Part shown: one piece after another, positions 1 through 64,000 of the stretch
Layout: each line of letters starts with the position of its first letter
Numbering within the stretch: the first letter of the stretch is position 1
Translations under genes and position numbers: made by a program
Origin: Gayadomonas joobiniege G7
GTDB taxonomy: Bacteria > Pseudomonadota > Gammaproteobacteria > Enterobacterales > Alteromonadaceae
DNA length: 64,000 nt
Direction: 5' to 3'
Assembly (NCBI RefSeq): GCF_000300815.1
Contig: NZ_AMRX01000006.1
Coordinates: forward strand, 434,001 to 498,000
The notes under the pieces: model-generated
Seen by the model: the letters and a program-made list of their open reading frames with translations, nothing else
The model's database searches: none
What the model was told of the DNA's origin: nothing

Positions 1-671
1 GCAAAATTACACTAACAGAGCAAATGGGTTACCGTTTAATTAACTCTAAATTTCCTCCAATCGCCATTTTTGATGATGTCGCTAACGCCGATGAATTTGA
101 GCTTTTATATCAACTACAAGAGTTAACCAACCCAAGATTAAGCGATCAGGTCGGCAATGTTTCACTGTTAGATAAAAGCGAATATCCTTTTGGCATTCAC
201 GGCTGCTCGTACGCAGTGGCGCCTTTTACTCATATAAATCCGGCCGGTAGCCGTTTTATGTCGGGCGAGCGGGGCATGCTTTATATTGCCGACAGCATAA
301 AAGCAGCAATTGCAGAATCCATTTATCATCAAGAAAACTATTTTAAAAAGGTTAATTTGCACTACGACCGCATCGTTATGCGGGGTCTGTTATGTGTTTT
401 TGGCGGTGAGATGGCGGATATTACCCATCTTGCAAACACAGATCCTATTTACGACCCAAACGACTATACTCAGGCAAGAACTTTTGCCGCACCGTTAAAA
501 CAAACAGTATCAGGCATTCAATATAACTCGGTTAGGCGGCAGGGAAGTATGTGTTGGGGATTATTTACGCCAAAATATGTTAAATCGATTAAACAAAACC
601 GTCATTACGAATTTATTTTTGAACAAAATAAAATGGCACAGGTGAATCAGTTGACCCAGGTTGATTTTTAA
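1..671 (+). CDS. RES-domain protein (NAD-degrading toxin family), 5' end outside the window
   Basis: The protein carries the RES-domain signature: NPAGSRF followed by a Leu-Tyr-Ile-Ala-Asp segment and AESIYHQ, then a C-terminal YNSVRRQGSMCWGLF stretch. RES proteins are toxins that degrade NAD+ and are normally paired with an upstream Xre/MbcA-type antitoxin. An ATG lies at 24, but the frame is open back to base 3 (reading KITLTEQ before it), so the true start may lie upstream; the partner gene would also be there. The stop codon is followed at once by the 3' half of a type-A REP. The family call is secure; toxicity and the antitoxin partner are inferred from the family. Confidence 0.8.
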   Translation, partial: KITLTEQMGYRLINSKFPPIAIFDDVANADEFELLYQLQELTNPRLSDQVGNVSLLDKSEYPFGIHGCSYAVAPFTHINPAGSRFMSGERGMLYIADSIKAAIAESIYHQENYFKKVNLHYDRIVMRGLLCVFGGEMADITHLANTDPIYDPNDYTQARTFAAPLKQTVSGIQYNSVRRQGSMCWGLFTPKYVKSIKQNRHYEFIFEQNKMAQVNQLTQVDF

Positions 672-1033
672 GCAGCCGACAACAGGCAAACACCATCATT
701 GTTTGTGGGATTTGCGCAAAATTAAACACCGGCGTTGTTTGCAGAATTGTCGCCAACACCTTTGGTGGTGGCGGGTTGTTGGAAACGCCGTTGGCGGTTC
801 CAACCTACGAAAATTTCAACAACGAGATATAAGGTCGGCTCCATCAATTGTAGGTCGGCTCCGCCGAAGGCGCAGCCGACAATATGCAAACACCACCATT
901 TTTTGTGGGATTTGCGCAAAATTAATCACCGCAATTGTTTGCAGAATTGTCGCCAACACCTTTGGTGGTGGCGACCTACACCAGTTAGCAGTCGACAATA
1001 TGTAACCACCACCAGTGTTTGCGGGACATAGGG
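670..1033. repeat. REP palindrome cluster
   Basis: This gene-free stretch holds a half REP (AGCCGACAA) touching the upstream stop, a B-C chimeric hairpin at 747-808 (minus orientation), a half type-A repeat near 832-849, a full type-A REP at 850-883 (GTAGGTCGGCTCCGCC and its complement) and a type-B REP at 947-979. The linkers between them (TTTGTGGGATTTGCGCAAAATTA) also repeat. No coding potential is credible here; open frames across it are repeat-derived. Confidence 0.85.
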
Positions 1034-4000
1034 TTAGTTAAACTTGTAATTTACCCCGACAGTATATATACGATCAGAATAACTTGAGCGGTCGGTTATT
1101 TGCTGATCTATTCGGTAGTGGTGTAATTTGGTTTTAGTTAAGTTATTAATACTAAAATCAAACTTTAGCTTTTTATTGACTTTGTAATTTGCTGAAAAGT
1201 CGGCCCGAGTCGATGAATCAGAATACAAGGGGTTATTTGCTTCGCCACTTTTGTAATAACTGCTGCGATAGTTTGCTGCCAAGCGAGCGTTAAACTTTCC
1301 TTTGTCGTAAAACACCGAAAAATTGCCCGAGTGTTTAGACATATTTTCAATTGGCAAAATAGAGGTACGATCCTGCAAATCAAAAGCGTCTAACTCACCG
1401 GCAGCGACTAAGGCATCCAGCGCATCACGTTGAGCTTCAAATCCGCCTGCACTAATGCCAAGGGCCGCTAAGTCGAGTGGTACTTCGGTGACCTTATCAA
1501 TAAATACAGGATCAGGTTTGGTGCCATCACTGTACGTATAGTTTGCCGAAAAACCAAAACCATTCCAAAAGTCGGGTAAAAAATCAAGCCACTGAGTGTA
1601 ACCAATTTCTATACCCTGGCGAACAGAGCCTTGGCCATTAAAAGCAGTACGCACACTCCATAACTCGTAACCAGGTTGTGACGAGATGTCCTGACCGACC
1701 AATATATCTTGGCCACTTGCACCACCATTACCTTCAACACCCACCAAATTTGTTCCAGGCTCTGCCGGTACGGCTAATATGCCTTTACGGGTCACTAAAT
1801 CGGCTTCAACTTTGCGATGAAAAAACGCTAAGCTCACCATATTGCCTTTACCCCAATAACGTTCAAAACTTATATCCATGTTGGTAGAGGTTTGTGCCAC
1901 CAGATTTATGTTACCTATATTTGTCCAGCCATTACGAATACCAGGGCAGGTATCAACAATACCTGAATACAAACCGTTACTTAGCGCGTAGTCTTGTGCC
2001 AACTGTTTAAGCTGCTCTTCCTGACTTAACACCGAGTTCGGGTAGTTTTCGGTGTTTAACCCAATACCAAAATTCGGGTCGAGTCGGTCATAAACAGAAC
2101 AGCCGTTATAATTGTTAAGTTGCGCAACTGGCAGTAGCTTATCTAATGCGGGTCTAACCATTACTTTTGCAGCGGCAAATCTAACTAAACCGTATTCGTC
2201 ATGGGCAAAAGCTATGTTCATGCTAGGTAAAATATTGTTGTAATCATTTGACGATACCAGAGCTTGCGGATTACCCGCATCATCAACCGAGGTATAAGTT
2301 TCTGCTTTAACTTTGGTGTTAACCGCCCGCACGCCAAAATTACCACGATAGGTAATATTTGATGTTAAATCACCGTCAATATTCGTCATTGCATACAGCG
2401 CACTGGTATCTTCGGTTAAAACATAGTTTTCTCCAGGGCTTTCTGAATAGCCACCGAGTTCGTTAAAACCCGACAGTTCATTCCATAGTTCTCTGTTGTC
2501 TTTAAATACCGCTAAGTCAATTGCACTAAATGAGGGGACAGATCCTGCTTCGCTATAAAAACCATCATGCGTTTTAATTAAATCTGGATACAGGTTTGCA
2601 AATTCAACACCCGACATAGGTTTTTCACAGTTATAATCTGTTAGCTCATTGTAGCTGTTAGTGGCGGCACCATTTGCCCCCCAATTCCAGTTACCGGCAC
2701 AACTAAATCTAAAACGGGTTGTATTTTCCATTTCGTCTTGGGCTAAACGGGCACCAAACTTTAATGTGGTAAAAATGCCTTGATCTAGATCGTACGTAAA
2801 ATCAATTTTAGCAGCCGAAGACACAGGGCTTCGTTTCCAGCCGTCATTGGCAAAACTATTTACCCGCCAGTATCTCATATCGTTTGGATCCATTGAGCTG
2901 GTATCCAAAGACAGACCTATGGTTCTTGGATCGCTGAGATCTACAGTTAAGTCAGATCCAGTTTGGCGAATCGCTGTCGCCTGATCCGTGCCCATAATAC
3001 TAGGATCATCAATTCGTAAACGTTGATCTTGTTGATTGATAGGGTTGCCGTAATAAGCATTTAAACGAGCCACAACATAATGTCTTTCGTGATCAGATCG
3101 AGAGTGTGCTGCTTCGGCTTCTATTCCAAGGCGTTCAAAATTCCATTCGCCTTTTAAAGCAAAAGTGGTTTGAGTCGTTTCACTCGGAAACGCCTGAGCA
3201 TTTACATTGTTCACATTACCCGTAGCCGTTGTGTAATAGGTGGCTGGGATCACTGTGTCAACAAAGCGGCCCATATTGTCGGTGCGAACAATCTCGCTAC
3301 CGGTTTCAACATTGGTAAAACCGTATAGTTTGCCATCATCATTTAATTCACTTGCCGGAAGTATCCAGTTAGTATTTGAATTTAATACCATAATATCGCT
3401 ATACGACATGGTTTCAGTTTTGTTATGCACCAAATCAAAAGTATACGAAGCGTTATCAGTGGGTTTCCACTGAACCGTGGCCGCTAAGGCGGTTTTGGTG
3501 TTTTGAGTATTGTTGTCAATAAGCCCAAACCAATTTGGACGAAATACAGTCAGATCACCTTCACCACACAGGTTTTGTTGTAAAATGGTTCGGCCGCTTG
3601 CGTCCAACGTATACATAGGGCAAACATTTGTCCAACTGTCCGTACGAACGATATCGCCACCGTTATGATTATCGTTATAAGTTAAATTAAGCAAAGCACC
3701 AAAAGATCCTGCTTGGGTATCACGCCAAGACTTGCTGCCAACAATATTAATATTTGGAAATATTTCATCGGCTTCGTCAGCGTATTTTGCTTTTGCAGTC
3801 ACGTTTAAAAAGTCATTTTTTACACTTAGCGGGCGTTTAGTTTTTAAGTTGATTGTGGCGCCCAGTGATCCTTCTGTTAAATCAGCAGTCGGTGACTTTA
3901 TGACTTCCAGTGAATCGATAAGCTCCGATGGAAAATCCGATAAGTTAACATCTCGTGACGGGTTAGAGCCTTCACCGCCGGCAACACTGCGACCATTGAG

Positions 4001-4399
4001 TTCGATGCGGTTTTGAGCAACCCCTCGTACCTGAAATTGGCCAGCACTACCATTGTCGCCAAATATAACCTGAACACCAGTTACCCTTTGCAGAGATTCG
4101 ACAACGTTTTCGTCGGGAAACGCGCCTACATCTTCGGCTGTGATCACATCAATCACATTATTTGCAGTACGCTTTAGTTCAGTGGCTTTTAATAAACTCG
4201 ATCTAAGACCGGTCACTTCGATTGTTTCTACGTCCTGCGTTTGAGTTTTAGTATCAGCTTGTTTGTTAACAGAGGCTTCAACAGCAACTTTATTTTGCTG
4301 GACTTGAGTTTGTTCAGTTTCTTGCGCATAAGCAGAATTAATTGCGGCAAGGACAGAAACGGCCAACAAAGTTGGTTTGATATTCATTGACGTTTGCAT
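1034..4399 (-). CDS. TonB-dependent receptor (TIGR01782-like)
   Basis: This is an outer-membrane active transporter of 1121 residues. A Sec signal peptide (about residues 1-25, ending SAYAQ) is followed by a Gln/Thr-rich linker and a plug domain from about residue 55 (VTGLRSSL, NVVESLQRVTGVQV, QFQVRGV). The rest is a long barrel ending in the typical C-terminal aromatic strand TVGVNYKFN. The start at 4399 is preceded by AGGAG at good spacing; a second ATG four codons in is possible. Its length and motifs fit the large Xanthomonas/Caulobacter-type receptors, often used for carbohydrates. No substrate-indicating neighbour is present, so the ligand is unknown. Confidence 0.93.
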   Translation of the reverse strand: MQTSMNIKPTLLAVSVLAAINSAYAQETEQTQVQQNKVAVEASVNKQADTKTQTQDVETIEVTGLRSSLLKATELKRTANNVIDVITAEDVGAFPDENVVESLQRVTGVQVIFGDNGSAGQFQVRGVAQNRIELNGRSVAGGEGSNPSRDVNLSDFPSELIDSLEVIKSPTADLTEGSLGATINLKTKRPLSVKNDFLNVTAKAKYADEADEIFPNINIVGSKSWRDTQAGSFGALLNLTYNDNHNGGDIVRTDSWTNVCPMYTLDASGRTILQQNLCGEGDLTVFRPNWFGLIDNNTQNTKTALAATVQWKPTDNASYTFDLVHNKTETMSYSDIMVLNSNTNWILPASELNDDGKLYGFTNVETGSEIVRTDNMGRFVDTVIPATYYTTATGNVNNVNAQAFPSETTQTTFALKGEWNFERLGIEAEAAHSRSDHERHYVVARLNAYYGNPINQQDQRLRIDDPSIMGTDQATAIRQTGSDLTVDLSDPRTIGLSLDTSSMDPNDMRYWRVNSFANDGWKRSPVSSAAKIDFTYDLDQGIFTTLKFGARLAQDEMENTTRFRFSCAGNWNWGANGAATNSYNELTDYNCEKPMSGVEFANLYPDLIKTHDGFYSEAGSVPSFSAIDLAVFKDNRELWNELSGFNELGGYSESPGENYVLTEDTSALYAMTNIDGDLTSNITYRGNFGVRAVNTKVKAETYTSVDDAGNPQALVSSNDYNNILPSMNIAFAHDEYGLVRFAAAKVMVRPALDKLLPVAQLNNYNGCSVYDRLDPNFGIGLNTENYPNSVLSQEEQLKQLAQDYALSNGLYSGIVDTCPGIRNGWTNIGNINLVAQTSTNMDISFERYWGKGNMVSLAFFHRKVEADLVTRKGILAVPAEPGTNLVGVEGNGGASGQDILVGQDISSQPGYELWSVRTAFNGQGSVRQGIEIGYTQWLDFLPDFWNGFGFSANYTYSDGTKPDPVFIDKVTEVPLDLAALGISAGGFEAQRDALDALVAAGELDAFDLQDRTSILPIENMSKHSGNFSVFYDKGKFNARLAANYRSSYYKSGEANNPLYSDSSTRADFSANYKVNKKLKFDFSINNLTKTKLHHYRIDQQITDRSSYSDRIYTVGVNYKFN

Positions 4400-4529
4400 T
4401 TATTGCTCCTAAAAGTTTTGCTATTAACAAAACTGGCAGATAGTTATATGTATGTAACGAATTGTTACCATCAATAAACATTTGAAAATGAAAAAACCAT
4501 CCGAATATTTTATTTTTTTTAAATTATTT

Positions 4530-4638
4530 TTGTATGTCGGCTCCACCAATTTTACGGCTCCACCAATTTTACGGCTCCACCAATTGTATGTCGGCTCCAC
4601 CAATTGTAGGTCGGCTCCGCCGAAGGCGCAGCCGACAA
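4530..4638 (+). repeat. Tandem 5'-half REPs followed by a complete type-A REP
   Basis: Four copies of a roughly 17-23 bp unit built on TCGGCTCCACCAATT (5' half only, with GTATG or TTTAC in front) lead into one complete palindrome at 4606-4638. The partial units lack the 3' arm and cannot form the hairpin by themselves. Confidence 0.8.
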
Positions 4639-4783
4639 TATGCAAACACCGCGATTGTTTTTGGGATTTTCGCAAAACCAGACATCGCCGCTGTTTGCAG
4701 GATTGTCGCCAACACCTTTGGTGGTGGCGACATACGCGGGGCAAGGACTATGACGTGATGTCGGGGGGTACGAATGTCGAAAA

Positions 4784-4892
4784 GGTTGGCGTTGGATCGT
4801 TTGTGAGAAATGCGTCACCAGCAGGGAGGCTGGTGTCGAGCCTATAGGGAAATATTCACGGCGTCATTTCGAATAAATGTCCAACACCAACC
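4784..4892 (+). repeat. 109-bp structured intergenic element, copy 1
   Basis: It is bounded by a 13-bp imperfect inverted repeat (GGTTGGCGTTGGA / TCCAACACCAACC, one C-A mismatch) and contains an inner perfect 7-bp hairpin CACCAGC/GCTGGTG plus the conserved segment GAGCCTATAGGG. The same length and layout recur at 5098 and 18857. No function is known to me. Confidence 0.8.
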
Positions 4893-5097
4893 GAAATCGG
4901 GCGTCGGCGTTTTTTGAGGAAATCACCGACAGCGCGGCGCATGTCGCACCGATTTGCAATCACCGCGAATGTTTATGGGATTTTCGCAAAACCAGACACC
5001 GCCGCTGTTTGCAGGATTGTCTCCAACGCCTGCGGCGGTGGCGACCAACGCGGGGCAAGGACTATAACGTGATGTCGGGGGGTACGAATGTCGAAAA

Positions 5098-5206
5098 GGT
5101 TGGCGTTGGATCGTTTGTGAGAAATGCGTCACCAGCAGGGAGGCTGGTGTCGAGCCTATAGGGAAATATTCACGGCGTCATTTCGAATAAATGTCCAACA
5201 CCAACT
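5098..5206 (+). repeat. 109-bp structured intergenic element, copy 2
   Basis: This is the second copy, carried inside the 314-bp duplication. It has the same 109-bp length as copy 1. The last base of the right arm is T instead of C, which turns the terminal G-C pair into a G-T wobble and so still allows pairing. Confidence 0.8.
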
Positions 5207-5301
5207 GAAATCGGGCGTCGGCGTTTTTTGAGGAAATCACCAACAGCACGGCGCATGTTGCACCGATTTGCAATCACCGCGAATGTTTGCCAGATTGTCG
5301 C

Positions 5302-6486
5302 CTAAAATAAAAACTCAACATGGGCGGGTGGTAACGTAAATTGAATGCGGTTTTCCAGCAAACTATTGTCGTCAATCGAATAAACATCCAACCCCGGCGT
5401 TGCATCAGTATAAACCGATACCCATAAACGGCTTTGATTATCCAATGCAATATCGCTTAAACCCACAGCATCAGCACCATATTGACCAACCTCGGCAATA
5501 AATTCGCCCGTGCTCGGGTTAAATGTAAATAACGCCGACGTTGTCCAATCAGTCGAATCCGTTAACACATAACCCAGAGTGTCATTTACAATAATCACCT
5601 CTTTCAGCACACGGTCAACATCACCTAAAACATCAGCCGAACTCAGCGCAACTTCAACCGAATAATCGTTTAAATCAATTTTTTCTACCACGCTGTTATT
5701 AAAATCGGTTTCGCCCCAAGAACCAGAGGTCGTGACATACACAGCATCATCAAAATAAACAATAGAGTCACTTTGTGGGTTAGTGCCTTGCAGAGCAATG
5801 CCTTTTACCGCATCGTCGCTGCTAAAATTAGTTTCTACTTCAGTATCTGTTGTTGTATCAAACACAGCAACATACGCAGTTTGCGCTACCCAGTTGTTCA
5901 TGCGCTGCATAGTTACAAACAACTTGTCGCCGACTAAATGCGCGTCCGATGCATTTACATCACCGCTGGCCGTTGCATAAGCCGATAAATCTATGCTGCC
6001 AGTGATAAAATCATCGGCCGTAGCGGCACTCGGGTTAACAATTAAAATATTATCAACACCGTAGCGAATTAAATAAGCCTTGGTTTCGCTCACAACCACT
6101 AAATCGTATGGGTTACCCGAGCCTTCTTGACCATTTTCCTGAGTGCTATAAGTATATAAAGGCGTACTAATGGTGTCCGATGACGTATCAAATTTAGCTA
6201 TGGTATCTATATAATATTTACCTAATAAATATAAATCGTCTTCGTGAGCTCTAATACTATAGTCGGTGTCATCTACGGTTAAACCTAAACCCGATTCAAT
6301 TTGTGCGTATGTTTGAGCATCTAATAATACCGTTTGCTGGCCCGAAATATAATCACTTGCAACCGTATGAACCGCTACTTTGCTCGCTAATGGTTTATCC
6401 TCTACTGCGGGATCACTATCAGACGAACAAGCTGCCAGTATAACCGACGCAGCGATTAAGCTGCTGGTAAAAATTTGTTGTTTCAT
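5302..6486 (-). CDS. Beta-propeller-like lipoprotein in the btuB operon
   Basis: This is a 394-residue lipoprotein: the signal peptide ends in the lipobox LAAC (Cys20), followed by a Ser/Asp-rich tether. The body reads as repeated short beta segments (AYLIRYGVDNILIVNP, KLFVTMQRMNNW, VYVTTSGSWGET, RLWVSVYTDA), consistent with a YncE/YVTN-like propeller. Its ATG overlaps the btuB stop by one base (TAATG), so it is translationally coupled to btuB and lies downstream of the cobalamin riboswitch. In Bacteroides the surface propeller lipoprotein BtuG captures B12 for BtuB; an analogous role here is inferred from fold appearance and operon only. The stop codon TAG runs directly into a REP-B remnant. 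Confidence 0.72.
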   Translation of the reverse strand: MKQQIFTSSLIAASVILAACSSDSDPAVEDKPLASKVAVHTVASDYISGQQTVLLDAQTYAQIESGLGLTVDDTDYSIRAHEDDLYLLGKYYIDTIAKFDTSSDTISTPLYTYSTQENGQEGSGNPYDLVVVSETKAYLIRYGVDNILIVNPSAATADDFITGSIDLSAYATASGDVNASDAHLVGDKLFVTMQRMNNWVAQTAYVAVFDTTTDTEVETNFSSDDAVKGIALQGTNPQSDSIVYFDDAVYVTTSGSWGETDFNNSVVEKIDLNDYSVEVALSSADVLGDVDRVLKEVIIVNDTLGYVLTDSTDWTTSALFTFNPSTGEFIAEVGQYGADAVGLSDIALDNQSRLWVSVYTDATPGLDVYSIDDNSLLENRIQFTLPPAHVEFLF

Positions 6487-8480
6487 TATTGGGTGTCCTC
6501 GTATGTTATTGTTAATTTAAAAGAGCGTCCGACCGCAGCGCGATTGGCTAAATCCTGGTAATGCTGATTAAAAATATTAAGTGCCTGCAACGCAAAACTA
6601 AAAGCGCCATGCTCAAAACGTGCCGAAAAATCTGCCACAGTGCGTTTAGCTGGGCCTTCAGGACCCACTAAATTGGCTCGAGAAAAATACAACTTATTAT
6701 CGTGCGATACAGAAGCGGTAAACTTTAAATGCTGCATTGGCTGATACGCTAATTCGGTAAAATATTGCTGGTGATAAATGCCCGGTAGATACTTACCATC
6801 AAACGGGCCACCTTGTGTCTTGGAATCGAGCCAGCTTGCATTCGCTGACCAAATCCAGTGTTTGTTAAATTGATAACGGCTGCCAAACTCCAAACCATAC
6901 ACATCGGCATCACCTATGTTTAAATAGGTGCCAATACCGCTCGAATTAAAAATGGCCGTAATAGAATTTTCCAGCGCACGCTGGTACAAAGTTGAATTAA
7001 ACTGCCAGGCACCCGGCGCAATAAAATAACTGAGTGATAAAGTTTTAGACTGCTCGGCTGCCAGTTCGGCATTCCCTTTTAATAAGCCTCGGTTTCCATA
7101 ACGTTCAAACATACTGGGTGTGCGCACACCATCGGCGTAATTTAAACTAATTTGACTGCCGGAGCCTGGCTCTAATAAATAGCTTAAACCCGCATCAAAA
7201 GTAAAATAAGTCTCACGACTATTGGCCGTTTTTACCTCAAAATTAGGACGAAGCGTTTGGCGCACACGGTTTTCATCTAAACTGATTAACTCATTCACTA
7301 ATAAATGGCCACCCCACGGTGAATTTAATTGCTGAGGCCAGTCATAACGAACACCAAAATTAAATTGTTTTTGCACGGCAATCACATCACAGGCGTTAAT
7401 GCCCGTACATTCATCACCTTGTTTATTTGCAAACGAATCGCTTATAAAACGGCTATTGCTTAATTTTAAATAAGGACTTAACTCCACCGCCGGCAGTTTA
7501 AACAAAGCACTTACGTTAACTGCCTGATCGTCGGTTTGATAATCGCTGCGTTCGTTTTTATCGCGCTCTGAACGGTCAAAATACCGTTCGTTTTTATTTT
7601 GTCCATACGCTTCAAAATGAATGCTATGCAAAACATCCGATTGACTCAGCCACTGATCTTTAAAACTGATTCTATGGGACTGTGTAGATAAACGACTGTG
7701 GTTATACGGCGAGTTATTACGATAGCTCGGCAAACGTTTTAGCTCATCATTAAATTGATAACTGCTTTTAAAGCTATGTTGCTGCCAATTTACACTATGA
7801 TTTAAATATATATCACTGCGCCTAAAATCATTATTGCGTAAGTTTTCCATCCGCCCCTGATCCTGTGCATCGTCCAGCGGCGCATGCACAGGGTAGGGGT
7901 AATCATTATTCGCATCAAGATGAGAAAGTGAAGCCGTTAGCTGATGTTCAGCCCAGTTTTGACTGGTTAACAAGTTTGCTTGATAATAATCAAATGAGCC
8001 AAGCGACACACTTGCACGGCGCTGGTTTTTAACCGGATCATAAGTTGTTATTTTTATGACCCCACCTATCGGCGTAGCGCCATTTTCAACAGCCTGACTT
8101 TTGCTAATTTCAATGCTTTGAATTTGCTCAAGCGGCAGTTGGTTAATATCAAATCCACCCGATTGGCCATCATTGATTAACTGGCCATCAATATAAAACT
8201 GAACTTGTTTATGGGTACTACCACGCAGCGACACCGCCACCTGACTGCCAATCCCACCAGCCTGGCGAATTTGCAAGCCGAGCTCGCGTTTTAATACATC
8301 AGATAAACGAGTACCGTATTTTAAAAATTCGTCTCGTCCAATAAAATTATAATTTGCAGGATTTTTGTATGTTTGGCCATAAACCTGAATAACATCGTTA
8401 ATATCAGACTGTGCAAAAATGGCACACGGCAGCGCCGATACAAACAAAATAGGGAACAAACGCCGTTTAGAAGAATACAT
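6486..8480 (-). CDS. btuB: TonB-dependent vitamin B12 receptor (BtuB-like)
   Basis: This is an outer-membrane cobalamin transporter of 664 residues when started at the ATG at 8480, which is preceded by AAGGG; the longer TTG start at 8504 lacks support. It has a signal peptide ending AIFAQ, a TonB-box-like region (DVIQVYGQ), a plug domain with LSDVLKRELGLQIRQ, VAVSLRG and QVQFYIDGQ, and a barrel ending SFKLTITYEDTQ. The gene sits behind a clear cobalamin riboswitch and overlaps the start of a propeller lipoprotein, which fixes the substrate better than the protein sequence alone. The usual final aromatic residue of the barrel is absent: the protein ends in Gln. Confidence 0.9.
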   Translation of the reverse strand: MYSSKRRLFPILFVSALPCAIFAQSDINDVIQVYGQTYKNPANYNFIGRDEFLKYGTRLSDVLKRELGLQIRQAGGIGSQVAVSLRGSTHKQVQFYIDGQLINDGQSGGFDINQLPLEQIQSIEISKSQAVENGATPIGGVIKITTYDPVKNQRRASVSLGSFDYYQANLLTSQNWAEHQLTASLSHLDANNDYPYPVHAPLDDAQDQGRMENLRNNDFRRSDIYLNHSVNWQQHSFKSSYQFNDELKRLPSYRNNSPYNHSRLSTQSHRISFKDQWLSQSDVLHSIHFEAYGQNKNERYFDRSERDKNERSDYQTDDQAVNVSALFKLPAVELSPYLKLSNSRFISDSFANKQGDECTGINACDVIAVQKQFNFGVRYDWPQQLNSPWGGHLLVNELISLDENRVRQTLRPNFEVKTANSRETYFTFDAGLSYLLEPGSGSQISLNYADGVRTPSMFERYGNRGLLKGNAELAAEQSKTLSLSYFIAPGAWQFNSTLYQRALENSITAIFNSSGIGTYLNIGDADVYGLEFGSRYQFNKHWIWSANASWLDSKTQGGPFDGKYLPGIYHQQYFTELAYQPMQHLKFTASVSHDNKLYFSRANLVGPEGPAKRTVADFSARFEHGAFSFALQALNIFNQHYQDLANRAAVGRSFKLTITYEDTQ

Positions 8481-8587
8481 AAAAACCCTTGAATAACAGG
8501 GCAATAAGCAGTTAGCCGAAAACAGGCAGCAATAAAGACAGGTTTACAGCCAACACAAATCGCCCACCGCAAATTGGTTGAACAGAA

Positions 8588-8740
8588 AAAGGCCGGTATC
8601 CGGGCTATAGATGATAACCGGTTTGAGTCTTCCCATGTAACCACAGTGACATATTCAAACCGCATCGTTAACCGTTGCGGGGGCAGCGTTGGATTAATAC
8701 CAAACTTCCCGTTTACCCTGCTAGGCAGGCACCTTATTCA
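8588..8740 (-). promoter_or_regulatory. Cobalamin riboswitch controlling btuB
   Basis: Read on the minus strand, the conserved elements come in the right order: GGTGCC at 8733-8728, GGGAAG, the hallmark CTGCCCCCGCAAC at 8686-8674, then GGGAAGAC, and the B12 box AGCCCGGATACCGGCC at 8606-8591. The downstream leader runs about 110 nt to the btuB start. No clear intrinsic terminator is visible between them, so control may be by hiding the ribosome-binding site. The element predicts repression of the btuB-propeller operon when cobalamin is plentiful. Confidence 0.93.
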
Positions 8741-8921
8741 GATGCGCGAAAAGATATAGGTTTTAGATAAAAAAATCAAGCGGCACCACCAAACACCGCG
8801 GCAGCATATTGCACTGTTCCGCAAAAATAATTAAATAAATTAAGGTTATAGTTAACAGAAACGAATATATGGTCGATAATAAAAGTACGCGGTCATTAAT
8901 CCAGAAGTATCGAGTTGTAGA

Positions 8922-10535
8922 ATGTCTTTTAAAAATCTCAGTATCAAAAAAAAAATCCATGCAATCACCAGCATTGCCGTGATAGCTTTTGTCGCCATAG
9001 TCGCAATCAACTACCAGGCAATTGACGATAACCAAGATGCCCTGAACGAGCTCGAAAAATCATCCTACCAGGTGGTAAAATTAACTTCGTCCAACGTCAC
9101 CTTATTAGAAAAACTTGACGAACTTTATACCCAGGCCGTGACTTACGGAGAACAAGATCTGTTAGATAAAGCCTCGACAACGGGTAAAAAAATTGAGCAA
9201 AACCTAAACTCAATTAATCAAATTCATTCAGATTACATCTCACCGGACAGCCAAAACCAACTAAAAGAATACAGCAACATCTCAGCTATGCTCGCAAACG
9301 CCATGCTGTCAAATACCGCTGATTTTAGTAAAATCCAGCAACAAGCACAGAGCAAAACACAATTGTACGAATCACTGCTTGCCGACTTTAAACTTGCACA
9401 AGACAAAGCCGACGATAGATTTTTTAACCTGGTGCAAGCTACCAAAGCTCGTTCGCAGCGGGCCCTGAACCTAATGCTTGTTGTTGCCTTTAGCTCATTT
9501 ATTTTACTTATCATTGCCGCCGTGCTAATTGCACGAGGCATCAGTGCATCGGCAGGCGCAGCAGCCAACAACTTAAAACTTCTGGCCGACGGTCGGGGTT
9601 CGTTAAGTACCCGGCTCGAAGTACACGCAAATGATGAAATTGGCCGGGTTTCTAATAACTTCAATGCATTTATTACTTTATTAAAAGCGGCCGTGGTGGA
9701 AGTGATATCGGTTTGCACGCCATTAATGGAAAACTCAACCCGCTTAGTGCAGGGCATGGAACGCGCCGAAGAGGCAACCTCTAAACAAGCGGCCGATGCC
9801 GAAGTAGTTAAACAGTCAATGGAAGAAATGCGTCAAAGCGTTAGCGAAATCTCACAATCTGCCGCTAATGCATCACGCGCCGCACAAACCGCCGAACAAG
9901 AAGTTGCACAAAGTCGCACACAAATAGAGCGCACAATGGCCGAATCTCACGCCCTAAGCAACGAAATTAACAGTGCCGCAACCACCATAAATAAACTGGC
10001 CGAAGACACTAAAAACGTGGGTCAAATTTTAAACGTGATCACAGCCATCGCCGAACAAACCAATTTGCTGGCGCTTAACGCGGCTATTGAAGCCGCGCGG
10101 GCCGGTGAACAAGGGCGAGGTTTTGCTGTGGTTGCTGACGAAGTGCGAGAGCTAGCGTCTAGAACCGCACAATCGACCAACGAAATCCGTGAGCTGATAA
10201 ATACCCTTACCAGTGCCGCCGCCGAATCTGTTAACGCCATGACCTCAGCGCGCGATATGGCCACAAACAATGCCGAAGCGGCCGAAAGCACAGGCCAGTC
10301 AATTGAAAAAATTTCAGAGCAAATATTACAAATGAACGGCATGAATGCGCAAATAGCAACGGCAACCGAGCAGCAAACTAATGTAGCGAGTGTGGTATTA
10401 GAAAACGTGTCTAATATGCATATTTCGTTTGAGCAAACAATGGACTCATTATCAGCGGTAAGAGATGTTGCCGAAAACCTGCATCAATTGTCAGATTCTC
10501 TGTTAAGTGCAACCGATAAATTTAAAGTAGAATAA
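8922..10535 (+). CDS. Methyl-accepting chemotaxis protein
   Basis: This is a 537-residue chemoreceptor. TM1 lies at about residues 11-29, a periplasmic helical sensor of about 150 residues follows, TM2 at about 184-206 ([20 protein letters not shown]), then a HAMP domain and the cytoplasmic signalling coiled coil. The hairpin tip is clear at about residues 370-410 ([20 protein letters not shown], then [14 protein letters not shown]). There is no CheR/CheB-docking pentapeptide at the C terminus. The ligand is unknown. It is a single gene, divergent from the btuB operon and convergent with the porin/PstS-like operon. Confidence 0.95.
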
Positions 10536-10557
10536 CCCGATTAAACAAAAAATGATT

Positions 10558-10597
10558 AGGGCCAGATTATTTTGCATTAACTAAAATAAACGGCCCT
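10558..10597 (-). terminator. Probable intrinsic terminator of the porin/PstS-like operon
   Basis: A two-part stem AGGGCC/GGCCCT plus TTATTTT/AAAATAA surrounds a 9-nt loop. On the minus strand it is followed a few bases later by a run of six T. It lies between two convergent genes. Confidence 0.5.
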
Positions 10598-10604
10598 GAC
10601 AAAC

Positions 10605-11015
10605 TTAATAAGTCGCGATGACTTTTACCTTGTTGCTTACCGAAGCGGCATCAATATAACCAATTGCCTGTTTGTTGCCTGCAACAAAATCTATGACAGC
10701 TTGATCATTAGCCAATTTTTCTGGCGGTGTAGCTTTACCGGTAAAAATTAACTTAGACCAGTAAGCGTTTAATTGGCTGCCGGACTTACCTACAACCTTA
10801 TCATTAAACTCATTAGCGATACCTGTACCGTCCTGATTAACAGGCACGACCTTGCTACCGTCGGCAAATGATTTGCTTTTGCCTAAATAAATTTTTTGAA
10901 TTGCATCCTGATCTAAACTTTGCTTATTGGCAGGGTTAACAATAACGGCAACATCCGCCAACACACTTTGCGAAGTCATTAGCATAGCCGCAAAAGTTAA
11001 ATACTTTTTCATCAT
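10605..11015 (-). CDS. Small PstS-like phosphate-binding protein
   Basis: This 136-residue secreted protein has a signal peptide (MMKKYLTFAAML...VLA) followed by a single PBP-like domain (VAVIVNPANKQSLDQDAI, QKIYLGKSKSFADG, GTGIANEFNDKVVGKS, AIGYIDAASV). It matches the N-terminal part of PstS-type proteins but is less than half their length. Such short forms are common in marine gammaproteobacteria. It lies 9 bp downstream of a porin gene in the same orientation, so the pair is probably one operon handling an anion, perhaps phosphate, across the outer membrane and periplasm. Transport by a complete Pst system cannot be shown here. Confidence 0.8.
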   Translation of the reverse strand: MMKKYLTFAAMLMTSQSVLADVAVIVNPANKQSLDQDAIQKIYLGKSKSFADGSKVVPVNQDGTGIANEFNDKVVGKSGSQLNAYWSKLIFTGKATPPEKLANDQAVIDFVAGNKQAIGYIDAASVSNKVKVIATY

Positions 11016-11024
11016 AAACCTCCG

Positions 11025-12170
11025 TTAAAATACCAAATCGACAGCCACTAATACTAGGCCACTGTCTTCGTTTTGTTTTTTATCGTCAAATCGGCTGTAA
11101 TCGACTTTTAACGCGGCCATTGGATGAAAATCATATCTAGCACCAAGTGTGTATATATTTCTATTCGACTCAAACGAGCTTAACACCTGATTAAGACCTT
11201 GGTTTAATTGAGGCACAGTGGTCACTTGATCAAACCTGTTACTGTCATGTTCATCACTGGTATCTTCGTAGGTTAAATGCAGCAAATAATCCTCAATGCG
11301 GTATCCAAACGAGGCATAATATTGAGTTTGTTTTGCAAACACACTGTTTTCAACCTCAAACACTGTGTATTCGGTATCAAATAGGATATTGTTGTAATCG
11401 ATAGAAAAACCAACAGCCATAAAAGTCCCATCATCTTCATCTATTGCTACATTATCCGCTTGTTGAGTAAATCCGGCACCCCGCAGACCCGCTTCTAACG
11501 TATTAATAGCAGCGCCGGTCGCACTACTGTTATTTAGCTCAACCGAAGTTTCTGCGGCAAAATACGCAGCGCGGGCGCTAAACCAGTTGTAGCTTAACGT
11601 CCAGTTTAAACCGGCAATATTGTTTAACTCTGCTTGATCATTAGGTGATACGCCATAAATTTCATCATCAAATCCACCATAAACAAGCTGTAAGCTAGAG
11701 TCCCAATTACCTAATTGGCTATTATGTAAAAAGCTCAAACCTTCATAAGTTGAAAACGGCAGGTTATATACAGATTGTGGTGGTCTAACCCAGCGGTATG
11801 CGTACCCAACATCTAAAAAGTCGGAATATTTATACAATGGAATCCGCATTTTACCGGCACTGACTTGCCAATGATCAGATATCTCGTAGGTTAAATAGGC
11901 CCATTCAAAATCAGCCTCAAAATCGTTGGCACCACGGGCAACAATTTGCGCAGTAGCGGATAAATTTTCCTGTAAATCGGTTGCGGCCTGCAGTGCAAAA
12001 ATACTTTCATTTTTAAACGAAATATCATTATCAAATCCAGTTGCACCTGTGTTGTCACTTATGGATTTTCCAGCAACAATTGACGCAAAACCGTTAAAAC
12101 GTATCTCAGCAAGCGTGCTTGCAGAAAATCCGGCAGCGGCCAAAATAATGGCGAGCGAGAGTTTTTTCAT
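11025..12170 (-). CDS. Outer-membrane porin-like beta-barrel
   Basis: This is a 381-residue protein with a signal peptide cleaved near STLAE and a barrel of alternating amphipathic strands (EWAYLTYEISDHWQVSAGKM, LHLTYEDTSDEH, LVLVAVDLVF). It ends in Phe, as expected for Bam-assembled barrels. It resembles single-gene porins found in Alteromonadales. Its tight linkage with the PstS-like gene suggests an oxyanion channel, but no substrate residue can be pointed out. The upstream 500 bp holds only REPs and the promoter of the aminotransferase on the other strand. Confidence 0.82.
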   Translation of the reverse strand: MKKLSLAIILAAAGFSASTLAEIRFNGFASIVAGKSISDNTGATGFDNDISFKNESIFALQAATDLQENLSATAQIVARGANDFEADFEWAYLTYEISDHWQVSAGKMRIPLYKYSDFLDVGYAYRWVRPPQSVYNLPFSTYEGLSFLHNSQLGNWDSSLQLVYGGFDDEIYGVSPNDQAELNNIAGLNWTLSYNWFSARAAYFAAETSVELNNSSATGAAINTLEAGLRGAGFTQQADNVAIDEDDGTFMAVGFSIDYNNILFDTEYTVFEVENSVFAKQTQYYASFGYRIEDYLLHLTYEDTSDEHDSNRFDQVTTVPQLNQGLNQVLSSFESNRNIYTLGARYDFHPMAALKVDYSRFDDKKQNEDSGLVLVAVDLVF

Positions 12171-12683
12171 GTGAATTCCTTACAACAATAATTAGGGGCA
12201 ATAATTCACCGCAAGTATAGGCAAAAAATTATAAAAAGCCATAACGATTAATTGTGAATTGTTTACGTATCGGCCGCCGACACCCATTGTATGTCGGCTC
12301 CACCGATAGGTGCAGCCGACATTTTGCAAACACAACGATTGTTTATGGGGGCCGCGCACAAATCCAAACACCGCGATCGCCTGCAAATTGTCGCCAACAC
12401 CTGCGGTGGTGGCGGGTTGTTGGAAACGCCGTTGGCGGTTCCAACCTACGAAAATTTCAACAAAGCGATATGATGTAGGTCGGCTCCGCCGTAGGCGCAG
12501 CCGACAATCGGCAAACACCGCCACTGTTTGCGCACAACCAAACACCGAAATGAATAAAAATTCACTAAAATGGTATAATTATGAAAAATCTACTCAATTC
12601 AACTGCAAAATCTGTTAACTCTGTGGCCAGTCGTGTATTATATCGCCCATTAAATTTTTTAAACCAATCAGGAAGCGAATTAC
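12171..12683. repeat. Gene-free region with REP composite
   Basis: It contains a type-A REP variant at 12289-12323 (CACC/GGTG inner pairs), a B-C chimeric hairpin at 12388-12449 matching the one at 747-808, and a type-A REP at 12475-12508. The same order A/B-C/A and the linker GAAAATTTCAACAA occur in the first kilobase. The last 130 bp before the aminotransferase are AT-rich and presumably hold its promoter; I cannot assign boxes with confidence. Confidence 0.8.
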
Positions 12684-13880
12684 ATGTTTCAACAAATGAC
12701 TGCTTTACCACCAGATCCACTCTTAGGCATTGCTGCGGCTTACAAAGCTGACTCAAACCCTAAAAAAGTAGATTTAGGTGTTGGTGTTTACAAAACCGAA
12801 GATGGCAAAACGCCTATCTTAACCAGCGTGCAAAAATCATTGCAAATATTGCTCGACAGCGAAGATTCAAAGTCTTACATCCAGCCACGCGGTAATCAGG
12901 CATTTTTAGACAACATGGAACAGCTGGTATTAGGTTCTAGCAACCCATTATTAGCCTCTGGCCGTGTCGAGAGCGTTCAAGCACCGGGCGGAACAGGCTC
13001 ATTAAAATTAGGCTTTCAATTAATTAAACGTAGCAACCCAAATGCAAAAATCTGGGTGAGCGGTCCAACTTGGGCAAACCACGTTGCGTTAATTAAATCT
13101 TCTGGTTTAGACCACGCCGAATATCCATACTACGACAAAGCGAACAACCAGCTTAAAGCCGATGAAATGTTAGAAACTTTGGCTCAATTAGGTCCAAACG
13201 ACGTTGTTTTATTACACGGCTGTTGTCACAACCCAACCGGTGAAGATTTAACCCCTGAACTGTGGAATAAAATTACAGATTTAGCCGTAGAAAAAGGATT
13301 TTTACCTTATATCGACATCGCCTACCAAGGTTTTGGTATTGATTTAGACACAGACGTTGCTGGCGTTCGCCACTTATTAAGCAAAGTACCAGAAGCCTTA
13401 ATTGCAACTTCTTGTTCTAAAAACTTTGGTTTATACCGCGAGCGTACCGGTTTAATTACCACGGTAAGCCAAACCCCAGAGCTGGCTTCAGTTGCTTTAT
13501 CACACGTGTTAAACATTGCCCGTGAAATTTATTCTATGCCGCCTTCATACGGTGGTGCAGCGGTGGGTATTTTATTAAGCAACCCAGAATTAACCACAGA
13601 GTGGAAAGGCGAACTGGCAGAAATGTGTGGCCGCATGCGTAATTTACGCGCCATGTTAGTTGATAAAATTCATGAGCGTGGTGTTGACGAAGACTTTAGT
13701 TTTATTAACCGTCAAAATGGTATGTTCACCTTTTTAGGCATTACCCCAGAGCAAGTACAAGCCATGCGTGACGAATACGCAATTTATATGGCGGGTAGCA
13801 GCCGAATCAACATTGCGGGTATTTCTAGCTCAAATGTTGACTACATCGCAGATGCTGTGGCCGCTATCTTAAAAAAATAA
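12684..13880 (+). CDS. tyrB: Aromatic/aspartate aminotransferase
   Basis: This is a PLP-dependent class I transaminase of 398 residues, the normal length for AspC/TyrB. Motifs in order are VDLGVGVYKTEDGKTP, the substrate-pocket CCHNPTGED, YIDIAYQGFG, the Schiff-base lysine in SCSKNFGLYRERTG (about residue 245) and a terminal SSRINIAGI. The family transfers amino groups between aspartate or aromatic amino acids and 2-oxoglutarate. Sequence by eye cannot separate AspC from TyrB specificity, so the symbol is a best guess. It is a single gene followed by a strong terminator. Confidence 0.92.
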   Translation: MFQQMTALPPDPLLGIAAAYKADSNPKKVDLGVGVYKTEDGKTPILTSVQKSLQILLDSEDSKSYIQPRGNQAFLDNMEQLVLGSSNPLLASGRVESVQAPGGTGSLKLGFQLIKRSNPNAKIWVSGPTWANHVALIKSSGLDHAEYPYYDKANNQLKADEMLETLAQLGPNDVVLLHGCCHNPTGEDLTPELWNKITDLAVEKGFLPYIDIAYQGFGIDLDTDVAGVRHLLSKVPEALIATSCSKNFGLYRERTGLITTVSQTPELASVALSHVLNIAREIYSMPPSYGGAAVGILLSNPELTTEWKGELAEMCGRMRNLRAMLVDKIHERGVDEDFSFINRQNGMFTFLGITPEQVQAMRDEYAIYMAGSSRINIAGISSSNVDYIADAVAAILKK

Positions 13881-13910
13881 ACTTTTAGTTCATTTTTGTC
13901 GTATATTTAA

Positions 13911-13937
13911 ATGCCTGCCAAACCGCAGGCATTTTTT
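13911..13937 (+). terminator. Intrinsic terminator after the aminotransferase
   Basis: A perfect 8-bp GC-rich stem ATGCCTGC/GCAGGCAT with a 6-nt loop is followed by a T run, about 30 bp after the stop. Confidence 0.85.
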
Positions 13938-13966
13938 GTATGGGAAGCCAAATCCTTGGAGGATAG

Positions 13967-14566
13967 ATGAAATCCACTTTACTCACCCTAACCTTAAGCC
14001 TTATCCTGCTGTCGGCTTGCTCAACACGAGAAAAACGCGAACAATTTTCTGGCTCAACCGAACAACGTCTAGTGACCTATAGCATTCAAGAAGTGGCTAA
14101 AGCATTTACCCAAGAACCACTAGACATTCTCACCAACAAGAGCTTTAGCGTTGAAAGCTACTTTTTATTAGACAACTATGTTGTAGATTTTGCCGAAGCC
14201 AAAATCGTAAGCAGCATTAGCGAAGCTTTTAATGCCAAATATCAAAAGCCGCTCATTAATTATACTGGTGAGCCTACAGAGCAGCCAAAAGCCGAATACA
14301 CCTTAAAGCTATTTTTTAACTCACTCGGCACAGATCGTGATCAGGCTGGTTTTTCGTTTCCGTTAATTAACCTGAGTGAACCAGAAAAAAGTACCTCAAT
14401 TAGTTTGTTAGCGGTCGATATGTATCATGGTATTTCAGAGTGCGAATACATATTAGTTGATTCACAAAACAATGAAATAGTATACAAAGGGCATATAAAA
14501 GCCCGAGTGCGCACCGACAACTTTACAACACCAATATTTAGCTTTCCGCTATCCGATCTGGATTAA
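13967..14566 (+). CDS. Lipoprotein of unknown function
   Basis: This is a 199-residue protein with a lipobox LSAC (Cys18) after a hydrophobic signal, preceded by the ribosome site TTGGAGGATAG. The mature part has mixed alpha/beta character with a conserved-looking ILVDSQNNEIVYKGHIKARV segment near the C terminus. I do not recognise the family. It is followed after 11 bp by a seven-unit REP array, so it ends its transcript or is separated from the glutaredoxin gene by seven hairpins. Confidence 0.75.
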   Translation: MKSTLLTLTLSLILLSACSTREKREQFSGSTEQRLVTYSIQEVAKAFTQEPLDILTNKSFSVESYFLLDNYVVDFAEAKIVSSISEAFNAKYQKPLINYTGEPTEQPKAEYTLKLFFNSLGTDRDQAGFSFPLINLSEPEKSTSISLLAVDMYHGISECEYILVDSQNNEIVYKGHIKARVRTDNFTTPIFSFPLSDLD

Positions 14567-14577
14567 ACACTTTAGTT

Positions 14578-14918
14578 GTAGGTTTGCACCGCCGCAGGCG
14601 TTGCAAACAATGCGCGAACACTTTAGTCGTAGGTTTGCACCGCCGAAGGCGTTGCAAACAATGAGCGAACACTTTAGTCGTAGGTTTGCACCGCAGAAGG
14701 CGTTGCAAACAAAGTGCGAACACTTTAGTTGTAGGTTTGCACCGCCGAAGGCGTTGCAAACAATGCGCGAACACTTTAGTCGTAGGTTTGCACCGCCGAA
14801 GGCGTTGCAAACAAAGTGCGAACACTTTAGTCGTAGGTTTGCACCGCCGAAGGCGTTGCAAACAATGCGCGAACACTTTAGTCGTAGGTTTGCACCGCCG
14901 CAGGCGTTGCAAACAAAG
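14578..14918 (+). repeat. Seven-unit 51-bp REP array (type D)
   Basis: The GTAGGTTTGCACC hairpin recurs at 14578, 14629, 14680, 14731, 14782, 14833 and 14884, exactly 51 bp apart. Each unit is a hairpin (TTTGCA...TGCAAA arms) plus the linker with GCGAACACTTTAGTC. From unit 3 on the linkers alternate between an AAGTGC and an ATGCGC form, suggesting growth by 102-bp dimers. Because 51 is a multiple of 3, several frames stay open through the array, giving false ORFs of 17-residue repeats. Confidence 0.95.
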
Positions 14919-14943
14919 TGCTATATAAAAGGAGTCTCTATTT

Positions 14944-15633
14944 ATGGCAAAAAATGTAAAAATTTATCGCAAAAAAATGTGCCCGTTCGGGCAAAAAGCC
15001 GTCGATTTGTTAACGCAACAAGGCTACAGCTATCAAGATCATTTATTTGATGATAAAGAAGAAGAGCAAACCTTTAAAGCCGGACACCAAGTAAGCACAA
15101 CACCGCAAATATTTATTGACGGTGAGCGCATTGGTGGTTATTCGGAACTTGCTAAACATTTTAACGTAGCCCCAGAGACAAATAAAAACAAAAAATCCTA
15201 CGTGCCTGTGGTTGCATTATTTTCGGTTGCTTTATTGTTAGCCCTGGCCACCGAAACCCAATTTAAAGGTTTTATGGGCTTTTCGCTCAGTTTGCTCGCA
15301 CTGCAAAAACTAATGGACATAAAAGCCTTTGTTAGCGGTTTTAAACAATATGATCTGTTGGCACCACATATTACGCCATATGCGTATGCTTATCCGTTTT
15401 TAGAGCTTGCGAGTGGTTTAGGCATATTAGCCTCATTTATTTTGCCAGCGGTTGCTATTGTAATGCTGGTTATCGGTGGGATAGGGGCCGTTTCTGTGAT
15501 CAACAGCGTTTACATTAAAAAGAAAGATTTAAATTGTGCCTGTGTCGGCGGAAATTCCAACGTACCGCTTGGCGCTTTAAGTTTAACCGAAAATCTTATG
15601 ATGTTATTTATGGGCATTATTTTAATCGTGTAA
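14944..15633 (+). CDS. Glutaredoxin-MauE membrane fusion protein
   Basis: This is a 229-residue two-part protein. Residues 1-75 form a glutaredoxin fold (VKIYRKKMCPFGQKAVDLL, TTPQIFIDGERIGGY) whose active site is CPFG, i.e. only the first cysteine of the usual CPYC. Residues from about 85 form a four-helix MauE/DoxX-like membrane domain, ending with a loop NCACVGGNSNVPLGALSL that carries a Cys-x-Cys. A role in membrane thiol-disulfide exchange or methylamine-dehydrogenase-type maturation is inferred from the families. The ribosome site GGAG starts 12 bp after the end of the REP array, so the seven hairpins form its 5' neighbourhood. Confidence 0.82.
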   Translation: MAKNVKIYRKKMCPFGQKAVDLLTQQGYSYQDHLFDDKEEEQTFKAGHQVSTTPQIFIDGERIGGYSELAKHFNVAPETNKNKKSYVPVVALFSVALLLALATETQFKGFMGFSLSLLALQKLMDIKAFVSGFKQYDLLAPHITPYAYAYPFLELASGLGILASFILPAVAIVMLVIGGIGAVSVINSVYIKKKDLNCACVGGNSNVPLGALSLTENLMMLFMGIILIV

Positions 15634-15835
15634 CAGACGTCGCATTTGTCTGCATAGTGTTGGAAACACCTTCGGTGGTTCCAAGCTACCAAAAATGCAC
15701 GTGTGCGTTTGATCTTTGGTGATGTTGAAAAACAACGTAGGTCGGCTCCGCCAGCGGCGCAGCCGACAATTGGCAAACGATTGTGATGTTCGTATTTTTA
15801 TGTAAATGATTCAAACAATGACGGTCCTGCATATT
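15634..15835. repeat. Two single REPs
   Basis: There is a type-C hairpin in minus orientation at 15658-15689 (GTTGGAAACACC...GGTGGTTCCAAGCTAC) and a type-A REP in plus orientation at 15737-15770. Nothing else is recognised. Confidence 0.85.
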
Positions 15836-16098
15836 GTTAGAAACACCTTTGGTGGTTCCAACCTACAACAAACATCAAATGTGTCTGCATAGTGTTGGAA
15901 TCACCTTTGGTGGTTCCAACCTACAACAAACATCGCATTTGACTGCATATTGTTGGAAACACCTTTGGTGGTTCCAACCTACAACAAACATCACATTTGT
16001 CTGCATATTGTTGGAAACACCTTTGGTGGTTCCAACCTACAACAAACATCGCATTTAACTGCATATTGTTGGAATCACCTTTGGTGGTTCCAACCTAC
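15836..16098 (-). repeat. Five-unit 58-bp REP array (type C)
   Basis: The hairpin GTTGGAAACACC...GGTGGTTCCAACCTAC starts at 15836, 15894, 15952, 16010 and 16068 with a constant 58-bp period; two units carry GGAATCACC instead. The foot GTAG lies on the minus strand, so the array points towards the cpdB-like gene's 3' end and its last unit touches that gene's stop codon. Confidence 0.95.
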
Positions 16099-18138
16099 CT
16101 ATTTTAAATTAACTTTGTACAAGGCAAAACCTTGTTCATTGGTTTGGCCGGTAGGGCTCACAGCAGGTAAATTGGCTGCAATATCTTCAACTTCGGCCAG
16201 TGGCGAGGTCGTAAATACGACATTTAAATCTGTATCCGTAGTAATTTTTGCAAACGACCAGTTACCGTCTGCCGAAGGATCAAAGCCGTTTTCACCAGCC
16301 TGGTTTGCTTGCTCAATTAAATAATTACGCAATACACCTCGGTTTTCGTCAGGCCCTTCAAACGTTTCGCGCGAGCTGCCATCAATGGCTGGGAAGTTAC
16401 CACCACCGCCGGCACGGTAATTGTTAGAAACCACCAAAAAATCACCGTTCATATCAATTGGCTGACCATTATATTGCAAATTAATAATGCGCTCGTAGGC
16501 TTCATTAACTAAATTGCCATCTAAATCGTAGCGTGACGGTTGGGTTACATCAATTTGGTAAGTAACACCGTCAATAACATCAAAATTAAAAGTTGGAAAT
16601 GCGGCATTAACCAACTGCTGTTGCTCGCTAGAGTTAATATCAATTTGATTAAACTGACCGGCAGAACGCTCTAACCACTCTTTAACATCACTGCCTTTAA
16701 CTTTAATCATACGGATAGTATTTGGAAAAACATACAAGCTAACCGTATCTAATAAAGCAATATCACCCGCTTTAACAAACGTAAAATCATCCGGACCATT
16801 ACGACCTGCTCTAAAAGGTGCAGCGGCCGATAAAACTGGCAAACCGTCTAACTCAGTGCCGGCAATAAAGTTTTTACCCCAATTAATTTGAGCATCCGAA
16901 ACAACCTGAATTGAAGGGTCATCCTGCACTAACGAAAAAAAGCTAAATATAGGCGCAGACACTTTAGCAAAAGGTTCGCTAATCCATTTGATAGTGGCCT
17001 GATGTTCAGTATCAATTGCTGATAATACACCCGCATGCGGAGTTGGCGTATAATCAACAAATTGACCGTCTTCGGTGCCAGAAATGGCTCTTAGTTCAAC
17101 ATCCGAATCAACGACAGTCCAGCCTGAATCTTTATATTCCAGCTCTAAATCAATGACCCCTAAATGATTACCAAAAAAGCCGGGCATCACTGCAGGTACA
17201 CCGTTTAATTTACCATTTTTATTGTCTATGCCAGCCGTTTCATAGCCATTGTACGCTGGATCGCCAGGAAAGTTTCTATGGTTATGACCAAATAAAATAG
17301 CATCCACATGGTCTATTTTAGATAGCTCCAACGAGGCGTTTTCAGCAAGTGATTCATACGCGCTTGAGGTTAAACCTGAGTGAGGCACCAAAATAACCAC
17401 ATCGGCGCCTTTGGCTTTCATTTCGGGAACAAACTTTTTAGCGGTTTCTACAATATCTTTTGCAATCACCTTGCCATCTAAATGAGCATTATCCCATTGC
17501 ATGATCTGCGGGGGTGTTAAACCCAAATAACCCACTTTAATGGTTTGCTCGTTGCCACTTTCATCCCAAACGATTTTTTCTTGAATATAATAAGGCGTGT
17601 AACGGTTAACGTCGTTTTCATCAAGGTCGTCACCGTCGTCTACATAAACGTTGGCATTAATATAAGGAAATTCAGCGCCTTTTAATGTGGCATCTAAAAA
17701 CTCTAAACCAAAATTAAATTCATGGTTGCCTAAATTAGCAACATCATAATCGAGCTGATTCATGGCTTTAAATACAACGTGGGTATCGCTGCTCATAATC
17801 TCATCGCGGCGTTCGATTGCTTCATAATCCCCAAGCGGACTATTTTGAATCAGGTCGCCGTTGTCAACCAAAACACTGTTTTTAACTTCGGCGCGTGCGT
17901 TTTCGATTAACACTGCAGTATTCGCAAACCCCAAAGTTTCCGATTTTGATTGTGCAAAATAGTCATAGTTGGCCAGATACATATGAATATCTGTTGTTTC
18001 CATTACCCGCAAATGCACAGTATCTTTTGGTGTTTCTGTGTTGTCACCGTCTAAATCTAACTCAACCGAACAACCCGCTAATAGCGCAGTTGAAATAGAT
18101 AAGCTGATTAACCCTTGTTTAAAATATCTAAAATTCAT
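16099..18138 (-). CDS. cpdB: CpdB-family 2',3'-cyclic phosphodiesterase / 3'-nucleotidase lipoprotein
   Basis: This is a 679-residue calcineurin-fold nucleotidase. It has lipobox LAGC (Cys23), the metal-binding METTDIHMYLANYDY, VDNGDLIQ, LGNHEFNFGLEFL, LVPHSG and FGHNHRNFPG, then the C-terminal nucleotide-binding domain with VVSNNYRAGGGGNFP. These are the CpdB family hallmarks; the enzyme releases nucleosides and phosphate from periplasmic or surface nucleotides. E. coli CpdB is soluble and periplasmic, while this one is predicted to be lipid-anchored. It has no operon partner. The stop TAG is followed immediately by the GTAG of a REP. Confidence 0.9.
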   Translation of the reverse strand: MNFRYFKQGLISLSISTALLAGCSVELDLDGDNTETPKDTVHLRVMETTDIHMYLANYDYFAQSKSETLGFANTAVLIENARAEVKNSVLVDNGDLIQNSPLGDYEAIERRDEIMSSDTHVVFKAMNQLDYDVANLGNHEFNFGLEFLDATLKGAEFPYINANVYVDDGDDLDENDVNRYTPYYIQEKIVWDESGNEQTIKVGYLGLTPPQIMQWDNAHLDGKVIAKDIVETAKKFVPEMKAKGADVVILVPHSGLTSSAYESLAENASLELSKIDHVDAILFGHNHRNFPGDPAYNGYETAGIDNKNGKLNGVPAVMPGFFGNHLGVIDLELEYKDSGWTVVDSDVELRAISGTEDGQFVDYTPTPHAGVLSAIDTEHQATIKWISEPFAKVSAPIFSFFSLVQDDPSIQVVSDAQINWGKNFIAGTELDGLPVLSAAAPFRAGRNGPDDFTFVKAGDIALLDTVSLYVFPNTIRMIKVKGSDVKEWLERSAGQFNQIDINSSEQQQLVNAAFPTFNFDVIDGVTYQIDVTQPSRYDLDGNLVNEAYERIINLQYNGQPIDMNGDFLVVSNNYRAGGGGNFPAIDGSSRETFEGPDENRGVLRNYLIEQANQAGENGFDPSADGNWSFAKITTDTDLNVVFTTSPLAEVEDIAANLPAVSPTGQTNEQGFALYKVNLK

Positions 18139-18393
18139 TTGACTACCTTATTGTTTTATTAAATTGCTAGCAGTTTGCGAGCGAAAAATTACAGTCAAAT
18201 GAGTTAAATATGAAAATAAGAGGAAAGTTTTATTAAAAGGGGCTTTTGTGATGATGCTAAAAAACCATGTTGAATTTTCTTAAATTGTAGATAACACTTT
18301 AGGTGTTGAAAATTTTTGACATTCTGTTTGGGGAGCGTGTCGGATTGCAGTTAGCGCTTGTTTATTATCTTATATTTTTTATGGACTAATAAA
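18139..18393. other. Intergenic, no feature recognised
   Basis: This is an AT-rich space between divergent genes; it should contain the promoters of both. No REP and no clear box can be assigned. Confidence 0.5.
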
Positions 18394-18768
18394 ATGACTG
18401 ATAAAGAAAAAATTGAGCTAGAGAGGGCAAAAGCGGAACTTGAAAAGTTAAAAGAACCTTGGTGGAAAAAGACGACAGGTCAGTTTTTGGGCGCTTTTGT
18501 AGCCGCACTTGCGGCCACAAGTGTTACGCTCGGTGTCGAATATATGCAGCACGATGAGGAGCTTTTGGAAAGACAGCAAAAGATCTCTCAGTATTACGTT
18601 GATTACGCGCGGGGATATGCGTTAGGTGTACTTGACTCCCCCTCTGGAAATAGAGCGTTAGAAGCAGCTATGCGCTCAGGTGATAAACAAGAGTTTTATA
18701 ATCTGATTGTAAATATTACGCAGCAAACAATACATAAAATTTCAAAAAAAATTGATGAGGTTGAATAG
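18394..18768 (+). CDS. Small single-span membrane protein, unknown
   Basis: The 124-residue reading starts at the ATG at 18394; an upstream TTG at 18358 is unlikely. The N-terminal 25 residues are a charged helix (DKEKIELERAKAELEKLKEP), followed by one transmembrane segment at about 35-53 (FLGAFVAALAATSVTLGV) and a charged C-terminal helix. I do not recognise the family. It stands alone between the nucleotidase and a REP/109-bp element region. It is compact and starts cleanly, so probably a real gene, but there is no functional clue. Confidence 0.6.
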   Translation: MTDKEKIELERAKAELEKLKEPWWKKTTGQFLGAFVAALAATSVTLGVEYMQHDEELLERQQKISQYYVDYARGYALGVLDSPSGNRALEAAMRSGDKQEFYNLIVNITQQTIHKISKKIDEVE

Positions 18769-18799
18769 TCACCTGCAAACTTTGCCATCGCCTGCACAT

Positions 18800-18832
18800 T
18801 GTTGGAAACACCTTCGGTGGTTCCAACCTACG
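18800..18832 (-). repeat. REP, type C
   Basis: A hairpin GTTGGAAACACC/GGTGGTTCCAACCTAC; the GTAG foot is on the minus strand. Confidence 0.85.
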
Positions 18833-18856
18833 TGGGTGCTACACTGATGCTGTGAC

Positions 18857-18965
18857 GGTTGGCGCTGGATCGTTTGTGAGAAATGCGTCACCAGCAGGGA
18901 GGCTGGTGTCGAGCCTATAGGGATATATTGACGGCGTCATTTCGAATAAATGTCCGGCACCAACC
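18857..18965 (+). repeat. 109-bp structured intergenic element, copy 3
   Basis: This diverged copy lies 14 kb from the other two and is again exactly 109 bp. Its outer arms are GGTTGGCGCTGGA / TCCGGCACCAACC: relative to copy 1, one T-A pair has become C-G and the next T-A has become T-G. The inner hairpin CACCAGC/GCTGGTG is unchanged. Paired changes support selection on structure. Confidence 0.8.
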
Positions 18966-19036
18966 CAAACCCAGCGTTTTTTCAGGAAATCACCGACAGT
19001 GCGCCAATTTGCCAACCCCGCCACCGCCTGCACATC

Positions 19037-19067
19037 GTTGGCAACGCCGTTGGCGGTGCCAACCTAC
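19037..19067 (-). repeat. REP, type E
   Basis: GTTGGCAACGCC...GGCGGTGCCAACCTAC, a hairpin with TTGGCA-type arms in minus orientation, about 50 bp upstream of the hydrolase start. Confidence 0.8.
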
Positions 19068-19119
19068 ACTCAAGCCGCAAAAATCAACTACAATTGTTGT
19101 ATATTGCGGGGGACGAATC

Positions 19120-20502
19120 ATGATCATACACCACGGCGCAGTTGACGGAGTTACAGGGTCATGCCATCAGCTAAATATACATAAAAACGCCGCACTGTTA
19201 ATTGATTGTGGACTCTTTCAGGGCGACGAACAATCCGGCCAAACACACCAGCACAATTTGCAAATCGACTTTGATATTACCCCCATAAAAGCGCTTTTAG
19301 TGACCCATTGCCATATCGACCATGTAGGCCGCATCCCTTGGTTAATTGCAGCAGGTTTTAACCAGCCAATATATTGCAGTCAAGCCACCGCCGAGCTGCT
19401 GCCACTGGTATTAGAAGATGCCATAAAAATAGGCATAACAAAAAATACAAACTGGATTAAAAAACTGCTAAACCAAATTAAAAAGCTTGTTGTTCCCGTG
19501 GCTTATAAACGCTGGCAATCTTTACCCCAAGTGCCTGGGGTAAAGATTAAATTTAAGCCAGCAGGGCATATTTTAGGCTCGGCATATATAGAAATAGACG
19601 TTAAACATAACCCCCAAACCCTACAGCAAAAACACAGATATGTATTTAGCGGTGATCTGGGTGCGCCATACACGCCTTTATTACCGGCACCTAAAGCGCC
19701 GTATATGGCCGATACCCTGGTTATTGAAAGCACCTATGGTGATAAAAATCACCACGGACGCCAGCAGCGCAAACACCAACTACAACAAGTTGTAGAACGC
19801 TGCCTGCAAAACAAGGGGGCAGTGCTTATTCCAGCCTTTAGCATAGGCCGCACGCAAGAACTATTGTACGAAATTGAAGACATCATCTACAAAAATCAAA
19901 AAAGCCAAACCTGGCAAAATATCACAGTGATTTTAGATTCTCCGCTTGCTGCCCAATTTACCAAACATTATCAAAAATTAAGTTATTTATGGGACCAAGA
20001 AGCCAAACAAAAACTCAACCAGCACAGGCACCCATTAAACTTTGAAAACCTGTACACAATTAACAGCCATAAGGAACACCTTAGCGCCATTAGTTATATT
20101 CAAAAAAAAGCCAGCCCCTGTATTGTGATAGCCGCAAGCGGCATGTGTACCGGTGGGCGCATTTTAAATTATTTAAAAGCTTTATTACCCGATGAGCGAA
20201 CCGATGTATTATTTGTTGGTTATCAAGCCAGAGGCACCATAGGGCGAACGATTCAAACTTATGGCCCAAATCACGGGTATGTAGTGATTGATGGCCAAAA
20301 AATAAATATTAATGCCGGGGTTTATACACTGTCAGGTTATAGCGCCCACGCAGACCAAAAAGATTTAATCAATTTTGTAAAACGCATTCACCACAAACCC
20401 AAGTTAATAAAAATCGTTCATGGGGATGAGGCGGCTAAAAGAGAGTTGAAGGAAAAATTGCTCAAGTTATCGCCGTTAAGCAAAGTAGTGATTGCTAAAT
20501 AG
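19120..20502 (+). CDS. Beta-CASP metallo-beta-lactamase-fold RNA hydrolase
   Basis: This is a 460-residue protein when started at the ATG at 19120, preceded by GGGGGA; the frame extends upstream through repeats but that part is not credible. Motifs are THCHIDHVGRIPW (metal site HxHxDH, about residue 62), VFSGDLG, LVIESTYGDKNHHG, the beta-CASP IAASGMCTGGRILNYL and the C-terminal SGYSAHADQKDL with VHGDEAAK. This set defines the CPSF73/RNase-J-like branch acting on RNA ends or internally. The substrate is unknown. Single gene; the next gene follows after 48 bp. Confidence 0.9.
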   Translation: MIIHHGAVDGVTGSCHQLNIHKNAALLIDCGLFQGDEQSGQTHQHNLQIDFDITPIKALLVTHCHIDHVGRIPWLIAAGFNQPIYCSQATAELLPLVLEDAIKIGITKNTNWIKKLLNQIKKLVVPVAYKRWQSLPQVPGVKIKFKPAGHILGSAYIEIDVKHNPQTLQQKHRYVFSGDLGAPYTPLLPAPKAPYMADTLVIESTYGDKNHHGRQQRKHQLQQVVERCLQNKGAVLIPAFSIGRTQELLYEIEDIIYKNQKSQTWQNITVILDSPLAAQFTKHYQKLSYLWDQEAKQKLNQHRHPLNFENLYTINSHKEHLSAISYIQKKASPCIVIAASGMCTGGRILNYLKALLPDERTDVLFVGYQARGTIGRTIQTYGPNHGYVVIDGQKININAGVYTLSGYSAHADQKDLINFVKRIHHKPKLIKIVHGDEAAKRELKEKLLKLSPLSKVVIAK

Positions 20503-20550
20503 GCTTGCAAGATTATAATTTGTTAAGAAATAGCAAGGATACTGGAAACG

Positions 20551-21834
20551 ATGACAAAACCTTCATATTGGATGTTAGCCGATACAGAATTGCCGATTTC
20601 GAAAGACCTGGCTTTTCAGAGTTCATTTGTATCTCATTTCAAACATGGATTATTGTTTAATCAGAGCCTAATGATATCTGATGCTCAAGCGGTTAACTCA
20701 GCAAATTTCAGACAGTTAATACAAACAGATGATAATTTTAAAGAATTAATTAGCAGTAAACTTCTCTCAATAGCAGTGCGTCATACTAATCCGAATCAGT
20801 CACCTAGTCGTTTAACTGATGTTCGAAATGCATTCCTACGTGAAAAAAAACAGAACTTACCGATTGATTATTTTGTGCGGGATGACGATTTAGATTTTTT
20901 AAATGAAAACTGTACGCTAACACCGTACACCTATAAAGATTTACGCGAATCCTACACAAACAATATCTTTGAACTTTTTAATAGTGAAAAAGCTAAAGAA
21001 CACTTTGCCCCTGACGCTCATAAAATAATATTGGAGCGCTTATTTATCGAAAGAGAAAGAGACAAAGGGTTAGGCCGCGTCTTTATGCAAAAAAATCTTG
21101 AGCAAGATCTTGCAGGTATTGGTCAATCCAATATCTGGCAAGAGTATAAGGATGTTATTATTCAATTTTCAGATGCGCCCTACGTAACAGGGTTGCCAAA
21201 GGTATTAAGCTCTAATCCTATTTATTCTCCATTGCACAAAAACAGCTTCGATTTGGCGTTTCCTAAAAAGGCCAGTGTTCAGATACCGAGAGAAAAAATT
21301 GCAATCAGTACAGATTTACATTTGAGCACATATGAAAAAGCGTTAGAAAAGCTAACTATCGAAGATATATTGTTTCTACGTCAAACTAGGGCTTTTAAAA
21401 CCTATATTCGTTATGTTACTGGTGGTGTGACGGAAGAGGCCGATTTTAACAATGCGATTGATAGCTTAATTGCCTACCAAACTGAAATCGACCAATACAT
21501 AGTACGTAAACACTTAGGTAAAGCAACAGGTAAAAACTCTAAATTATCAAGATATTTAGAGCCAATATTAAAAATGACTCAAGAGGCAGGTGTTTTCTCA
21601 TTTGGTTTAACGTTAACAGACATAGCATCATCTGGTGCTTTAACCATATCTAACATGTTCGCAAACGGCGCAATAGATCTTGTTAAAAGCCGAAACGCTG
21701 TAAAAATGCAAAGAGAGCACCACAAGCTAATCACCGAGTTGTCAGCCAATGATACGGCTAAAAAAATACGTGCCGAAAAGTTAACCTCAGGAGAATTTAA
21801 CGAGACCATTTATTCATCGGTAAGCATCGAATAA
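20551..21834 (+). CDS. Conserved-looking protein of unknown function
   Basis: This 427-residue protein starts MTKPSYWMLADTELPISKDL, with AAGGA 14 bp upstream of the ATG. It looks largely helical and soluble, rich in Lys/Glu/Asp, with a weakly hydrophobic patch at about residues 350-375 (GVFSFGLTLTDIASSGALTI). I see no recognised motif. It follows the beta-CASP gene after 48 bp and could be co-transcribed with it. Its 3' end overlaps the converging Nudix gene by 25 bp. No function is proposed. Confidence 0.7.
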   Translation: MTKPSYWMLADTELPISKDLAFQSSFVSHFKHGLLFNQSLMISDAQAVNSANFRQLIQTDDNFKELISSKLLSIAVRHTNPNQSPSRLTDVRNAFLREKKQNLPIDYFVRDDDLDFLNENCTLTPYTYKDLRESYTNNIFELFNSEKAKEHFAPDAHKIILERLFIERERDKGLGRVFMQKNLEQDLAGIGQSNIWQEYKDVIIQFSDAPYVTGLPKVLSSNPIYSPLHKNSFDLAFPKKASVQIPREKIAISTDLHLSTYEKALEKLTIEDILFLRQTRAFKTYIRYVTGGVTEEADFNNAIDSLIAYQTEIDQYIVRKHLGKATGKNSKLSRYLEPILKMTQEAGVFSFGLTLTDIASSGALTISNMFANGAIDLVKSRNAVKMQREHHKLITELSANDTAKKIRAEKLTSGEFNETIYSSVSIE

Positions 21835-22370
21835 CTAATAAAAAATAGGGTAATTGGGTCAAAAACCAACTCATTGTGCAATAACTCAGGTAGTGATCGT
21901 TTCGGAATAATTTTTACCTCGCTAATTGCTTCACTGTTTTCTTGTTTTGATAAATTGCTGTGCAGATTATCGAGTTTCGCTAAAAAAATATACGTAGGAT
22001 AAGACTTTTCGTTTAATGTTTTAAACAATTGCCACTTATTTGCAGTTAAACCCGTTTCTTCTTTTAATTCTTTCTGGGCACATTCAAGTGGAGAAAGATC
22101 TACTTCTCCAAAGCCTTTGGGCACCTCAAGTGACCAAGCCCGGTTTTCGTGGCGGTAGGTTTTAATTAATACTATGCTGCCATCGTTCGTTGACGCAAAA
22201 ATCATAACCCCATAAGGTGCTTTCCACACAAATCTTAGGTACTTCCCATTAGAACCGTTTGGAAAAATAACATCATCGTTATATAAAGTAGCATATTGAT
22301 TACTAAACTCTATATTCTCTTGTGTTATTTCTATTTCACCCAGTTTGTGATCTCCTTTATTTAGAGCCAT
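21810..22370 (-). CDS. Nudix hydrolase (ADP-ribose pyrophosphatase-like)
   Basis: This is a 186-residue protein with the ADPRase-type fold: VLIKTYRHENRAWSLEVPKG leads into a Nudix box ending ECAQKELKEETGL. The core KELKEETG matches RExxEExG, with Lys for Arg. The first glutamate of the canonical box (G-x5-E) is Leu here, so metal binding may differ from the norm. The family hydrolyses nucleoside diphosphates linked to another moiety. It faces the unknown 427-residue gene and overlaps its end by 25 bp; the upstream side faces the polysaccharide locus. Confidence 0.82.
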   Translation of the reverse strand: MALNKGDHKLGEIEITQENIEFSNQYATLYNDDVIFPNGSNGKYLRFVWKAPYGVMIFASTNDGSIVLIKTYRHENRAWSLEVPKGFGEVDLSPLECAQKELKEETGLTANKWQLFKTLNEKSYPTYIFLAKLDNLHSNLSKQENSEAISEVKIIPKRSLPELLHNELVFDPITLFFISYSMLTDE

Positions 22371-22543
22371 GTTTTTTTCCTTACTAATTAATTTAACGCA
22401 AAAATATTTTAAACATGTTAAAGAGTCAATTTTTTAAAATATATTGGTAAACTAAGTATTCCGTTCGAACTGTAATCGTTAAAGCTCACTTGTATAAATA
22501 ATTTTGTCTTATAAACTAAATAAAAAACATCAAGGGACACAAG
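22371..22543. promoter_or_regulatory. Divergent intergenic region at the polysaccharide locus border
   Basis: These 173 AT-rich bases separate the Nudix gene from the epimerase gene. The epimerase has a good ribosome site AAGGGA 7 bp before its ATG. Promoters in both directions are expected, but I cannot assign boxes. Confidence 0.4.
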
Positions 22544-23554
22544 ATGAAATACCTAGTAACAGGTGCAGCCGGCTTTATCGGCTATCACACGTCAGAAAAA
22601 CTATTGCAGCAAGGCCATCAGGTTACCGGCATTGATAACCTCAACGATTATTACGATGTTAACCTTAAAAAAGATCGCTTAAAACAACTCGAAAAATACA
22701 GCGAATTTACTTTTAAGTTTATCGATTTAGCCGACCGAGAAGGCATGGCCGAACTCTTTAAAAAAGAAAAGTTTGATCAAGTGATTCATTTAGCCGCCCA
22801 AGCAGGTGTTCGTTATTCACTGGACAACCCTTTTGCTTATGCCGATTCAAACCTGGTTGGTCATTTATCTATTTTAGAAGGATGCCGCCATAACCAAGTA
22901 AAACACTTAGTTTATGCCTCATCCAGCTCAGTATATGGTTTAAACAGCAAAATGCCTTTTGCGACCGAAGACTCGGTAGATCATCCTATCTCTTTGTATG
23001 CGGCGACTAAAAAAGCCAACGAGTTAATGAGCCATACCTACTCGCATTTATATAATATTCCAACTTCTGGCCTGAGGTTTTTTACCGTTTATGGTCCATG
23101 GGGACGTCCAGACATGGCGCTGTTTAAATTTACCAAAGCCATTATAGAAGGGCGCGAGATAGACGTATACAACAATGGTAATTTAGCACGCGACTTTACC
23201 TATATAGATGATATAGTTGAAGGTATCTTACGGGTAGCCGATAACATTCCCACCGGCCAAAAAGACTGGACACCTGAATCAGGTTCAGCTAAAGACAGTT
23301 CCGCCCCTTATTATGTTTATAACATAGGCAATGGCTCACCAGTGCAATTAATGGACTTTATTAAAGCCATTGAAAAAGCGTTAGGGCAAGAAGCTAAAAA
23401 GAACTTTATGGACATGCAACCTGGCGATGTTTATAAAACTTGGGCCGACACAGATGACCTTGAAAGAGTCACGCAGCATAAACCGTCAGTATCAGTAGAA
23501 GCAGGCGTTAAAAAGTTTGTAGACTGGTACCAAAGTTATTATCAAATAATTTAG
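22544..23554 (+). CDS. NAD-dependent nucleotide-sugar epimerase, UDP-glucuronate 4-epimerase type
   Basis: This is a 336-residue extended SDR. It has GAAGFIG at residues 7-13, the loop GIDNLNDYYDVNLKKDRL, LAAQAGVRYSL, SSSSVYG, catalytic YAATK at about residue 150 and RFFTVYGPWGRPDMALF, all typical of UDP-GlcA 4-epimerases found in capsule loci. It would supply UDP-galacturonate from the UDP-glucuronate made by the ugd gene downstream. It opens the polysaccharide locus but is separated from wza by an oppositely oriented acyltransferase. Confidence 0.9.
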   Translation: MKYLVTGAAGFIGYHTSEKLLQQGHQVTGIDNLNDYYDVNLKKDRLKQLEKYSEFTFKFIDLADREGMAELFKKEKFDQVIHLAAQAGVRYSLDNPFAYADSNLVGHLSILEGCRHNQVKHLVYASSSSVYGLNSKMPFATEDSVDHPISLYAATKKANELMSHTYSHLYNIPTSGLRFFTVYGPWGRPDMALFKFTKAIIEGREIDVYNNGNLARDFTYIDDIVEGILRVADNIPTGQKDWTPESGSAKDSSAPYYVYNIGNGSPVQLMDFIKAIEKALGQEAKKNFMDMQPGDVYKTWADTDDLERVTQHKPSVSVEAGVKKFVDWYQSYYQII

Positions 23555-24128
23555 TGCAAACTTACTAGGAGCGTTTTTCAAGAAGGTAAGTAAAAAATAG
23601 ACATCAATCAAATGTATTGACTATTTATTAAGTGTGCAAGTTACTTATTTTTTCATCTGTCTATAAGTAACTTTATGAGTTAAATATAATCTTCGTATAC
23701 GTGAATTGAGCCTCCAGCAGTACACACGTATTTGTTTATAGAATCGTTTTGTATTGCTTAGAGGCCGCGTAAATAATGTTCCTTTGAATGGGGGAGTTAA
23801 AAACTTACAGCTTAGAGTTACAAATTCGCCAAAAATATGAGGTTGGTTTTGTCAAGCGCCCCGATAAAGTACTTTAGACACAATTTATAGAAAAGGGGAT
23901 AGGACGAAGAGCCTATAGCTTACCCTTTCATTAGCGAGGCTTTAGGCTCAGTGTTAGATAGTGATGAGGATATGAATTAATTTTGCCACCCTGTATTTCC
24001 ATTGTAACATTGGGTTTGTTCCGAAACGGTAAATCCTCTGAACTTGCTTTATTTAGGCTTGATATCAGATTTAAACCGTTTCAGGAAAAATGTCGACTGG
24101 TTCTATTGTATATTGCAGAGTAATTTTT
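23555..24128. other. 574-bp gene-free gap
   Basis: It lies between the convergent 3' ends of the epimerase and the acyltransferase. No REP, tRNA or credible ORF is visible. The stretch near 23850-23990 (CAAGCGCCCCGATAAAGTAC onward) looks like decayed sequence but I cannot identify a source. Confidence 0.4.
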
Positions 24129-25973
24129 CTACTTGAATACTGGTTCCAAAAAGGTTAAGTGTTCTACTGCAAACCAAGGCCGATAATGTGTCTTGTCATA
24201 ATAAATATATTTGCCATTTTCACCTATAGTCGGACAAATGTCTGTGCAAAAAAACTCCAGAGGGTCTATGATCACAACATCCTGTAACTCCTTCAGTTTT
24301 TCTAGAGCCTTGTAGCTTACTTCATGACTTTCTACCATAGCTTGTTTAGTCACAAAAAGGGATAAACCATGTCGGATCGAAAGTTTAGGGTCAAATTCAT
24401 CCCCAGTCGGTTCCCCCAATACTAAATAAAGTTCATCGGTGTGCTGCTTAGCGAACTTTAGAAATTCGTCATACTCTTTAATCCTGTTAGCGACAACGGC
24501 TTCTGCTTGGACTTCATCTTCGGGGATAGCGGCCCTGAATAAATAAAAAGATGTAACAACTTTGCTAAAATTAATGTTCTGAAACAAAGCTTTGTAGTTT
24601 TGAATATTGCTGCAGTCTTGAACACCTTTTTTAAATGATGGTGTCAAGAAACAACCGTGTTCAGTTAAATAATATACGTTGTATTTGCCATGATTTATTT
24701 TAGCATAAGGGTAAGTTTGCGCGATATGACTTGCACCAATAAATAATATGTTTTCATCCGAAGTGCCTTCAATAAAACGAATTAAATTACCTCCAATGAC
24801 TAAGTTTGGTTCGGGGTATTCTTCATCTTTATGCGCTTCAAAAGCTTCTTTATACTTTAGTCTTGTCTCAGGACTGAACCTGACATCAAGTCCTTCACTC
24901 GTATAAACGCCATAACCTATTAATGATATTACAATCGAAAAAAGAATAGGTTTACAATTGATTAATGACATAAAGCTTCTAAAATCGCCTTTGAATCTAT
25001 ATGCTTCGATGTATTTATAACTCAAAAAACCAAGTACAATAGATAGTAAAATGCCCAGGTATATATAAAGCGAGTCTAACGAATACCAGTAAATTAGAAC
25101 AACCAACGGCCAATGCCAAAGATAAATGGAATAAGACCACTTACCCAAATACTGGAACAAAAAATTAGAAGTAAAGATACTAGATTCCCTAGACGCCAAA
25201 ATGACTAAAAAAGCACCACCAACGGGGAGGGCCGCCAAGTAACCAGGCCAATAATCATCCGGCGTAATATATACATATGCAACGACTATCATCAAAATAC
25301 CAAGCAACTCTGTGACTTTACCAACTCTGGCTGAAAGTGCGACTGGATAACAAAAAGCAATACCGCCTACCATCATTTCCCAAGCTCTCGTGGGCAGAAG
25401 AAAGTAAGAAGCCTGTGGTGACTTATAGGTAGCATACGCACTCAGAGCAAATAGAACTATTGTTGAAATTAGAAGTAACTTTTTCAGGTTATTTATTGAT
25501 AAAAAAGAAGCTAAAATTTTTAAAACGATAGGATATAAAATGTAAAACTGCCATTCAACTGATAATGACCAAGTATGTAACAGCCATTTTTCATGTGACC
25601 TTGAATCAAAATAACCCGCTTCAAACCAATAGCCGATATTAGATATAAACAACATGCTACTAGCGACATGCTTGCCTAATACGGCATAATCAATATTTGT
25701 TAATAGAATAAAGCCGAAGGCCAGTAACACTGCTGAAAGCATTGCTAAAGCGGGAATAATTCGGTTTGCTCTTGCAATATAAAATTTCGCTAAGTTGAAA
25801 GATTGACTTTCTAAACCACTTAAAATAATGGAGGTCATTAAAAAGCCTGAAATTACAAAAAATACATCTACTCCAGCAAACCCACCTGGTACCCAATCTG
25901 GGTTAAAGTGAAATAAAACTACCGAAATTACAGCTATAGCTCTTAATCCGTTAATATCCTTTCTAAACTTCAA
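24129..25973 (-). CDS. OafA-type membrane acyltransferase with C-terminal SGNH domain
   Basis: This 614-residue protein has an N-terminal acyltransferase-3 domain (MKFRKDINGLRAIAVISVVL, VDVFFVISGFLM, LLHTWSLSVEWQFYILYP, WSYSIYLWHWPLVV) with about ten to eleven membrane spans, followed from about residue 400 by a periplasmic SGNH-like domain (NILFIGASHIAQ; C-terminal YYDKTHYRPWFAVEH). Such fusions O-acetylate lipopolysaccharide or capsule sugars. It is the only gene of the locus on the minus strand, which suggests late addition. The ATG is close to the divergent wza leader, so the two may share a regulatory region. Confidence 0.92.
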   Translation of the reverse strand: MKFRKDINGLRAIAVISVVLFHFNPDWVPGGFAGVDVFFVISGFLMTSIILSGLESQSFNLAKFYIARANRIIPALAMLSAVLLAFGFILLTNIDYAVLGKHVASSMLFISNIGYWFEAGYFDSRSHEKWLLHTWSLSVEWQFYILYPIVLKILASFLSINNLKKLLLISTIVLFALSAYATYKSPQASYFLLPTRAWEMMVGGIAFCYPVALSARVGKVTELLGILMIVVAYVYITPDDYWPGYLAALPVGGAFLVILASRESSIFTSNFLFQYLGKWSYSIYLWHWPLVVLIYWYSLDSLYIYLGILLSIVLGFLSYKYIEAYRFKGDFRSFMSLINCKPILFSIVISLIGYGVYTSEGLDVRFSPETRLKYKEAFEAHKDEEYPEPNLVIGGNLIRFIEGTSDENILFIGASHIAQTYPYAKINHGKYNVYYLTEHGCFLTPSFKKGVQDCSNIQNYKALFQNINFSKVVTSFYLFRAAIPEDEVQAEAVVANRIKEYDEFLKFAKQHTDELYLVLGEPTGDEFDPKLSIRHGLSLFVTKQAMVESHEVSYKALEKLKELQDVVIIDPLEFFCTDICPTIGENGKYIYYDKTHYRPWFAVEHLTFLEPVFK

Positions 25974-26368
25974 AATTTAAACCCTTTATTATTTTACGTT
26001 TATTTGTTGAGTCGATAAAATTCATGCATATAAGCCAATGAAACCCAAACTGATGTAAAATAGAACCATTTAGGTCTCTGCAACTATCGAATTAAGAATG
26101 CAGAGTTTTATCCAAGTTTTAAAACACGCATACACTTTACATCATGAATTTACTACTCAATGATAAATTTGTAAATAAAGATTTCCGCAATGCCTAACCA
26201 ATTCAATTTCGTTTGCGTCGGTAGTGGTTCCTTTTTGAAAATATGTTTTCGCTAGTGTAAACGGTACTGTTGCCCATTTATTGAAAATTTAAAGCCCGAA
26301 AAGGTTGGTATTAAAATTGGTTCAGGTTATTATGCTCGAGTTTGTAAGATAACAAGATCGAGTACAGG
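25974..26368 (+). promoter_or_regulatory. 395-bp leader upstream of wza
   Basis: This is an AT-rich divergent region without ORFs. At 26216-26229 the sequence GTCGGTAGTGGTT lies about 140 nt before wza and resembles the ops/JUMPstart core GGCGGTAGnnT, which recruits the antiterminator RfaH in long polysaccharide operons. It has one mismatch in the octamer and lacks the final T at the right place. Promoter boxes are not assigned. Confidence 0.35.
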
Positions 26369-27493
26369 ATGAATAAAACATTGAAGTGCAAAGTATTGCC
26401 GTTGTCCCTATGTATATTATTGTCGGCGTGTGCCGTCCCCGGTGGCCATATTGCTCACAGAGCAATAGACAAAAACGTTTTATCCTCGAGTGGTGAGGAG
26501 CTTTCGGATAAAGTAAATGTTTTTGCCATAAACCAAATACCGTTAAAAGCAGACGAAGAACGACGTCCAATTGCCACTAACGATGAGCTCCAAAAGCAGA
26601 TTAATAATTATGAATACTATGTAGGCCCAGGGGATGTGTTAAATATCACTGTTTGGGACCATCCTGAATTAACAATACCAGCGGGCTCCCAACGCTCCGC
26701 AGAAGAGGCAGGTAATATCATTCATAATGATGGCACTTTATTTTACCCATACGTAGGTAAAATTTCTGTCGTAGGGAAAACTGCTGGGGAAATACGTGAT
26801 TTGTTAATCTCTAGGCTAAGTAAATATATTGAAAACCCACAAATTGACGTTAGGGTAGCTGCATTCCGGTCTCAGCGTGTTTATGTAACGGGCGAAGTTA
26901 AGCAACCCGGTAATTTCCCAATAACCAATGTTCCACTAACTCTTGTTGATGCGCTAAATCAGGCAGGAGGGATTTCACAAATGGCAGACTGGGAGAATGT
27001 CGTTTTAACTCGAGGTGGGCGAGAAGAAATTATCAGTATCCAGCAGCTATACCAAGAGGGTGACATATCTAAAAATAGATTATTGTATCCAAACGATATA
27101 ATTCATGTAAACCGTAATGATGCTGCCAAAGTTTTTGTGTTGGGTGAAGTCGGTAGACCACAAACACTGCGAATTGAAAGGAACGGCATGAGTTTAGCTG
27201 AGGCATTAGCTACATCTGGCGGTTTTAACGAATTAACCGCCGACGCTTCTGGTATTTTTGTGTTGCGCAGAGCGCAAGAAACTAACAAAGTCGCAGATGT
27301 GTATCAATTAAATGCCAGCGATGCAACTGCTTTGTTGTTGGCTGATGCGTTTACGTTAGAACCACGCGATATCATATATGTTACTGCCGCGCCTGTTGCA
27401 AGATGGAACAGAGTTCTAAGCCAAATTATGCCAACGGTGCAGGCTTTATATTACACAGGGTTAGCAAAAGACAGGTTAGTTGACAACGATTAA
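26369..27493 (+). CDS. wza: Polysaccharide export lipoprotein (Wza type)
   Basis: This is a 374-residue outer-membrane export channel subunit. Lipobox LSAC with Cys21 is followed by the poly-export domain (YYVGPGDVLNITVWDHPELT, DGTLFYPYVGKI, GEIRDLL) and two SLBB domains (VYVTGEVKQPGNFP; VFVLGEVGRPQTLRI). The C-terminal part (WNRVLSQIMPTVQALYYTG) fits the amphipathic helix that spans the outer membrane. It is the first gene of the wza-wzb-wzc set and of the main plus-strand run of the locus. Confidence 0.95.
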   Translation: MNKTLKCKVLPLSLCILLSACAVPGGHIAHRAIDKNVLSSSGEELSDKVNVFAINQIPLKADEERRPIATNDELQKQINNYEYYVGPGDVLNITVWDHPELTIPAGSQRSAEEAGNIIHNDGTLFYPYVGKISVVGKTAGEIRDLLISRLSKYIENPQIDVRVAAFRSQRVYVTGEVKQPGNFPITNVPLTLVDALNQAGGISQMADWENVVLTRGGREEIISIQQLYQEGDISKNRLLYPNDIIHVNRNDAAKVFVLGEVGRPQTLRIERNGMSLAEALATSGGFNELTADASGIFVLRRAQETNKVADVYQLNASDATALLLADAFTLEPRDIIYVTAAPVARWNRVLSQIMPTVQALYYTGLAKDRLVDND

Positions 27494-27505
27494 GCGGATT
27501 TTACT

Positions 27506-27949
27506 ATGTTTGATAATATATTGGTTGTATGCGTTGGTAATATATGTCGGTCTCCGGCTGCTGAAGGAGCTTTAATTAAAGCACTAGCGGAAGCGAGTAA
27601 ACCTGGTAAAAAAGTCCATTCTGCGGGAATATCAGCTTTGGTGGATAAACCAGCTGATAAAACAAGTATTGAACTAATGGAGACCAGAGGGATTGATATA
27701 ACTAATCACAAAGCTCGTCAATTAACCCGTGGTCTAATAAACGAGGCAGAATTAGTTTTGGTGATGGAACGTCGTCACTTGGAAGATATTTCTAAATTGG
27801 CCCCGCATGCACGTGGTAAAACTATGCTGTTAGGCAAATGGATTGGCGATAAGGAAATACCTGACCCGTATCGGCAATCTCGTGATGCCTTTGAATACGC
27901 AATTAATTTAATTGATGACTGCATAGCTAAATGGATTAAGTATCTCTAA
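27506..27949 (+). CDS. wzb: Low-molecular-weight protein tyrosine phosphatase (Wzb type)
   Basis: This is a 147-residue enzyme with the P-loop CVGNICRS (Cys9 to Arg15, the C-x5-R motif) and the acid loop IPDPYRQS with the general-acid Asp. Its expected role is removing phosphates from the tyrosine cluster of Wzc, allowing cycles of polymer export. It lies 12 bp after wza and 28 bp before wzc. Confidence 0.95.
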   Translation: MFDNILVVCVGNICRSPAAEGALIKALAEASKPGKKVHSAGISALVDKPADKTSIELMETRGIDITNHKARQLTRGLINEAELVLVMERRHLEDISKLAPHARGKTMLLGKWIGDKEIPDPYRQSRDAFEYAINLIDDCIAKWIKYL

Positions 27950-27977
27950 AAACTCATTTTAATATAAGACTACAAGC

Positions 27978-30218
27978 ATGACACAAAAAAATACGATAAA
28001 AAAATCACCTCGGTTTGATAATCAAAGCAATGAAGATGAAATTGACTTAATGAGTTTGGTAGGGAAACTGTTTGAACAAAAAGTTTTTATTATAGCTTTT
28101 ACGGGCTTTTTTACTTTATTAGGGGTTGCTTATGCATTGTTTAGTCAGCCCTTTTATCGAGCGAACGCAGTTATCCAAATCGAACAAAAGTCGTCTGGCG
28201 TACCTGCACTTAGCGAAATGGGGGATATGTTTACTACCGAAAGTGACTCGGTTACTGAAATCGAGCTAATAAGGTCTCGTTCCGTTGTTGGTAAAGCTGT
28301 TGACCAACTGAATTTAGATATTTATGTTGAACCTAATTTTTACCCGATATTTGGGAATTTTATTTATCGTAAAAATGGTAGTGATAGTGGGCAATTAATT
28401 GAATCTTGGATGGAAGGATACGCATGGGGTGGTGAGCGTTTAGTTATTTCTAAACTGAAGGTTCCTCCATTTTATAGGGGGCTGCCACTTAGCTTTATTT
28501 ACAAAGGTAACGATGAATTTGATGTCACTTATGATGATGATGTACTGCTATCTGGGAGTGTAAAGACATCGGTAAAGCAAAATGGTTTTGAAATTACTGT
28601 TAAAGAAATCGTTGCTCACCCTGAAACAGAGTTTGTTATAGCTAAACTACCTAAACTACAAACAGTATTGAGTTACCAAAAAGCAATCGCAGTAAATGAA
28701 AAAGGAAAAAGCTCAGGTATTTTGGAGGTCGTTCACGATAGCCATATTCCGGAAAGAGCTCGGTTGGTTGTTGATGCGATATCAAGACTCTATGTTAGAC
28801 AAAACGTAGAGAGAAACTCAGCAGAGGCGACCAAAAGCTTAGACTTTTTAAAAGACCAACTGCCTGAGTTAAAGTTACAGTTAGAAAAAGCTGAACAAAA
28901 ATTTAATGATTATCAAGTGAGTGCAGAGTCTGTCAACATCCAAGCTGAAACAGAGTCATTATTGACCCAGATAGTCGAAGTCGAAAAGCAAATTTCGGGC
29001 TTGCAATTAAAAAAAGTAGATATCGAACGGAAATTCAAACCGGATCATCCCACGTTTCAAGCGTTGCAGTCACAGTTAAATGAGCTGAACGAAAAGCGAG
29101 AGAGCTATCAGCAGCAAGTAAAGTCACTACCTAAAACTCAGCAAGAACTTTTACGCTTGCGTCGAGATGTTGAGGTAAGCACCGAAATTTACACTCAAAT
29201 GCTAAATAATATTCAAGAATTGGATATTATAAGAGCGGGGACAATTGGTAATGTAAGAATTATTGATGAAGCGATTGTAAATACAAAGGAACCTGTAAAG
29301 CCTAGGAAAAAGCTGATTGTAATAGTCGCTTTTATTTTAGGTGGGTTAATTAGTATTGTAGTTGTTTTGGTCCGAGCTATGTTTAATCGTGGTGTAGAAA
29401 ACCCAGAGCAAATTGAAGAGTTAGGTCTGCCGGTTTATGCGGCGATCCCGTATTCGGACAGTCAAGAAAGTTTGGAGAAAAAATTTGGTCGGAAATTTAA
29501 GCAATTAACAGAAGATAATAAAAAGCTGCTAGCTGTAAGTGCACCGACGGATTTATCAGTAGAGGCTTTACGTAGTCTCCGTACGTCGCTACATTTTGCC
29601 ATGATGGAAGCAAAAAATAATATTGTTATGATATCTGGTCCAAGCCCTGCAGTCGGTAAATCTTTTGTTTCTGCTAATTTAGCAGCTACGGTTGCGCAAG
29701 CAGGCCAAAAAGTGCTGTTAATAGATGCGGATATGCGCAAAGGTTACGTACATAAGATGTTTGGTTTAGAAAGCGAGAAGGGCTTAAGTGATTATCTTGC
29801 AGGGCAATTACAACGCAATGAACTCGAAATAGAGAGTTATGTGGAGAACTTAAGCGTTATAGGTCATGGAACCGTACCACCTAATCCGTCTGAACTATTG
29901 ATGAGCGAAAAATTCACTAAGTTGATGATTGAGCTTAGTGAGACGTATGATCTTGTGTTGATCGATACGCCGCCAGTTTTGGCGGTAACTGACGCTTCGA
30001 TTGTTGGTAAGTTGGCTGGAACCAGTATGTTAGTGACTCGATTTAGGTTAAACCCACTTAAGGAAATCGAAGTTGCTGCAAGACGCTTTGAACAAAACGG
30101 AATTGACATTAAAGGTGTTATCTTTAATGCAGTAGAACGAAAAGCAGGTGGATATGGATATGGATATGGATATGGATATTACACTTATGAATATAGAGAT
30201 AACTCAAATAAACAATGA
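27978..30218 (+). CDS. wzc: Wzc-type tyrosine autokinase and chain-length regulator
   Basis: This is a 746-residue bacterial tyrosine kinase. It has an N-terminal Wzz domain with TM1 at about residues 37-57 (VFIIAFTGFFTLLGVAYAL), a long periplasmic coiled-coil region, TM2 at about 448-468 and a cytoplasmic BY-kinase domain. Walker A is GPSPAVGKS (about 553-561), Walker A' is LLIDADMRKG and Walker B is LVLIDTPP. The tail is a tyrosine cluster (GYGYGYGYGYYTYEY) that would be autophosphorylated and reset by Wzb. The cluster is encoded by five GGATAT repeats. Confidence 0.96.
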   Translation: MTQKNTIKKSPRFDNQSNEDEIDLMSLVGKLFEQKVFIIAFTGFFTLLGVAYALFSQPFYRANAVIQIEQKSSGVPALSEMGDMFTTESDSVTEIELIRSRSVVGKAVDQLNLDIYVEPNFYPIFGNFIYRKNGSDSGQLIESWMEGYAWGGERLVISKLKVPPFYRGLPLSFIYKGNDEFDVTYDDDVLLSGSVKTSVKQNGFEITVKEIVAHPETEFVIAKLPKLQTVLSYQKAIAVNEKGKSSGILEVVHDSHIPERARLVVDAISRLYVRQNVERNSAEATKSLDFLKDQLPELKLQLEKAEQKFNDYQVSAESVNIQAETESLLTQIVEVEKQISGLQLKKVDIERKFKPDHPTFQALQSQLNELNEKRESYQQQVKSLPKTQQELLRLRRDVEVSTEIYTQMLNNIQELDIIRAGTIGNVRIIDEAIVNTKEPVKPRKKLIVIVAFILGGLISIVVVLVRAMFNRGVENPEQIEELGLPVYAAIPYSDSQESLEKKFGRKFKQLTEDNKKLLAVSAPTDLSVEALRSLRTSLHFAMMEAKNNIVMISGPSPAVGKSFVSANLAATVAQAGQKVLLIDADMRKGYVHKMFGLESEKGLSDYLAGQLQRNELEIESYVENLSVIGHGTVPPNPSELLMSEKFTKLMIELSETYDLVLIDTPPVLAVTDASIVGKLAGTSMLVTRFRLNPLKEIEVAARRFEQNGIDIKGVIFNAVERKAGGYGYGYGYGYYTYEYRDNSNKQ
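30150..30179 (+). repeat. GGATAT x 5 in the wzc tail
   Basis: Five perfect in-frame 6-bp units encode the alternating Gly-Tyr tail. Slippage would change the number of tyrosines without a frameshift. Confidence 0.9.
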
Positions 30219-30306
30219 TTAAATTTAGTGTTTCGCCTGAAAGTTAAAAATAAAATATAATTCTAAATATGTGATTTCATATTGCTGGATTTAAAGGGAA
30301 AAATCA

Positions 30307-31119
30307 GTGGAAAAGTATAAATACGTCGTAACGACTGGATGGTGGTGTCCAGAAAATAAAATGGATGATACTCGCGCTGAGCTCATTGGTGACGATAAAT
30401 TAAGAACCAAAGACTTTTTTAAATTATGGTTGCAAGGCGTTGTAAAGTATACAAGCCCCAAAAAAATACTTATAGTTGATTCAGCATCACCGATCAAACC
30501 AGACGCTTTTTTAGATCCCCGAATTGAACTGGTATCTCTCGACTGCAACGCTGGTCATGCAACTAATCATATAGGTAAATACGCAGGTGTTACTAGAGCG
30601 CACGTGATGGGAATGGTTTACGCACTTACGTGTGAGGTTGATTATTGGGTGTATATTGAACAGGATGCGTTAATTTATGGTGATGGAATTGTTGAACGTT
30701 GTATTGATGAAATGAAAGGTGGCATCATGTTTGGACATGGTGAAGGTACCCCACAGCCGATGCAACAATCATTAATGATAATGAAAACAGATTTAATTCC
30801 TTCTTTTTTGGAAAAGCTTACAAATATTCAATCAATAGATAATCTCATTACTCCAGAAATGAAATTTGCAATGTGTACATCAAAAATTGCGATGAGTCTA
30901 CCTGAAGCATTTTTTTATGAAGCGCAAAATATCTCGAAAGGTAATATTATATTAACAAAGATAGGGCGTAAATTGATTAGGAAGCTGATGAATTACGATA
31001 GTTTACCGATAGGATACGGTCGAAAAAGGCCAATAGATTTTAGTGATAAGCATTTTTACTTTCAGCACGGATGTGATGAAGAGTTAAAAGAATACCTCGC
31101 ATTGATGGATAAAAACTGA
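30307..31119 (+). CDS. Putative glycosyltransferase-like protein of the polysaccharide locus
   Basis: This 270-residue protein uses a GTG start preceded by AAAGGGA. The segment VDYWVYIEQDALIYG has the look of a GT-A nucleotide-sugar-binding acidic motif; TTGWWCPE at the N terminus and KRPIDFSDKHFYFQHGCDEEL at the C terminus may be family-specific. No signal peptide or membrane span. The call rests on the acidic motif and position between wzc and the flippase, and is therefore tentative. Confidence 0.5.
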   Translation: MEKYKYVVTTGWWCPENKMDDTRAELIGDDKLRTKDFFKLWLQGVVKYTSPKKILIVDSASPIKPDAFLDPRIELVSLDCNAGHATNHIGKYAGVTRAHVMGMVYALTCEVDYWVYIEQDALIYGDGIVERCIDEMKGGIMFGHGEGTPQPMQQSLMIMKTDLIPSFLEKLTNIQSIDNLITPEMKFAMCTSKIAMSLPEAFFYEAQNISKGNIILTKIGRKLIRKLMNYDSLPIGYGRKRPIDFSDKHFYFQHGCDEELKEYLALMDKN

Positions 31120-31246
31120 GTTCTGGTGTTAATCGAAAAGTGTCTTAGAGAACGGATGAGAAGGTCATCCACCTCTGTCATAGTTTAACTATTTTCGACA
31201 TGGATCCGGTTAAAAGTGATTATTTAATAATAGGAAGTATGTCCCA

Positions 31247-32767
31247 GTGTTCAGTAAAAAAATCCTAAAAAATACAATGATGCTCTATTTCAGGCAAATA
31301 CTTTTGTTATTTGTCAGTTTGTATACAGTACGGGTTGTTTTAGATACTTTAGGGGTTGAAGATTATGGAGTATATAGCGTTATTGCCGGAATCGTAACGC
31401 TCTGTACGTTTTTAAATACTGGTATGGCCTCAGCAACGCAACGTTTTTTTGCGTTTGCATTAGGTAAACATGATTTTGAACGTTTAAAAACTGTATTTTG
31501 CGTAAATGTATTTATTTATTGTTTAGTTGCAATAGTTACGATTGCGCTTTTAGAAAGTCTCGGTATGTGGTTTATAAATCATCATTTGAATATTCCACGT
31601 GAGCGAGTTGATTCAGCCATTATGCTATTTCACTGTTCCGTTATTACCTTTGTTTTTACGGTTTTTACAGCGCCTTTAATTGCTGTTATAACCGCGCATG
31701 AGGATATGCACTACTTCGCTTTTATTTCTATTATAGAAGGTTTATTAAGGTTATTTGCTGTTATTTTATTAACTTACTTGCCGGGAGACAAGCTTGTAGT
31801 TTATGGGATTTTGTTGTTGATAGTAACGATTATAATTTTTATTGTGTATGGAGCGGTCTGTTTTCAAAAATATCCTGAATGTCAATTAAAAAAAATTTAT
31901 TGGGACAAAGCTCTGCTTAAAGAGATATTTTCATTTACCGGCTGGAGTTTGTACGGGCAGTTAACAACCGTGTTTAGGTTTCAAGCAGTAACAATTTTAA
32001 TCAATCAATTTTTTAATCCAAGCGTTGCAGCAGCCAGAGCAATAGCTCTAACTATTTCATCTAAAGTGAATATTTTTTCGAGTAATTTTAATACTAGCTT
32101 ATACCCCCCTATTGTAAAAAACTACGCAAGTGGTAACCAAAAAGAACTTGATTCTTTGATTTTTAATGGCTCAAAGATTACATTCTTTTTAATGTGGATT
32201 TTTGTTCTTCCATTGATTATTGAAATGGAATATATCCTTAATCTATGGCTTACAACTATGCCCGAACAGGCCGTGGTGTTCACTCAACTCGCTTTAGTAG
32301 AGTCACTGATTTTTTCAATAAGCCTTCCTATAAGTTCCGCAGCGAGAGCTTATGGTAAAATGAAAAAATATGAGCTAACACTTGGGTTTATGCAGATCTC
32401 AATTTTTTTCATTGCTTACCTGATTTTAGATTTAGGGTATCCCGCCTATAGCGTGTTTATTGTTGCAATTCTCGTAAACATTGCAATGTTTGTGGCTAGG
32501 CTATTTATAGTTTCTAAACAAATCGGCTTGTCTAAACTCGCGTTTCTTAAGAATACGTTCAACCCTATGATTTTGTTAGTAATAGTTTCTGCGACACCAT
32601 CTTGGTTTATAAGCAGCCAAACCCCTAATGGGTTTCTTTTTACAACCATTAATGTAGCGATTTGTATGATTTTGTCGACAGTTGCAATGTATTTTATTGG
32701 GTTAGATGCTACTTGGCGCCATAAAATAAGGCAATTTTTAGGTGATAAGTTTTTTGTTAGGAAATAA
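31247..32767 (+). CDS. wzx: Wzx-type polysaccharide flippase
   Basis: This is a 506-residue integral membrane protein of the MOP superfamily with roughly twelve to fourteen hydrophobic segments. Its N terminus has the typical RQILLLFVSLYTVRVVLDTL and LGVEDYGVYSVIAGIV. It should flip the lipid-linked repeat unit across the inner membrane. The start is GTG at 31247 with AGGAAG upstream; a nearby ATG at 31239 is out of frame. The gene is AT-rich, as usual for Wzx genes of transferred loci. The next gene starts 3 bp after its stop. Confidence 0.88.
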   Translation: MFSKKILKNTMMLYFRQILLLFVSLYTVRVVLDTLGVEDYGVYSVIAGIVTLCTFLNTGMASATQRFFAFALGKHDFERLKTVFCVNVFIYCLVAIVTIALLESLGMWFINHHLNIPRERVDSAIMLFHCSVITFVFTVFTAPLIAVITAHEDMHYFAFISIIEGLLRLFAVILLTYLPGDKLVVYGILLLIVTIIIFIVYGAVCFQKYPECQLKKIYWDKALLKEIFSFTGWSLYGQLTTVFRFQAVTILINQFFNPSVAAARAIALTISSKVNIFSSNFNTSLYPPIVKNYASGNQKELDSLIFNGSKITFFLMWIFVLPLIIEMEYILNLWLTTMPEQAVVFTQLALVESLIFSISLPISSAARAYGKMKKYELTLGFMQISIFFIAYLILDLGYPAYSVFIVAILVNIAMFVARLFIVSKQIGLSKLAFLKNTFNPMILLVIVSATPSWFISSQTPNGFLFTTINVAICMILSTVAMYFIGLDATWRHKIRQFLGDKFFVRK

Positions 32768-32770
32768 TAT

Positions 32771-33655
32771 ATGAAAGTAACAACGACCGATAAAAGACAA
32801 CGTCTGTGGCCAGTAAATAAGTTAGTAAAGTTTTTATTGTTACCGATTAAATTTTTAAAAGTATTAAAAATCTATTTCAGAGATGGAGGTGTGACCTATG
32901 CTAATATTTCAGTTGTCAATAGATACGAGTCTCTTAAAAATAAAAATATTTTAATAACAGGTGGAGCCAGCGGTATAGGCTTTGCTATCGCCAAAAAGGC
33001 TATCGGTGAAGGCGCCTTTGTTGTTATCAGTGGCAGGAATTTAAGAAAACTCCAGCAAGCTAAAGCAGAAATAAATAGCGAAAGACTGAAGGTGATCCAA
33101 TGGGATGTCAGTGACTTTAGTGTTCTTAAAGCAAAGTTCCTCGAAGCAAATGGCCTTTTAAATGGGAACTTAAATATACTCATCAATAATGCCGGTGTAC
33201 TTCTAAAGCAAGAGTTTTTAACTGTGGATGAAGATACTTGGGATAAAACCTATGCGGTTAACTCTAAGGCCATTTATTTTTTAAGCCAGCTTGTAGCAAA
33301 CCATTGGATCGATCGAAAATCAGAGGGTAAGATTATAAACATATCTTCAACCAGTGGATTTTATGGTGTCTCAATACCCTACGGTACGACAAAATGGGAT
33401 GTTGTTGGTTTAACAGAAGGGTTAGGCAAAAGGTTATATCCGCATGGTATAATCGTGAACGGTATTGCACCAGGTCGAACTGCAACGGCAATGCTAGGCA
33501 AAGGTGCTGACGCCAATTTATACGACTCAAAAACCTCAGCTAAACGATTTGGAACCCCAGAAGAAATTGCAGAGCTAGCTGGTTTTTTAATGAGTGATTC
33601 AGCGAACTTTATCGTAGGACAAACCATTGTATGTGACGGCGGTTATACTCTTTGA
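32771..33655 (+). CDS. SDR-family oxidoreductase
   Basis: This is a 294-residue classical short-chain dehydrogenase. It has the nucleotide motif TGGASGIG at about residues 58-65, NNAG, ISSTSG and catalytic YGTTK. An N-terminal extension of about 50 residues with a hydrophobic patch (LVKFLLLPIKFLKVLKI) is unusual and could attach it to the membrane. It lies between the flippase and a thiamine-diphosphate enzyme, so a role in making or reducing an unusual sugar or substituent is inferred. The substrate is unknown. Confidence 0.85.
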   Translation: MKVTTTDKRQRLWPVNKLVKFLLLPIKFLKVLKIYFRDGGVTYANISVVNRYESLKNKNILITGGASGIGFAIAKKAIGEGAFVVISGRNLRKLQQAKAEINSERLKVIQWDVSDFSVLKAKFLEANGLLNGNLNILINNAGVLLKQEFLTVDEDTWDKTYAVNSKAIYFLSQLVANHWIDRKSEGKIINISSTSGFYGVSIPYGTTKWDVVGLTEGLGKRLYPHGIIVNGIAPGRTATAMLGKGADANLYDSKTSAKRFGTPEEIAELAGFLMSDSANFIVGQTIVCDGGYTL

Positions 33656-33670
33656 TATTTCGAATATCAA
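33652..33670 (+). terminator. Weak hairpin overlapping the SDR stop
   Basis: An 8-bp stem TTGATATT/AATATCAA with a 3-nt loop is followed by TTTTATT. It is AT-only except two pairs, so its effect on transcription is doubtful. Confidence 0.3.
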
Positions 33671-33837
33671 TTTTATTATAGAGACAGGATATTTCCGAGT
33701 TGCTTATTGTTAAAAAAGCTTAGAATATAAACAATATGGTGTTCAAGGGGAATAAAAAAACTAAATTATTTTAAAAGCTGACCTAAAAAACTACGGGCCA
33801 GATATGACTATCACCGGATATTTTAATGGATGTTTAA

Positions 33838-35574
33838 ATGAATAATATGATCACCAAAGAAAAGAACGTAAAGATACTTATTTCGTTGCTTAAAGCACAT
33901 GGTATTAGAAATGTTGTAAGCTCACCAGGAGCAACGAATGTTGCATTTATAGGGAGTATACAGAATGACCCATTTTTTAAAGTATATTCTTCTGTTGATG
34001 AGCGCTCCGCGGCTTACATTGCTTGTGGCTTAGCTGAAGAAAGTGGGGAGCCTGTTGTTATTAGTTGTACAGGTGCAACGGCTTCTCGAAACTATTTACC
34101 GGGTTTAACAGAAGCATATTATAGAAAGTTACCAATATTAGCCGTTACGTCTTCTCAAGCAACAATGAGAGTTGGACATCATATTGCTCAAGTAATTGAC
34201 AGAAGCTTAATTCAAAATGATATAGCTAAGCTAAGTGTTGAATTACCAATAGTAAAAGATGCTGATGACTATTGGGATTGTGAAATTAAAATTAACAAAG
34301 CAATATTAGAATTAAGCCGACATGGTGGTGGACCGGTTCATATTAATTTACCTACTACATATACCCTACCGTTTGAAAAAGCCGAGCTACCGGATTGCAG
34401 ACAAATTACTCGGATTGATTCAACAAGTCAGTTGCCTGAACTTTCTGGGCGCATCGCTGTGTTTATTGGCGCGCATAAAAAGTGGAGCATAGAGGAAACA
34501 GAAGTTTTAGATCAATTTTGTGCAACTAATGATGCGGTCGTATTTTGTGACCACACTAGTGGTTACCATGGTAAATACAGGGTACAATTTTCTCTTGTTG
34601 CTTCTCAAGATTGTTTTGACTTTAGTGTCTTTAAACCTGATGTACTTATACACATTGGAGAGGTAAGTGGGGACTATGCAAGTTTAAAAATGTTTGGTAG
34701 TGAGGTCTGGCGAGTCAACCCAGATGGTGAGATAAGAGACACTTTTAGAAAGCTTAAACATGTTTTTGAGATGCAGGAAATAGACTTTTTTAGGTCTTAT
34801 ATCGCTGACAATGAGGCATGCCAAAACTACTATGATAGCTGCCAGCAAATATTGCAGTCTGCAAAACAATTAGTGCCAGAATTACCACTTTCAAATATTT
34901 GGTTAGCGAAAAACCTTGCGCACAAAATACCAAAAAACTCATTTGTTCATTTTGGAATTTTAAATAGCTTACGATCTTGGAACTTTTTTGATATTGATAA
35001 AAGCGTCGATACGACTTCAAATGTCGGTGGATTTGGGATAGATGGGGTGTTGTCAACTTTAGTTGGTTCGTCGCTTGTGAACCCAGAAAAATTATATTTT
35101 TGTATATTAGGTGATTTGGCTTTTTTCTACGACATGAATGTCACTGGCAACCGTAACGTACAGAATAATGTAAGAATACTGATTATCAATAACGGCAAGG
35201 GAACTGAATTCCGCCAATACAACCATAATGCGGCTTATTTTGGCGAATCTGCCGACCAACATATTGCTGCGGCTGGGCATTATGGCAATAAATCTAAAAC
35301 ACTTGTTAAAGACTACGCACAAAACTTGGGCTTTGAGTATATGACGGCAAGTACAAAAGAAGAAGTTAAAAGCGTTAGTGAAAGGTTTTTTGTAGAAGGT
35401 GTGACTGATAAACCTATGGTGTTTGAAGTATTTACCGACAGCGATGAGGAAAGCTTGGCCTTAGAGACTATTCGAAATGTAGTTGTAGATAAAGGGGACC
35501 GAATGAAAAGTACCGCAAAAAAACTGCTAGGCCGAAAGGGGATTAAGGCAATTAAAAAGGTCTTGAGAAATTAA
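33838..35574 (+). CDS. Thiamine-diphosphate-dependent enzyme (MenD/acetolactate-synthase-like)
   Basis: This is a 578-residue protein with the three-domain layout of the family. The pyrimidine-binding domain has SSPGATN and the cofactor-activating glutamate in VDERSAAYIACGLAEES. The diphosphate-binding domain at about 400-480 carries GDLAFFYDMN, and its metal motif ends in INNGKG after the usual spacing. GDLxFxxDxN is closest to MenD, but a menaquinone role is unlikely here. The neighbours are an SDR enzyme and a pyruvyltransferase, suggesting transfer of a keto-acid-derived carbon unit in sugar modification; this is inference. The start could also be the ATG at 33847. Confidence 0.82.
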   Translation: MNNMITKEKNVKILISLLKAHGIRNVVSSPGATNVAFIGSIQNDPFFKVYSSVDERSAAYIACGLAEESGEPVVISCTGATASRNYLPGLTEAYYRKLPILAVTSSQATMRVGHHIAQVIDRSLIQNDIAKLSVELPIVKDADDYWDCEIKINKAILELSRHGGGPVHINLPTTYTLPFEKAELPDCRQITRIDSTSQLPELSGRIAVFIGAHKKWSIEETEVLDQFCATNDAVVFCDHTSGYHGKYRVQFSLVASQDCFDFSVFKPDVLIHIGEVSGDYASLKMFGSEVWRVNPDGEIRDTFRKLKHVFEMQEIDFFRSYIADNEACQNYYDSCQQILQSAKQLVPELPLSNIWLAKNLAHKIPKNSFVHFGILNSLRSWNFFDIDKSVDTTSNVGGFGIDGVLSTLVGSSLVNPEKLYFCILGDLAFFYDMNVTGNRNVQNNVRILIINNGKGTEFRQYNHNAAYFGESADQHIAAAGHYGNKSKTLVKDYAQNLGFEYMTASTKEEVKSVSERFFVEGVTDKPMVFEVFTDSDEESLALETIRNVVVDKGDRMKSTAKKLLGRKGIKAIKKVLRN

Positions 35575-35609
35575 ATAAGAAGATTTTAATTCGAGTAAGA
35601 GTGGATATA

Positions 35610-36731
35610 ATGAAAAAAATTGGGATATTAACACAGCCCTTGGCTAATAATTATGGTGGTCTATTACAAGCGTTTGCATTGCAACGATATCTAGTTAAAC
35701 AAGGACACAACGTTTTAACGGTAGATTTAGTCGCTAAGCATTATCAACCCACACTTAATCAAATGCTCAAAGCTATATTAGCAAATATAGTCCGGCGTTA
35801 TATTTTAAGAAAGCCTTTAAAAAAGCTTATGCCTCGTTTTGAAGAAAATAAAGCTTATGTAGGAAAAAATACAAGGCGTTTTGTTGCTGAATATATTAAT
35901 ACGACCCAAAAATTAATGGGGGTAGATGAATTAAACTATCTGGATGGTTACAATTTTGATGCAGTGGTGGTTGGCAGTGATCAAGTTTGGCGGCCCGCAT
36001 ATTCGCCTGGAATAGAGTCATTTTTTTTGTCCCATCTAGCAAATAACAGTGATATTAAAAAAGTCTCGTATGCTGCCTCATTTGGTGTTGATCATTGCAA
36101 TGAATACACACAGTCACAATTAGCTGAATGTTCTGCGGCGTTACATAAGTTTGATGGCGTTTCAGTTAGAGAAGATAGCGGCGTTGAATTATGCAAGGAG
36201 CACTTTGGTGTTCAGGCAACTCATGTTATTGATCCTACGATGCTGCTTGACCCTAGCGATTACATAGAACTAATAGAAAAAGACAAAATTAAAAAAAGCA
36301 ACGGCAATATGATGGTTTATGTTTTAGACAAAAGCCAAGAAAAAAGGAATATGATTGCACAAGTTGTTAGTGAAAAAGAATTAAATCCTTACACGATTAT
36401 ATTAGAAGGTAATAATCCATTTCCTCCTGTCACTGAGTGGTTGCGTGGCTTTATGGACGCTGAATATGTAGTAACAGACTCATTTCATGGGGTTGTGTTT
36501 TCAATCTTGTTCAACAAGCCTTTTATTGCAATTGGTAATGAAGGAAGAGGTCTTTCCCGGTTTACTTCCGTACTTAAAGTATTCGGTTTAGAGTCACGTT
36601 TAGTTTTAACTCATAGCGATTTAACATCAGAAAAGATCAATTCGCCGATAGATTACGAAAAAGTAAATGAGATAAGAGAAGCTGAGAAGCAGAAAGCAGC
36701 TGTTTTTTTAAGAAAATCGATCGGCTTTTAA
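35610..36731 (+). CDS. Polysaccharide pyruvyltransferase family protein
   Basis: This 373-residue protein has the pyruvyltransferase fold: IGILTQPLANNYGGLLQAFAL at the N terminus, FDAVVVGSDQVWRP, KKVSYAASFG, SVREDSG and VTDSFHGVVFSILF. These enzymes add ketal pyruvate from PEP to sugars, giving acidic polymer. The ATG at 35610 is preferred over the GTG at 35601. Located in the middle of the locus next to the thiamine enzyme. Confidence 0.9.
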   Translation: MKKIGILTQPLANNYGGLLQAFALQRYLVKQGHNVLTVDLVAKHYQPTLNQMLKAILANIVRRYILRKPLKKLMPRFEENKAYVGKNTRRFVAEYINTTQKLMGVDELNYLDGYNFDAVVVGSDQVWRPAYSPGIESFFLSHLANNSDIKKVSYAASFGVDHCNEYTQSQLAECSAALHKFDGVSVREDSGVELCKEHFGVQATHVIDPTMLLDPSDYIELIEKDKIKKSNGNMMVYVLDKSQEKRNMIAQVVSEKELNPYTIILEGNNPFPPVTEWLRGFMDAEYVVTDSFHGVVFSILFNKPFIAIGNEGRGLSRFTSVLKVFGLESRLVLTHSDLTSEKINSPIDYEKVNEIREAEKQKAAVFLRKSIGF

Positions 36732-36810
36732 TAGTATAAATTTACTTGGTCAAGGTTAACAATTAGTACGTTTTATAAGCGGGTTTAGTAAGTATTTTTT
36801 GAGGTGGTTT

Positions 36811-37719
36811 GTGTTAGGTAAAATTATACGATTAGTAAAAAATCTAAATAATGTAACAAAAGAGTTCGATACAAAGGTTTACAGGAGTGTGCGGCGAAGT
36901 GCTTTATTAAGCGCCGCGTTATCTTCTGATAGTAGAATAATATCCGATGAACAATTATCAGAGAATGAGTTAATAGTTAGCTTGACAACATATAGTAAAC
37001 GAATTCATGATATACATTTAGTTATAGAATCAATCGCTCAACAAACAGTTAAGCCAAACAGAGTAATTCTATGGTTAGATAAAGATGAATTTACTAGCCA
37101 TACGATACCGGAGTTAGTAAAAAAACAGATGACTCGGGGGTTAGAAGTACGTTTTTGTGAAAATTATCGGTCATATACTAAATTTATCCCTACGTTAAGA
37201 GAATTCCCGGATGCAGATATCATTACAATTGATGACGATATTTTGTACCCTCACGACACAATTGAACTCCTATATAGAGAGCACTTAGAACACCCAGATG
37301 CGATTATTGGTAGCAGAGCTCATAAAATAATTACAGATGCTAATGGCAAGGTATTACCGTACAGACAATGGGAATACGAAACCAAAGATCATCAGAAAAG
37401 TGCTAACATTATTGCCCTTGGTGTTGGAGGGGTGTATTACCCGGCTAAATCTCTAAGTGATATCTGTTTAGATATTGACTCTTTTAGAGAGCTGGCTCCT
37501 CACGCCGATGATATTTGGTTTAAAGCAATGTCACTTTTAAACAATAGGGTGCATAAAAAAGTTAAAGATGATCGTGAGTTTGATAAGCGCTTTTTATTAT
37601 TGGAAGATGCACAAGATATAGCTTTGTCGAAGAAAAATGTGCATGAAGATAGAAATGATCCTCAAGTTCAGGCAGTGTTCTCTAAGTATAATCTGTTTGA
37701 TAAGTTATCCCAAAGTTAA
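36811..37719 (+). CDS. Glycosyltransferase, GT-A type
   Basis: The 302-residue reading starts at GTG 36811, which has GAGG 6 bp upstream; a TTG at 36799 is the alternative. Motifs are LIVSLTTYSKRIHDIHLVIE, an IAQQTVKPNRVILWLD segment and the metal/nucleotide-sugar motif TIDDDILYP. This matches the family seen in capsule loci in which a GT-A domain stands alone without membrane segments. Donor and linkage are unknown. Confidence 0.8.
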   Translation: MLGKIIRLVKNLNNVTKEFDTKVYRSVRRSALLSAALSSDSRIISDEQLSENELIVSLTTYSKRIHDIHLVIESIAQQTVKPNRVILWLDKDEFTSHTIPELVKKQMTRGLEVRFCENYRSYTKFIPTLREFPDADIITIDDDILYPHDTIELLYREHLEHPDAIIGSRAHKIITDANGKVLPYRQWEYETKDHQKSANIIALGVGGVYYPAKSLSDICLDIDSFRELAPHADDIWFKAMSLLNNRVHKKVKDDREFDKRFLLLEDAQDIALSKKNVHEDRNDPQVQAVFSKYNLFDKLSQS

Positions 37720-37779
37720 CTTATAACTAACGAAGTGAGGTAAGAATTATGGATCAAGCAGATAGTCTGAGAGGATTGT

Positions 37780-39015
37780 TTGATTAACTTAAACCGATTA
37801 AATATAGATAACTTTTTATACTATATACTTATTGCGTACTTTATTACCGATCTGTTCCAAGCACCATTGAGGTTTTTTTTGTCTTTAGCCTCTTTAAGCT
37901 TTTTGTTTTATATACCTAAAGCATTGTTGTTTTGTGCATGCTTTTACAAAGCAAGATTGTTAAAAAATATACACGCATTTGTGATTATAATGTTTTTGGG
38001 TTTTTATTTTTGCTACACGACTTTAGTGTCGCAAAGTTTAACCCAGAGCCTATATTTTGCGTCGATAATTTCGGTTTTTTTATTTGTATTATGTCACAAG
38101 GCTATTTTTGATCGATTGGCACGTAACCGTACTTTACTTTGGTTTTTTCTGTTTGCCAGTTTAGCAGGGCTAATATATGATATGAATTTTGTACCCGTGT
38201 GGAGAGGGGCCGTTGTCGAGGTTGGTGGAGTTGAAATTGAAGCGGCTAGGTACTGGACATCCTTCGGTACGGTTCGCTACGCAGGCTTTACTAATGCCTC
38301 TTTTGCTTTGGCGTCTTGGGTTTGTTTACTTGCTTGTCTTTTGCTGAAGGAGTACAGATTCAAAGGTCTTCAATCTTTGTTTGTTGTGTGTTTTTCCTTA
38401 TATATCGTATATGCATCAAACACGAAGTCTTTCATTGCAGCCTTAGTCTTGATATATTTGTTCTATTTCATCGCTCGCTTTCTACCTAATAATTTTGATA
38501 AGGTTTTTCCTGCTTCGATATTATTTACAGTTATATGTTTTCCGGTTATGTGTGTAAGTGGTTTGTTAGATTTAGGTGCAATCGTTGATCGAAGTTCTAC
38601 AGTGTTTTTCTCTTTGGTAGTCAGGTCAGAGTATACTTGGCCCTTATCTTTTAGCCTTCTAGAAACTACTGTTACTCAGTTATTCGGGCTGGGCATCGGT
38701 GGCATTGGTACAGTTCAAGCCAAGTTGAATGGAAGTCCACTTAGCACTGCGGATAATTTGTTTGTTTATTTGTACTGTATGTTTGGTATATTTTCGTTGG
38801 TGATCTCTTATTACCTTTTTTATCTTATTTTCACTTCGGATCGCAGAGCTACATATTACCGAGCTATTTTAAGCCTTGTTTTATTTTTTGGGATTACTGG
38901 AAATGTAATTGAGAACCCTGCATCAATGCTGTTGTTGGCGTATGCAATTCTTAATTTAGTTAAACCGGAAACTTTGCAAGCAACAGAATTTTCATCAGCT
39001 AAATATACCAATTAA
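37780..39015 (+). CDS. wzy: Wzy-type polysaccharide polymerase
   Basis: This is a 411-residue protein that is almost entirely membrane spans (about ten to twelve), with a larger periplasmic loop around residues 130-175 (WRGAVVEVGGVEIEAARYWT) and another near 285-330. This topology plus low similarity is typical of Wzy, and the locus otherwise lacks a polymerase. The start is TTG at 37780 with GAGG 5 bp upstream. A 12-codon ORF (ATG 37749, stop TAA 37785-37787) overlaps this start and could couple translation. Confidence 0.75.
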   Translation: MINLNRLNIDNFLYYILIAYFITDLFQAPLRFFLSLASLSFLFYIPKALLFCACFYKARLLKNIHAFVIIMFLGFYFCYTTLVSQSLTQSLYFASIISVFLFVLCHKAIFDRLARNRTLLWFFLFASLAGLIYDMNFVPVWRGAVVEVGGVEIEAARYWTSFGTVRYAGFTNASFALASWVCLLACLLLKEYRFKGLQSLFVVCFSLYIVYASNTKSFIAALVLIYLFYFIARFLPNNFDKVFPASILFTVICFPVMCVSGLLDLGAIVDRSSTVFFSLVVRSEYTWPLSFSLLETTVTQLFGLGIGGIGTVQAKLNGSPLSTADNLFVYLYCMFGIFSLVISYYLFYLIFTSDRRATYYRAILSLVLFFGITGNVIENPASMLLLAYAILNLVKPETLQATEFSSAKYTN

Positions 39016-39131
39016 AAAATATTTATTTACGAGTGTAAATACCTATCAACCTAAGGTTTTAGTACTTTGGTTAAATTTATATTTACTGGCGAGATTTGAA
39101 GTTTAATACCAAATAAGGTTGGTAGAAAATA

Positions 39132-40226
39132 ATGGAAACAAAAAAAATTAAAGTCATTACTTACCATATAAGTAAATCAACAAGTGTGGGTGGTATTCAA
39201 CGTTTAGTTCGGCATATTCAAAACTTAGAATTAGGTCATAATTTTGATTTCATTGAGGCTTACAATGATGTGCCCAATATGGAGATAAATGGAGATAATC
39301 CAAAGGTAGAATATAACAAGATTTTCTCCGGGCAAAAAAGCAAAAATCCTCTAACTAAAATTTGGGAGCGGATTGCAGTTTATTGCTACTTTGTAAAAAA
39401 GAAGTATAGAGGCGGAATTATTTTGGTCTTTCATCCAGAACATCTAGCTTTGATCCCAAGAAGCACCCTACGTAAGAATAAGATTATTTTAGTCCAAGCG
39501 AATCGATTTGATAAACTTTTTGAACGTATTGGCAAACTAGCGTTCGAACTAAACAAAGAACATGTAGATTTTTTTTCTGTATACACTGAATACGATTTAA
39601 ACTTTATAAAAGAACATTACCCATCACTAGTTAATAAAACTCGTGTTATTCCGCGTGGTTGTCGAATTCCTACCGGTGCAATAAAGTCAAAAATGACATA
39701 CAAGTTAGTGACCATATGTCGTATCTATGAAAGACAGAAAAATCTTACTAGTATGCTAAATATTGTAAACGGCTTGCCGGATGAATACACCTTGGATATT
39801 TATGGAATTGGAGCTAAACATGAAATGGACAGTTTATTAACGATGATAGATTCTAAAAAAGTTAAATTTAAAGGTGAAGCGAAGGATGTCGCTGCCATTT
39901 TAGAAGATTACAGTGTTTTTTTAATGACCTCACATTACGAAGGTTTTGGTCAAACGCTTATTGAAGCACGCAGTCAGGGTTTACCCATTGTTGCCTATAA
40001 CACGTTTGATGCGTTAACTTGGATTGTTCAAGATGGTGTTAACGGTAAGGTTGTACCATACAAAGACGAAAATGCTTTTTCCAATGCGATACAACAAATA
40101 TTGTCGGACGAAAGTATTTATCTTGAGTACTCAAAAAATTCGATTGATATGGCGAAATCAACTGAGTTAAGTCGGGTTTCAGAGCAGTTAAAAAATATGA
40201 TTATTAGTGCAGCAGAGCTTGATTGA
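39132..40226 (+). CDS. Glycosyltransferase family 4
   Basis: This is a 364-residue GT-B enzyme. It has an N-terminal acceptor domain beginning KVITYHISKSTSVGGIQRLV, and a donor domain with LVTICRIYERQKN and the E-x7-E region SHYEGFGQTLIEARSQGLP followed by DGVNG. It acts at the cytoplasmic face on the lipid-linked oligosaccharide. Sugar specificity cannot be read. The 140-bp space after it carries no feature. Confidence 0.88.
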   Translation: METKKIKVITYHISKSTSVGGIQRLVRHIQNLELGHNFDFIEAYNDVPNMEINGDNPKVEYNKIFSGQKSKNPLTKIWERIAVYCYFVKKKYRGGIILVFHPEHLALIPRSTLRKNKIILVQANRFDKLFERIGKLAFELNKEHVDFFSVYTEYDLNFIKEHYPSLVNKTRVIPRGCRIPTGAIKSKMTYKLVTICRIYERQKNLTSMLNIVNGLPDEYTLDIYGIGAKHEMDSLLTMIDSKKVKFKGEAKDVAAILEDYSVFLMTSHYEGFGQTLIEARSQGLPIVAYNTFDALTWIVQDGVNGKVVPYKDENAFSNAIQQILSDESIYLEYSKNSIDMAKSTELSRVSEQLKNMIISAAELD

Positions 40227-40368
40227 TATTTTAAATATTTAAAATATTAAAAAGATAACTAACGTAGATATAAATAAAGCTGATTACTCGTGCACACTAG
40301 ATAAAAACGTTAGAGCTAATTCGAAAACTGGATATTTAAAAATAATTGATAGCAAAGGATCAGGAACA

Positions 40369-41535
40369 ATGAAAATAGCGGTAGCCGGAACAGGTTATGT
40401 AGGGATATCAAATGCTGTTTTGCTCGCTCAGCATAACGTAGTAATTGCATTGGATATTGTGGCCGAAAAAGTCGATCTATTAAATGCCAAAAAGTCGCCA
40501 ATTGAAGATGAATATATCCAACAATATTTGGCTGAAAAACCCCTTAATTTCAAAGCTACTTTAGATAAAGAAGAAGCATACAAAGGTGCTGCTTTTGTTG
40601 TCATCGCCACCCCGACTGATTATGACCCAGAAACTAATTATTTTAATACCCGCTCTGTTGAAGCCGTCATTAAAGATGTGATGAGCATTAATCCAGATGC
40701 TGTGATGGTGATTAAATCAACCGTTCCTGTTGGCTATACCAAACAAATCAAAGAAACGCTGGGCTGTGATAATTTAATGTTTTCACCTGAGTTTTTGCGT
40801 GAGGGCAAAGCTTTATACGACAATTTGTACCCATCTCGAGTAATTGTTGGAGAGCAATCTGAGCGTGCAAAAACCTTTGCTAATCTGTTGGTAGAAGGCG
40901 CATTAAAAGAAAATATTGATGTGCTATTTACCGATGCAACCGAAGCTGAGGCAATTAAGTTATTTTCTAATACCTATCTTGCCATGCGTGTCTCTTATTT
41001 TAATGAGTTAGACACTTATGCCGAACGCCATGGTTTAGATAGTCGTCAAATTATTGAAGGTGTTGGTTTAGACCCGCGTATTGGTAGTCATTATAATAAT
41101 CCATCATTCGGTTATGGCGGTTATTGTTTACCTAAAGATACCAAACAATTGTTAGCTAATTATAAAGATGTGCCGAATAATATAATCGCAGCCATTGTTG
41201 AAGCAAATACCACGCGAAAAGACTTTATTGCCGATTCTATTATCAGCCGTGCACCAAAACGTGTGGGTATTTATCGTTTAATTATGAAAGCAGGCTCTGA
41301 TAACTTCCGTGCGTCGTCTATTCAAGGCATTATGAAACGAATCAAAGCTAAAGGCATTGAAGTCGTTATTTACGAACCTGTGCTAGACCAAGATGACTTC
41401 TTTAATTCTAAAGTTATCCGCGATCTCAATGAGTTTAAATCCAGCTGTGATGTGATTGTTTCTAACCGAATGCCGAAAGAGTTAGTAGATGTAGTCGACA
41501 AAGTGTATACCAGAGACTTGTTTGGTAGCGATTAA
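40369..41535 (+). CDS. ugd: UDP-glucose 6-dehydrogenase
   Basis: This is a 388-residue nucleotide-sugar dehydrogenase, the same length as E. coli Ugd. It has GTGYVG at residues 7-12, [30 protein letters not shown] and the catalytic cysteine in [14 protein letters not shown]. It makes UDP-glucuronate, which feeds the epimerase at the start of the locus and probably an acidic repeat unit. The base composition is more even and less AT-rich than the adjoining glycosyltransferases, consistent with a conserved core gene. Confidence 0.95.
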
Positions 41536-41546
41536 CAGGTTTTTTT

Positions 41547-42725
41547 ATGAAAAACGCAAAGTTTAAGTACGATAAAAAAAATCAAAATAACGTAATGGTG
41601 ATAACTTCAGACTTGTATCGAGGTGGGGTTGCAGAGTCAACTCGAAAGATACTCAAATACTTGTCTCAAAAAGAGAATACTAATACATATTGTGTAATTT
41701 ACGATGATTTACCAATAACTAAAGATATCCCAGATAATGTGCATTTAATTAAGCTTGGGTGTAAGTTAGTTGCTGAGTATCATAAGCCTAGAAACCGGCT
41801 TATGTTTAATATAAGGCGATGTACTGATTTATTAAAAGCAATATGGAAACTAAGATCCTTAAAAAAGAACCTCAAGATCAATGTGTCTTATTCTATGATG
41901 TATTTACCAAATTTAATCAATATTATTACGCGCAGTAAACATGGAGAAAGAGCATTAATATCTGAACGTCAAAACCCTAAATTCGATTTAGAAAATAAAC
42001 CTGCGTTTGTCAGGAATTTATTTGCACATTTTTATAAAAAAGCAGATGGGATTCACATAAATTCTAAAGACTTAGGGGATGAACTTGTTTCCTGCTATGG
42101 TGTAAAACGGGATAAATTATTCCACTTTCCTAACTTCTTTTTTCCTGACGAATATACTGACAATCAGATGTTTAAACCTGATAATGAAAGACTAAAAGTG
42201 CTTTTGATTGGTCGGAATAGTCGCCAAAAAGGGTTTGAATATCTTCCCATGATACTTAAAAGCGTCACTACACCACTAGAAGTAAATATCGTAAGTGACT
42301 TAAATAGTAACCACCCATTAGCTCAAGAAATATTATGTGCTAGTGAAATACATCGTGTAAATTTTTTAAAAGAGCGCGCAAATATCAACGAAGTTTATGT
42401 AGAAAACCATGTGTTTTTGCTTACTTCCCTTTGGGAATCCTTCGGAAACGTTGTTGTAGAGGCTATGTTATCGGGTTTGCCCATCGTTAGTAATTGCTGC
42501 CCAACAGGGCCAACGCAAATTTTAGCGAGAAAGTGGGGGTTACAGAGCACAGTTTCATTAATGGATGACAGTCAAAAGGCGAGTAAAGAGCTGGCTGGGT
42601 ATCTAGATTTGTTAGCCACAGACACACTGGCGTATTCAGATTATCGTAAACGTTCATTAATCCGTGGACAGAAATATTCATTGGACGAAAATATTAAAAT
42701 ATTAGACAATTTTTTTAAAAAGTGA
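41547..42725 (+). CDS. Glycosyltransferase family 4
   Basis: This 392-residue GT-B protein lies 11 bp after ugd. The donor domain shows VLLIGRNSRQKGFEYLP, SLWESFGNVVVEAMLSGLPI and NCCPTGPTQIL, typical of GT4. The proximity to ugd might point to a uronic-acid donor, but this is only inference. It is followed by a 234-bp space with an 8-bp repeat tract. Confidence 0.88.
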   Translation: MKNAKFKYDKKNQNNVMVITSDLYRGGVAESTRKILKYLSQKENTNTYCVIYDDLPITKDIPDNVHLIKLGCKLVAEYHKPRNRLMFNIRRCTDLLKAIWKLRSLKKNLKINVSYSMMYLPNLINIITRSKHGERALISERQNPKFDLENKPAFVRNLFAHFYKKADGIHINSKDLGDELVSCYGVKRDKLFHFPNFFFPDEYTDNQMFKPDNERLKVLLIGRNSRQKGFEYLPMILKSVTTPLEVNIVSDLNSNHPLAQEILCASEIHRVNFLKERANINEVYVENHVFLLTSLWESFGNVVVEAMLSGLPIVSNCCPTGPTQILARKWGLQSTVSLMDDSQKASKELAGYLDLLATDTLAYSDYRKRSLIRGQKYSLDENIKILDNFFKK

Positions 42726-42778
42726 GCGTTTACATCATAATTATCAACTAGATCAGGTTTGTATGAATTAAGATGCTC

Positions 42779-42864
42779 AATTTAACAATTTAACAATTTA
42801 ACAATTTAACAATTTAACAATTTAACAATTTAACAATTTAACAATTTAACAATTTAACAATTTA
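42779..42864 (+). repeat. 8-bp tandem repeat tract (AATTTAAC)n
   Basis: Ten perfect units of TTTAACAA run from 42781 to 42860, with a partial unit on each side. It lies in the space between two glycosyltransferase genes, starting 54 bp after the first and ending about 95 bp before the second. Confidence 0.95.
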
Positions 42865-42959
42865 GCACTTTATTTATTTCAAACTCGATCTGTTAATCTA
42901 ATAGTTCTTTCCAATACGTTAAGTTGACTCGAGTCAAAAAAAATTTTTAATGAGGTACG

Positions 42960-44192
42960 ATGAAGCTTTTAGTTATGTTAAACCGAGATATACTCTCACA
43001 ATCAAATGGGCGAGCTGCCGTTTTAATTGGGTTTCTCCGGGTTTTTGAAAAGCTCGGTTATACTGTTAATTTGGTTGTTCTGGATAGCATTGATTCAAGA
43101 GACAAATATAACGAGGCATTTAGCAATATTAGGCAAATAACCTCGTTACCTAGCTCTTTTTCGGCATTATTGTTTGGCGCGTTTAATGCTTTTTTTAAGG
43201 CCCAAAGTTTAAATTATAACTTGTTCTATAGAACATCAACTATGCAAGCGCTTAAAAAGCAAGTTGAACAAACCCAATATGATTATGTATTTGTTGATAC
43301 GGTTAGACTCTTTAAATATGTTGAGGGTTTAAACCTAATTAATACTAAAGTGGTACTAGACCTAGACGATTTGTACTCTAAACGGTATGAGCTGTTACAA
43401 AAGTCGCAAAGTAATTATTCTCTTTTAGGTGAATTTTCTGAACGCTTTCCTAATTTTATCCTTCCGTTATTTGAGCGTCTCGGCAAACTTATTTTATCGC
43501 GTGAGGCTAAATATTTAAAACAAGACGAAATAAACGTAGCTACGCAAGCGGATCATGTGTTTTTGGTATCTAAGTTCGAGTCTGAATATTTAACTAAACA
43601 AATTAATAAGCCAGTTTATGATTTTCCTATGCTGATCCCAGCAACACAACAACGTTGGCAAGCACCTAGTGCAGTTAACGGGCAAACAAAGGCGTTAAAG
43701 CTAGTGATGGTTGGATCGCCCAAATTACAACAAAATTACATCACTATAAAAAATGCAGATCGTCTTTTAAATAAAGGTATTTTAGGGCAAAGCGAGTTGC
43801 ATGTTATTGGTAATATTAAAGGGTTTGATACGAGCCAGTTTAGTAGTAAAATAAAATTTCTAGGTTTTGTTGATGATTTAAACGCTAAAGTATGTGAATT
43901 CGATTGTTATTTTTCTCCAATTGTTTCTGGCACTGGCATCAAAACAAAAAATGTAGAGGCAAGTATTTTAGGAATGCCAATTTTAACTACAGAAGTTGGT
44001 GTTGAAGGGACGAATTTAGAAAAATATTGTTATGTTCAAAAAAGTTGGGATGATTTTGAGTTTACAAATTTTTTAGAAATTTATTTAAGCCAACATAAGC
44101 AAAAACAACAGATGCAAATAGACTATGTTAATCAGAACTTTACCCTTGACGCATTGTTATGTAAATGGAAATTGGCGACTGAAATAAATTAA
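42960..44192 (+). CDS. Glycosyltransferase (GT4-like)
   Basis: This is a 410-residue protein. Residues 1-200 form an acceptor domain (MKLLVMLNRDILSQSNGRAA). The donor half has LVMVGSPKLQQNYITIKNADRL and a terminal SGTGIKTKNVEASILGMPIL followed by TEVGVEG, the usual C-terminal helix of GT-B enzymes. Start ATG 42960 with TGAGGT at 6 bp. Its expression could be affected by the repeat tract upstream if a promoter lies in that gap. Confidence 0.83.
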   Translation: MKLLVMLNRDILSQSNGRAAVLIGFLRVFEKLGYTVNLVVLDSIDSRDKYNEAFSNIRQITSLPSSFSALLFGAFNAFFKAQSLNYNLFYRTSTMQALKKQVEQTQYDYVFVDTVRLFKYVEGLNLINTKVVLDLDDLYSKRYELLQKSQSNYSLLGEFSERFPNFILPLFERLGKLILSREAKYLKQDEINVATQADHVFLVSKFESEYLTKQINKPVYDFPMLIPATQQRWQAPSAVNGQTKALKLVMVGSPKLQQNYITIKNADRLLNKGILGQSELHVIGNIKGFDTSQFSSKIKFLGFVDDLNAKVCEFDCYFSPIVSGTGIKTKNVEASILGMPILTTEVGVEGTNLEKYCYVQKSWDDFEFTNFLEIYLSQHKQKQQMQIDYVNQNFTLDALLCKWKLATEIN

Positions 44193-44278
44193 TATTGAGC
44201 ACTGTGTCAATAATAACAATTATAATTCATGTAAAATTCAGTTAACCGGAATAACGAAATAATAAAACAGGTGATTTT

Positions 44279-45685
44279 ATGGGAAAAAGAGGGTATTTGA
44301 GGGAGCATCAACATGCTTTTTCCTCGTTGTATAGGGTTATCGATGTAGTTTTAATTTGCTTAACACTTTTTGTTTCTTGGGACTGTTTTGCAGGCCTTGA
44401 CACTAAACAACATTATTTCGTCGCTATAGTAGCTTCGCTGATCTTTTTATACTTAGCTGAGACTTTCGGCTTATACCGCAGTTGGCGATTAGCCCGTTTT
44501 TACCAGTTAGCTCGCACTATAACATTTGTATGGTCGGTTACTTTTTTATCTACCGTTTTTGTTGCAGTTTTGCTCGAGATACCAGAGGGCGTTTCGCAAC
44601 TCGTTTTTGTGTCATGGGGACTCGTTGGTACTTTTCTACTATCCGCTTGGCGTTATGCTTATTATGTTGCGATAAAGAAGCTACGAAAAAAAGGATTTAA
44701 TACAAGGTCGGTAGCTATAATCGGTCATACGAGAGTCGGAAAGGAACTTTATAAACAAATTCGGCTACACTCTGAAGCAGGCCTAAAATTTGTCGGCTTT
44801 TACGAGGATCGCATGCCGCAGCGCTACATGGGGGACAAGTATTCCAGTGACTTTATTCGTGGTTCGGCCGAAGATGCTATAAAAGCTGCCCAGCGAGGTG
44901 AAATAGATCAAATATATATTGCTCTGTCTTTGAAGCAAGAAGATCGAATTAGCCAGTTATTAGTTGAACTGGGAGATACTACTGCTGATGTACATTTTAT
45001 CCCAGATTTTTTTGTATTTAATTTGGTGCAATCTCGTATGGGATACGTCGGTAACCTAACTACCTTAAGTGTTTTCGAATCACCTTACGCTGGGACCAAT
45101 AGCTGGTTAAAACGCGCCGAAGATATAATATTCTCATCGATTATTTTATTCATAATTTCCCCAGTTTTATTGGCTATAGCTATTGGCGTTAAAGTGACTT
45201 CTCCCGGCCCAGTTATATTCAAACAGTATCGTTATGGTTTGGATGGTAAACGTATTAAAGTTTGGAAATTTCGTTCTATGACGACAATGGATAACGGTGA
45301 TAAAGTTGTCCAGGCTAAAAAGGGGGATGCACGAATTACACCCTTTGGCGGCTTTTTACGCCGAACTTCTTTGGATGAGTTGCCACAGTTTATCAATGTG
45401 TTGCAAGGCAGAATGTCCATAGTAGGTCCTCGACCTCATGCAGTTGCTCACAATGAAGAATACCGTAAAAAAATCAATTATTACATGATGCGTCACAAAG
45501 TTAAGCCGGGCATAACAGGTTGGGCACAAATTAACGGATGGCGCGGTGAGACGGATACACTCGAAAAAATGGAAAAACGCATAGAATATGACTTGCATTA
45601 TATAGGGAATTGGTCGGTGTGGTTTGATATAAAAATTATTTTTTACACCGTTTTTAAAGGGTTTTTGGATAAAAACGCTTATTAA
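44279..45685 (+). CDS. wcaJ: Undecaprenyl-phosphate glucose phosphotransferase (WcaJ type)
   Basis: This 468-residue initiating transferase has four or five N-terminal membrane spans, a cytoplasmic Rossmann-like domain (SVAIIGHTRVGKELY) and the catalytic C-terminal domain (PGPVIFKQYRYGLDGK, VWKFRSM, RRTSLDELPQFINVLQGRMS, VGPRPHA, KPGITGWAQINGWRGET). It puts the first hexose-1-phosphate, usually glucose, onto undecaprenyl phosphate. UDP-glucose would come from the galU gene at the other end of the locus. Confidence 0.94.
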   Translation: MGKRGYLREHQHAFSSLYRVIDVVLICLTLFVSWDCFAGLDTKQHYFVAIVASLIFLYLAETFGLYRSWRLARFYQLARTITFVWSVTFLSTVFVAVLLEIPEGVSQLVFVSWGLVGTFLLSAWRYAYYVAIKKLRKKGFNTRSVAIIGHTRVGKELYKQIRLHSEAGLKFVGFYEDRMPQRYMGDKYSSDFIRGSAEDAIKAAQRGEIDQIYIALSLKQEDRISQLLVELGDTTADVHFIPDFFVFNLVQSRMGYVGNLTTLSVFESPYAGTNSWLKRAEDIIFSSIILFIISPVLLAIAIGVKVTSPGPVIFKQYRYGLDGKRIKVWKFRSMTTMDNGDKVVQAKKGDARITPFGGFLRRTSLDELPQFINVLQGRMSIVGPRPHAVAHNEEYRKKINYYMMRHKVKPGITGWAQINGWRGETDTLEKMEKRIEYDLHYIGNWSVWFDIKIIFYTVFKGFLDKNAY

Positions 45686-45731
45686 AAGTCGTTTAAATGT
45701 ATGTATAACTTAATTTGAATGAGGGAGTAAA

Positions 45732-47804
45732 ATGACCCGTTTGACAATTATACCTTTGGTGGCCATGGCTTTTACATCAGCTATTCATGGTGCGCCAGTA
45801 AGCCCGTCGCTGCAAGGATATTCAGGTTATTTTAATATCCCGAGTGGAAGTTTATATGACTCTGGTGATTTAAACGTTTTTTATAGTAATCAAACAGAGT
45901 TTTTTGGCGAGCTACGAGATACGCACAATTTTCAATTTGCTGTAAGTTTATGGGACTATGTCGAACTTTCAGCTAGGGACGCTGCCTACACACGCACGAT
46001 TGGCGAAAGTTCTGATATGTCTGCAAATCTTAAAGTTAGAGTCCCTTTCATTCCAGAAAACTGGTTCAAACTGTCTTTGGGGATACAAGATTTAGGTGGT
46101 CAAGTTGACTTTTTTGACTCTAAATTTGTTGCAGTGTCTAAAGATTTAGAGTTTATCAATACCGAAGTGACTTTAGGTTTTGGTAAAAGTGAATCTCGAT
46201 TTGATAGAATTGACGGTGCTTTTGGCGGTTTAAAATGGAGTCCAGTCGAATGGGGCTCAGCGATTGTTGAATATGATGCATATAGTATAAATTATGGGGT
46301 GGAATTTAGAACGCCCAAACATCTTATTGACGGTCAAACTCAGTTTTATACAAAAGTTATGCTTGGTGCAAGTGAGGATGCACTTGCGGACGAAACCTTT
46401 TTTAGTATTGGTGCTCAGAGATCTTTAGTTAAAGACAGGAGTAACATTAAACCCGCACTGATTAGTCAAGGTAGGGTAATAGAACAAAATACCATGAGGG
46501 AAGATTCGTTAAACTTATTGGCTAAAGCGCTTCGCCAAAAAGGTTTTGATGATTTTCGATTAGGGCATAAAGGAAAGATTATTGTTTTACAAGTTGAGAA
46601 CAACTTATATAGCAGTAATATCATAGATACTTATTCTGTTGTTTTAGCTTTGATTGCTCGGTACAGTTCAGACGAATTTTCAGAATTTCAAGTAAGTGTT
46701 CAGCAAAACGGGATAACTTTTGATTCAGTTGCCGGTAATATTCAAAAATATCAAGAGTTTTTAAGGGGTGGGAATTTATCCTTAAGTAGCGACAAAATTA
46801 CTGAAGGTGTATCATGGCAAGACGAAGCAGAGCCTTTTTTCTTCAAACCTCGATTCACTCTCTACCCACACTTAGTTACAGCTGTCGGCACTGAATTTGG
46901 CATGTTTGACTATTCATTGGCTTTGGGAAGTCACTTGGAGTTGCCTGTGCCAGTATGGGATGGTTTAGCTATTACAGCATTCCATTTAACACAGCTAGAA
47001 GAAAGTAAAGATTTTGAAGATGGTCAAATATTTCAAGGAGACCGTCAGCAAACTGGGCTGCAAAACCTATTAGTTCATCAGTCGTTTGAACTACCTCACA
47101 ACATTACCACTATGTTAACTTACGGTCAGTTTAGCCAAGACTACACATTAACAGCAGCAGAGGCAGCTTGGCAAAGTGATAGCGGCCGTCACGGACTATT
47201 TTTATATTATGGTGATTATCAATATAACGAAGAAGCAGACTACGCCTACAACCACGCTTGTTTAAACGCCGGCTTTTCGTTATCTGATTGTTATCAGGTG
47301 ATCCCTGAGCACGAAGATAAAAAAGTGACTGTTGCTAAATACCAGTATTATTCACCTGAACTAAACTCTACCCTTTTAACTAAATATGGAAAATTTTGGG
47401 GCGGTGATACGGGCGTGCATATGTTATTAAGCCGTCACTTTGATGATTTTGATATTAATCTATCCTTTAAAGCAACCAAACCCGATGGTGATGTAGATGC
47501 TTTAAGTGGCGGTTACCAATATCAAGACGAATACACCAAAATGATAGGTTTAGGTTTTACCATGCGTTTAGGCCCGAGAAAAGACTTTAACTCTAAATAT
47601 GTTAATGTTCGTGGGCGTCCAGATTGGAATTATATTGTGCATACCCTAGTGGGTGAACGGCTTAATTATTTAACCTATGGCGTGGCTGATGAAGGCCGAG
47701 CGTTTTATCACCTAAACAATCAATTTAGCAATTATGGGCGCAAAGGCTTAAGTTATCTATACGAAAATCAAGATAGATTACGCAGTGCAAATTTTGAATT
47801 ATGA
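45732..47804 (+). CDS. YjbH-domain outer-membrane protein
   Basis: This 690-residue protein has a signal peptide (MTRLTIIPLVAMAFTSAIHGA) and the YjbH signature PSLQGYSGYFNIPSGSLYDSG near the N terminus, with many barrel-like strands after it (GDLNVFYSNQTEFFGEL; TKMIGLGFTMRLGPRKDF). YjbH proteins accompany exopolysaccharide export and are thought to be outer-membrane components. It follows wcaJ by 46 bp. Confidence 0.9.
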   Translation: MTRLTIIPLVAMAFTSAIHGAPVSPSLQGYSGYFNIPSGSLYDSGDLNVFYSNQTEFFGELRDTHNFQFAVSLWDYVELSARDAAYTRTIGESSDMSANLKVRVPFIPENWFKLSLGIQDLGGQVDFFDSKFVAVSKDLEFINTEVTLGFGKSESRFDRIDGAFGGLKWSPVEWGSAIVEYDAYSINYGVEFRTPKHLIDGQTQFYTKVMLGASEDALADETFFSIGAQRSLVKDRSNIKPALISQGRVIEQNTMREDSLNLLAKALRQKGFDDFRLGHKGKIIVLQVENNLYSSNIIDTYSVVLALIARYSSDEFSEFQVSVQQNGITFDSVAGNIQKYQEFLRGGNLSLSSDKITEGVSWQDEAEPFFFKPRFTLYPHLVTAVGTEFGMFDYSLALGSHLELPVPVWDGLAITAFHLTQLEESKDFEDGQIFQGDRQQTGLQNLLVHQSFELPHNITTMLTYGQFSQDYTLTAAEAAWQSDSGRHGLFLYYGDYQYNEEADYAYNHACLNAGFSLSDCYQVIPEHEDKKVTVAKYQYYSPELNSTLLTKYGKFWGGDTGVHMLLSRHFDDFDINLSFKATKPDGDVDALSGGYQYQDEYTKMIGLGFTMRLGPRKDFNSKYVNVRGRPDWNYIVHTLVGERLNYLTYGVADEGRAFYHLNNQFSNYGRKGLSYLYENQDRLRSANFEL

Positions 47805-47937
47805 TGCGTTACATTGAAAATAGTGGTTTAACCTAATAGGTATAAACTACGCCTCACTAGAATTTATTGAGCAGAAATTATAAGAACGCGTCTAATTAAG
47901 CTTCTGCTATGATGTAAACAAGGGTTTAAAGGAAAAA

Positions 47938-48324
47938 ATGATTAAAGAAAAATCAGATCGTAGAATTATTCGCTCGTTAAGCCGAAGGACCTTTTGTGGG
48001 GCCTTAGCACTTATGCCTTTTGGTGCTGTATTGTTTAACAAAATAATTATGAACGGTACCCCTCAATTTGATTTGTTGAACAAAAGCAACATTAACATTG
48101 GAGTTTGGATTATTGAGCAGTTAACTACAAATGGAGTGCGTGTATTTATAGAGGAAAATCAGGACCTAGTTACAATTATATCGAGTGGAGAGTATATTAA
48201 TATCCCAAAGCGTATTTCTCAAGATTTTCATGAGGGCAAAGTTGTAAAGATAGAAGGCTTTGTATTTTCTAAAACAGAGGCTCTACTTTGTATTATTTCC
48301 GCTCAGAATAACGGGAGAGTCTGA
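47938..48324 (+). CDS. Twin-arginine small protein partnering the GMC oxidoreductase
   Basis: This 128-residue protein begins with a Tat signal: SRRTFCGALALMPFGAVLF matches S-R-R-x-F followed by a hydrophobic core. The mature part ends in GKVVKIEGFVFSKTEALLCI, reminiscent of small proteins encoded before sugar-type GMC dehydrogenases. In gluconate 2-dehydrogenase and fructose dehydrogenase the small subunit carries the Tat signal and escorts the folded flavoprotein. The next gene begins 5 bp later and has no export signal of its own, which fits this model. Role inferred. Confidence 0.7.
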   Translation: MIKEKSDRRIIRSLSRRTFCGALALMPFGAVLFNKIIMNGTPQFDLLNKSNINIGVWIIEQLTTNGVRVFIEENQDLVTIISSGEYINIPKRISQDFHEGKVVKIEGFVFSKTEALLCIISAQNNGRV

Positions 48325-48329
48325 TATTT

Positions 48330-49904
48330 ATGTCTAATAGCCAATTTATTGATGCGAATAGTACTCACGTCGACAATGAAATAACTACGGATATATGTGT
48401 AGTGGGTGGGGGAGCCGCTGGGATTACGTTAGTTAGGCATCTCCCTAAAGATAAACGTATTATTATGATCGAATCCGGAAGTTTTGATATGGACGGGGAC
48501 ACTCAAGCACTTTATACCGGTATTAATAAAAGTTTACCTTATTTCGATTTATTAACATGTCGGTTAAGATATTTTGGCGGTACTACCAATCATTGGGGGG
48601 GATTTTGCCGCCCAAATGACACCATTGATTACGAAGGCAGAGCTTCGTTAGGACTTCCTAAGTGGGCGGTAAGTGAAAAGGAATTGGGCCCATATATTGA
48701 CGCGGCTGCAAAAGAACTCGGTCTGAAATACAGTTTCAATGACGATACTAAGTTATTATCAGATCATGGTATATCTCCAAGTGAATTAATCGATGACGAG
48801 GTGCCTGATTTTAAAACAAAGATTATTCAGATTACTGAGAAAAAGCGACTTGGTAAAATTTATAGGAGAGAATTATCTGAACAAAAAAACCTAAACGTTT
48901 ACTTAAACCTAAATTTAGTTCATATACAACTTGATAGAAATACTGGCTCTAAAGTTGAGCATTTGGTTTGTAAAACCCTTTCTGGAAAAACTATTACTGT
49001 TAAAGCAAAACGCTTTGTATTGGCGTGCCATGGAATTGAGAATGCGAGATTGTTACTTAACTCTAACGATGTACATAAACAAGGGCTTGGTAATAAATTC
49101 GACCATGTTGGACGTTATTTTATGGAGCACGTGCACATTAAAGCGTCTAAATTAATCCCATCAAATCGTTTTCCGGTCTTTTATAACCGGGAAGTTTTAA
49201 TTAAGAACAACCTCAATGCCAATATTAGTTTTACGGATGATTTTACTAGGCGTAATGACATGTTGCAGTATTACTGTCGATTTCTTCCAATTTATTCGGA
49301 TAAGCAAGTAGTAGACTCTGCAAAAGGAATTATAGCCGAGATCAATAAGCCATTTTCAAAGAGCCTATTTGAAGATTTTAAAGTAGTCTTGAATGATATG
49401 GCAAGCGTGAAAGGCAAACTCTATTATGCTTTGGGCATGAGAGATAAGCCTAAGTATTATTATTTAGATCAACGGATTGAACAAGCGCCCAATAGAAATT
49501 CAAGGGTCGTTTTATCAGATAAAAAAGATGCATTTGGTTGCCCGCTTGCAGATTTAGATTGGAACCTAAACGAGCATGATTATGCAGCGTTTAGGAAAGG
49601 CCAAGATAAAATAATTAAAGAAATAAGTGCGATGGGAGCAGGTCGTTTTATAGAAGAAGAGATCACTAAACAATTGGTTGATGAACGCGCGACAGGACAT
49701 TATCACCATATTGGCACAACAAGAATGAGCGAAAGTATTCAAGATGGTGTGGTTGATAGCAACTGTAAAGTCCATGGAGTATCAAACTTGTATATAGCGG
49801 GAAGCTCTGTTTTCCCAACCGCAGGTTATTCTGGGCCAACAATGTTAATAATAGCGTTGTCAATGCGTTTGGCTGAACATCTGTCTGCAGAGGGTGCTAT
49901 GTAA
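48330..49904 (+). CDS. GMC-family FAD oxidoreductase
   Basis: This 524-residue flavoprotein has the dinucleotide motif VVGGGAAG (GGGAAG at residues 26-31), GGTTNHWGGFCRPND (the membrane-dehydrogenase type loop), HGIENARLLL and a C-terminal block HYHHIGTTRM (about 456) with GSSVFPTAGYSGPTM (about 501). Where related dehydrogenases have NPT, this one has GPT, so the second catalytic residue is replaced. No signal peptide; export would depend on the Tat partner. Its stop overlaps the cytochrome start (TAATG). Probable activity: FAD-dependent oxidation of a sugar or alcohol with electrons passed to the cytochrome. Confidence 0.88.
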   Translation: MSNSQFIDANSTHVDNEITTDICVVGGGAAGITLVRHLPKDKRIIMIESGSFDMDGDTQALYTGINKSLPYFDLLTCRLRYFGGTTNHWGGFCRPNDTIDYEGRASLGLPKWAVSEKELGPYIDAAAKELGLKYSFNDDTKLLSDHGISPSELIDDEVPDFKTKIIQITEKKRLGKIYRRELSEQKNLNVYLNLNLVHIQLDRNTGSKVEHLVCKTLSGKTITVKAKRFVLACHGIENARLLLNSNDVHKQGLGNKFDHVGRYFMEHVHIKASKLIPSNRFPVFYNREVLIKNNLNANISFTDDFTRRNDMLQYYCRFLPIYSDKQVVDSAKGIIAEINKPFSKSLFEDFKVVLNDMASVKGKLYYALGMRDKPKYYYLDQRIEQAPNRNSRVVLSDKKDAFGCPLADLDWNLNEHDYAAFRKGQDKIIKEISAMGAGRFIEEEITKQLVDERATGHYHHIGTTRMSESIQDGVVDSNCKVHGVSNLYIAGSSVFPTAGYSGPTMLIIALSMRLAEHLSAEGAM

Positions 49905-50578
49905 TGTTAAAAGTCATTGTATTTATCCTAACATTTTTTATACCACCGGTAGGATTGGTAGCTAGAAAAAATGTCAAATTTACTTACCAATTGCTCAGCG
50001 TATTAATTTGGTCTTGCGCAGCTTTGTGCTTTTTTTATTATTCAGTTTTAATCGCATTGTTGGTACATACTGGTTTAGTCATTTTTAGCGTTTTTTACCC
50101 ATTATTATTAAAAAGGCAAGAAATATTCAGCACTCAAAAAAGAACCTCAAGGTTTCTATTTTTAAGTGTTACCATTATATGCGTTTTATCAGTTTATGAA
50201 TTTAGTTCGCGTACAGCTGGCGAAGACACTGTTGTCGTTAAGAGTAAAAAAAATCAAAAATTGAACCTAAATTCGAGCTTAGAAAATGGTGCTGATCTCT
50301 TTAAAAATTGCTTAGTGTGTCACGGAGCTGAGCCGGGAAAACACTTAGTTGGTCCTACGTTATTTAAAGTTTTTGGAAGAAAGTCAGGGATTTTAGAAGG
50401 GTATAATTATTCCGAAAGTATGAAAACTATAGATATTGTATGGGATGAACAAAATCTAACAAAGTTTCTTAATAACCAAAATGCGGTTGTGCCTGGGACA
50501 CGTATGTTCATTTCGCCAATGTCGAAAAACGATATTCAAGATTTGATTTTATACTTAAAAAAAGAACAAGCTGATTGA
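49904..50578 (+). CDS. Membrane-anchored cytochrome c
   Basis: This is a 224-residue protein. The first part has two to three membrane spans; residues 1-20 (FILTFFIPPVGLVARKN) look like the Pmp3/YqaE type, and another span lies near residue 80-95. The C-terminal class I cytochrome c domain carries heme motif CLVCH at about 136-140 and the distal ligand region PGTRMFISPM. It starts within the stop codon of the GMC gene. In membrane sugar dehydrogenases the cytochrome subunit carries electrons to quinone; the same use is inferred here. Confidence 0.87.
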   Translation: MLKVIVFILTFFIPPVGLVARKNVKFTYQLLSVLIWSCAALCFFYYSVLIALLVHTGLVIFSVFYPLLLKRQEIFSTQKRTSRFLFLSVTIICVLSVYEFSSRTAGEDTVVVKSKKNQKLNLNSSLENGADLFKNCLVCHGAEPGKHLVGPTLFKVFGRKSGILEGYNYSESMKTIDIVWDEQNLTKFLNNQNAVVPGTRMFISPMSKNDIQDLILYLKKEQAD

Positions 50579-51209
50579 TATATAGTTTGTTACACCTTTA
50601 CTAATGGTGTTCGTCATTTTAATTTTTCGATGCGCGGATCCTGAACTTATTGGTTTACCTGTTTATCAACCTAGTGGATATAATTTCATTAATACTTAAG
50701 TGTACGAGCTAAGTATTACGATCAAATTATCGGTGCAAATTCATCATCTTAAGGCCGACCACTGGGTTGCTATATCAGGAAGTCTGAATCTAACTATCAA
50801 TGGTAAAGATTGTTTACTTACCGAAAACAAGGCTACTTGTAACCCTGTTGGTGTAGTGCGTGTGTAAGAAAGACAGGCAAAGTATTACTGGAGCTCATAA
50901 AGTTTATATTGTCTGGCCCTTATTTCGTGGATGATATTGTCCGTTTTCGAAGCAGATACGGGGGGTGAGGGATGTGTACATTAATATTTAAGCAAGGCTC
51001 GATGGGCTCAGGTTAGATATGTTTGTATGTGCGGTCTTTTAAGCAAATATTAGATGTTATAGCTGATTATCCGGTATGGTCGGCTAGCGATCAAAACAAG
51101 AATTATTAAAAAATGTTGTGTGTTTGTAAGTTTTTATAAACACCTTTTAAGTAATGAGGACTGGTGTTTGTGCCACTTTGTCCTTAACAAATAATATCAT
51201 AGGATAATT
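50579..51209. other. 631-bp gap with manC relic
   Basis: Apart from the decayed manC segment at 50712-50968, the gap contains no credible ORF. The remaining 240 bp before the acyltransferase gene are AT-rich and may hold its promoter. Confidence 0.6.
50712..50968 (+). pseudogene. Decayed C-terminal fragment of a manC-type gene
   Basis: In one frame the segment reads KLSVQIHHLKADHW, then SGSLNLTINGKDCLLTENKA up to a stop at 50865. In another frame it resumes GKVLLELIKFILSGPY, then DDIVRFRSRYGG and a stop at 50966. The intact manC at 52346 has [36 protein letters not shown] and [13 protein letters not shown] in the same order. The fragment is therefore a frameshifted remnant of the cupin (isomerase) domain; the first 380 or so codons are missing. 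Confidence 0.88.
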
Positions 51210-52223
51210 ATGAGAAAGGATTATATAGACTACCTGAGGACTTTAGGAATATTTGCGGTCATCACAATACACGTGACTGCTCCTGTATATCAAATGGCCG
51301 ATATAGTTGGTGAGCCAGGATGGTGGCTTTCAAATATACTGAATTCGATTTCTAGGTTTGCCGTACCTTTGTTTGTCATGATCTCGGGGGCTGTTTTGTT
51401 AGGCAAGTCTATTACTCCCTATGAATTTTATAAAAGAAGATCGTTAAGGCTGTTACCTCCTATTATATTTTGGACGTTATTTTATATTGGGTTTAAGTTT
51501 TTACAGGGGGGGGAAATAAAATCTATATTAATCTCGACAATTTATAGTGGTAAGGCCGCCGGTCATTTATGGTATTTAACAATGTTTGCCTGTTTAATGA
51601 TGTTTGCTCCATTCTTAAATATGTTTTTAAATGGTGATAGACCATCTTCAAAAGATCTTTTAATTTTAATTATTGTGGTGTTTTTGTTTTTCATTTTAAA
51701 TGGGGCCGCTAGTATTCCAAATGTAATATTAGATACTAAAATAAATTGGTTCACATCGTTTACTTGGTTTATTGGTTACTTTATTTGTGGTTATTATCTG
51801 GATAAATATGGCGAGAGTTTAAAAATAAGTAATATATCAATAGTATTTGTAATAGTGGCCCTCATGCTCATTGGAATATATTTAAATTATTATGTAGCAA
51901 TTTCCTTTGGACTCCTTAAGGATTGGTTCGTATTAAATAATAAAGGGCCTTTTCTGTTCGTAATTACTGCGTTAATTTTCCTTTTAATTAAGAAAAACTC
52001 TGCTCGTTTAGCTAATTATAAAACTGTTTCGGCTGTCTCTACAGCTTCTTTTGGGATGTACCTTATTCATCCTGTTTTTATTTATATGTTTGAACAGATC
52101 GTACCAGGGTACTACACTAACCCAATAATTTATTTAACTATTGTGGTTGCTTTGACGACACTACTGTCCTTTTTTAGTATTTTTTGCATTAGAAAGATAC
52201 GAATGCTGAAAGCAATATGTTAA
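51210..52223 (+). CDS. Membrane acyltransferase (acyltransferase-3 family)
   Basis: This 337-residue protein has about ten membrane spans with RKDYIDYLRTLGIFAVITIH (catalytic His in the first span), VPLFVMISGAVLLG, KRRSLRLLPPIIFW and GHLWYLTMFACLMM. This is the single-domain form, without the SGNH extension seen in the other two acyltransferases. It probably O-acetylates an intermediate of the polysaccharide. It lies after the manC relic and is AT-rich, suggesting insertion together with the breakage of that copy. Confidence 0.88.
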   Translation: MRKDYIDYLRTLGIFAVITIHVTAPVYQMADIVGEPGWWLSNILNSISRFAVPLFVMISGAVLLGKSITPYEFYKRRSLRLLPPIIFWTLFYIGFKFLQGGEIKSILISTIYSGKAAGHLWYLTMFACLMMFAPFLNMFLNGDRPSSKDLLILIIVVFLFFILNGAASIPNVILDTKINWFTSFTWFIGYFICGYYLDKYGESLKISNISIVFVIVALMLIGIYLNYYVAISFGLLKDWFVLNNKGPFLFVITALIFLLIKKNSARLANYKTVSAVSTASFGMYLIHPVFIYMFEQIVPGYYTNPIIYLTIVVALTTLLSFFSIFCIRKIRMLKAIC

Positions 52224-52345
52224 ACATTAGGTAGCAGCATTTTTTCTATTGTGGAATCTTTACTATTGATTTAGGCGTCGCTAAACGGTAATTTATGTTC
52301 CAAGATTTCTTGGAATGATTAATAACAATATTGGGACTCTAAATC

Positions 52346-53755
52346 ATGTTTTTACCAGTAATTATGGCCGGCGGCTCTGGCTCTCGTTTATGGCCTTTAT
52401 CTCGCTCTGCTTACCCTAAACAATATCTACCGTTAACCAGTGACAATAGCATGTTGCAAGAAACCGTTTTGCGGTTAGCTGGCACTAAGCACAGATCGCC
52501 TATGGTTATTTGTAACGAAGATAGCCGCTTTATGGTGGCAGAACAGTTGCGTGCAATCGATGCGCTTAAAAGCCCTGTGGTGTTAGAACCAGTTGGTCGC
52601 AATACAGCACCCGCCATTGCTCTGGCGGCTTTGCAAGCGGTTGCCGATGGGGATGATCCAGTCTTATTAGTGTTGGCGGCAGATCATGTAATAAAAAATC
52701 AAACCGCGTTTGCCGAGGCCATTAACAAAGCGCAAGCGCTCGCCGAGCAAGATGCTATGGTTACCTTTGGCATAGTGCCAACGCATGCCGAAACGGGTTA
52801 CGGGTATATTAAACGGGGTAGTGAGCAAGACACAGCGTATAAAGTTGATTGTTTTGTCGAAAAACCAGATTTAGCCACAGCCACTGAATATTTAAATTCG
52901 GGTGAATATTATTGGAATAGTGGCATGTTTATGTTTAAAGCCAGCCGTTATTTGGCTGAGCTTGAAAAATTTAATCCAGAGATTTTAGAAGCCTGTAAAA
53001 AAGCGATTGGCAATACTTCGTCTGATTTAGATTTTGTGCGGGTAGACAAAGCCGCGTTTGAAGCTTGCCCAGACGACAGCATAGATTATGCCGTAATGGA
53101 AAAAACACAAAATGCTGTGGTTGTTCCGTTAGATGCCGGTTGGAATGATGTAGGCAGTTGGTCAGCTCTTTGGGACGTTAACGATAAAGATGAAAACGGC
53201 AATGCAGTGCGTGGTGACTTTATTGGCGAAGACACTAAAAACTCATTAGTGTATGCCTCGGTTGAAGGCCGTATGGTGGCCACTGTGGGTGTGCAAGATT
53301 TAGTGATTGTAGATACTAAAGATGCCGTTATGGTGGCGCACAAAGACGAAGTACAAAAAGTTAAGAACATAGTTAATAAATTAAAAGCCGATAAACGTAG
53401 CGAATGTAAATTTCATCGTGAGGTGTATCGCCCTTGGGGTAAATACGACTCTATTGATAACGGCAGCCGTTATCAGGTTAAACGCATTACCGTAAAACCA
53501 GGGGCTAAATTATCAGTGCAAATGCATCACCACAGAGCTGAGCATTGGATTGTGGTGTCTGGTACCGCAAATGTAACCATTGATGGTAAAGATATTTTAT
53601 TAACTGAAAACCAGTCTACTTATATTCCTGTAGGTGCCGTGCATGCGTTAGAAAACCCAGGCAAAGTGCCGCTTGAGTTAATTGAGGTTCAGTCTGGTTC
53701 TTATTTAGGCGAAGATGATATTGTTCGTTTTGAAGACAGATACGGGCGGGTTTAG
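52346..53755 (+). CDS. manC: Mannose-1-phosphate guanylyltransferase / mannose-6-phosphate isomerase
   Basis: This is a 469-residue bifunctional type II enzyme. The pyrophosphorylase motif GGSGSRLWP lies at residues 9-17 with KQYL, and FVEKPD near 170. The C-terminal cupin isomerase domain has [20 protein letters not shown]. It makes GDP-mannose; manB downstream supplies mannose-1-phosphate. The locus has no gmd or fcl, so GDP-mannose is probably used as such. The next gene starts 3 bp later. Confidence 0.95.
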
Positions 53756-53758
53756 AGT

Positions 53759-55648
53759 ATGGGCCAAACACTTCAAAGTGGTTTTAGACCGGATATACAG
53801 GGATTACGGGCGCTCGCTGTTATTGCAGTAGTTATTTTCCATATTAAGCCGAGCTTTTTATCTGGTGGGTACATTGGTGTCGATATATTTTTTACCATCT
53901 CAGGGTATCTAATTATCTCACATATAGCTAAGCAAATGGAAAAAGGAAGTTTTTCGTTTGTTGACTTTTATTGTCGTAGGGTCAAGCGCCTCTTTCCGGT
54001 GCTATTTGTAACTTGTGTTTTAACTTCATTATTTGCATATCAACTTTTTCTGTTTCAAGAATTCAAAGATTATATATTTAGCGCATTGTCCTCAATGTTC
54101 TACATTTCAAATTTTTGGTTTTATAGTCAAAGTGGATATTTTGATTCAGGATTAGAGTCTTCTCCGCTACTCCATACTTGGTCGCTTGCCGTAGAAGAAC
54201 AGTTTTATATTTTATTTCCTTTAATATTATTTTTATTTTTTAAAGTCGGAAAAAAGTGGGTACCGTGGGGACTTACTTTTATTGGGTTAATATCATTAGG
54301 CTTCTCTGAGCTAGTACTTTCATTCGATAGTGCTTTATCTTTTTATGCATCTCCGCTTAGATTTTGGCAGTTCATAGCTGGAGGATTTATTTCTCTCTAT
54401 CTCAAAGAAATAAAAATAAACCATTTCGTAAGTCAAATTTTCGGCTTAAGTGCGCTGATAATACTTCTTTGTTGTTTGTTTATTTATGATGGGAATACTC
54501 GATTCCCCGGCGTTTCTGCAATTATTCCAACCTTAGCCACTTGTTATCTTTTGATGGATTACAGTAATGGGGCGTTACACACAAAACTTTTATCTATAAA
54601 ACCAGCGGTTTTTATTGGAAATATATCCTATTCTTTCTATCTTTGGCATTGGCCTACTATCGTTTTCTATAAAATTCTTTATTTAAGTACAAACGTTTCG
54701 AAGCTTGATGCAATTATTTTGTTTTTAAGCTCACTCTTATTAGGTTGGGTTTCTTATACTTTCATTGAACAGAAATTTAGATACATAAATATTGGGAATA
54801 AAGACGGGCCTAGGATCATTGGAGCAAGTTTGGTATTGACTGCGATATTCTCTATCACACTTTTGGCTAGTGATTCTTTACATGAAAAGAAATTTACCAA
54901 GCAACAAAAAAATTATGAAACCTTCCTTACTTATGATACAAAATATTTTCGTAGCGGGAGCTGTTTTTTAACATCCGGATCAAATTCAATAAATCTTTTT
55001 GACAGAGAACTTTGTATTTCCGTCAGTAATGTTAATAATGTGCTATTAATCGGCGACAGTCATGCTGCGCATTTTTATGCATCGTTGAGGTCGTTATTGC
55101 CCAACTACGTACAATTGAGTCAAGCGAACTCATCAGGGTGTGCTCCAGTATTTAATGCTTCAGGCCCGCAACGCTGTAAAGATATGTTCAACTGGATTGC
55201 GACTGATTTGGTAAAGAATATCCGATTTGATGCTATTATAGTAAGCGCACGCTGGTCTAATTACATTGAATATATAGAAAAAAGAGAATATTTACTAAAT
55301 ACGCTGCAATATCTTAAAAAATACACAGACAACTTGATACTGATAGGCCCCACGATTGAATATAAACTTTCATTGCCCTATATTTTAGCTATTGAAGGCG
55401 ATCATTTTTCGGTATCAGATATGTCTAATTTAAATATCGCTCGGAAAGTTGATAGGTTGTTAATACAAATGTCGGAAAATTTGTCGGTTAACTATGTTTC
55501 CTTGGTTAGCCAACTTTGTGAGAAAAACAACAACTGCAAAGTTACTGCAAACGAAGTTCCTATCACTTTTGATTACGGGCATTTTACTAAAGAGGGGGCG
55601 GATTTCGTTTTGAAAACAGCTAATATCAATGAACTTGTTAACTTATAA
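53759..55648 (+). CDS. OafA-type acyltransferase with SGNH domain
   Basis: This 629-residue protein has the acyltransferase-3 membrane domain (FRPDIQGLRALAVIAVVIFH, GVDIFFTISGYLI, LLHTWSLAVEEQFYILFP, SFYLWHWPTIVFYK) and a periplasmic SGNH domain beginning VLLIGDSHAAHF (block I Ser) and ending TFDYGHFTKEGA (catalytic Asp/His block). It probably adds acetyl groups to the polymer. It is inserted between manC and manB, genes that usually adjoin, which suggests later insertion. Confidence 0.93.
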   Translation: MGQTLQSGFRPDIQGLRALAVIAVVIFHIKPSFLSGGYIGVDIFFTISGYLIISHIAKQMEKGSFSFVDFYCRRVKRLFPVLFVTCVLTSLFAYQLFLFQEFKDYIFSALSSMFYISNFWFYSQSGYFDSGLESSPLLHTWSLAVEEQFYILFPLILFLFFKVGKKWVPWGLTFIGLISLGFSELVLSFDSALSFYASPLRFWQFIAGGFISLYLKEIKINHFVSQIFGLSALIILLCCLFIYDGNTRFPGVSAIIPTLATCYLLMDYSNGALHTKLLSIKPAVFIGNISYSFYLWHWPTIVFYKILYLSTNVSKLDAIILFLSSLLLGWVSYTFIEQKFRYINIGNKDGPRIIGASLVLTAIFSITLLASDSLHEKKFTKQQKNYETFLTYDTKYFRSGSCFLTSGSNSINLFDRELCISVSNVNNVLLIGDSHAAHFYASLRSLLPNYVQLSQANSSGCAPVFNASGPQRCKDMFNWIATDLVKNIRFDAIIVSARWSNYIEYIEKREYLLNTLQYLKKYTDNLILIGPTIEYKLSLPYILAIEGDHFSVSDMSNLNIARKVDRLLIQMSENLSVNYVSLVSQLCEKNNNCKVTANEVPITFDYGHFTKEGADFVLKTANINELVNL

Positions 55649-55669
55649 AAAACCAGGGAACTATTTAGA

Positions 55670-57088
55670 ATGTTAAAAACAGATAAGGTATTAGTCTGTA
55701 GTAGTGTTAAATTTGGCACCAGTGGTGCGCGGGGTTTAGTCACGGATTTTACGCCAGATGTCTGCGCAGCTTTTACTCATGCTTTTGTGAGCAGCATGCA
55801 AGTTAATTTTAAGTTTGATACAGTGGCGATTGCCATTGATAACCGTCCTAGCAGTTATCAAATGGCGCAGGCTTGTAGTGCTGCACTTGAACAAGCCGGT
55901 TTAAAAACACTTTATTATGGGGTTATACCAACCCCTGCATTGGCGTATGCAGCCATGCAGGCGGATATCCCTTGTATTATGGTTACTGGCAGTCATATTC
56001 CCTTTGATCGTAACGGGCTAAAATTTTATCGCCCAGACGGTGAAATTAGCAAAGCTGACGAGCAGGGCATTAATAATGCGTTGTGTGAATTTGAGGCGTT
56101 GCAGGTTTTACCTGAGTTAACCTTGGATGAAAGTGCCGGCCAGTTGTATGTAAAACGCTCAACTGATCTGTTCGCCAGTGATTTTTTAGCGGGTAAACAT
56201 ATAGGTATTTATGAGCATTCGAGCGCTGGCCGTGAGTTGTATACGCCTTTGTTTGAAGCATTAGGTGCTAAAGTAACTCGTCTTGAGCGTAGTGATGAGT
56301 TTGTGCCAATAGATACCGAAGCCGTATCGGACGAAGATCAAGCCAAAGCTAAAACCTGGGCTGTTGAATACGGTTTTGATATGATATTTTCGACCGATGG
56401 TGATGGAGACCGTCCATTAATTTCGGACGAAAAGGGCAACTGGCTGCGTGGTGATATTTTAGGTTTATTAACCGCCCGTGAGTTAGGCATTGAAGCTTTA
56501 GCCGTGCCAGTTAGCTGTAATACTGCTATTGAAGAATGCGGTGCTTTTAAAACCGTTGAGCGTACTCGCATAGGATCGCCCTATGTAATTGCTGAGTTTG
56601 ACAATTTATCAAACGATTATGCTTCGGTTGCCGGTTTTGAAGCCAATGGCGGTTTTTTATTAGGCTCGGATGTGCAAATTAACGGTAAAACCTTAAAAGC
56701 TTTACCCACAAGGGATGCGGTTTTACCTGCGCTTATGTTATTAGCGGCCAGTAAACAAGTAACCATTAGTGAGTTATTAGCAGATTTACCGCAGCGCTAC
56801 ACCTATAGCGATCGCATTAAAAACTTTGCGACCGAAAAAAGCCAAGCGATTATTGCTAAAGCCAAACAAGATCCGGCTGAACTGCTAAACCAGTTAGGGT
56901 TTAAAGGTGTAACCGTTACCCAAGCTGACTCTACCGACGGTTTACGTTTAACCTTGGATAACGGCAATATTATTCATTTACGTCCGTCTGGTAACGCGCC
57001 AGAACTAAGATGTTATTGCGAAGCATCTGATCCGGTTGTTGCTAAAGAGATTAATCAAAAAGCGTTAGCAAATATTGTTGGGATGTGA
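55670..57088 (+). CDS. manB: Phosphomannomutase (ManB/CpsG type)
   Basis: This 472-residue alpha-D-phosphohexomutase starts KFGTSGARGLV. Its active-site loop reads VTGSHIPFDRNGLKFY where many family members have TASHNP; the Ser-His is kept. The metal loop is STDGDGDRPL and the phosphate-binding loop near the C terminus is RPSGNAPELR. It converts mannose-6-phosphate to mannose-1-phosphate for manC. It ends the plus-strand run of the locus. Confidence 0.92.
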   Translation: MLKTDKVLVCSSVKFGTSGARGLVTDFTPDVCAAFTHAFVSSMQVNFKFDTVAIAIDNRPSSYQMAQACSAALEQAGLKTLYYGVIPTPALAYAAMQADIPCIMVTGSHIPFDRNGLKFYRPDGEISKADEQGINNALCEFEALQVLPELTLDESAGQLYVKRSTDLFASDFLAGKHIGIYEHSSAGRELYTPLFEALGAKVTRLERSDEFVPIDTEAVSDEDQAKAKTWAVEYGFDMIFSTDGDGDRPLISDEKGNWLRGDILGLLTARELGIEALAVPVSCNTAIEECGAFKTVERTRIGSPYVIAEFDNLSNDYASVAGFEANGGFLLGSDVQINGKTLKALPTRDAVLPALMLLAASKQVTISELLADLPQRYTYSDRIKNFATEKSQAIIAKAKQDPAELLNQLGFKGVTVTQADSTDGLRLTLDNGNIIHLRPSGNAPELRCYCEASDPVVAKEINQKALANIVGM

Positions 57089-57094
57089 GCTAAT

Positions 57095-57126
57095 AAACAG
57101 TGCAAACATAAAGGTTTGCACTGTTT
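57095..57126 (+). terminator. Bidirectional terminator between manB and galU
   Basis: A perfect 13-bp stem AAACAGTGCAAAC/GTTTGCACTGTTT with a 6-nt loop lies between convergent genes. It has A/T-rich ends on both sides, so it can serve both strands. Confidence 0.85.
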
Positions 57127-57143
57127 CTATTGTTCATAGAGCG

Positions 57144-57977
57144 CTATTCTTTATACAAATTATTATAAACATAGTTGGTTGCTTCAACAAAACCTTTTAC
57201 GCTGCCACAATCAAAGCGTAGGCCTTTAAATTTATAACCAATCACTTTACCTTGACGAGCTTGCGTTAATAACGCGTCTGTTAACTGAATTTCTCCATTT
57301 TTACCTGGTGGCGTTTTACGAATAATATCGAAAATATCTGGCGTTAGAATATAACGACCAATAATAGCAAGATTAGAAGGCGCATCTTCAACCGCTGGTT
57401 TTTCTACCATATCTGTAACCTGATAACGTCCATCCCCTAAATCTTTACCAGCAATCACACCGTATTTTGAAATGGTTTCTTTTGGAACTTCCATCAAAGC
57501 TACTACAGAACAGCCTGTTTCAGAGTGAATTTTCGCCATTTGTTTCATAACACCATCACCATTGAGGGGTTCTGGTAAGCATAAATCATCGGCTAAAATA
57601 ACACCAAAAGGATCATTACCCATTAAGGTTTCACCACACAAAATAGCATGACCTAAACCTTTCATTTCTGGTTGACGGGTGAATGAAAAAATACCATTGT
57701 TCATTACGTATCGAACTGACTCTAAGAATTTTTCTTTACTGGTACCTGAAATTTCGTTTTCTAATTCATAAGAGATATCAAAATGATCAGCAATCGCTCG
57801 CTTGGTTCTACCTGTTACAAACCCTATATACTGCATGCCTGCTTCTAGTGCTTCTTCAACTCCGTATTGAATCAGTGGTTTATTTACGATTGGCAGCATT
57901 TCTTTAGCTTGAGCTTTAGTTGCTGGCAAAAAACGTGTGCCATAACCAGCCGCAGGGAATAAACATTTTTTAACCAT
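57144..57977 (-). CDS. galU: UTP-glucose-1-phosphate uridylyltransferase
   Basis: The 277-residue form starts at the ATG at 57977, which has AGGAAA 7 bp upstream and gives the usual N terminus MVKKCLFPAAGYGTRFLPAT; an ATG 12 codons upstream (58013) has a poor ribosome site. Further motifs are KEMLPIVNKPLIQYGVEEA, LGHAILCGE, ADDLC and EKP. It makes UDP-glucose for ugd and probably for the initiating transferase. It closes the locus in the opposite orientation. Confidence 0.95.
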   Translation of the reverse strand: MVKKCLFPAAGYGTRFLPATKAQAKEMLPIVNKPLIQYGVEEALEAGMQYIGFVTGRTKRAIADHFDISYELENEISGTSKEKFLESVRYVMNNGIFSFTRQPEMKGLGHAILCGETLMGNDPFGVILADDLCLPEPLNGDGVMKQMAKIHSETGCSVVALMEVPKETISKYGVIAGKDLGDGRYQVTDMVEKPAVEDAPSNLAIIGRYILTPDIFDIIRKTPPGKNGEIQLTDALLTQARQGKVIGYKFKGLRFDCGSVKGFVEATNYVYNNLYKE

Positions 57978-58352
57978 ACTTGGTTTCCTTTTTTTACCGT
58001 TGGAATTAGCCATACAAGGCTCATTTACAAATAATGCTATGGGTAAGTCTAGAACTCAAGACTCTAATAATGATTATTAGAGAAAAATATCGAACACGGA
58101 GTTAAGGGCGTTTGAGTTGAAATCGGTTTGAATTTTACCGATGTTAGTATTGCAATATGTGTGTTTAGAAATGATAACGAAGTTAGTGCATATCTAGGCT
58201 TAATCGCTAAATTAAACGAATTAGGTAAGTAACAACATATTATTAACTTATTGATGCTTGTTTTTTAACCACCCTGTGCTATGGTTTTTATATTCGGATT
58301 GTCTGTTGTCTGTTGTTCCGATATTCGTGTTCTTAACAGAAAGGAGTCAAGC
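57978..58352. other. Divergent intergenic region
   Basis: This stretch lies between galU and the unknown paralogue pair. It is AT-rich, without REP or ORF of note, and should hold promoters for both directions. The plus-strand gene has a strong AAAGGAG ribosome site at its 3' end. Confidence 0.5.
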
Positions 58353-59141
58353 ATGTCAGATCCAATCGTCTCTCCCGTCCCTGGAGATGCCAACAGCCGA
58401 AAACTCTGGGCGACAGGTTCTACCGATATACCTGCCACTAAACAGTTTGTTGTAAATGCAACAGGTAATATATTTATTGCAACCACATTAGGTTCTAGCG
58501 ATAGCTCGGGCACCAATGTTCCAGCCGCTGCGCAAAAAGCTTTTACCGAAGTTAGCGTATATTTTGCGGCTTTAACAAAAGCGCTGGCTGAAGAAAACAA
58601 AAGCATTTTTAACTACTCAGCAATGGAAAAAGCCATTAGTAAATCTGGTTTTTTTATTCAGTTAAACAAAAGCGAAATTGATTTTAAAAGCAAAAAGTGG
58701 GGAATTGAGTTTAGTAACGATCTCATTCAAAGCTTGCTTGGTTTTAGTGGTAATTTAAGCGCTTTGGGTAAGTCTTTGCAAAGTATGTTAATCGGCGTTG
58801 GAAAAGAAGCAATTACCGTAAGCGCTGAAAGCGACGAAACTAAAGCAAAAGTTTGTTCGTTGATATTTATTCTAGAGTATTTGCTTGGCGCAGTATCTAT
58901 CACACCTATTTTGTTATCAGTTAATAAAGAGCAGTTAAAAAGCGAGCTTGGTGTTGGCCCCTGTGTTAAAGCAAATAGTAAAGAGTTTAATATTACCGTC
59001 GATAAAACCATGTATTTATTTGTGCCGCCGGCATTTATTCAACATGCTGAGGAGTTTACAACAGCGATGAGTAATGCTTCTTTTGATAAATTGGTTGAGG
59101 CGATAAAAGCAGATATTAGCCAAGGTGCATCAGATGGCTAA
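58353..59141 (+). CDS. Unknown protein, first of a tandem paralogous pair
   Basis: The 262-residue reading starts at the ATG at 58353 behind AAAGGAG. Conserved blocks shared with the next gene are FTEVSVYFAALTKAL, an IFNYSAMEKAISKSGFF segment, and TMYLFVPPAFIQHAEEF near the end. There is no signal peptide; a mid-protein segment (IFILEYLLGAVSITPILLSV) is hydrophobic. I do not recognise the family. It overlaps the next gene by 8 bp, so the two are translationally coupled and probably work together. Confidence 0.78.
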   Translation: MSDPIVSPVPGDANSRKLWATGSTDIPATKQFVVNATGNIFIATTLGSSDSSGTNVPAAAQKAFTEVSVYFAALTKALAEENKSIFNYSAMEKAISKSGFFIQLNKSEIDFKSKKWGIEFSNDLIQSLLGFSGNLSALGKSLQSMLIGVGKEAITVSAESDETKAKVCSLIFILEYLLGAVSITPILLSVNKEQLKSELGVGPCVKANSKEFNITVDKTMYLFVPPAFIQHAEEFTTAMSNASFDKLVEAIKADISQGASDG

Positions 59142-59973
59142 AACGGATATTGGTGCACGCGGGCGTGCGCCTAAAAAGCCTAATCCGCCGGAAGACTCGT
59201 CAGTATATTACCCAATAGAAAAATACTATGTATTTAGCGAAACGGGCAATATTGTTTTGTGTACTACAGAGGCCGTTAATCAAGAGTTTGACAGCGACAT
59301 TAAAGATGCTTTTACCGATGTGTCGGTATTTTTTGCGGCAATGACAAAAGCCTTGGCCAGCACCATTAATTCAGCGACCGGTAAACCTTTTTCTATTTAT
59401 AACTTTTTCGCTGTTGAAAAAGTATTATGTGCATCCGGCATGTTTGTAGAAGTTCAATCACAAATGGATACTTTTAACTCTTCGGGTGTAGGGGAGAGTC
59501 TAGCGCAAACTTTTATTGAAAAAGCATTAAATCGCAAATTAGATCGTAGCAAACTTGGTTTTGGTCGCGGTATGTTTCAGGGCATGCGAGAGCAGCAGTC
59601 GGCTCAACAAGGACAAATAAATCAAACGGGGCAATTGTTTTTTGTTTGTGAAAGCCTAATGGGGTTGCCACAAACAACTGCGATTTTATTAAACATAAGA
59701 GATAAAAGTGTTACCGACAAACCAGCCAGTGACCGGCAAGAAATTGAGCTAGAGGAAGAAGCAGAGCCTGCCGATGTGTTAGATTTAGGTGTGCGCAGCG
59801 AAACCCAGCATAAGTTTGCTGAAAGCGGCGCTATTGAGCGCAAATGGCAGTTTACCAAAAAGGTTTATCTTTTTGTGCCCCCTAAATTGGTCGCTAAAAA
59901 CTCAGACGATTTTAACGGCATTTATCCAAGTGGTTACGCAAACCTTATAGAAACCATGAAAGACGCACTCTAG
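59134..59973 (+). CDS. Unknown protein, second of a tandem paralogous pair
   Basis: The 279-residue reading starts at the ATG at 59134; the GTG at 59125 is less likely. It shares with its neighbour FTDVSVFFAAMTKAL, FAVEKVLCASGMFVEV and a C-terminal KKVYLFVPPKLV. Between them it has a Gln-rich stretch (QREQ-like, near residue 155) and an acidic insertion EIELEEEAEPADVLDLG absent from the first copy. The N terminus is basic and proline-rich (GARGRAPKKPNPPED). Function unknown; the pair may form a hetero-oligomer. Confidence 0.78.
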   Translation: MAKTDIGARGRAPKKPNPPEDSSVYYPIEKYYVFSETGNIVLCTTEAVNQEFDSDIKDAFTDVSVFFAAMTKALASTINSATGKPFSIYNFFAVEKVLCASGMFVEVQSQMDTFNSSGVGESLAQTFIEKALNRKLDRSKLGFGRGMFQGMREQQSAQQGQINQTGQLFFVCESLMGLPQTTAILLNIRDKSVTDKPASDRQEIELEEEAEPADVLDLGVRSETQHKFAESGAIERKWQFTKKVYLFVPPKLVAKNSDDFNGIYPSGYANLIETMKDAL

Positions 59974-59987
59974 GTGCAGTGTTTGGT

Positions 59988-60290
59988 ACACGTTCGTATA
60001 TTTGACGTCGCGTAAATTTAGGTTGGCACCGCCAACGGCGTTGCAACATTATGCAGACGATTGTGGTGTTTGGTTATTACACGTTCGTATATTTGACACC
60101 GCGTTGATGTAGGTTGGCACCGCCAACGGCGTTGCCAACAATATGCAGACGATTGTGGTATTTGGTTTTTTCGCAGATCATTCAAACAACTGTGTTGTAT
60201 GCATTTGTCGGCTGCACCTTCGGTGGAGCCGACCTACAATTGGTGGAGTGGCGCGACAATTGGTGGATCTGGCCTACAACAGGTCAAACC
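59988..60290. repeat. 91-bp tandem repeat with type-E REPs, then minus-strand type-A REP and half repeats
   Basis: Two 91-bp units start at 59988 and 60079 (ACACGTTCGTATATTTGAC), each with the hairpin GGTTGGCACCGCCAACGG...GTTGCCAACA. A type-A REP in minus orientation follows at 60205-60237, then short units of AATTGGTGGA. The same order recurs at 61581-62994, interrupted by the IS element. A degraded type-E copy lies near 60408-60434. Confidence 0.88.
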
Positions 60291-60536
60291 TGTTAATAAA
60301 CCCCTTACGTAATTTGTATAAATAATTAAACGTATCTATTATTCATTTGTACCATCCAACCGACAAAAATAAGGGAATAATAATTAAAACCAAATATCAA
60401 ATCATTACATGGCACCGTCAAAGGCGTTGCCAAAACAGTGTAGATGATTGTGGTGTTGGGGATTAATGATTAATCCGAATATTAGCTAAATATTTGGCTC
60501 CATTTATGTTGGAGTCGAGTTGAGAGGGATATAAAT
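60291..60536. other. Leader of the unknown membrane gene
   Basis: It contains one degraded REP (GGCACCGTCAAAGGCGTTGCC near 60410-60430) and AT-rich sequence; nothing else is recognised. Confidence 0.5.
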
Positions 60537-61577
60537 ATGGAAATAAACAGTATCAAACAGTGTGAGATACCATTTGAACGAGAACATACCTTAAAAGAAG
60601 CTATACAAGATTGCAAAAGTCAAAACCATTACTTAGACAAAGAGCAAGCAGATGGATTGGCCGCTGTTGTTTTTTTATTAATCGTGTTTGTGGGTTTTTT
60701 AGCTACTTTTATTGAAACAAAAAAAGATCCTAAATTAAAAGGACCGTTTTGGGTCAATATCAAACCGATTGCATTTTATTTGGCAGCAATGTTATCCGTA
60801 TTATCGGTTTGTCAATTTTTTATCGGGAAGCAGTTAGATGTGCATGACTCCATTAAACAATGTGAGGATGAGGTATATGAAAATGCACGGAGTGAGAATA
60901 TTTGTTTTATTTTGTGGCAAACGGAAACGTTAAAAGAACTCACTATTAAGATTGACGGGCAAACCAGGGAGGTTGGGGAGCAATCAAAAGCTTTGGGTGA
61001 AACGGTAGATAATGTCGATGATAAGGCGGATGATATTACAAAAATTTTATCTGGATTAGAAGCGAAAGCTGATAAGTTGAATGTTATCGCTTTAGAGTCA
61101 CATAAGATTTTGAAAAGCTCCGCAGAAAAGGCAGCACAAAAACTACCAGAAGGGCTTAATAAGTACAAATATCATGTCGCGCTTACCGGAATAGATGCAA
61201 AATCTCAATGTGAAAAATACAGCAATGATATTATTTATTGGAACATAGGGGTGGATGGAAAACAACTAAGCAATGTTTTCCCCAAACAGAAGGAAGTAAG
61301 TAATGAATCTTTAACCTATGAGCAAATCAAGTCGCTTGACTCATCTTATAGTGTAGTCAGTCTCGAAAAACTCGGTGAAACACCCAAATTTAATTTATAT
61401 GGTTATGTGAGATATAAAACTGGCGAGACGCTTTTTTTGCAAAAGGTATTGTTTCCTTATAAAGGTACTCTTGATAGAGATATAACTTATGTTGATGGCA
61501 AACCCAGTTACCCCATTACAATTAGTGCGGCCACTGGATGTGACATTTTGTTAACTTTTACTATTGATAGAGAATAA
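60537..61577 (+). CDS. Two-span membrane protein with coiled coil, unknown function
   Basis: This 346-residue protein has two membrane spans at about residues 41-61 (LAAVVFLLIVFVGFLATFIE) and 78-97, then a heptad-like coiled coil at about 125-205 (EVGEQSKALGETVDNVDDKA), and a C-terminal beta-rich domain with three cysteines. GAGAGGGA precedes the ATG. I do not recognise the family. The gene lies between two direct copies of a REP-containing block, which resembles a cargo gene bounded by recombination sites, though no recombinase of its own is encoded. Confidence 0.7.
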   Translation: MEINSIKQCEIPFEREHTLKEAIQDCKSQNHYLDKEQADGLAAVVFLLIVFVGFLATFIETKKDPKLKGPFWVNIKPIAFYLAAMLSVLSVCQFFIGKQLDVHDSIKQCEDEVYENARSENICFILWQTETLKELTIKIDGQTREVGEQSKALGETVDNVDDKADDITKILSGLEAKADKLNVIALESHKILKSSAEKAAQKLPEGLNKYKYHVALTGIDAKSQCEKYSNDIIYWNIGVDGKQLSNVFPKQKEVSNESLTYEQIKSLDSSYSVVSLEKLGETPKFNLYGYVRYKTGETLFLQKVLFPYKGTLDRDITYVDGKPSYPITISAATGCDILLTFTIDRE

Positions 61578-61641
61578 ATTCGTGTATTTGACACCGCGTT
61601 GATGTAGATACCATCTCTCACAACCAGCTTCAAGTCGAGAT

Positions 61642-62628
61642 TTAAGTGACTTGAGGCTGATATTCGGTTTGATTTTTGATCACTCCAAAACACATTTGTG
61701 CCAGTTTGCGCATCGCTGCACCTAAAGCCTGCATTTTTGTTTTTCCTTTTGCCAATAGCCGACTCTTTTGCGCCTTTATGCTGTGATTGAATTGACCTGC
61801 GACTATCGCGGCCATATATAGTTTTGCTCGAATACGAGAGGGACCAGCCTTACTTAAAGTCGTGCGGCCTTTTAGCTTACCTGATTCGTTTAATTTGGGG
61901 ATTAAACCTAGATATGCACCGACTTCCTTGGCATTTTTAAAGGTTTTAGATGCAAAGAGATATGTTAGCTCTCTCGATAGAACCGAGCCAATACCTGGAA
62001 TACTTCCTAGAAGCTTTCGGTTATTTTTTAATTCCGGGTTTCTGTTAATATGATCATCTATGTCTTCTGTAAGCTTCTTTATTTCTGTTTCAAGCGCTTG
62101 GAGCATGTCTTTTAAAGACATTACAACCCGCTCAGAAGACAAGCCAAACTCACTGGAATCTAGACGATTTAATTCTCTCTTGTAGTCGGCTTCTAGCGCA
62201 TCTAATCGTCTCAGCAGTGCGTTAAGCTCCCGTACTTCAATGGGCTCGGGCTTCCAAAACTCTATGTGCCCCTGCTGAGCACAACCGTAATTGGCGAGCA
62301 TAAATGCATCAGATTTATCCGTCTTATGCGTTAGGTTAATCGCCTGTGCATACTTTTTTGCGTACCCTGAATTCACAAGGTAGACCTTAAATCCGTGATC
62401 ATGCAAAAAATACATTAAGGTTTCATGATAAACACCGGTCGGTTCAAGAGTCACGATAACCTGCTCAGGTTTAGCTTTAATGTTGTCTAACAGCCATTTA
62501 GCCAATGCTTGATGGCCGTCAGTATTATTTTTTAATACTTTGGATTTTTTCTTTCCTTTGTGAGCGTCTCTAAGCCAACAAACGTCAATTTTATTTTTAC
62601 TAATATCGATGCCAGTAAAGTACATCAT
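61642..62628 (-). CDS. IS110-family transposase (DEDD recombinase)
   Basis: The 328-residue reading starts at the ATG at 62628 (GGGGAG 9 bp upstream); the longer ATG at 62661 would read through the predicted RNA guide region. The RuvC-like part has TGIDISK, TLEPTGVYHE and the pair in HKTDKSDA, giving the D-E-D-D set. The C-terminal Tnp20 part has SIPGIGSVLSRELTY, VGAYLGLIPK and LSKAGPSRIR with the catalytic-type serine. The gene is full length without frameshift, so the element may be active. Confidence 0.93.
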   Translation of the reverse strand: MMYFTGIDISKNKIDVCWLRDAHKGKKKSKVLKNNTDGHQALAKWLLDNIKAKPEQVIVTLEPTGVYHETLMYFLHDHGFKVYLVNSGYAKKYAQAINLTHKTDKSDAFMLANYGCAQQGHIEFWKPEPIEVRELNALLRRLDALEADYKRELNRLDSSEFGLSSERVVMSLKDMLQALETEIKKLTEDIDDHINRNPELKNNRKLLGSIPGIGSVLSRELTYLFASKTFKNAKEVGAYLGLIPKLNESGKLKGRTTLSKAGPSRIRAKLYMAAIVAGQFNHSIKAQKSRLLAKGKTKMQALGAAMRKLAQMCFGVIKNQTEYQPQVT

Positions 62629-62632
62629 CTCT

Positions 62633-62806
62633 ATATACTCCCCTTGTACATGCAGCGTCAACTCGTTAAAGTGCGCTTGGATACCATTCAGTTTATTGAG
62701 AAAAAGAAGTCAGGGTTTAATCTACGCGACAGCATATATTTGCTCAGGTTGGCAACAAACTCACTGACTTCTGGATGCATTAAGTAATAGCTAACCACTT
62801 AATGCA
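62633..62806 (-). ncRNA. Predicted bridge RNA of the IS110-family element
   Basis: Read on the minus strand: a 5' hairpin GCATTAAGT/ACTTAATGC (62805-62777), then a loop closed by the 9-bp stem AGAAGTCAG/CTGACTTCT (62772-62764 with 62713-62705), then a second loop up to 62642. Loop 1 holds TGCCAACCT (62754-62746), identical to the target's left half including core CT, and GTAG (62725-62722), complementary to CTAC. Loop 2 holds ATGGTATC (62687-62680), identical to the element's right end, and TACAAGG (62648-62642), complementary to CCTTGTA at the left junction. No transcript evidence is available. Confidence 0.78.
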
Positions 62807-62816
62807 GAGAGATACA

Positions 62817-62994
62817 AGGTTGGCACCGCCAACGGCGTTGCCAACAATATGCAGGCGATGTGGTGTTTGGTTTTACAGTGACACAATTCCACATCGGAGT
62901 AATTGTCGGCTGCACCTTCGGTGGAGCCGACCTACAATTGGTGGAGTGGCCCGACAATTGGTGGAGCGGCCCAACAATTGGTTAAACCGACCTA
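62817..62994. repeat. REP block right of the IS element
   Basis: It continues the interrupted type-E REP (62817-62849), then has a minus-orientation type-A REP at 62903-62935 and three AATTGGT-based half repeats. The last GTAG foot on the minus strand shares its first base with the stop codon of the beta-helix gene. Confidence 0.85.
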
Positions 62995-64000
62995 CTAAAA
63001 CTGCGGAAAATCGCTTGATTTAACGCTGGTGCCAGCTCTAAATACGCGGTCTTTTAGCCAAGTTGTACTGCCTTCCCACGCACCGCGCGCGATCGGCGAA
63101 TTTCCGGTTACGCCGTTAATGTAAGTTCCGTTTGAGTTTTGCGCCGAGCCAGCATACAACTTAAAGTTACCTGCGGCGGGATCTTGAAAGTTATTGCCGT
63201 ATTGGGTGTCGGTAAAGTTGGTATTGTGACTTTCACTAAAATTGTAATTATACGGAGCATTGGCAATTTGGCTCGCAAAAGCGCTTAAACTGTACTCGGT
63301 AATTTTAGAAATGTTACCAGTGGCTTCAGCTTTGTGCTGCGGAAGCGTCAAGTTAACATAGGTGCCACTTAGTTTGTGTGCTTTGTTTGCCACCATAATG
63401 TTATTTTTAAAGTGAGCATTGTTTATTAATCCATGAATGTTTTTATTTGTATCTGAGTGGTGCCAGATATTTAAAAAGCTATCGTAGTTGTAAAATGTAT
63501 TATTAAAATATTCAATTTTGCGTGTCATGCTACGTGAACGTGGACCTAAATAAATAATACTTCCGTCTGGCTCTATTGCCGTACCAGAGGTTTTACGTGT
63601 ATAACCAGTACCACGGATATTGTAGATAAGATTGTGGTGCACGCTATAGTTATCTACGTCTTCTAAATATAAAGCTTTTACGGTTTGACGGTTATAAACA
63701 GGTTTAGTATCCATCGCTGGAATACCATGAATGTCTCTAATAATGTTGTAGGCAATTTGAGTGTTTTTAAGATCCAGGTAATTTGTTTGACCTGTGCTTG
63801 TCATCATAATTGAACCTGCATCTTCACCCATTGCCATGGCTTCATACATTAGGTTGTCGGTGATGGTTGATTTAACAGGTGCTGTGGTTCTAATATGAAA
63901 ACGTGATGAACGGCCCAATGTATTTTGTGTTATTTGGGTGTTTTCGCCTTCGTTAAAAATCGAAACGGTAAACTGACCCAGCCAGCCAATATCTTCGATT
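62995..64000 (-). CDS. Right-handed beta-helix protein, 5' part outside the window
   Basis: This is the C-terminal part (at least 335 residues) of a larger protein; the frame is open to the window end. The sequence shows repeated short beta rungs with Asn ladders (NTQIAYNIIRDIHGI, NYSVHHNLIYNIRG, KIEYFNNTFYNYDSFLNIW, NNAHFKNNIMVAN), typical of a right-handed parallel beta-helix as in pectate-lyase-like and alginate-lyase (PL6-like) enzymes. The segment DLKNTQIAY and the QDPAAGNFKL motif fit this class. A polysaccharide-degrading or binding role is inferred; catalytic residues cannot be assigned from the C-terminal part. Confidence 0.75.
   Translation of the reverse strand, partial: IEDIGWLGQFTVSIFNEGENTQITQNTLGRSSRFHIRTTAPVKSTITDNLMYEAMAMGEDAGSIMMTSTGQTNYLDLKNTQIAYNIIRDIHGIPAMDTKPVYNRQTVKALYLEDVDNYSVHHNLIYNIRGTGYTRKTSGTAIEPDGSIIYLGPRSRSMTRKIEYFNNTFYNYDSFLNIWHHSDTNKNIHGLINNAHFKNNIMVANKAHKLSGTYVNLTLPQHKAEATGNISKITEYSLSAFASQIANAPYNYNFSESHNTNFTDTQYGNNFQDPAAGNFKLYAGSAQNSNGTYINGVTGNSPIARGAWEGSTTWLKDRVFRAGTSVKSSDFPQF

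Follow-up and report, generated by a model that had tools for sequence, protein, structure and literature searches.

A candidate Tat-exported, one-heme cytochrome-linked GMC dehydrogenase encoded in a polysaccharide locus of Gayadomonas joobiniege G7

Results

Gene content of the locus

The DNA analyzed, referred to here as the window, is a stretch of 64,000 nt from Gayadomonas joobiniege G7 (GTDB: Bacteria; Pseudomonadota; Gammaproteobacteria; Enterobacterales; Alteromonadaceae), corresponding to positions 434,001–498,000 of the forward strand of NZ_AMRX01000006.1 (GCF_000300815.1). Three consecutive genes within it encode a small protein with a Tat signal, a GMC flavoprotein and a membrane-anchored cytochrome c (Table 1). 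A 5-bp gap separates the first two genes, the second and third overlap in a TAATG (stop at 49902–49904, start at 49904), and an AAGGA ribosome-binding-like stretch precedes the small-protein gene. Re-reading of the open reading frames bore out the coordinates and junctions given in the original prediction, and its description of a Tat-signal small protein, a signal-less GMC subunit and a membrane cytochrome with a CLVCH site was upheld by motif, hydrophobicity and Pfam matches. Pfam and profile searches of the window placed the trio in a full polysaccharide cluster, with Wza, Wzc, a MatE flippase, Bac_transf and GT4 proteins as features of a Wzx/Wzy-type locus; the polymerase candidate at 37780–39015 had no Pfam match. 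The predicted position of the trio between YjbH and the acyltransferase/manC genes agrees with both the PF06082 match and the locus annotation. Between the trio and the acyltransferase lies a degenerate duplicate of the 3' end of manC, its identity measured against the intact gene (52346–53755), which on this alignment is a recombination scar and indicates that this part of the locus has been rearranged. TatC is encoded in the G. joobiniege genome.

Elsewhere in the window, short ORFs at 661–1005, 4482–4847, 12192–12545, 14538–15050 and 15950–16324 contain related repeated peptide strings, which suggests that an intergenic repeat element is dispersed across this genome region. Two adjacent look-alike proteins without a Pfam match (58281–59141 and 59125–59973) are encoded near a nucleotidyltransferase gene (57144–58013).

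Table 1. Features of the polysaccharide locus and of the GMC trio, in window coordinates
Feature	Position	Strand	Remarks
Wza	at 26369		
Wzc	at 27978		
MatE-type flippase	at 31247		
SDR and TPP enzyme			listed between flippase and PS pyruvyl transferase
PS pyruvyl transferase	at 35601		
GT4 proteins (three)			polysaccharide locus of the window
UDP-sugar dehydrogenase	at 40369		
WcaJ-type initiating sugar-phosphate transferase	44279–45685	+	
YjbH-family protein (PF06082)	45732–47804	+	adjoins trio upstream
Small Tat-signal protein, 128 aa	47938–48324	+	
Twin-arginine motif SRRTFC, codons	47980–47997	+	in the small Tat-signal protein
GMC flavoprotein oxidoreductase, 524 aa	48330–49904	+	
His459 codon	49704–49706	+	aligned to catalytic His of BcGDH/FDH
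Gly502 codon	49833–49835	+	position of catalytic Asn
Membrane-anchored mono-heme cytochrome c, 224 aa	49904–50578	+	
'PP' membrane module, about residues 1–81 of the cytochrome	49904–50146	+	separate gene in six other quartets
Heme c site CLVCH	50309–50323	+	only CXXCH of the window cytochrome
Degenerate manC 3'-end copy	50724–50965	.	71% nt identity, ~247 alignment columns, E 3e-28
Acyltransferases			between trio and manC
manC, mannose-1-phosphate guanylyltransferase/isomerase	52346–53755	+	downstream neighbour of trio
PMM	at 55670		

A four-module unit recurs in distant bacteria

The GMC protein is rare close to G. joobiniege: of the 147 related genomes, only four apart from its own contained a GMC match at E≤1e-30 (31–40% identity). 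A scan of genome contigs with the single protein gave no relative, but a profile-guided scan with an alignment as query returned 575; the 80 best were retained, so that this sample is one chosen by similarity. The genomes sampled comprised 398 of the phylum, 350 of the class, 367 of the class of G453, 215 of the order and 150 of the family of G482, and 3 of the family/order of G1230; six plasmid records were added to the GMC sample. The 129 distinct GMC loci examined (L201, described below, counted and two duplicate places left out) include only part of the distant genome matches.

The third protein of the trio matched PF00034 (E=1.3e-8; 36.4 bits against a cut-off of 21.3) and is a class I mono-heme cytochrome c in which four hydrophobic segments precede the heme domain. 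In six other genomes a gene beside that of the GMC protein encodes a small membrane protein of three helices in which a PP is conserved, and a profile built from these six separate proteins, the window left out, matched the first ~75 residues of the window cytochrome with an E value of 1.5e-5 among 4038 frames (next 0.5). Judged from this match, the window cytochrome is a fusion of a membrane module and a cytochrome c domain, implying that the membrane module works with the cytochrome, and the unit is, from its recurring parts, a quartet of modules consisting of cytochrome c, small Tat protein, GMC protein and membrane protein. The predicted membrane cytochrome was thus recovered in its CLVCH site and membrane segments, but it is mono-heme and carries a module that is separate elsewhere.

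Profiles of the cytochrome domain and the membrane protein, built from five of the six loci matched (L180 left out), hit exactly 6 of 130 loci, and these were the loci of the six top-scoring GMCs: the window, L015 (Azospirillum halopraeferens), L019 (A. oleiclasticum), L180 (genome G1230), L016 (a Phycisphaerae MAG) and L119 (G482). The membrane-module match of L180 was weak (E 0.006), and its GMC frame (G1230:C1:96821-98233) is broken near the N-terminus in the assembly, which reflects either genuine decay or an error in sequencing. The other 124 of the 130 loci, two of them duplicate places, showed neither the cytochrome nor the membrane module. A seventh quartet, L201 (G1447), was identified afterwards; its order is cytochrome, small protein, GMC, membrane protein. 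The quartet is kept in all seven members of the clade, with gene order and fusion state varying; the separate cytochromes of L015, L016, L019 and L180 are lipoproteins by their lipobox, as read by eye. Because the same modules recur together in six other genomes, the trio is more than a chance arrangement. A tblastn search of a plasmid collection revealed distant relatives only (best 36%) and no quartet. A quartet-level GMC was present in none of seven congeneric genomes (G001–G007) and in one of three genomes of the family of G1230, indicating that the unit is accessory.

The GMC subunit and its active site

The GMC protein matched PF05199 (E=3e-23; 83 bits against a cut-off of 24.6), with an N-terminal PF00732 match under its cut-off, and has no signal peptide or hydrophobic segment. 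Its structural model (pLDDT 90.9, pTM 0.88) was closest among solved structures to membrane fructose dehydrogenase (FDH; Foldseek 6.8e-30, Z 40.8, 440 residues, rmsd 3.6), followed by the FAD glucose dehydrogenase of Burkholderia cepacia (BcGDH; Z 35) and then by choline oxidase and glycoside/pyranose oxidases, these matches being mostly sugar enzymes. In sequence the protein was closest to BcGDH (E 4e-18). Of the usual catalytic pair, a His and a second His/Asn (not universal in the GMC superfamily), the window protein keeps His459, a position occupied by His in 129/129 aligned GMCs, and has Gly502 as the second residue. Gly is found at the latter position in 7/7 quartet GMCs and Asn in 89 of the 129; substitutions of this Asn also occur in other members of the wider family. 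Loss of the Asn in quartet GMCs could reflect altered chemistry and, with Gly in its place, the site is probably shaped by a different residue specific to the clade, for example His457. In a phylogeny of the 129 GMC proteins the seven quartet members were monophyletic (support 1.0), and 13 positions are invariant in this clade and rare outside it (C77, H234, Q313-Y-Y-C-R317, G424, H457, I461, S501, G502 and M505). The sharing of these residues from Proteobacteria to a Phycisphaerae MAG argues for one common substrate or chemistry. Cysteines of the window GMC lie at 23, 77, 93, 214, 233, 316, 404 and 479 and form no 3Fe-4S-type cluster, and such a cluster is also absent from the GMC relatives listed.

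The small Tat-type protein

After its SRRTFC motif the small protein has a single hydrophobic stretch (residues 19–38), and a motif shared by its family follows towards the C-terminus (approximately residues 88–121). The family profile matched the window protein with an E value of 1e-10 and, when built without it, of 1.7e-8, with the next unrelated frame at 1.3. The N-terminus of this profile resembles those of the Tat precursors FtsP, NapA, CueO, OpgD and formate dehydrogenase, although weakly (E 0.1–2). There was no match to a Pfam or NCBIfam family, including the Gluconate 2-dehydrogenase subunit 3 family (PF13618), for either the window protein (E≤0.1) or eight relatives (E≤1), nor did the profile match a solved gamma chain in sequence. 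A structural model of middling quality (pTM 0.54) matched no solved fold, an absence that does not imply a new fold. Outside the clade, 68 of 122 distinct loci have a gene of this family next to that of the GMC protein, often with 4-bp overlaps, and such neighbours occur in several phyla, among them Proteobacteria, Bacteroidota and Cyanobacteria. An RR motif was read in 54/56 of the small proteins, a count biased by a start-codon choice that favoured RR. The small proteins of L119, missed by the profile, and of L201, outside that search, were assigned from position, RR motif and visible C-terminal motif. The protein is presumed to be a hitchhiker or escort of the GMC subunit, and the family, which has no Pfam or NCBIfam model, may represent a second type of Tat hitchhiker alongside the BcGDH gamma subunit.

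Polysaccharide context of the quartets

Profile counts indicated EPS-like surroundings for 4/7 quartets, 11/68 pairs (distant GMC loci with small protein and without cytochrome), 25/54 partnerless GMC loci and 0/18 random 20-kb regions. The difference between quartets and random regions corresponds to a Fisher p of 0.003, or 0.01 with the two Azospirillum counted once, the control regions being few and taken from genomes other than those of most clade members; for the pairs against random regions p was 0.06. Clear polysaccharide loci surround the quartets of the window, L015, L019 and L119. The last of these forms one locus with L202, an exosortase/EPS locus with wcaJ, Wza, Wzc, an XrtB-like protein, manC and rml, several of these names being a reading of translations. 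L201 is a probable fifth case: its short contig encodes wecB, methyltransferases, a UDP-sugar dehydrogenase and a polysaccharide lyase (PF14099), although no glycosyltransferase. The quartets of L016 and L180 have no polysaccharide genes as neighbours. Recurrence of the trio by polysaccharide genes therefore holds for four quartets clearly and a fifth probably, and the contrary case, in which the trio would occur mostly away from such loci, was not observed over the seven, although two of them do lie away, and an EPS substrate is consequently not obligatory.

PF14099 polysaccharide lyases are encoded near the quartet at L019:11821-13680 and L201:4374-5258, and a similar-looking protein was seen by eye in L015; in the G. 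joobiniege genome the only PF14099 match was a single sub-threshold one, elsewhere in the genome. The small partner by itself was rejected as a marker of EPS loci, since such surroundings were found for 11/68 loci with the partner versus 25/54 without. The 25 partnerless loci are not independent, many coming from Paraburkholderia, Burkholderia and kin; EPS loci of that group (L059, L062, L063, L068, L069, L074, L077, L080, L084, L086 and L088) regularly include a gene for a GMC oxidoreductase of this broad family, with no Tat partner or cytochrome detectable beside it and with NFPT as the segment around the Asn position. An earlier tblastn count of EPS markers (10/56 with small protein, 14/34 without, 7/19 in extra genomes, 0/18 random) was not sensitive enough for glycosyltransferases and was replaced by the profile counts.

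Discussion

Proposed function of the unit

The best-supported description of the window unit is that of a putative Tat-co-exported, membrane-held, one-heme GMC dehydrogenase of new composition. From its anatomy and its solved relatives we infer how it might be exported, pass electrons and act. As in BcGDH, the GMC subunit would fold and take up FAD in the cytoplasm and bind the small protein, whose twin-arginine signal would direct transport of both by the Tat machinery. In the periplasm, by analogy with the GMC family, His459 would take the proton of a substrate hydroxyl and FAD the hydride, leaving a keto or aldehyde group. The electrons would then move to the one heme c, which the fused 'PP' module would keep at the membrane, and from there into the respiratory chain. 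Recurrence of the quartet in polysaccharide loci makes an EPS-pathway sugar the likely substrate, and the context would suit a flipped one, whether lipid-linked repeat, nascent polymer or released fragment. We put the chances of a periplasmic, respiration-coupled GMC dehydrogenase acting most likely on an EPS-pathway sugar at about even. More tentatively, the new four-module, Tat-exported, cytochrome-coupled enzyme may perform a redox-editing step in Wzx/Wzy assembly, oxidizing a hydroxyl group on the lipid-linked repeat after flipping, or on the polymer as it grows, and passing electrons to the respiratory chain. That the quartet is rare, common to distant bacteria and mostly found in polysaccharide clusters suggests that some bacteria oxidize a coat sugar outside the cell membrane.

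Alternative explanations

Two of the seven quartets outside EPS loci, the past recombination marked by the manC remnant directly after the trio, the accessory distribution (0/7 congeneric genomes, 1/3 in the family of G1230) and the catabolic nature of the closest solved enzymes would all suit a general catabolic respiratory sugar or alcohol dehydrogenase, comparable to fructose or glucose dehydrogenase, that entered the EPS locus through recombination uptake of foreign genes. We nevertheless consider this less likely, as EPS loci of three separate lineages carry the quartet against none of 18 random regions, these loci otherwise differ from each other, and polysaccharide-lyase-like genes lie near the quartet in L015, L019 and L201.

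The remaining alternatives concern the GMC protein itself. Gly502 in place of Asn in every quartet would be consistent with a protein that is no longer a dehydrogenase and serves as a redox sensor or a structural part coupling respiration to polymer export, and hydroxynitrile lyase, a GMC-fold protein without net redox turnover, provides a precedent. Retention of the catalytic His in all 129 proteins, the constant presence of an electron-accepting heme and the occurrence of Asn-position substitutions in other members of the wider family make this improbable. An enzyme that is not exported and acts on a cytoplasmic or lipid precursor, such as a nucleotide sugar or lipid, would fit the lack of an export signal on the GMC protein itself, and the 25/54 EPS-like partnerless loci encode distant relatives that may be cytoplasmic. 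In the quartet clade, however, the GMC protein invariably occurs with both a cytochrome c and a small protein of Tat type, and heme c is matured outside the cytoplasm; this explanation appears highly improbable.

Relationship to known systems and significance

The original prediction likened the trio to three-subunit membrane sugar dehydrogenases. The overall plan stands, with fructose dehydrogenase closest to the GMC model, but the Fe-S cysteine cluster is missing, there is one heme, Gly replaces Asn and the small protein has no match. Fructose dehydrogenase of Gluconobacter japonicus (PDB 8jej, 7w2j) is alike in having a GMC catalytic subunit with separate small and cytochrome c subunits and in respiration-coupled periplasmic oxidation, as proposed for the window unit. 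Its class differs in its 3Fe-4S cysteines, three-heme cytochrome and His/Asn pair, whereas the window unit has a membrane module in addition, and its small protein shows no sequence similarity that could be detected. BcGDH (PDB 6a2u, 8grj) shares the signal-less GMC subunit and cytochrome acceptor, and its Tat hitchhiker corresponds to the presumed escort of the window unit; the 3Fe-4S cluster, three hemes and His/Asn pair are confined to BcGDH and the membrane module to the window unit, and the small proteins are unmatched. BcGDH is not known to be situated in polysaccharide loci. The DET-type FAD dehydrogenase complexes (BcGDH, FDH and 2-ketogluconate DH) have the Cys-rich 3Fe-4S region and triheme subunit, and the window unit, without both, is not filed among them because these defining features fail; the best reading is that it would function like the three-subunit sugar dehydrogenases and is not a member of them. 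For BcGDH, passages of two published accounts describe the His/Asn pair, a Cys-rich 3Fe-4S stretch, a gamma subunit that serves as Tat hitchhiker and a beta subunit with three hemes (PMC6719666, PMC9727119), and a passage of the former places the 3Fe-4S region of the catalytic subunit at Cys212/213/218/222 (PMC6719666).

In the open-licence literature no report of a GMC/Tat/cytochrome unit in an EPS locus was found, a weak negative given that limit. If the proposed function is correct, respiration-linked oxidation of polysaccharide units beyond the membrane would constitute a new type of tailoring and supply the biofilm matrix with reactive keto/aldehyde sugars, and coat chemistry (keto/aldehyde groups, cross-linking) would depend on respiration. 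The compact one-heme electron path could also interest the biosensor field.

Bacterial pyranose 2-oxidases and C-glycoside oxidases (PDB 7qva, 7dve, 8qve) share the GMC fold and act on glycosides, but are oxidases without a small subunit or cytochrome; an NHW stretch in the window GMC resembles the FAD-linking THW of pyranose oxidase. Pairs of GMC and small Tat-type protein in exosortase-type EPS loci (L010:8234-10133, L011:7910-9872, L100:9998-11973 and others) have neither cytochrome nor membrane module within 2.5 kb and carry Asn or Pro where the window GMC has Gly502; as in the window, they combine a homologous GMC protein (~30–31%) and a homologous small protein with polysaccharide neighbours.

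What the first reader, a model, noticed from the sequence alone, without database searches (positions are those of the whole stretch)
61595..62830. IS110-family element with a readable bridge RNA: all four guide matches visible
On the element's strand the target is TGCCAAC-CT-ACATC, with the element inserted at CT. The 5' non-coding end has the order hairpin, target loop, donor loop. The target loop holds TGCCAACCT (9 of 9 with the left target) and GTAG (pairs with CTAC). The donor loop holds ATGGTATC (8 of 8 with the right end) and TACAAGG (7 of 7 complementary to the left junction CCTTGTA). Left guides match one strand and right guides the other, as known for the IS621 bridge RNA, whose target is likewise the CT of CTAC at the foot of a REP. 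The element thus appears to be a REP-targeting bridge recombinase from a different REP background.
Basis: partly seen in the sequence, partly recalled or inferred. Interest (0 to 1): 0.9.

Follow-up and report, generated by a model that had tools for sequence, protein, structure and literature searches.

The report
REP-hopping element with a bridge RNA
This is a small jumping gene from a marine Catenovulum bacterium that carries its own guide RNA; the RNA base-pairs with the foot of a repeated DNA hairpin to choose the insertion site, and comparison with relatives shows that the guide and the site change together.

Summary
An intact 1,213-bp IS110-group element (61606-62818, minus strand) encodes a 328-aa DEDD recombinase, 39% identical to IS621 with all five catalytic residues, and a bridge RNA in its left end. 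The seventh base of TACAAGG does not read the donor; it sits at the 'handshake' position, which pairs with the target base left of the core. A covariance model built without this element finds its RNA (E 9.5e-37) and also IS621's. In 26 non-redundant elements, left guides match their own targets far better than each other's (0 of 20,000 permutations). A second, broken copy in the same genome sits in another REP variant and its guide carries the same A-to-G change. The targets are true REPs: they cluster within about 150 kb around a REP-associated transposase (RAYT) gene just outside the window, and an empty paralogous site lies in the window. The fixed right guide (GTAG) reads the invariant RAYT/REP head; the left guide drifts with the palindrome. 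Departure: 6-10-bp covarying sub-terminal inverted repeats, where the IS110 group is described as having 2-3 bp. The mechanism is known (bridge RNA, 2024), so this is a new member.

The parts
61606..62818 (-). Whole IS110-group element including both CT cores (1,213 bp)
   Evidence: Ends fixed by comparison with a second 97% identical copy, an empty paralogous site and about 30 relatives
61642..62628 (-). Recombinase gene, 328 aa, DEDD (D8, E62, D104, D107) plus S249
   Evidence: PF01548 and PF02371; NF033542 over cut-off; best PDB match IS621 E 5e-50; residue mapping
62637..62818 (-). Left end with bridge RNA (model span; the true 5' end is not known)
   Evidence: cmsearch R1, 173.7 bits, E 9.5e-37; RNAalifold 26 of 35 pairs with compensatory change in relatives
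62776..62806 (-). 5' hairpin of the bridge RNA
   Evidence: strand folding; coordinates
62746..62754 (-). Left target guide TGCCAACCT
   Evidence: 9/9 with left target; covaries with target
62731..62744 (-). Inner hairpin between LTG and RTG (AGCA...TGCT)
   Evidence: Compensatory changes in all four pairs
62722..62725 (-). Right target guide GTAG, followed by handshake base A (62721)
   Evidence: Pairs with CTAC; invariant in the clade
62705..62772 (-). Target-binding loop with closing stem AGAAGTCAG / CTGACTTCT
   Evidence: Stem columns 65-72 with 127-134 of A2 strongly covarying
62680..62687 (-). Left donor guide ATGGTATC
   Evidence: 8/8 with right end 61607-61614
62654..62677 (-). Hairpin inside the donor-binding loop (AGCGC...GACGCT)
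   Evidence: Compensatory changes
62642..62648 (-). Right donor guide TACAAG (62643-62648) plus handshake guide G (62642)
   Evidence: 6/6 with CTTGTA; handshake base covaries with target -1
62807..62813 (-). Left sub-terminal inverted repeat ATCTCTC
   Evidence: 7 of 7 with the right copy; covaries in the clade
61613..61619 (-). Right sub-terminal inverted repeat GAGAGAT
61606..61633 (-). -35-like TTGAAG (61628-61633), 17-bp spacer, and most of a -10-like TATCTT that is completed only across the joined right-left ends of the circle
   Evidence: TTGA-N2-(17-18)-TATCTT found at the joined ends in 27 of 31 relatives; a prediction
62819..62845 (-). REP palindrome GTTGGCAACGCCGTTGGCGGTGCCAAC forming the left target
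   Evidence: Hairpin of -16.5 kcal/mol (36-nt flank ending at the insertion point) directly left of CTAC
61594..61607 (-). Right target CTACATCAACGCGG
60090..60148 (-). Empty paralogous site: 59 bp identical across the junction

Best explanation
The element is an autonomous IS110-group insertion sequence of the IS621 type in a Catenovulum species. Inferred cycle: the recombinase excises the element as a circle; joining right to left end forms a sigma-70-like promoter that transcribes the bridge RNA; the RNA's target loop pairs with the 3' foot of a REP palindrome (LTG with the variable arm, RTG with the invariant CTAC, the RAYT/REP head); the donor loop pairs with the joined ends; serine/DEDD chemistry exchanges strands at the CT cores, helped by handshake bases. 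Shown by sequence: ends, core, RNA structure, all four guides, handshake base, covariation of guide with target, catalytic residues, REP/RAYT nature of the target. Not shown: transcription, circle formation, activity. Evolutionarily, the left guide drifts at about the synonymous rate while the rest of the RNA is constrained, and each copy sits in the REP variant that its own guide matches best. The simplest reading is that a guide mutates first and the copy then inserts at the REP variant it fits.
For: Domains and catalytic residues. Leave-out covariance model E 9.5e-37; the same model finds IS621 (E 7.9e-6), an Enterobacter relative (5.6e-7) and Vibrio halioticoli (2.5e-27) RNAs. 26 of 35 pairs with compensatory changes. 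Guide-target permutation 0 of 20,000. Within-clade co-change 16 both, 2 guide only, 10 target only, 63 neither. Second copy in the genome with LTG GCCGAC in a GCCGAC REP. Handshake covariation. Empty paralogous site. REP cluster around a RAYT. Target repeat of a relative at 52 copies against 0 for the reversed-pattern control. Target loop changes 20/276 sites against 8/853 in the rest of the left end and 99/1975 third codon positions.
Against: No transcript, circle or transposition data. Only one intact copy in the genome; the other is frameshifted and has a CC instead of CT right core. Some relatives match poorly (L011, L015, L046: 6 of 8), and a few have CA instead of CT in the guide core (L010, L012, L031, L037). 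RTG extension beyond GTAG shows only weak covariation (position 1 p 0.006, positions 1-3 p 0.056). Within-clade pairs are not independent, so the counts overstate the number of events.
Confidence: 0.93

Rival explanations
1. The recombinase protein itself reads the target, and the target-like string in the left end was copied from the flank (gene conversion or capture), so the match is a by-product.
For: LTG equals the target strand, as a captured stretch would; the loop changes faster than the rest of the RNA.
Against: The match is limited to the 7-9 guide letters in exact register, on one strand for LTG and the other for RTG. The handshake base, 100 nt away, tracks target base -1 with the complementary letter. 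The surrounding RNA keeps a covarying structure. The same mechanism is proven for IS621 (PMC11208160).
Confidence: 0.03
2. A shorter seekRNA that only finds the target, with the ends recognised by the protein through the sub-terminal inverted repeats (model of Siddiquee et al. 2024), rather than a bispecific bridge RNA.
For: The clade has 6-10-bp covarying sub-terminal repeats, like those used to define IS1111 elements.
Against: Both donor guides and the handshake base are present and nearly invariant, in the order of the IS621 bridge RNA; the donor is too invariant here for covariation to decide.
Confidence: 0.12
3. A dead relic: the guides are fossils and the element no longer moves.
For: Only two copies; one frameshifted with a mutated core; a diverged R1 match without the element's ends lies in another Catenovulum genome.
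Against: The window copy has an intact gene, both cores, all guides and conserved catalytic residues.
Confidence: 0.2

Closest known systems
IS621 (E. coli; Choi 2003 as cited in PMC1525189; Durrant 2024, PMC11208160; Hiraizumi 2024, PMC11208158)
   Same: DEDD+Ser recombinase, bridge RNA in the left end with hairpin, target loop, donor loop; CT core; REP target with CTAC on the right; left end CTTGTAT, right end GTATCT; handshake bases; promoter across the joined ends.
   Different: 39% protein identity; different left guide and REP; donor GGTATCTTGT with TACAAG pairing contiguously (IS621's RDG pairs discontiguously); 7-bp sub-terminal inverted repeat, against 2-3 bp described for the IS110 group.
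ISCro4 (PDB 9t56)
   Same: IS110-group recombinase of the same length class.
   Different: Matched by protein only (E 8.9e-48); its RNA and target were not compared.
IS1111 group / seekRNA elements (PMC11187229)
   Same: Sub-terminal inverted repeats of similar length; RNA-selected target; natural redirection known (ISEc11, ISXne4).
   Different: Here the RNA lies upstream of the gene in the left end and the order is that of the IS110 group.
REP-associated IS elements in general (PMC1525189: ISPa11, ISPpu9, ISPpu10, IS621)
   Same: Insertion at a fixed point in REPs.
   Different: Different hosts and REPs; the guide RNA was not known at the time.

Membership tests
IS110 group (IS621-type) bridge-RNA insertion sequence | DEDD RuvC-like domain plus Tnp domain with catalytic serine | tested here: met
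   PF01548+PF02371; NF033542 203.7 bits over cut-off 140; D11/E60/D102/D105/S241 of IS621 map to D8/E62/D104/D107/S249
IS110 group (IS621-type) bridge-RNA insertion sequence | Structured non-coding RNA in a long left end, short right end | tested here: met
   Left end 190 nt, right end about 36 nt; covariance model; compensatory pairs
IS110 group (IS621-type) bridge-RNA insertion sequence | Two loops with LTG/RTG matching target strands and LDG/RDG matching donor strands, overlapping a CT core | tested here: met
   for RTG, LDG and RDG by match only, since these are nearly invariant
IS110 group (IS621-type) bridge-RNA insertion sequence | Guides covary with target | tested here: met
   0 of 20,000 permutations for LTG; handshake base p 0.00025
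IS110 group (IS621-type) bridge-RNA insertion sequence | Sigma-70-like promoter formed across joined right and left ends | tested here: inconclusive
   TTGAAG-17-TATCTT present at the junction in 27 of 31; 4/6 matches to each consensus box by eye; no transcript data
IS110 group (IS621-type) bridge-RNA insertion sequence | Only short (2-3 bp) sub-terminal inverted repeats (Durrant 2024) | tested here: not met
   7-bp repeat here; runs of 6-10 bp in 17 of 21 clade members, covarying
IS110 group (IS621-type) bridge-RNA insertion sequence | Circular intermediate, RNA binding, recombination activity | not testable with these tools
   Needs experiment
IS1111 group | Guide RNA in a long right end downstream of the gene | tested here: not met
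   The RNA is upstream, in the left end; the right end is about 36 nt
REP / RAYT system (the target) | Repeated palindrome with GTAG head, abundant in the genome | tested here: met
   31 GCCRACCTAC sites against 14 for the reversed pattern, 30 of them on contig C7 at 373-521 kb; most shown ones are hairpins
REP / RAYT system (the target) | RAYT gene flanked by REPs | tested here: met
   NF047646 170.5 bits at C7:432815-433213, REPs on both sides in opposite orientation; Pfam Y1_Tnp alone missed it

The most novel reading that the evidence does not exclude
This clade of bridge-RNA elements is specialised on RAYT-made repeats: its right guide is locked to the invariant GTAG head that RAYT/REP systems keep, while the left guide drifts freely (about the synonymous rate, 8 times the rest of the left end) and copies settle in whichever REP variant the mutated guide fits. 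REP families would then act as a ladder that lets guides be reprogrammed step by step, and the covarying 6-10-bp sub-terminal repeats would make the clade intermediate between the IS110 and IS1111 groups.
Probability: 0.4. Interest if true: 0.6.

Novelty: new member of a known kind. Interest (0 to 1): 0.48.

Why it matters
It is an independent natural confirmation of the bridge-RNA model, down to the handshake base, in a clade of mostly marine gammaproteobacteria only 39% identical to IS621, with donors and guides that differ from the published tool. It also gives near-identical copies in one genome or genus whose guides were redirected by single mutations, which makes the open question of how guides are reprogrammed in nature directly testable, and it ties three layers together: a RAYT makes REPs, and a bridge-RNA element lives on their feet.

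Tried and rejected
Rfam: no match at E up to 5, since no family fits. First genome-contig scan with the single protein found nothing; an alignment query gave 47 loci. Pfam Y1_Tnp found no RAYT in the genome, which suggested 'REP-like, no RAYT'; NCBIfam NF047646 overturned this. Hypervariability of the target loop (faster than neutral): rejected, it is not significantly faster than third codon positions (20/276 against 99/1975, p 0.15). Extended RTG pairing beyond GTAG: weak only. A palindrome directly left of every target: only a trend, not universal (tail pairing p 5e-5, strict 9-nt arm score p 0.15; L037 and V. halioticoli are not in REPs). Phage records: no DNA match. Orphan bridge RNAs in the own genome: none at E <= 0.01 beyond the two copies, with the first-look candidates scored. 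An automatic parse of the handshake base in L023 picked a wrong place (A instead of G), so 26/31 is slightly too low.

Full report
WHAT IS THERE. On the minus strand, 61606-62818 is a 1,213-bp element bounded by CT cores. Left junction GGTGCCAAC|CTTGTATCTCTC, right junction GAGAGATGGTAT|CT|ACATCAACG. The gene 61642-62628 encodes 328 aa with DEDD_Tnp_IS110 and Transposase_20 domains, NCBIfam 'IS110 family RNA-guided transposase' over cut-off, and best solved relatives IS621 (E 5e-50) and ISCro4. The catalytic residues reported for IS621 (D11, E60, D102, D105, S241; PMC11208158) align with D8, E62, D104, D107, S249; overall identity is 39%.

INSERTION. A paralogous REP unit in the same window (60090-60148) is identical over 59 bp across the junction but has no element, so the insertion is precise apart from the repeated CT core. 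A second copy, 97% identical, lies about 24 kb away in the genome (G000:C7:520118 to about 521332), frameshifted by a 2-bp insertion and with CC in place of the right CT. It is in a different REP: left target AGCCGAC where the window copy has TGCCAAC, and its left guide reads TGCCGAC where the window copy has TGCCAAC. One letter changed in guide and target together.

BRIDGE RNA. About 30 relatives were collected from Catenovulum sediminis, Saccharobesus, Pseudoalteromonas, Marinomonas, Amphritea, Vibrio and others. The host genus is inferred from this: genome G005, of the window's own genus, carries the same two loci as C. sediminis WS1-A. Alignment of 22 left ends, leaving out both window-genome copies, gave a consensus of 5' hairpin, target loop with inner hairpin, and donor loop with inner hairpin; 26 of 35 pairs have compensatory changes. 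The covariance model finds the window RNA at 62818-62637 minus, 173.7 bits, E 9.5e-37, the only hit in 64 kb. It also finds the bridge RNA of IS621 (30 bits, E 7.9e-6) and of an Enterobacter relative (35 bits, E 5.6e-7) end to end. Single-sequence folding is stable too (-52.1 kcal/mol, z -2.84).

GUIDES. In 26 non-redundant elements the best match of own left target (-7 to -1 plus C) in the loop averages 7.27 of 8, against 4.91 for other elements' targets; no permutation of 20,000 came near (maximum 151, observed 189). The right target is CTAC throughout (CCAC in the broken copy) and the RTG is GTAG throughout. Within clades of closely related copies, guide and target differ together at 16 position-pairs, guide alone at 2, target alone at 10, neither at 63 (pairs overlap, so this is not a count of independent events). 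The four Pseudoalteromonas variants change at -6, -4 and -1 in step with their targets.

RATE. Among near-identical copies the target loop differs at 20 of 276 sites, the rest of the left end at 8 of 853 (odds ratio 8.3, p 1.4e-7), third codon positions at 99 of 1975. The guide is therefore roughly neutral, not hypervariable. Because each copy sits where its own guide fits, guide mutation followed by insertion at the matching REP variant is the simplest history. This is inference.

TARGET = REP. GCCRACCTAC occurs 31 times in the genome, 30 of them at C7:373-521 kb, mostly as feet of hairpins such as GTTGGCAACGCCGTTGGCGGTGCCAACCTAC and GTCGGCTGCACCTTCGGTGGAGCCGACCTAC. A RAYT gene (NF047646, 170.5 bits) lies at C7:432815-433213, about 0.8 kb outside the window's left edge, flanked by REPs in opposite orientation. 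Nunvar et al. 2010 (PMC2817692) describe exactly this for marine gammaproteobacteria: REPs accumulate within at most 200 kb of the rayt gene and carry a GT(A/G)G head. The invariant right guide GTAG therefore reads the RAYT/REP head. In G057 the target repeat GCATAAATGCTCGYCTAC occurs 52 times against 0 for the reversed control. Not all relatives use REPs: L037 and the V. halioticoli copies sit at TTGACCA|CTAC in non-palindromic DNA.

ENDS. A covarying sub-terminal inverted repeat (GAGAGAT/ATCTCTC here) flanks the donor, with unbroken runs of 6-10 bp in 17 of 21 distinct clade members; position 8 pairs in 18 of 22 (IS621 included) against 7.2 expected. Durrant et al. describe 2-3 bp for the IS110 group and 7-17 bp for IS1111 (PMC11208160). 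The clade has IS110 architecture with IS1111-like repeat length. A TTGAAG-17-TATCTT promoter-like arrangement forms only across the joined ends and is kept in 27 of 31, as reported for IS621.

VERDICT. The observation and the interpretation hold. The mechanism and REP targeting by IS110 elements are published (PMC11208160, PMC1525189), and natural redirection is known for IS1111-type elements (PMC11187229). This is a new, well-supported member. Its added value is the within-genome guide change, the handshake covariation, the RAYT-REP-IS link and the long sub-terminal repeats. Whether the clade is already in ISfinder could not be checked.

Noticed in passing
G000:C7:432815-433213 (L094:12815-13213), about 0.8 kb left of window position 1: RAYT gene (NF047646, 170.5 bits) at the heart of the REP cluster that fills the window; Pfam Y1_Tnp misses it.
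   Followed up: yes
window about 15858-16090: Tandem array of a 58-bp unit with REP GTTGGAAACACCTTTGGTGGTTCCAACCTAC (five copies, G000:C7:449858-450090).
   Followed up: no
G005 C1:596787-646706 and C1:2506527-2582216: Catenovulum sediminis also has local clusters of GCCRACCTAC REPs; their RAYT was not sought.
   Followed up: no
window 61613-61619 and 62807-62813; relatives: 6-10-bp covarying sub-terminal inverted repeats in an IS110-type element.
   Followed up: partly
L124:1540-1640 (G001, same genus): Apparent diverged remnant of a bridge RNA (33.5 bits) just after what reads like the 3' end of an integrase-type gene; left-guide region reads ATCCCAACCTGAGCA.
   Followed up: partly
window RTG region 62722-62728 and REPs at G000:C7:512011-512681 and 520004: The window copy's extended RTG CGCGTAG would pair with CTACGCG, the right flank of another local REP type (GCCGACCTACGCGG), better than with its own site CTACATC; may be chance.
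   Followed up: no
L010, L012, L031, L037: Left guides read CA opposite the CT core, a mismatch at the second core base.
   Followed up: no
window 60537-61577 (+) and 62995-63918 (-): Flanking ORFs of 346 and 307 aa match no Pfam or NCBIfam family.
   Followed up: partly
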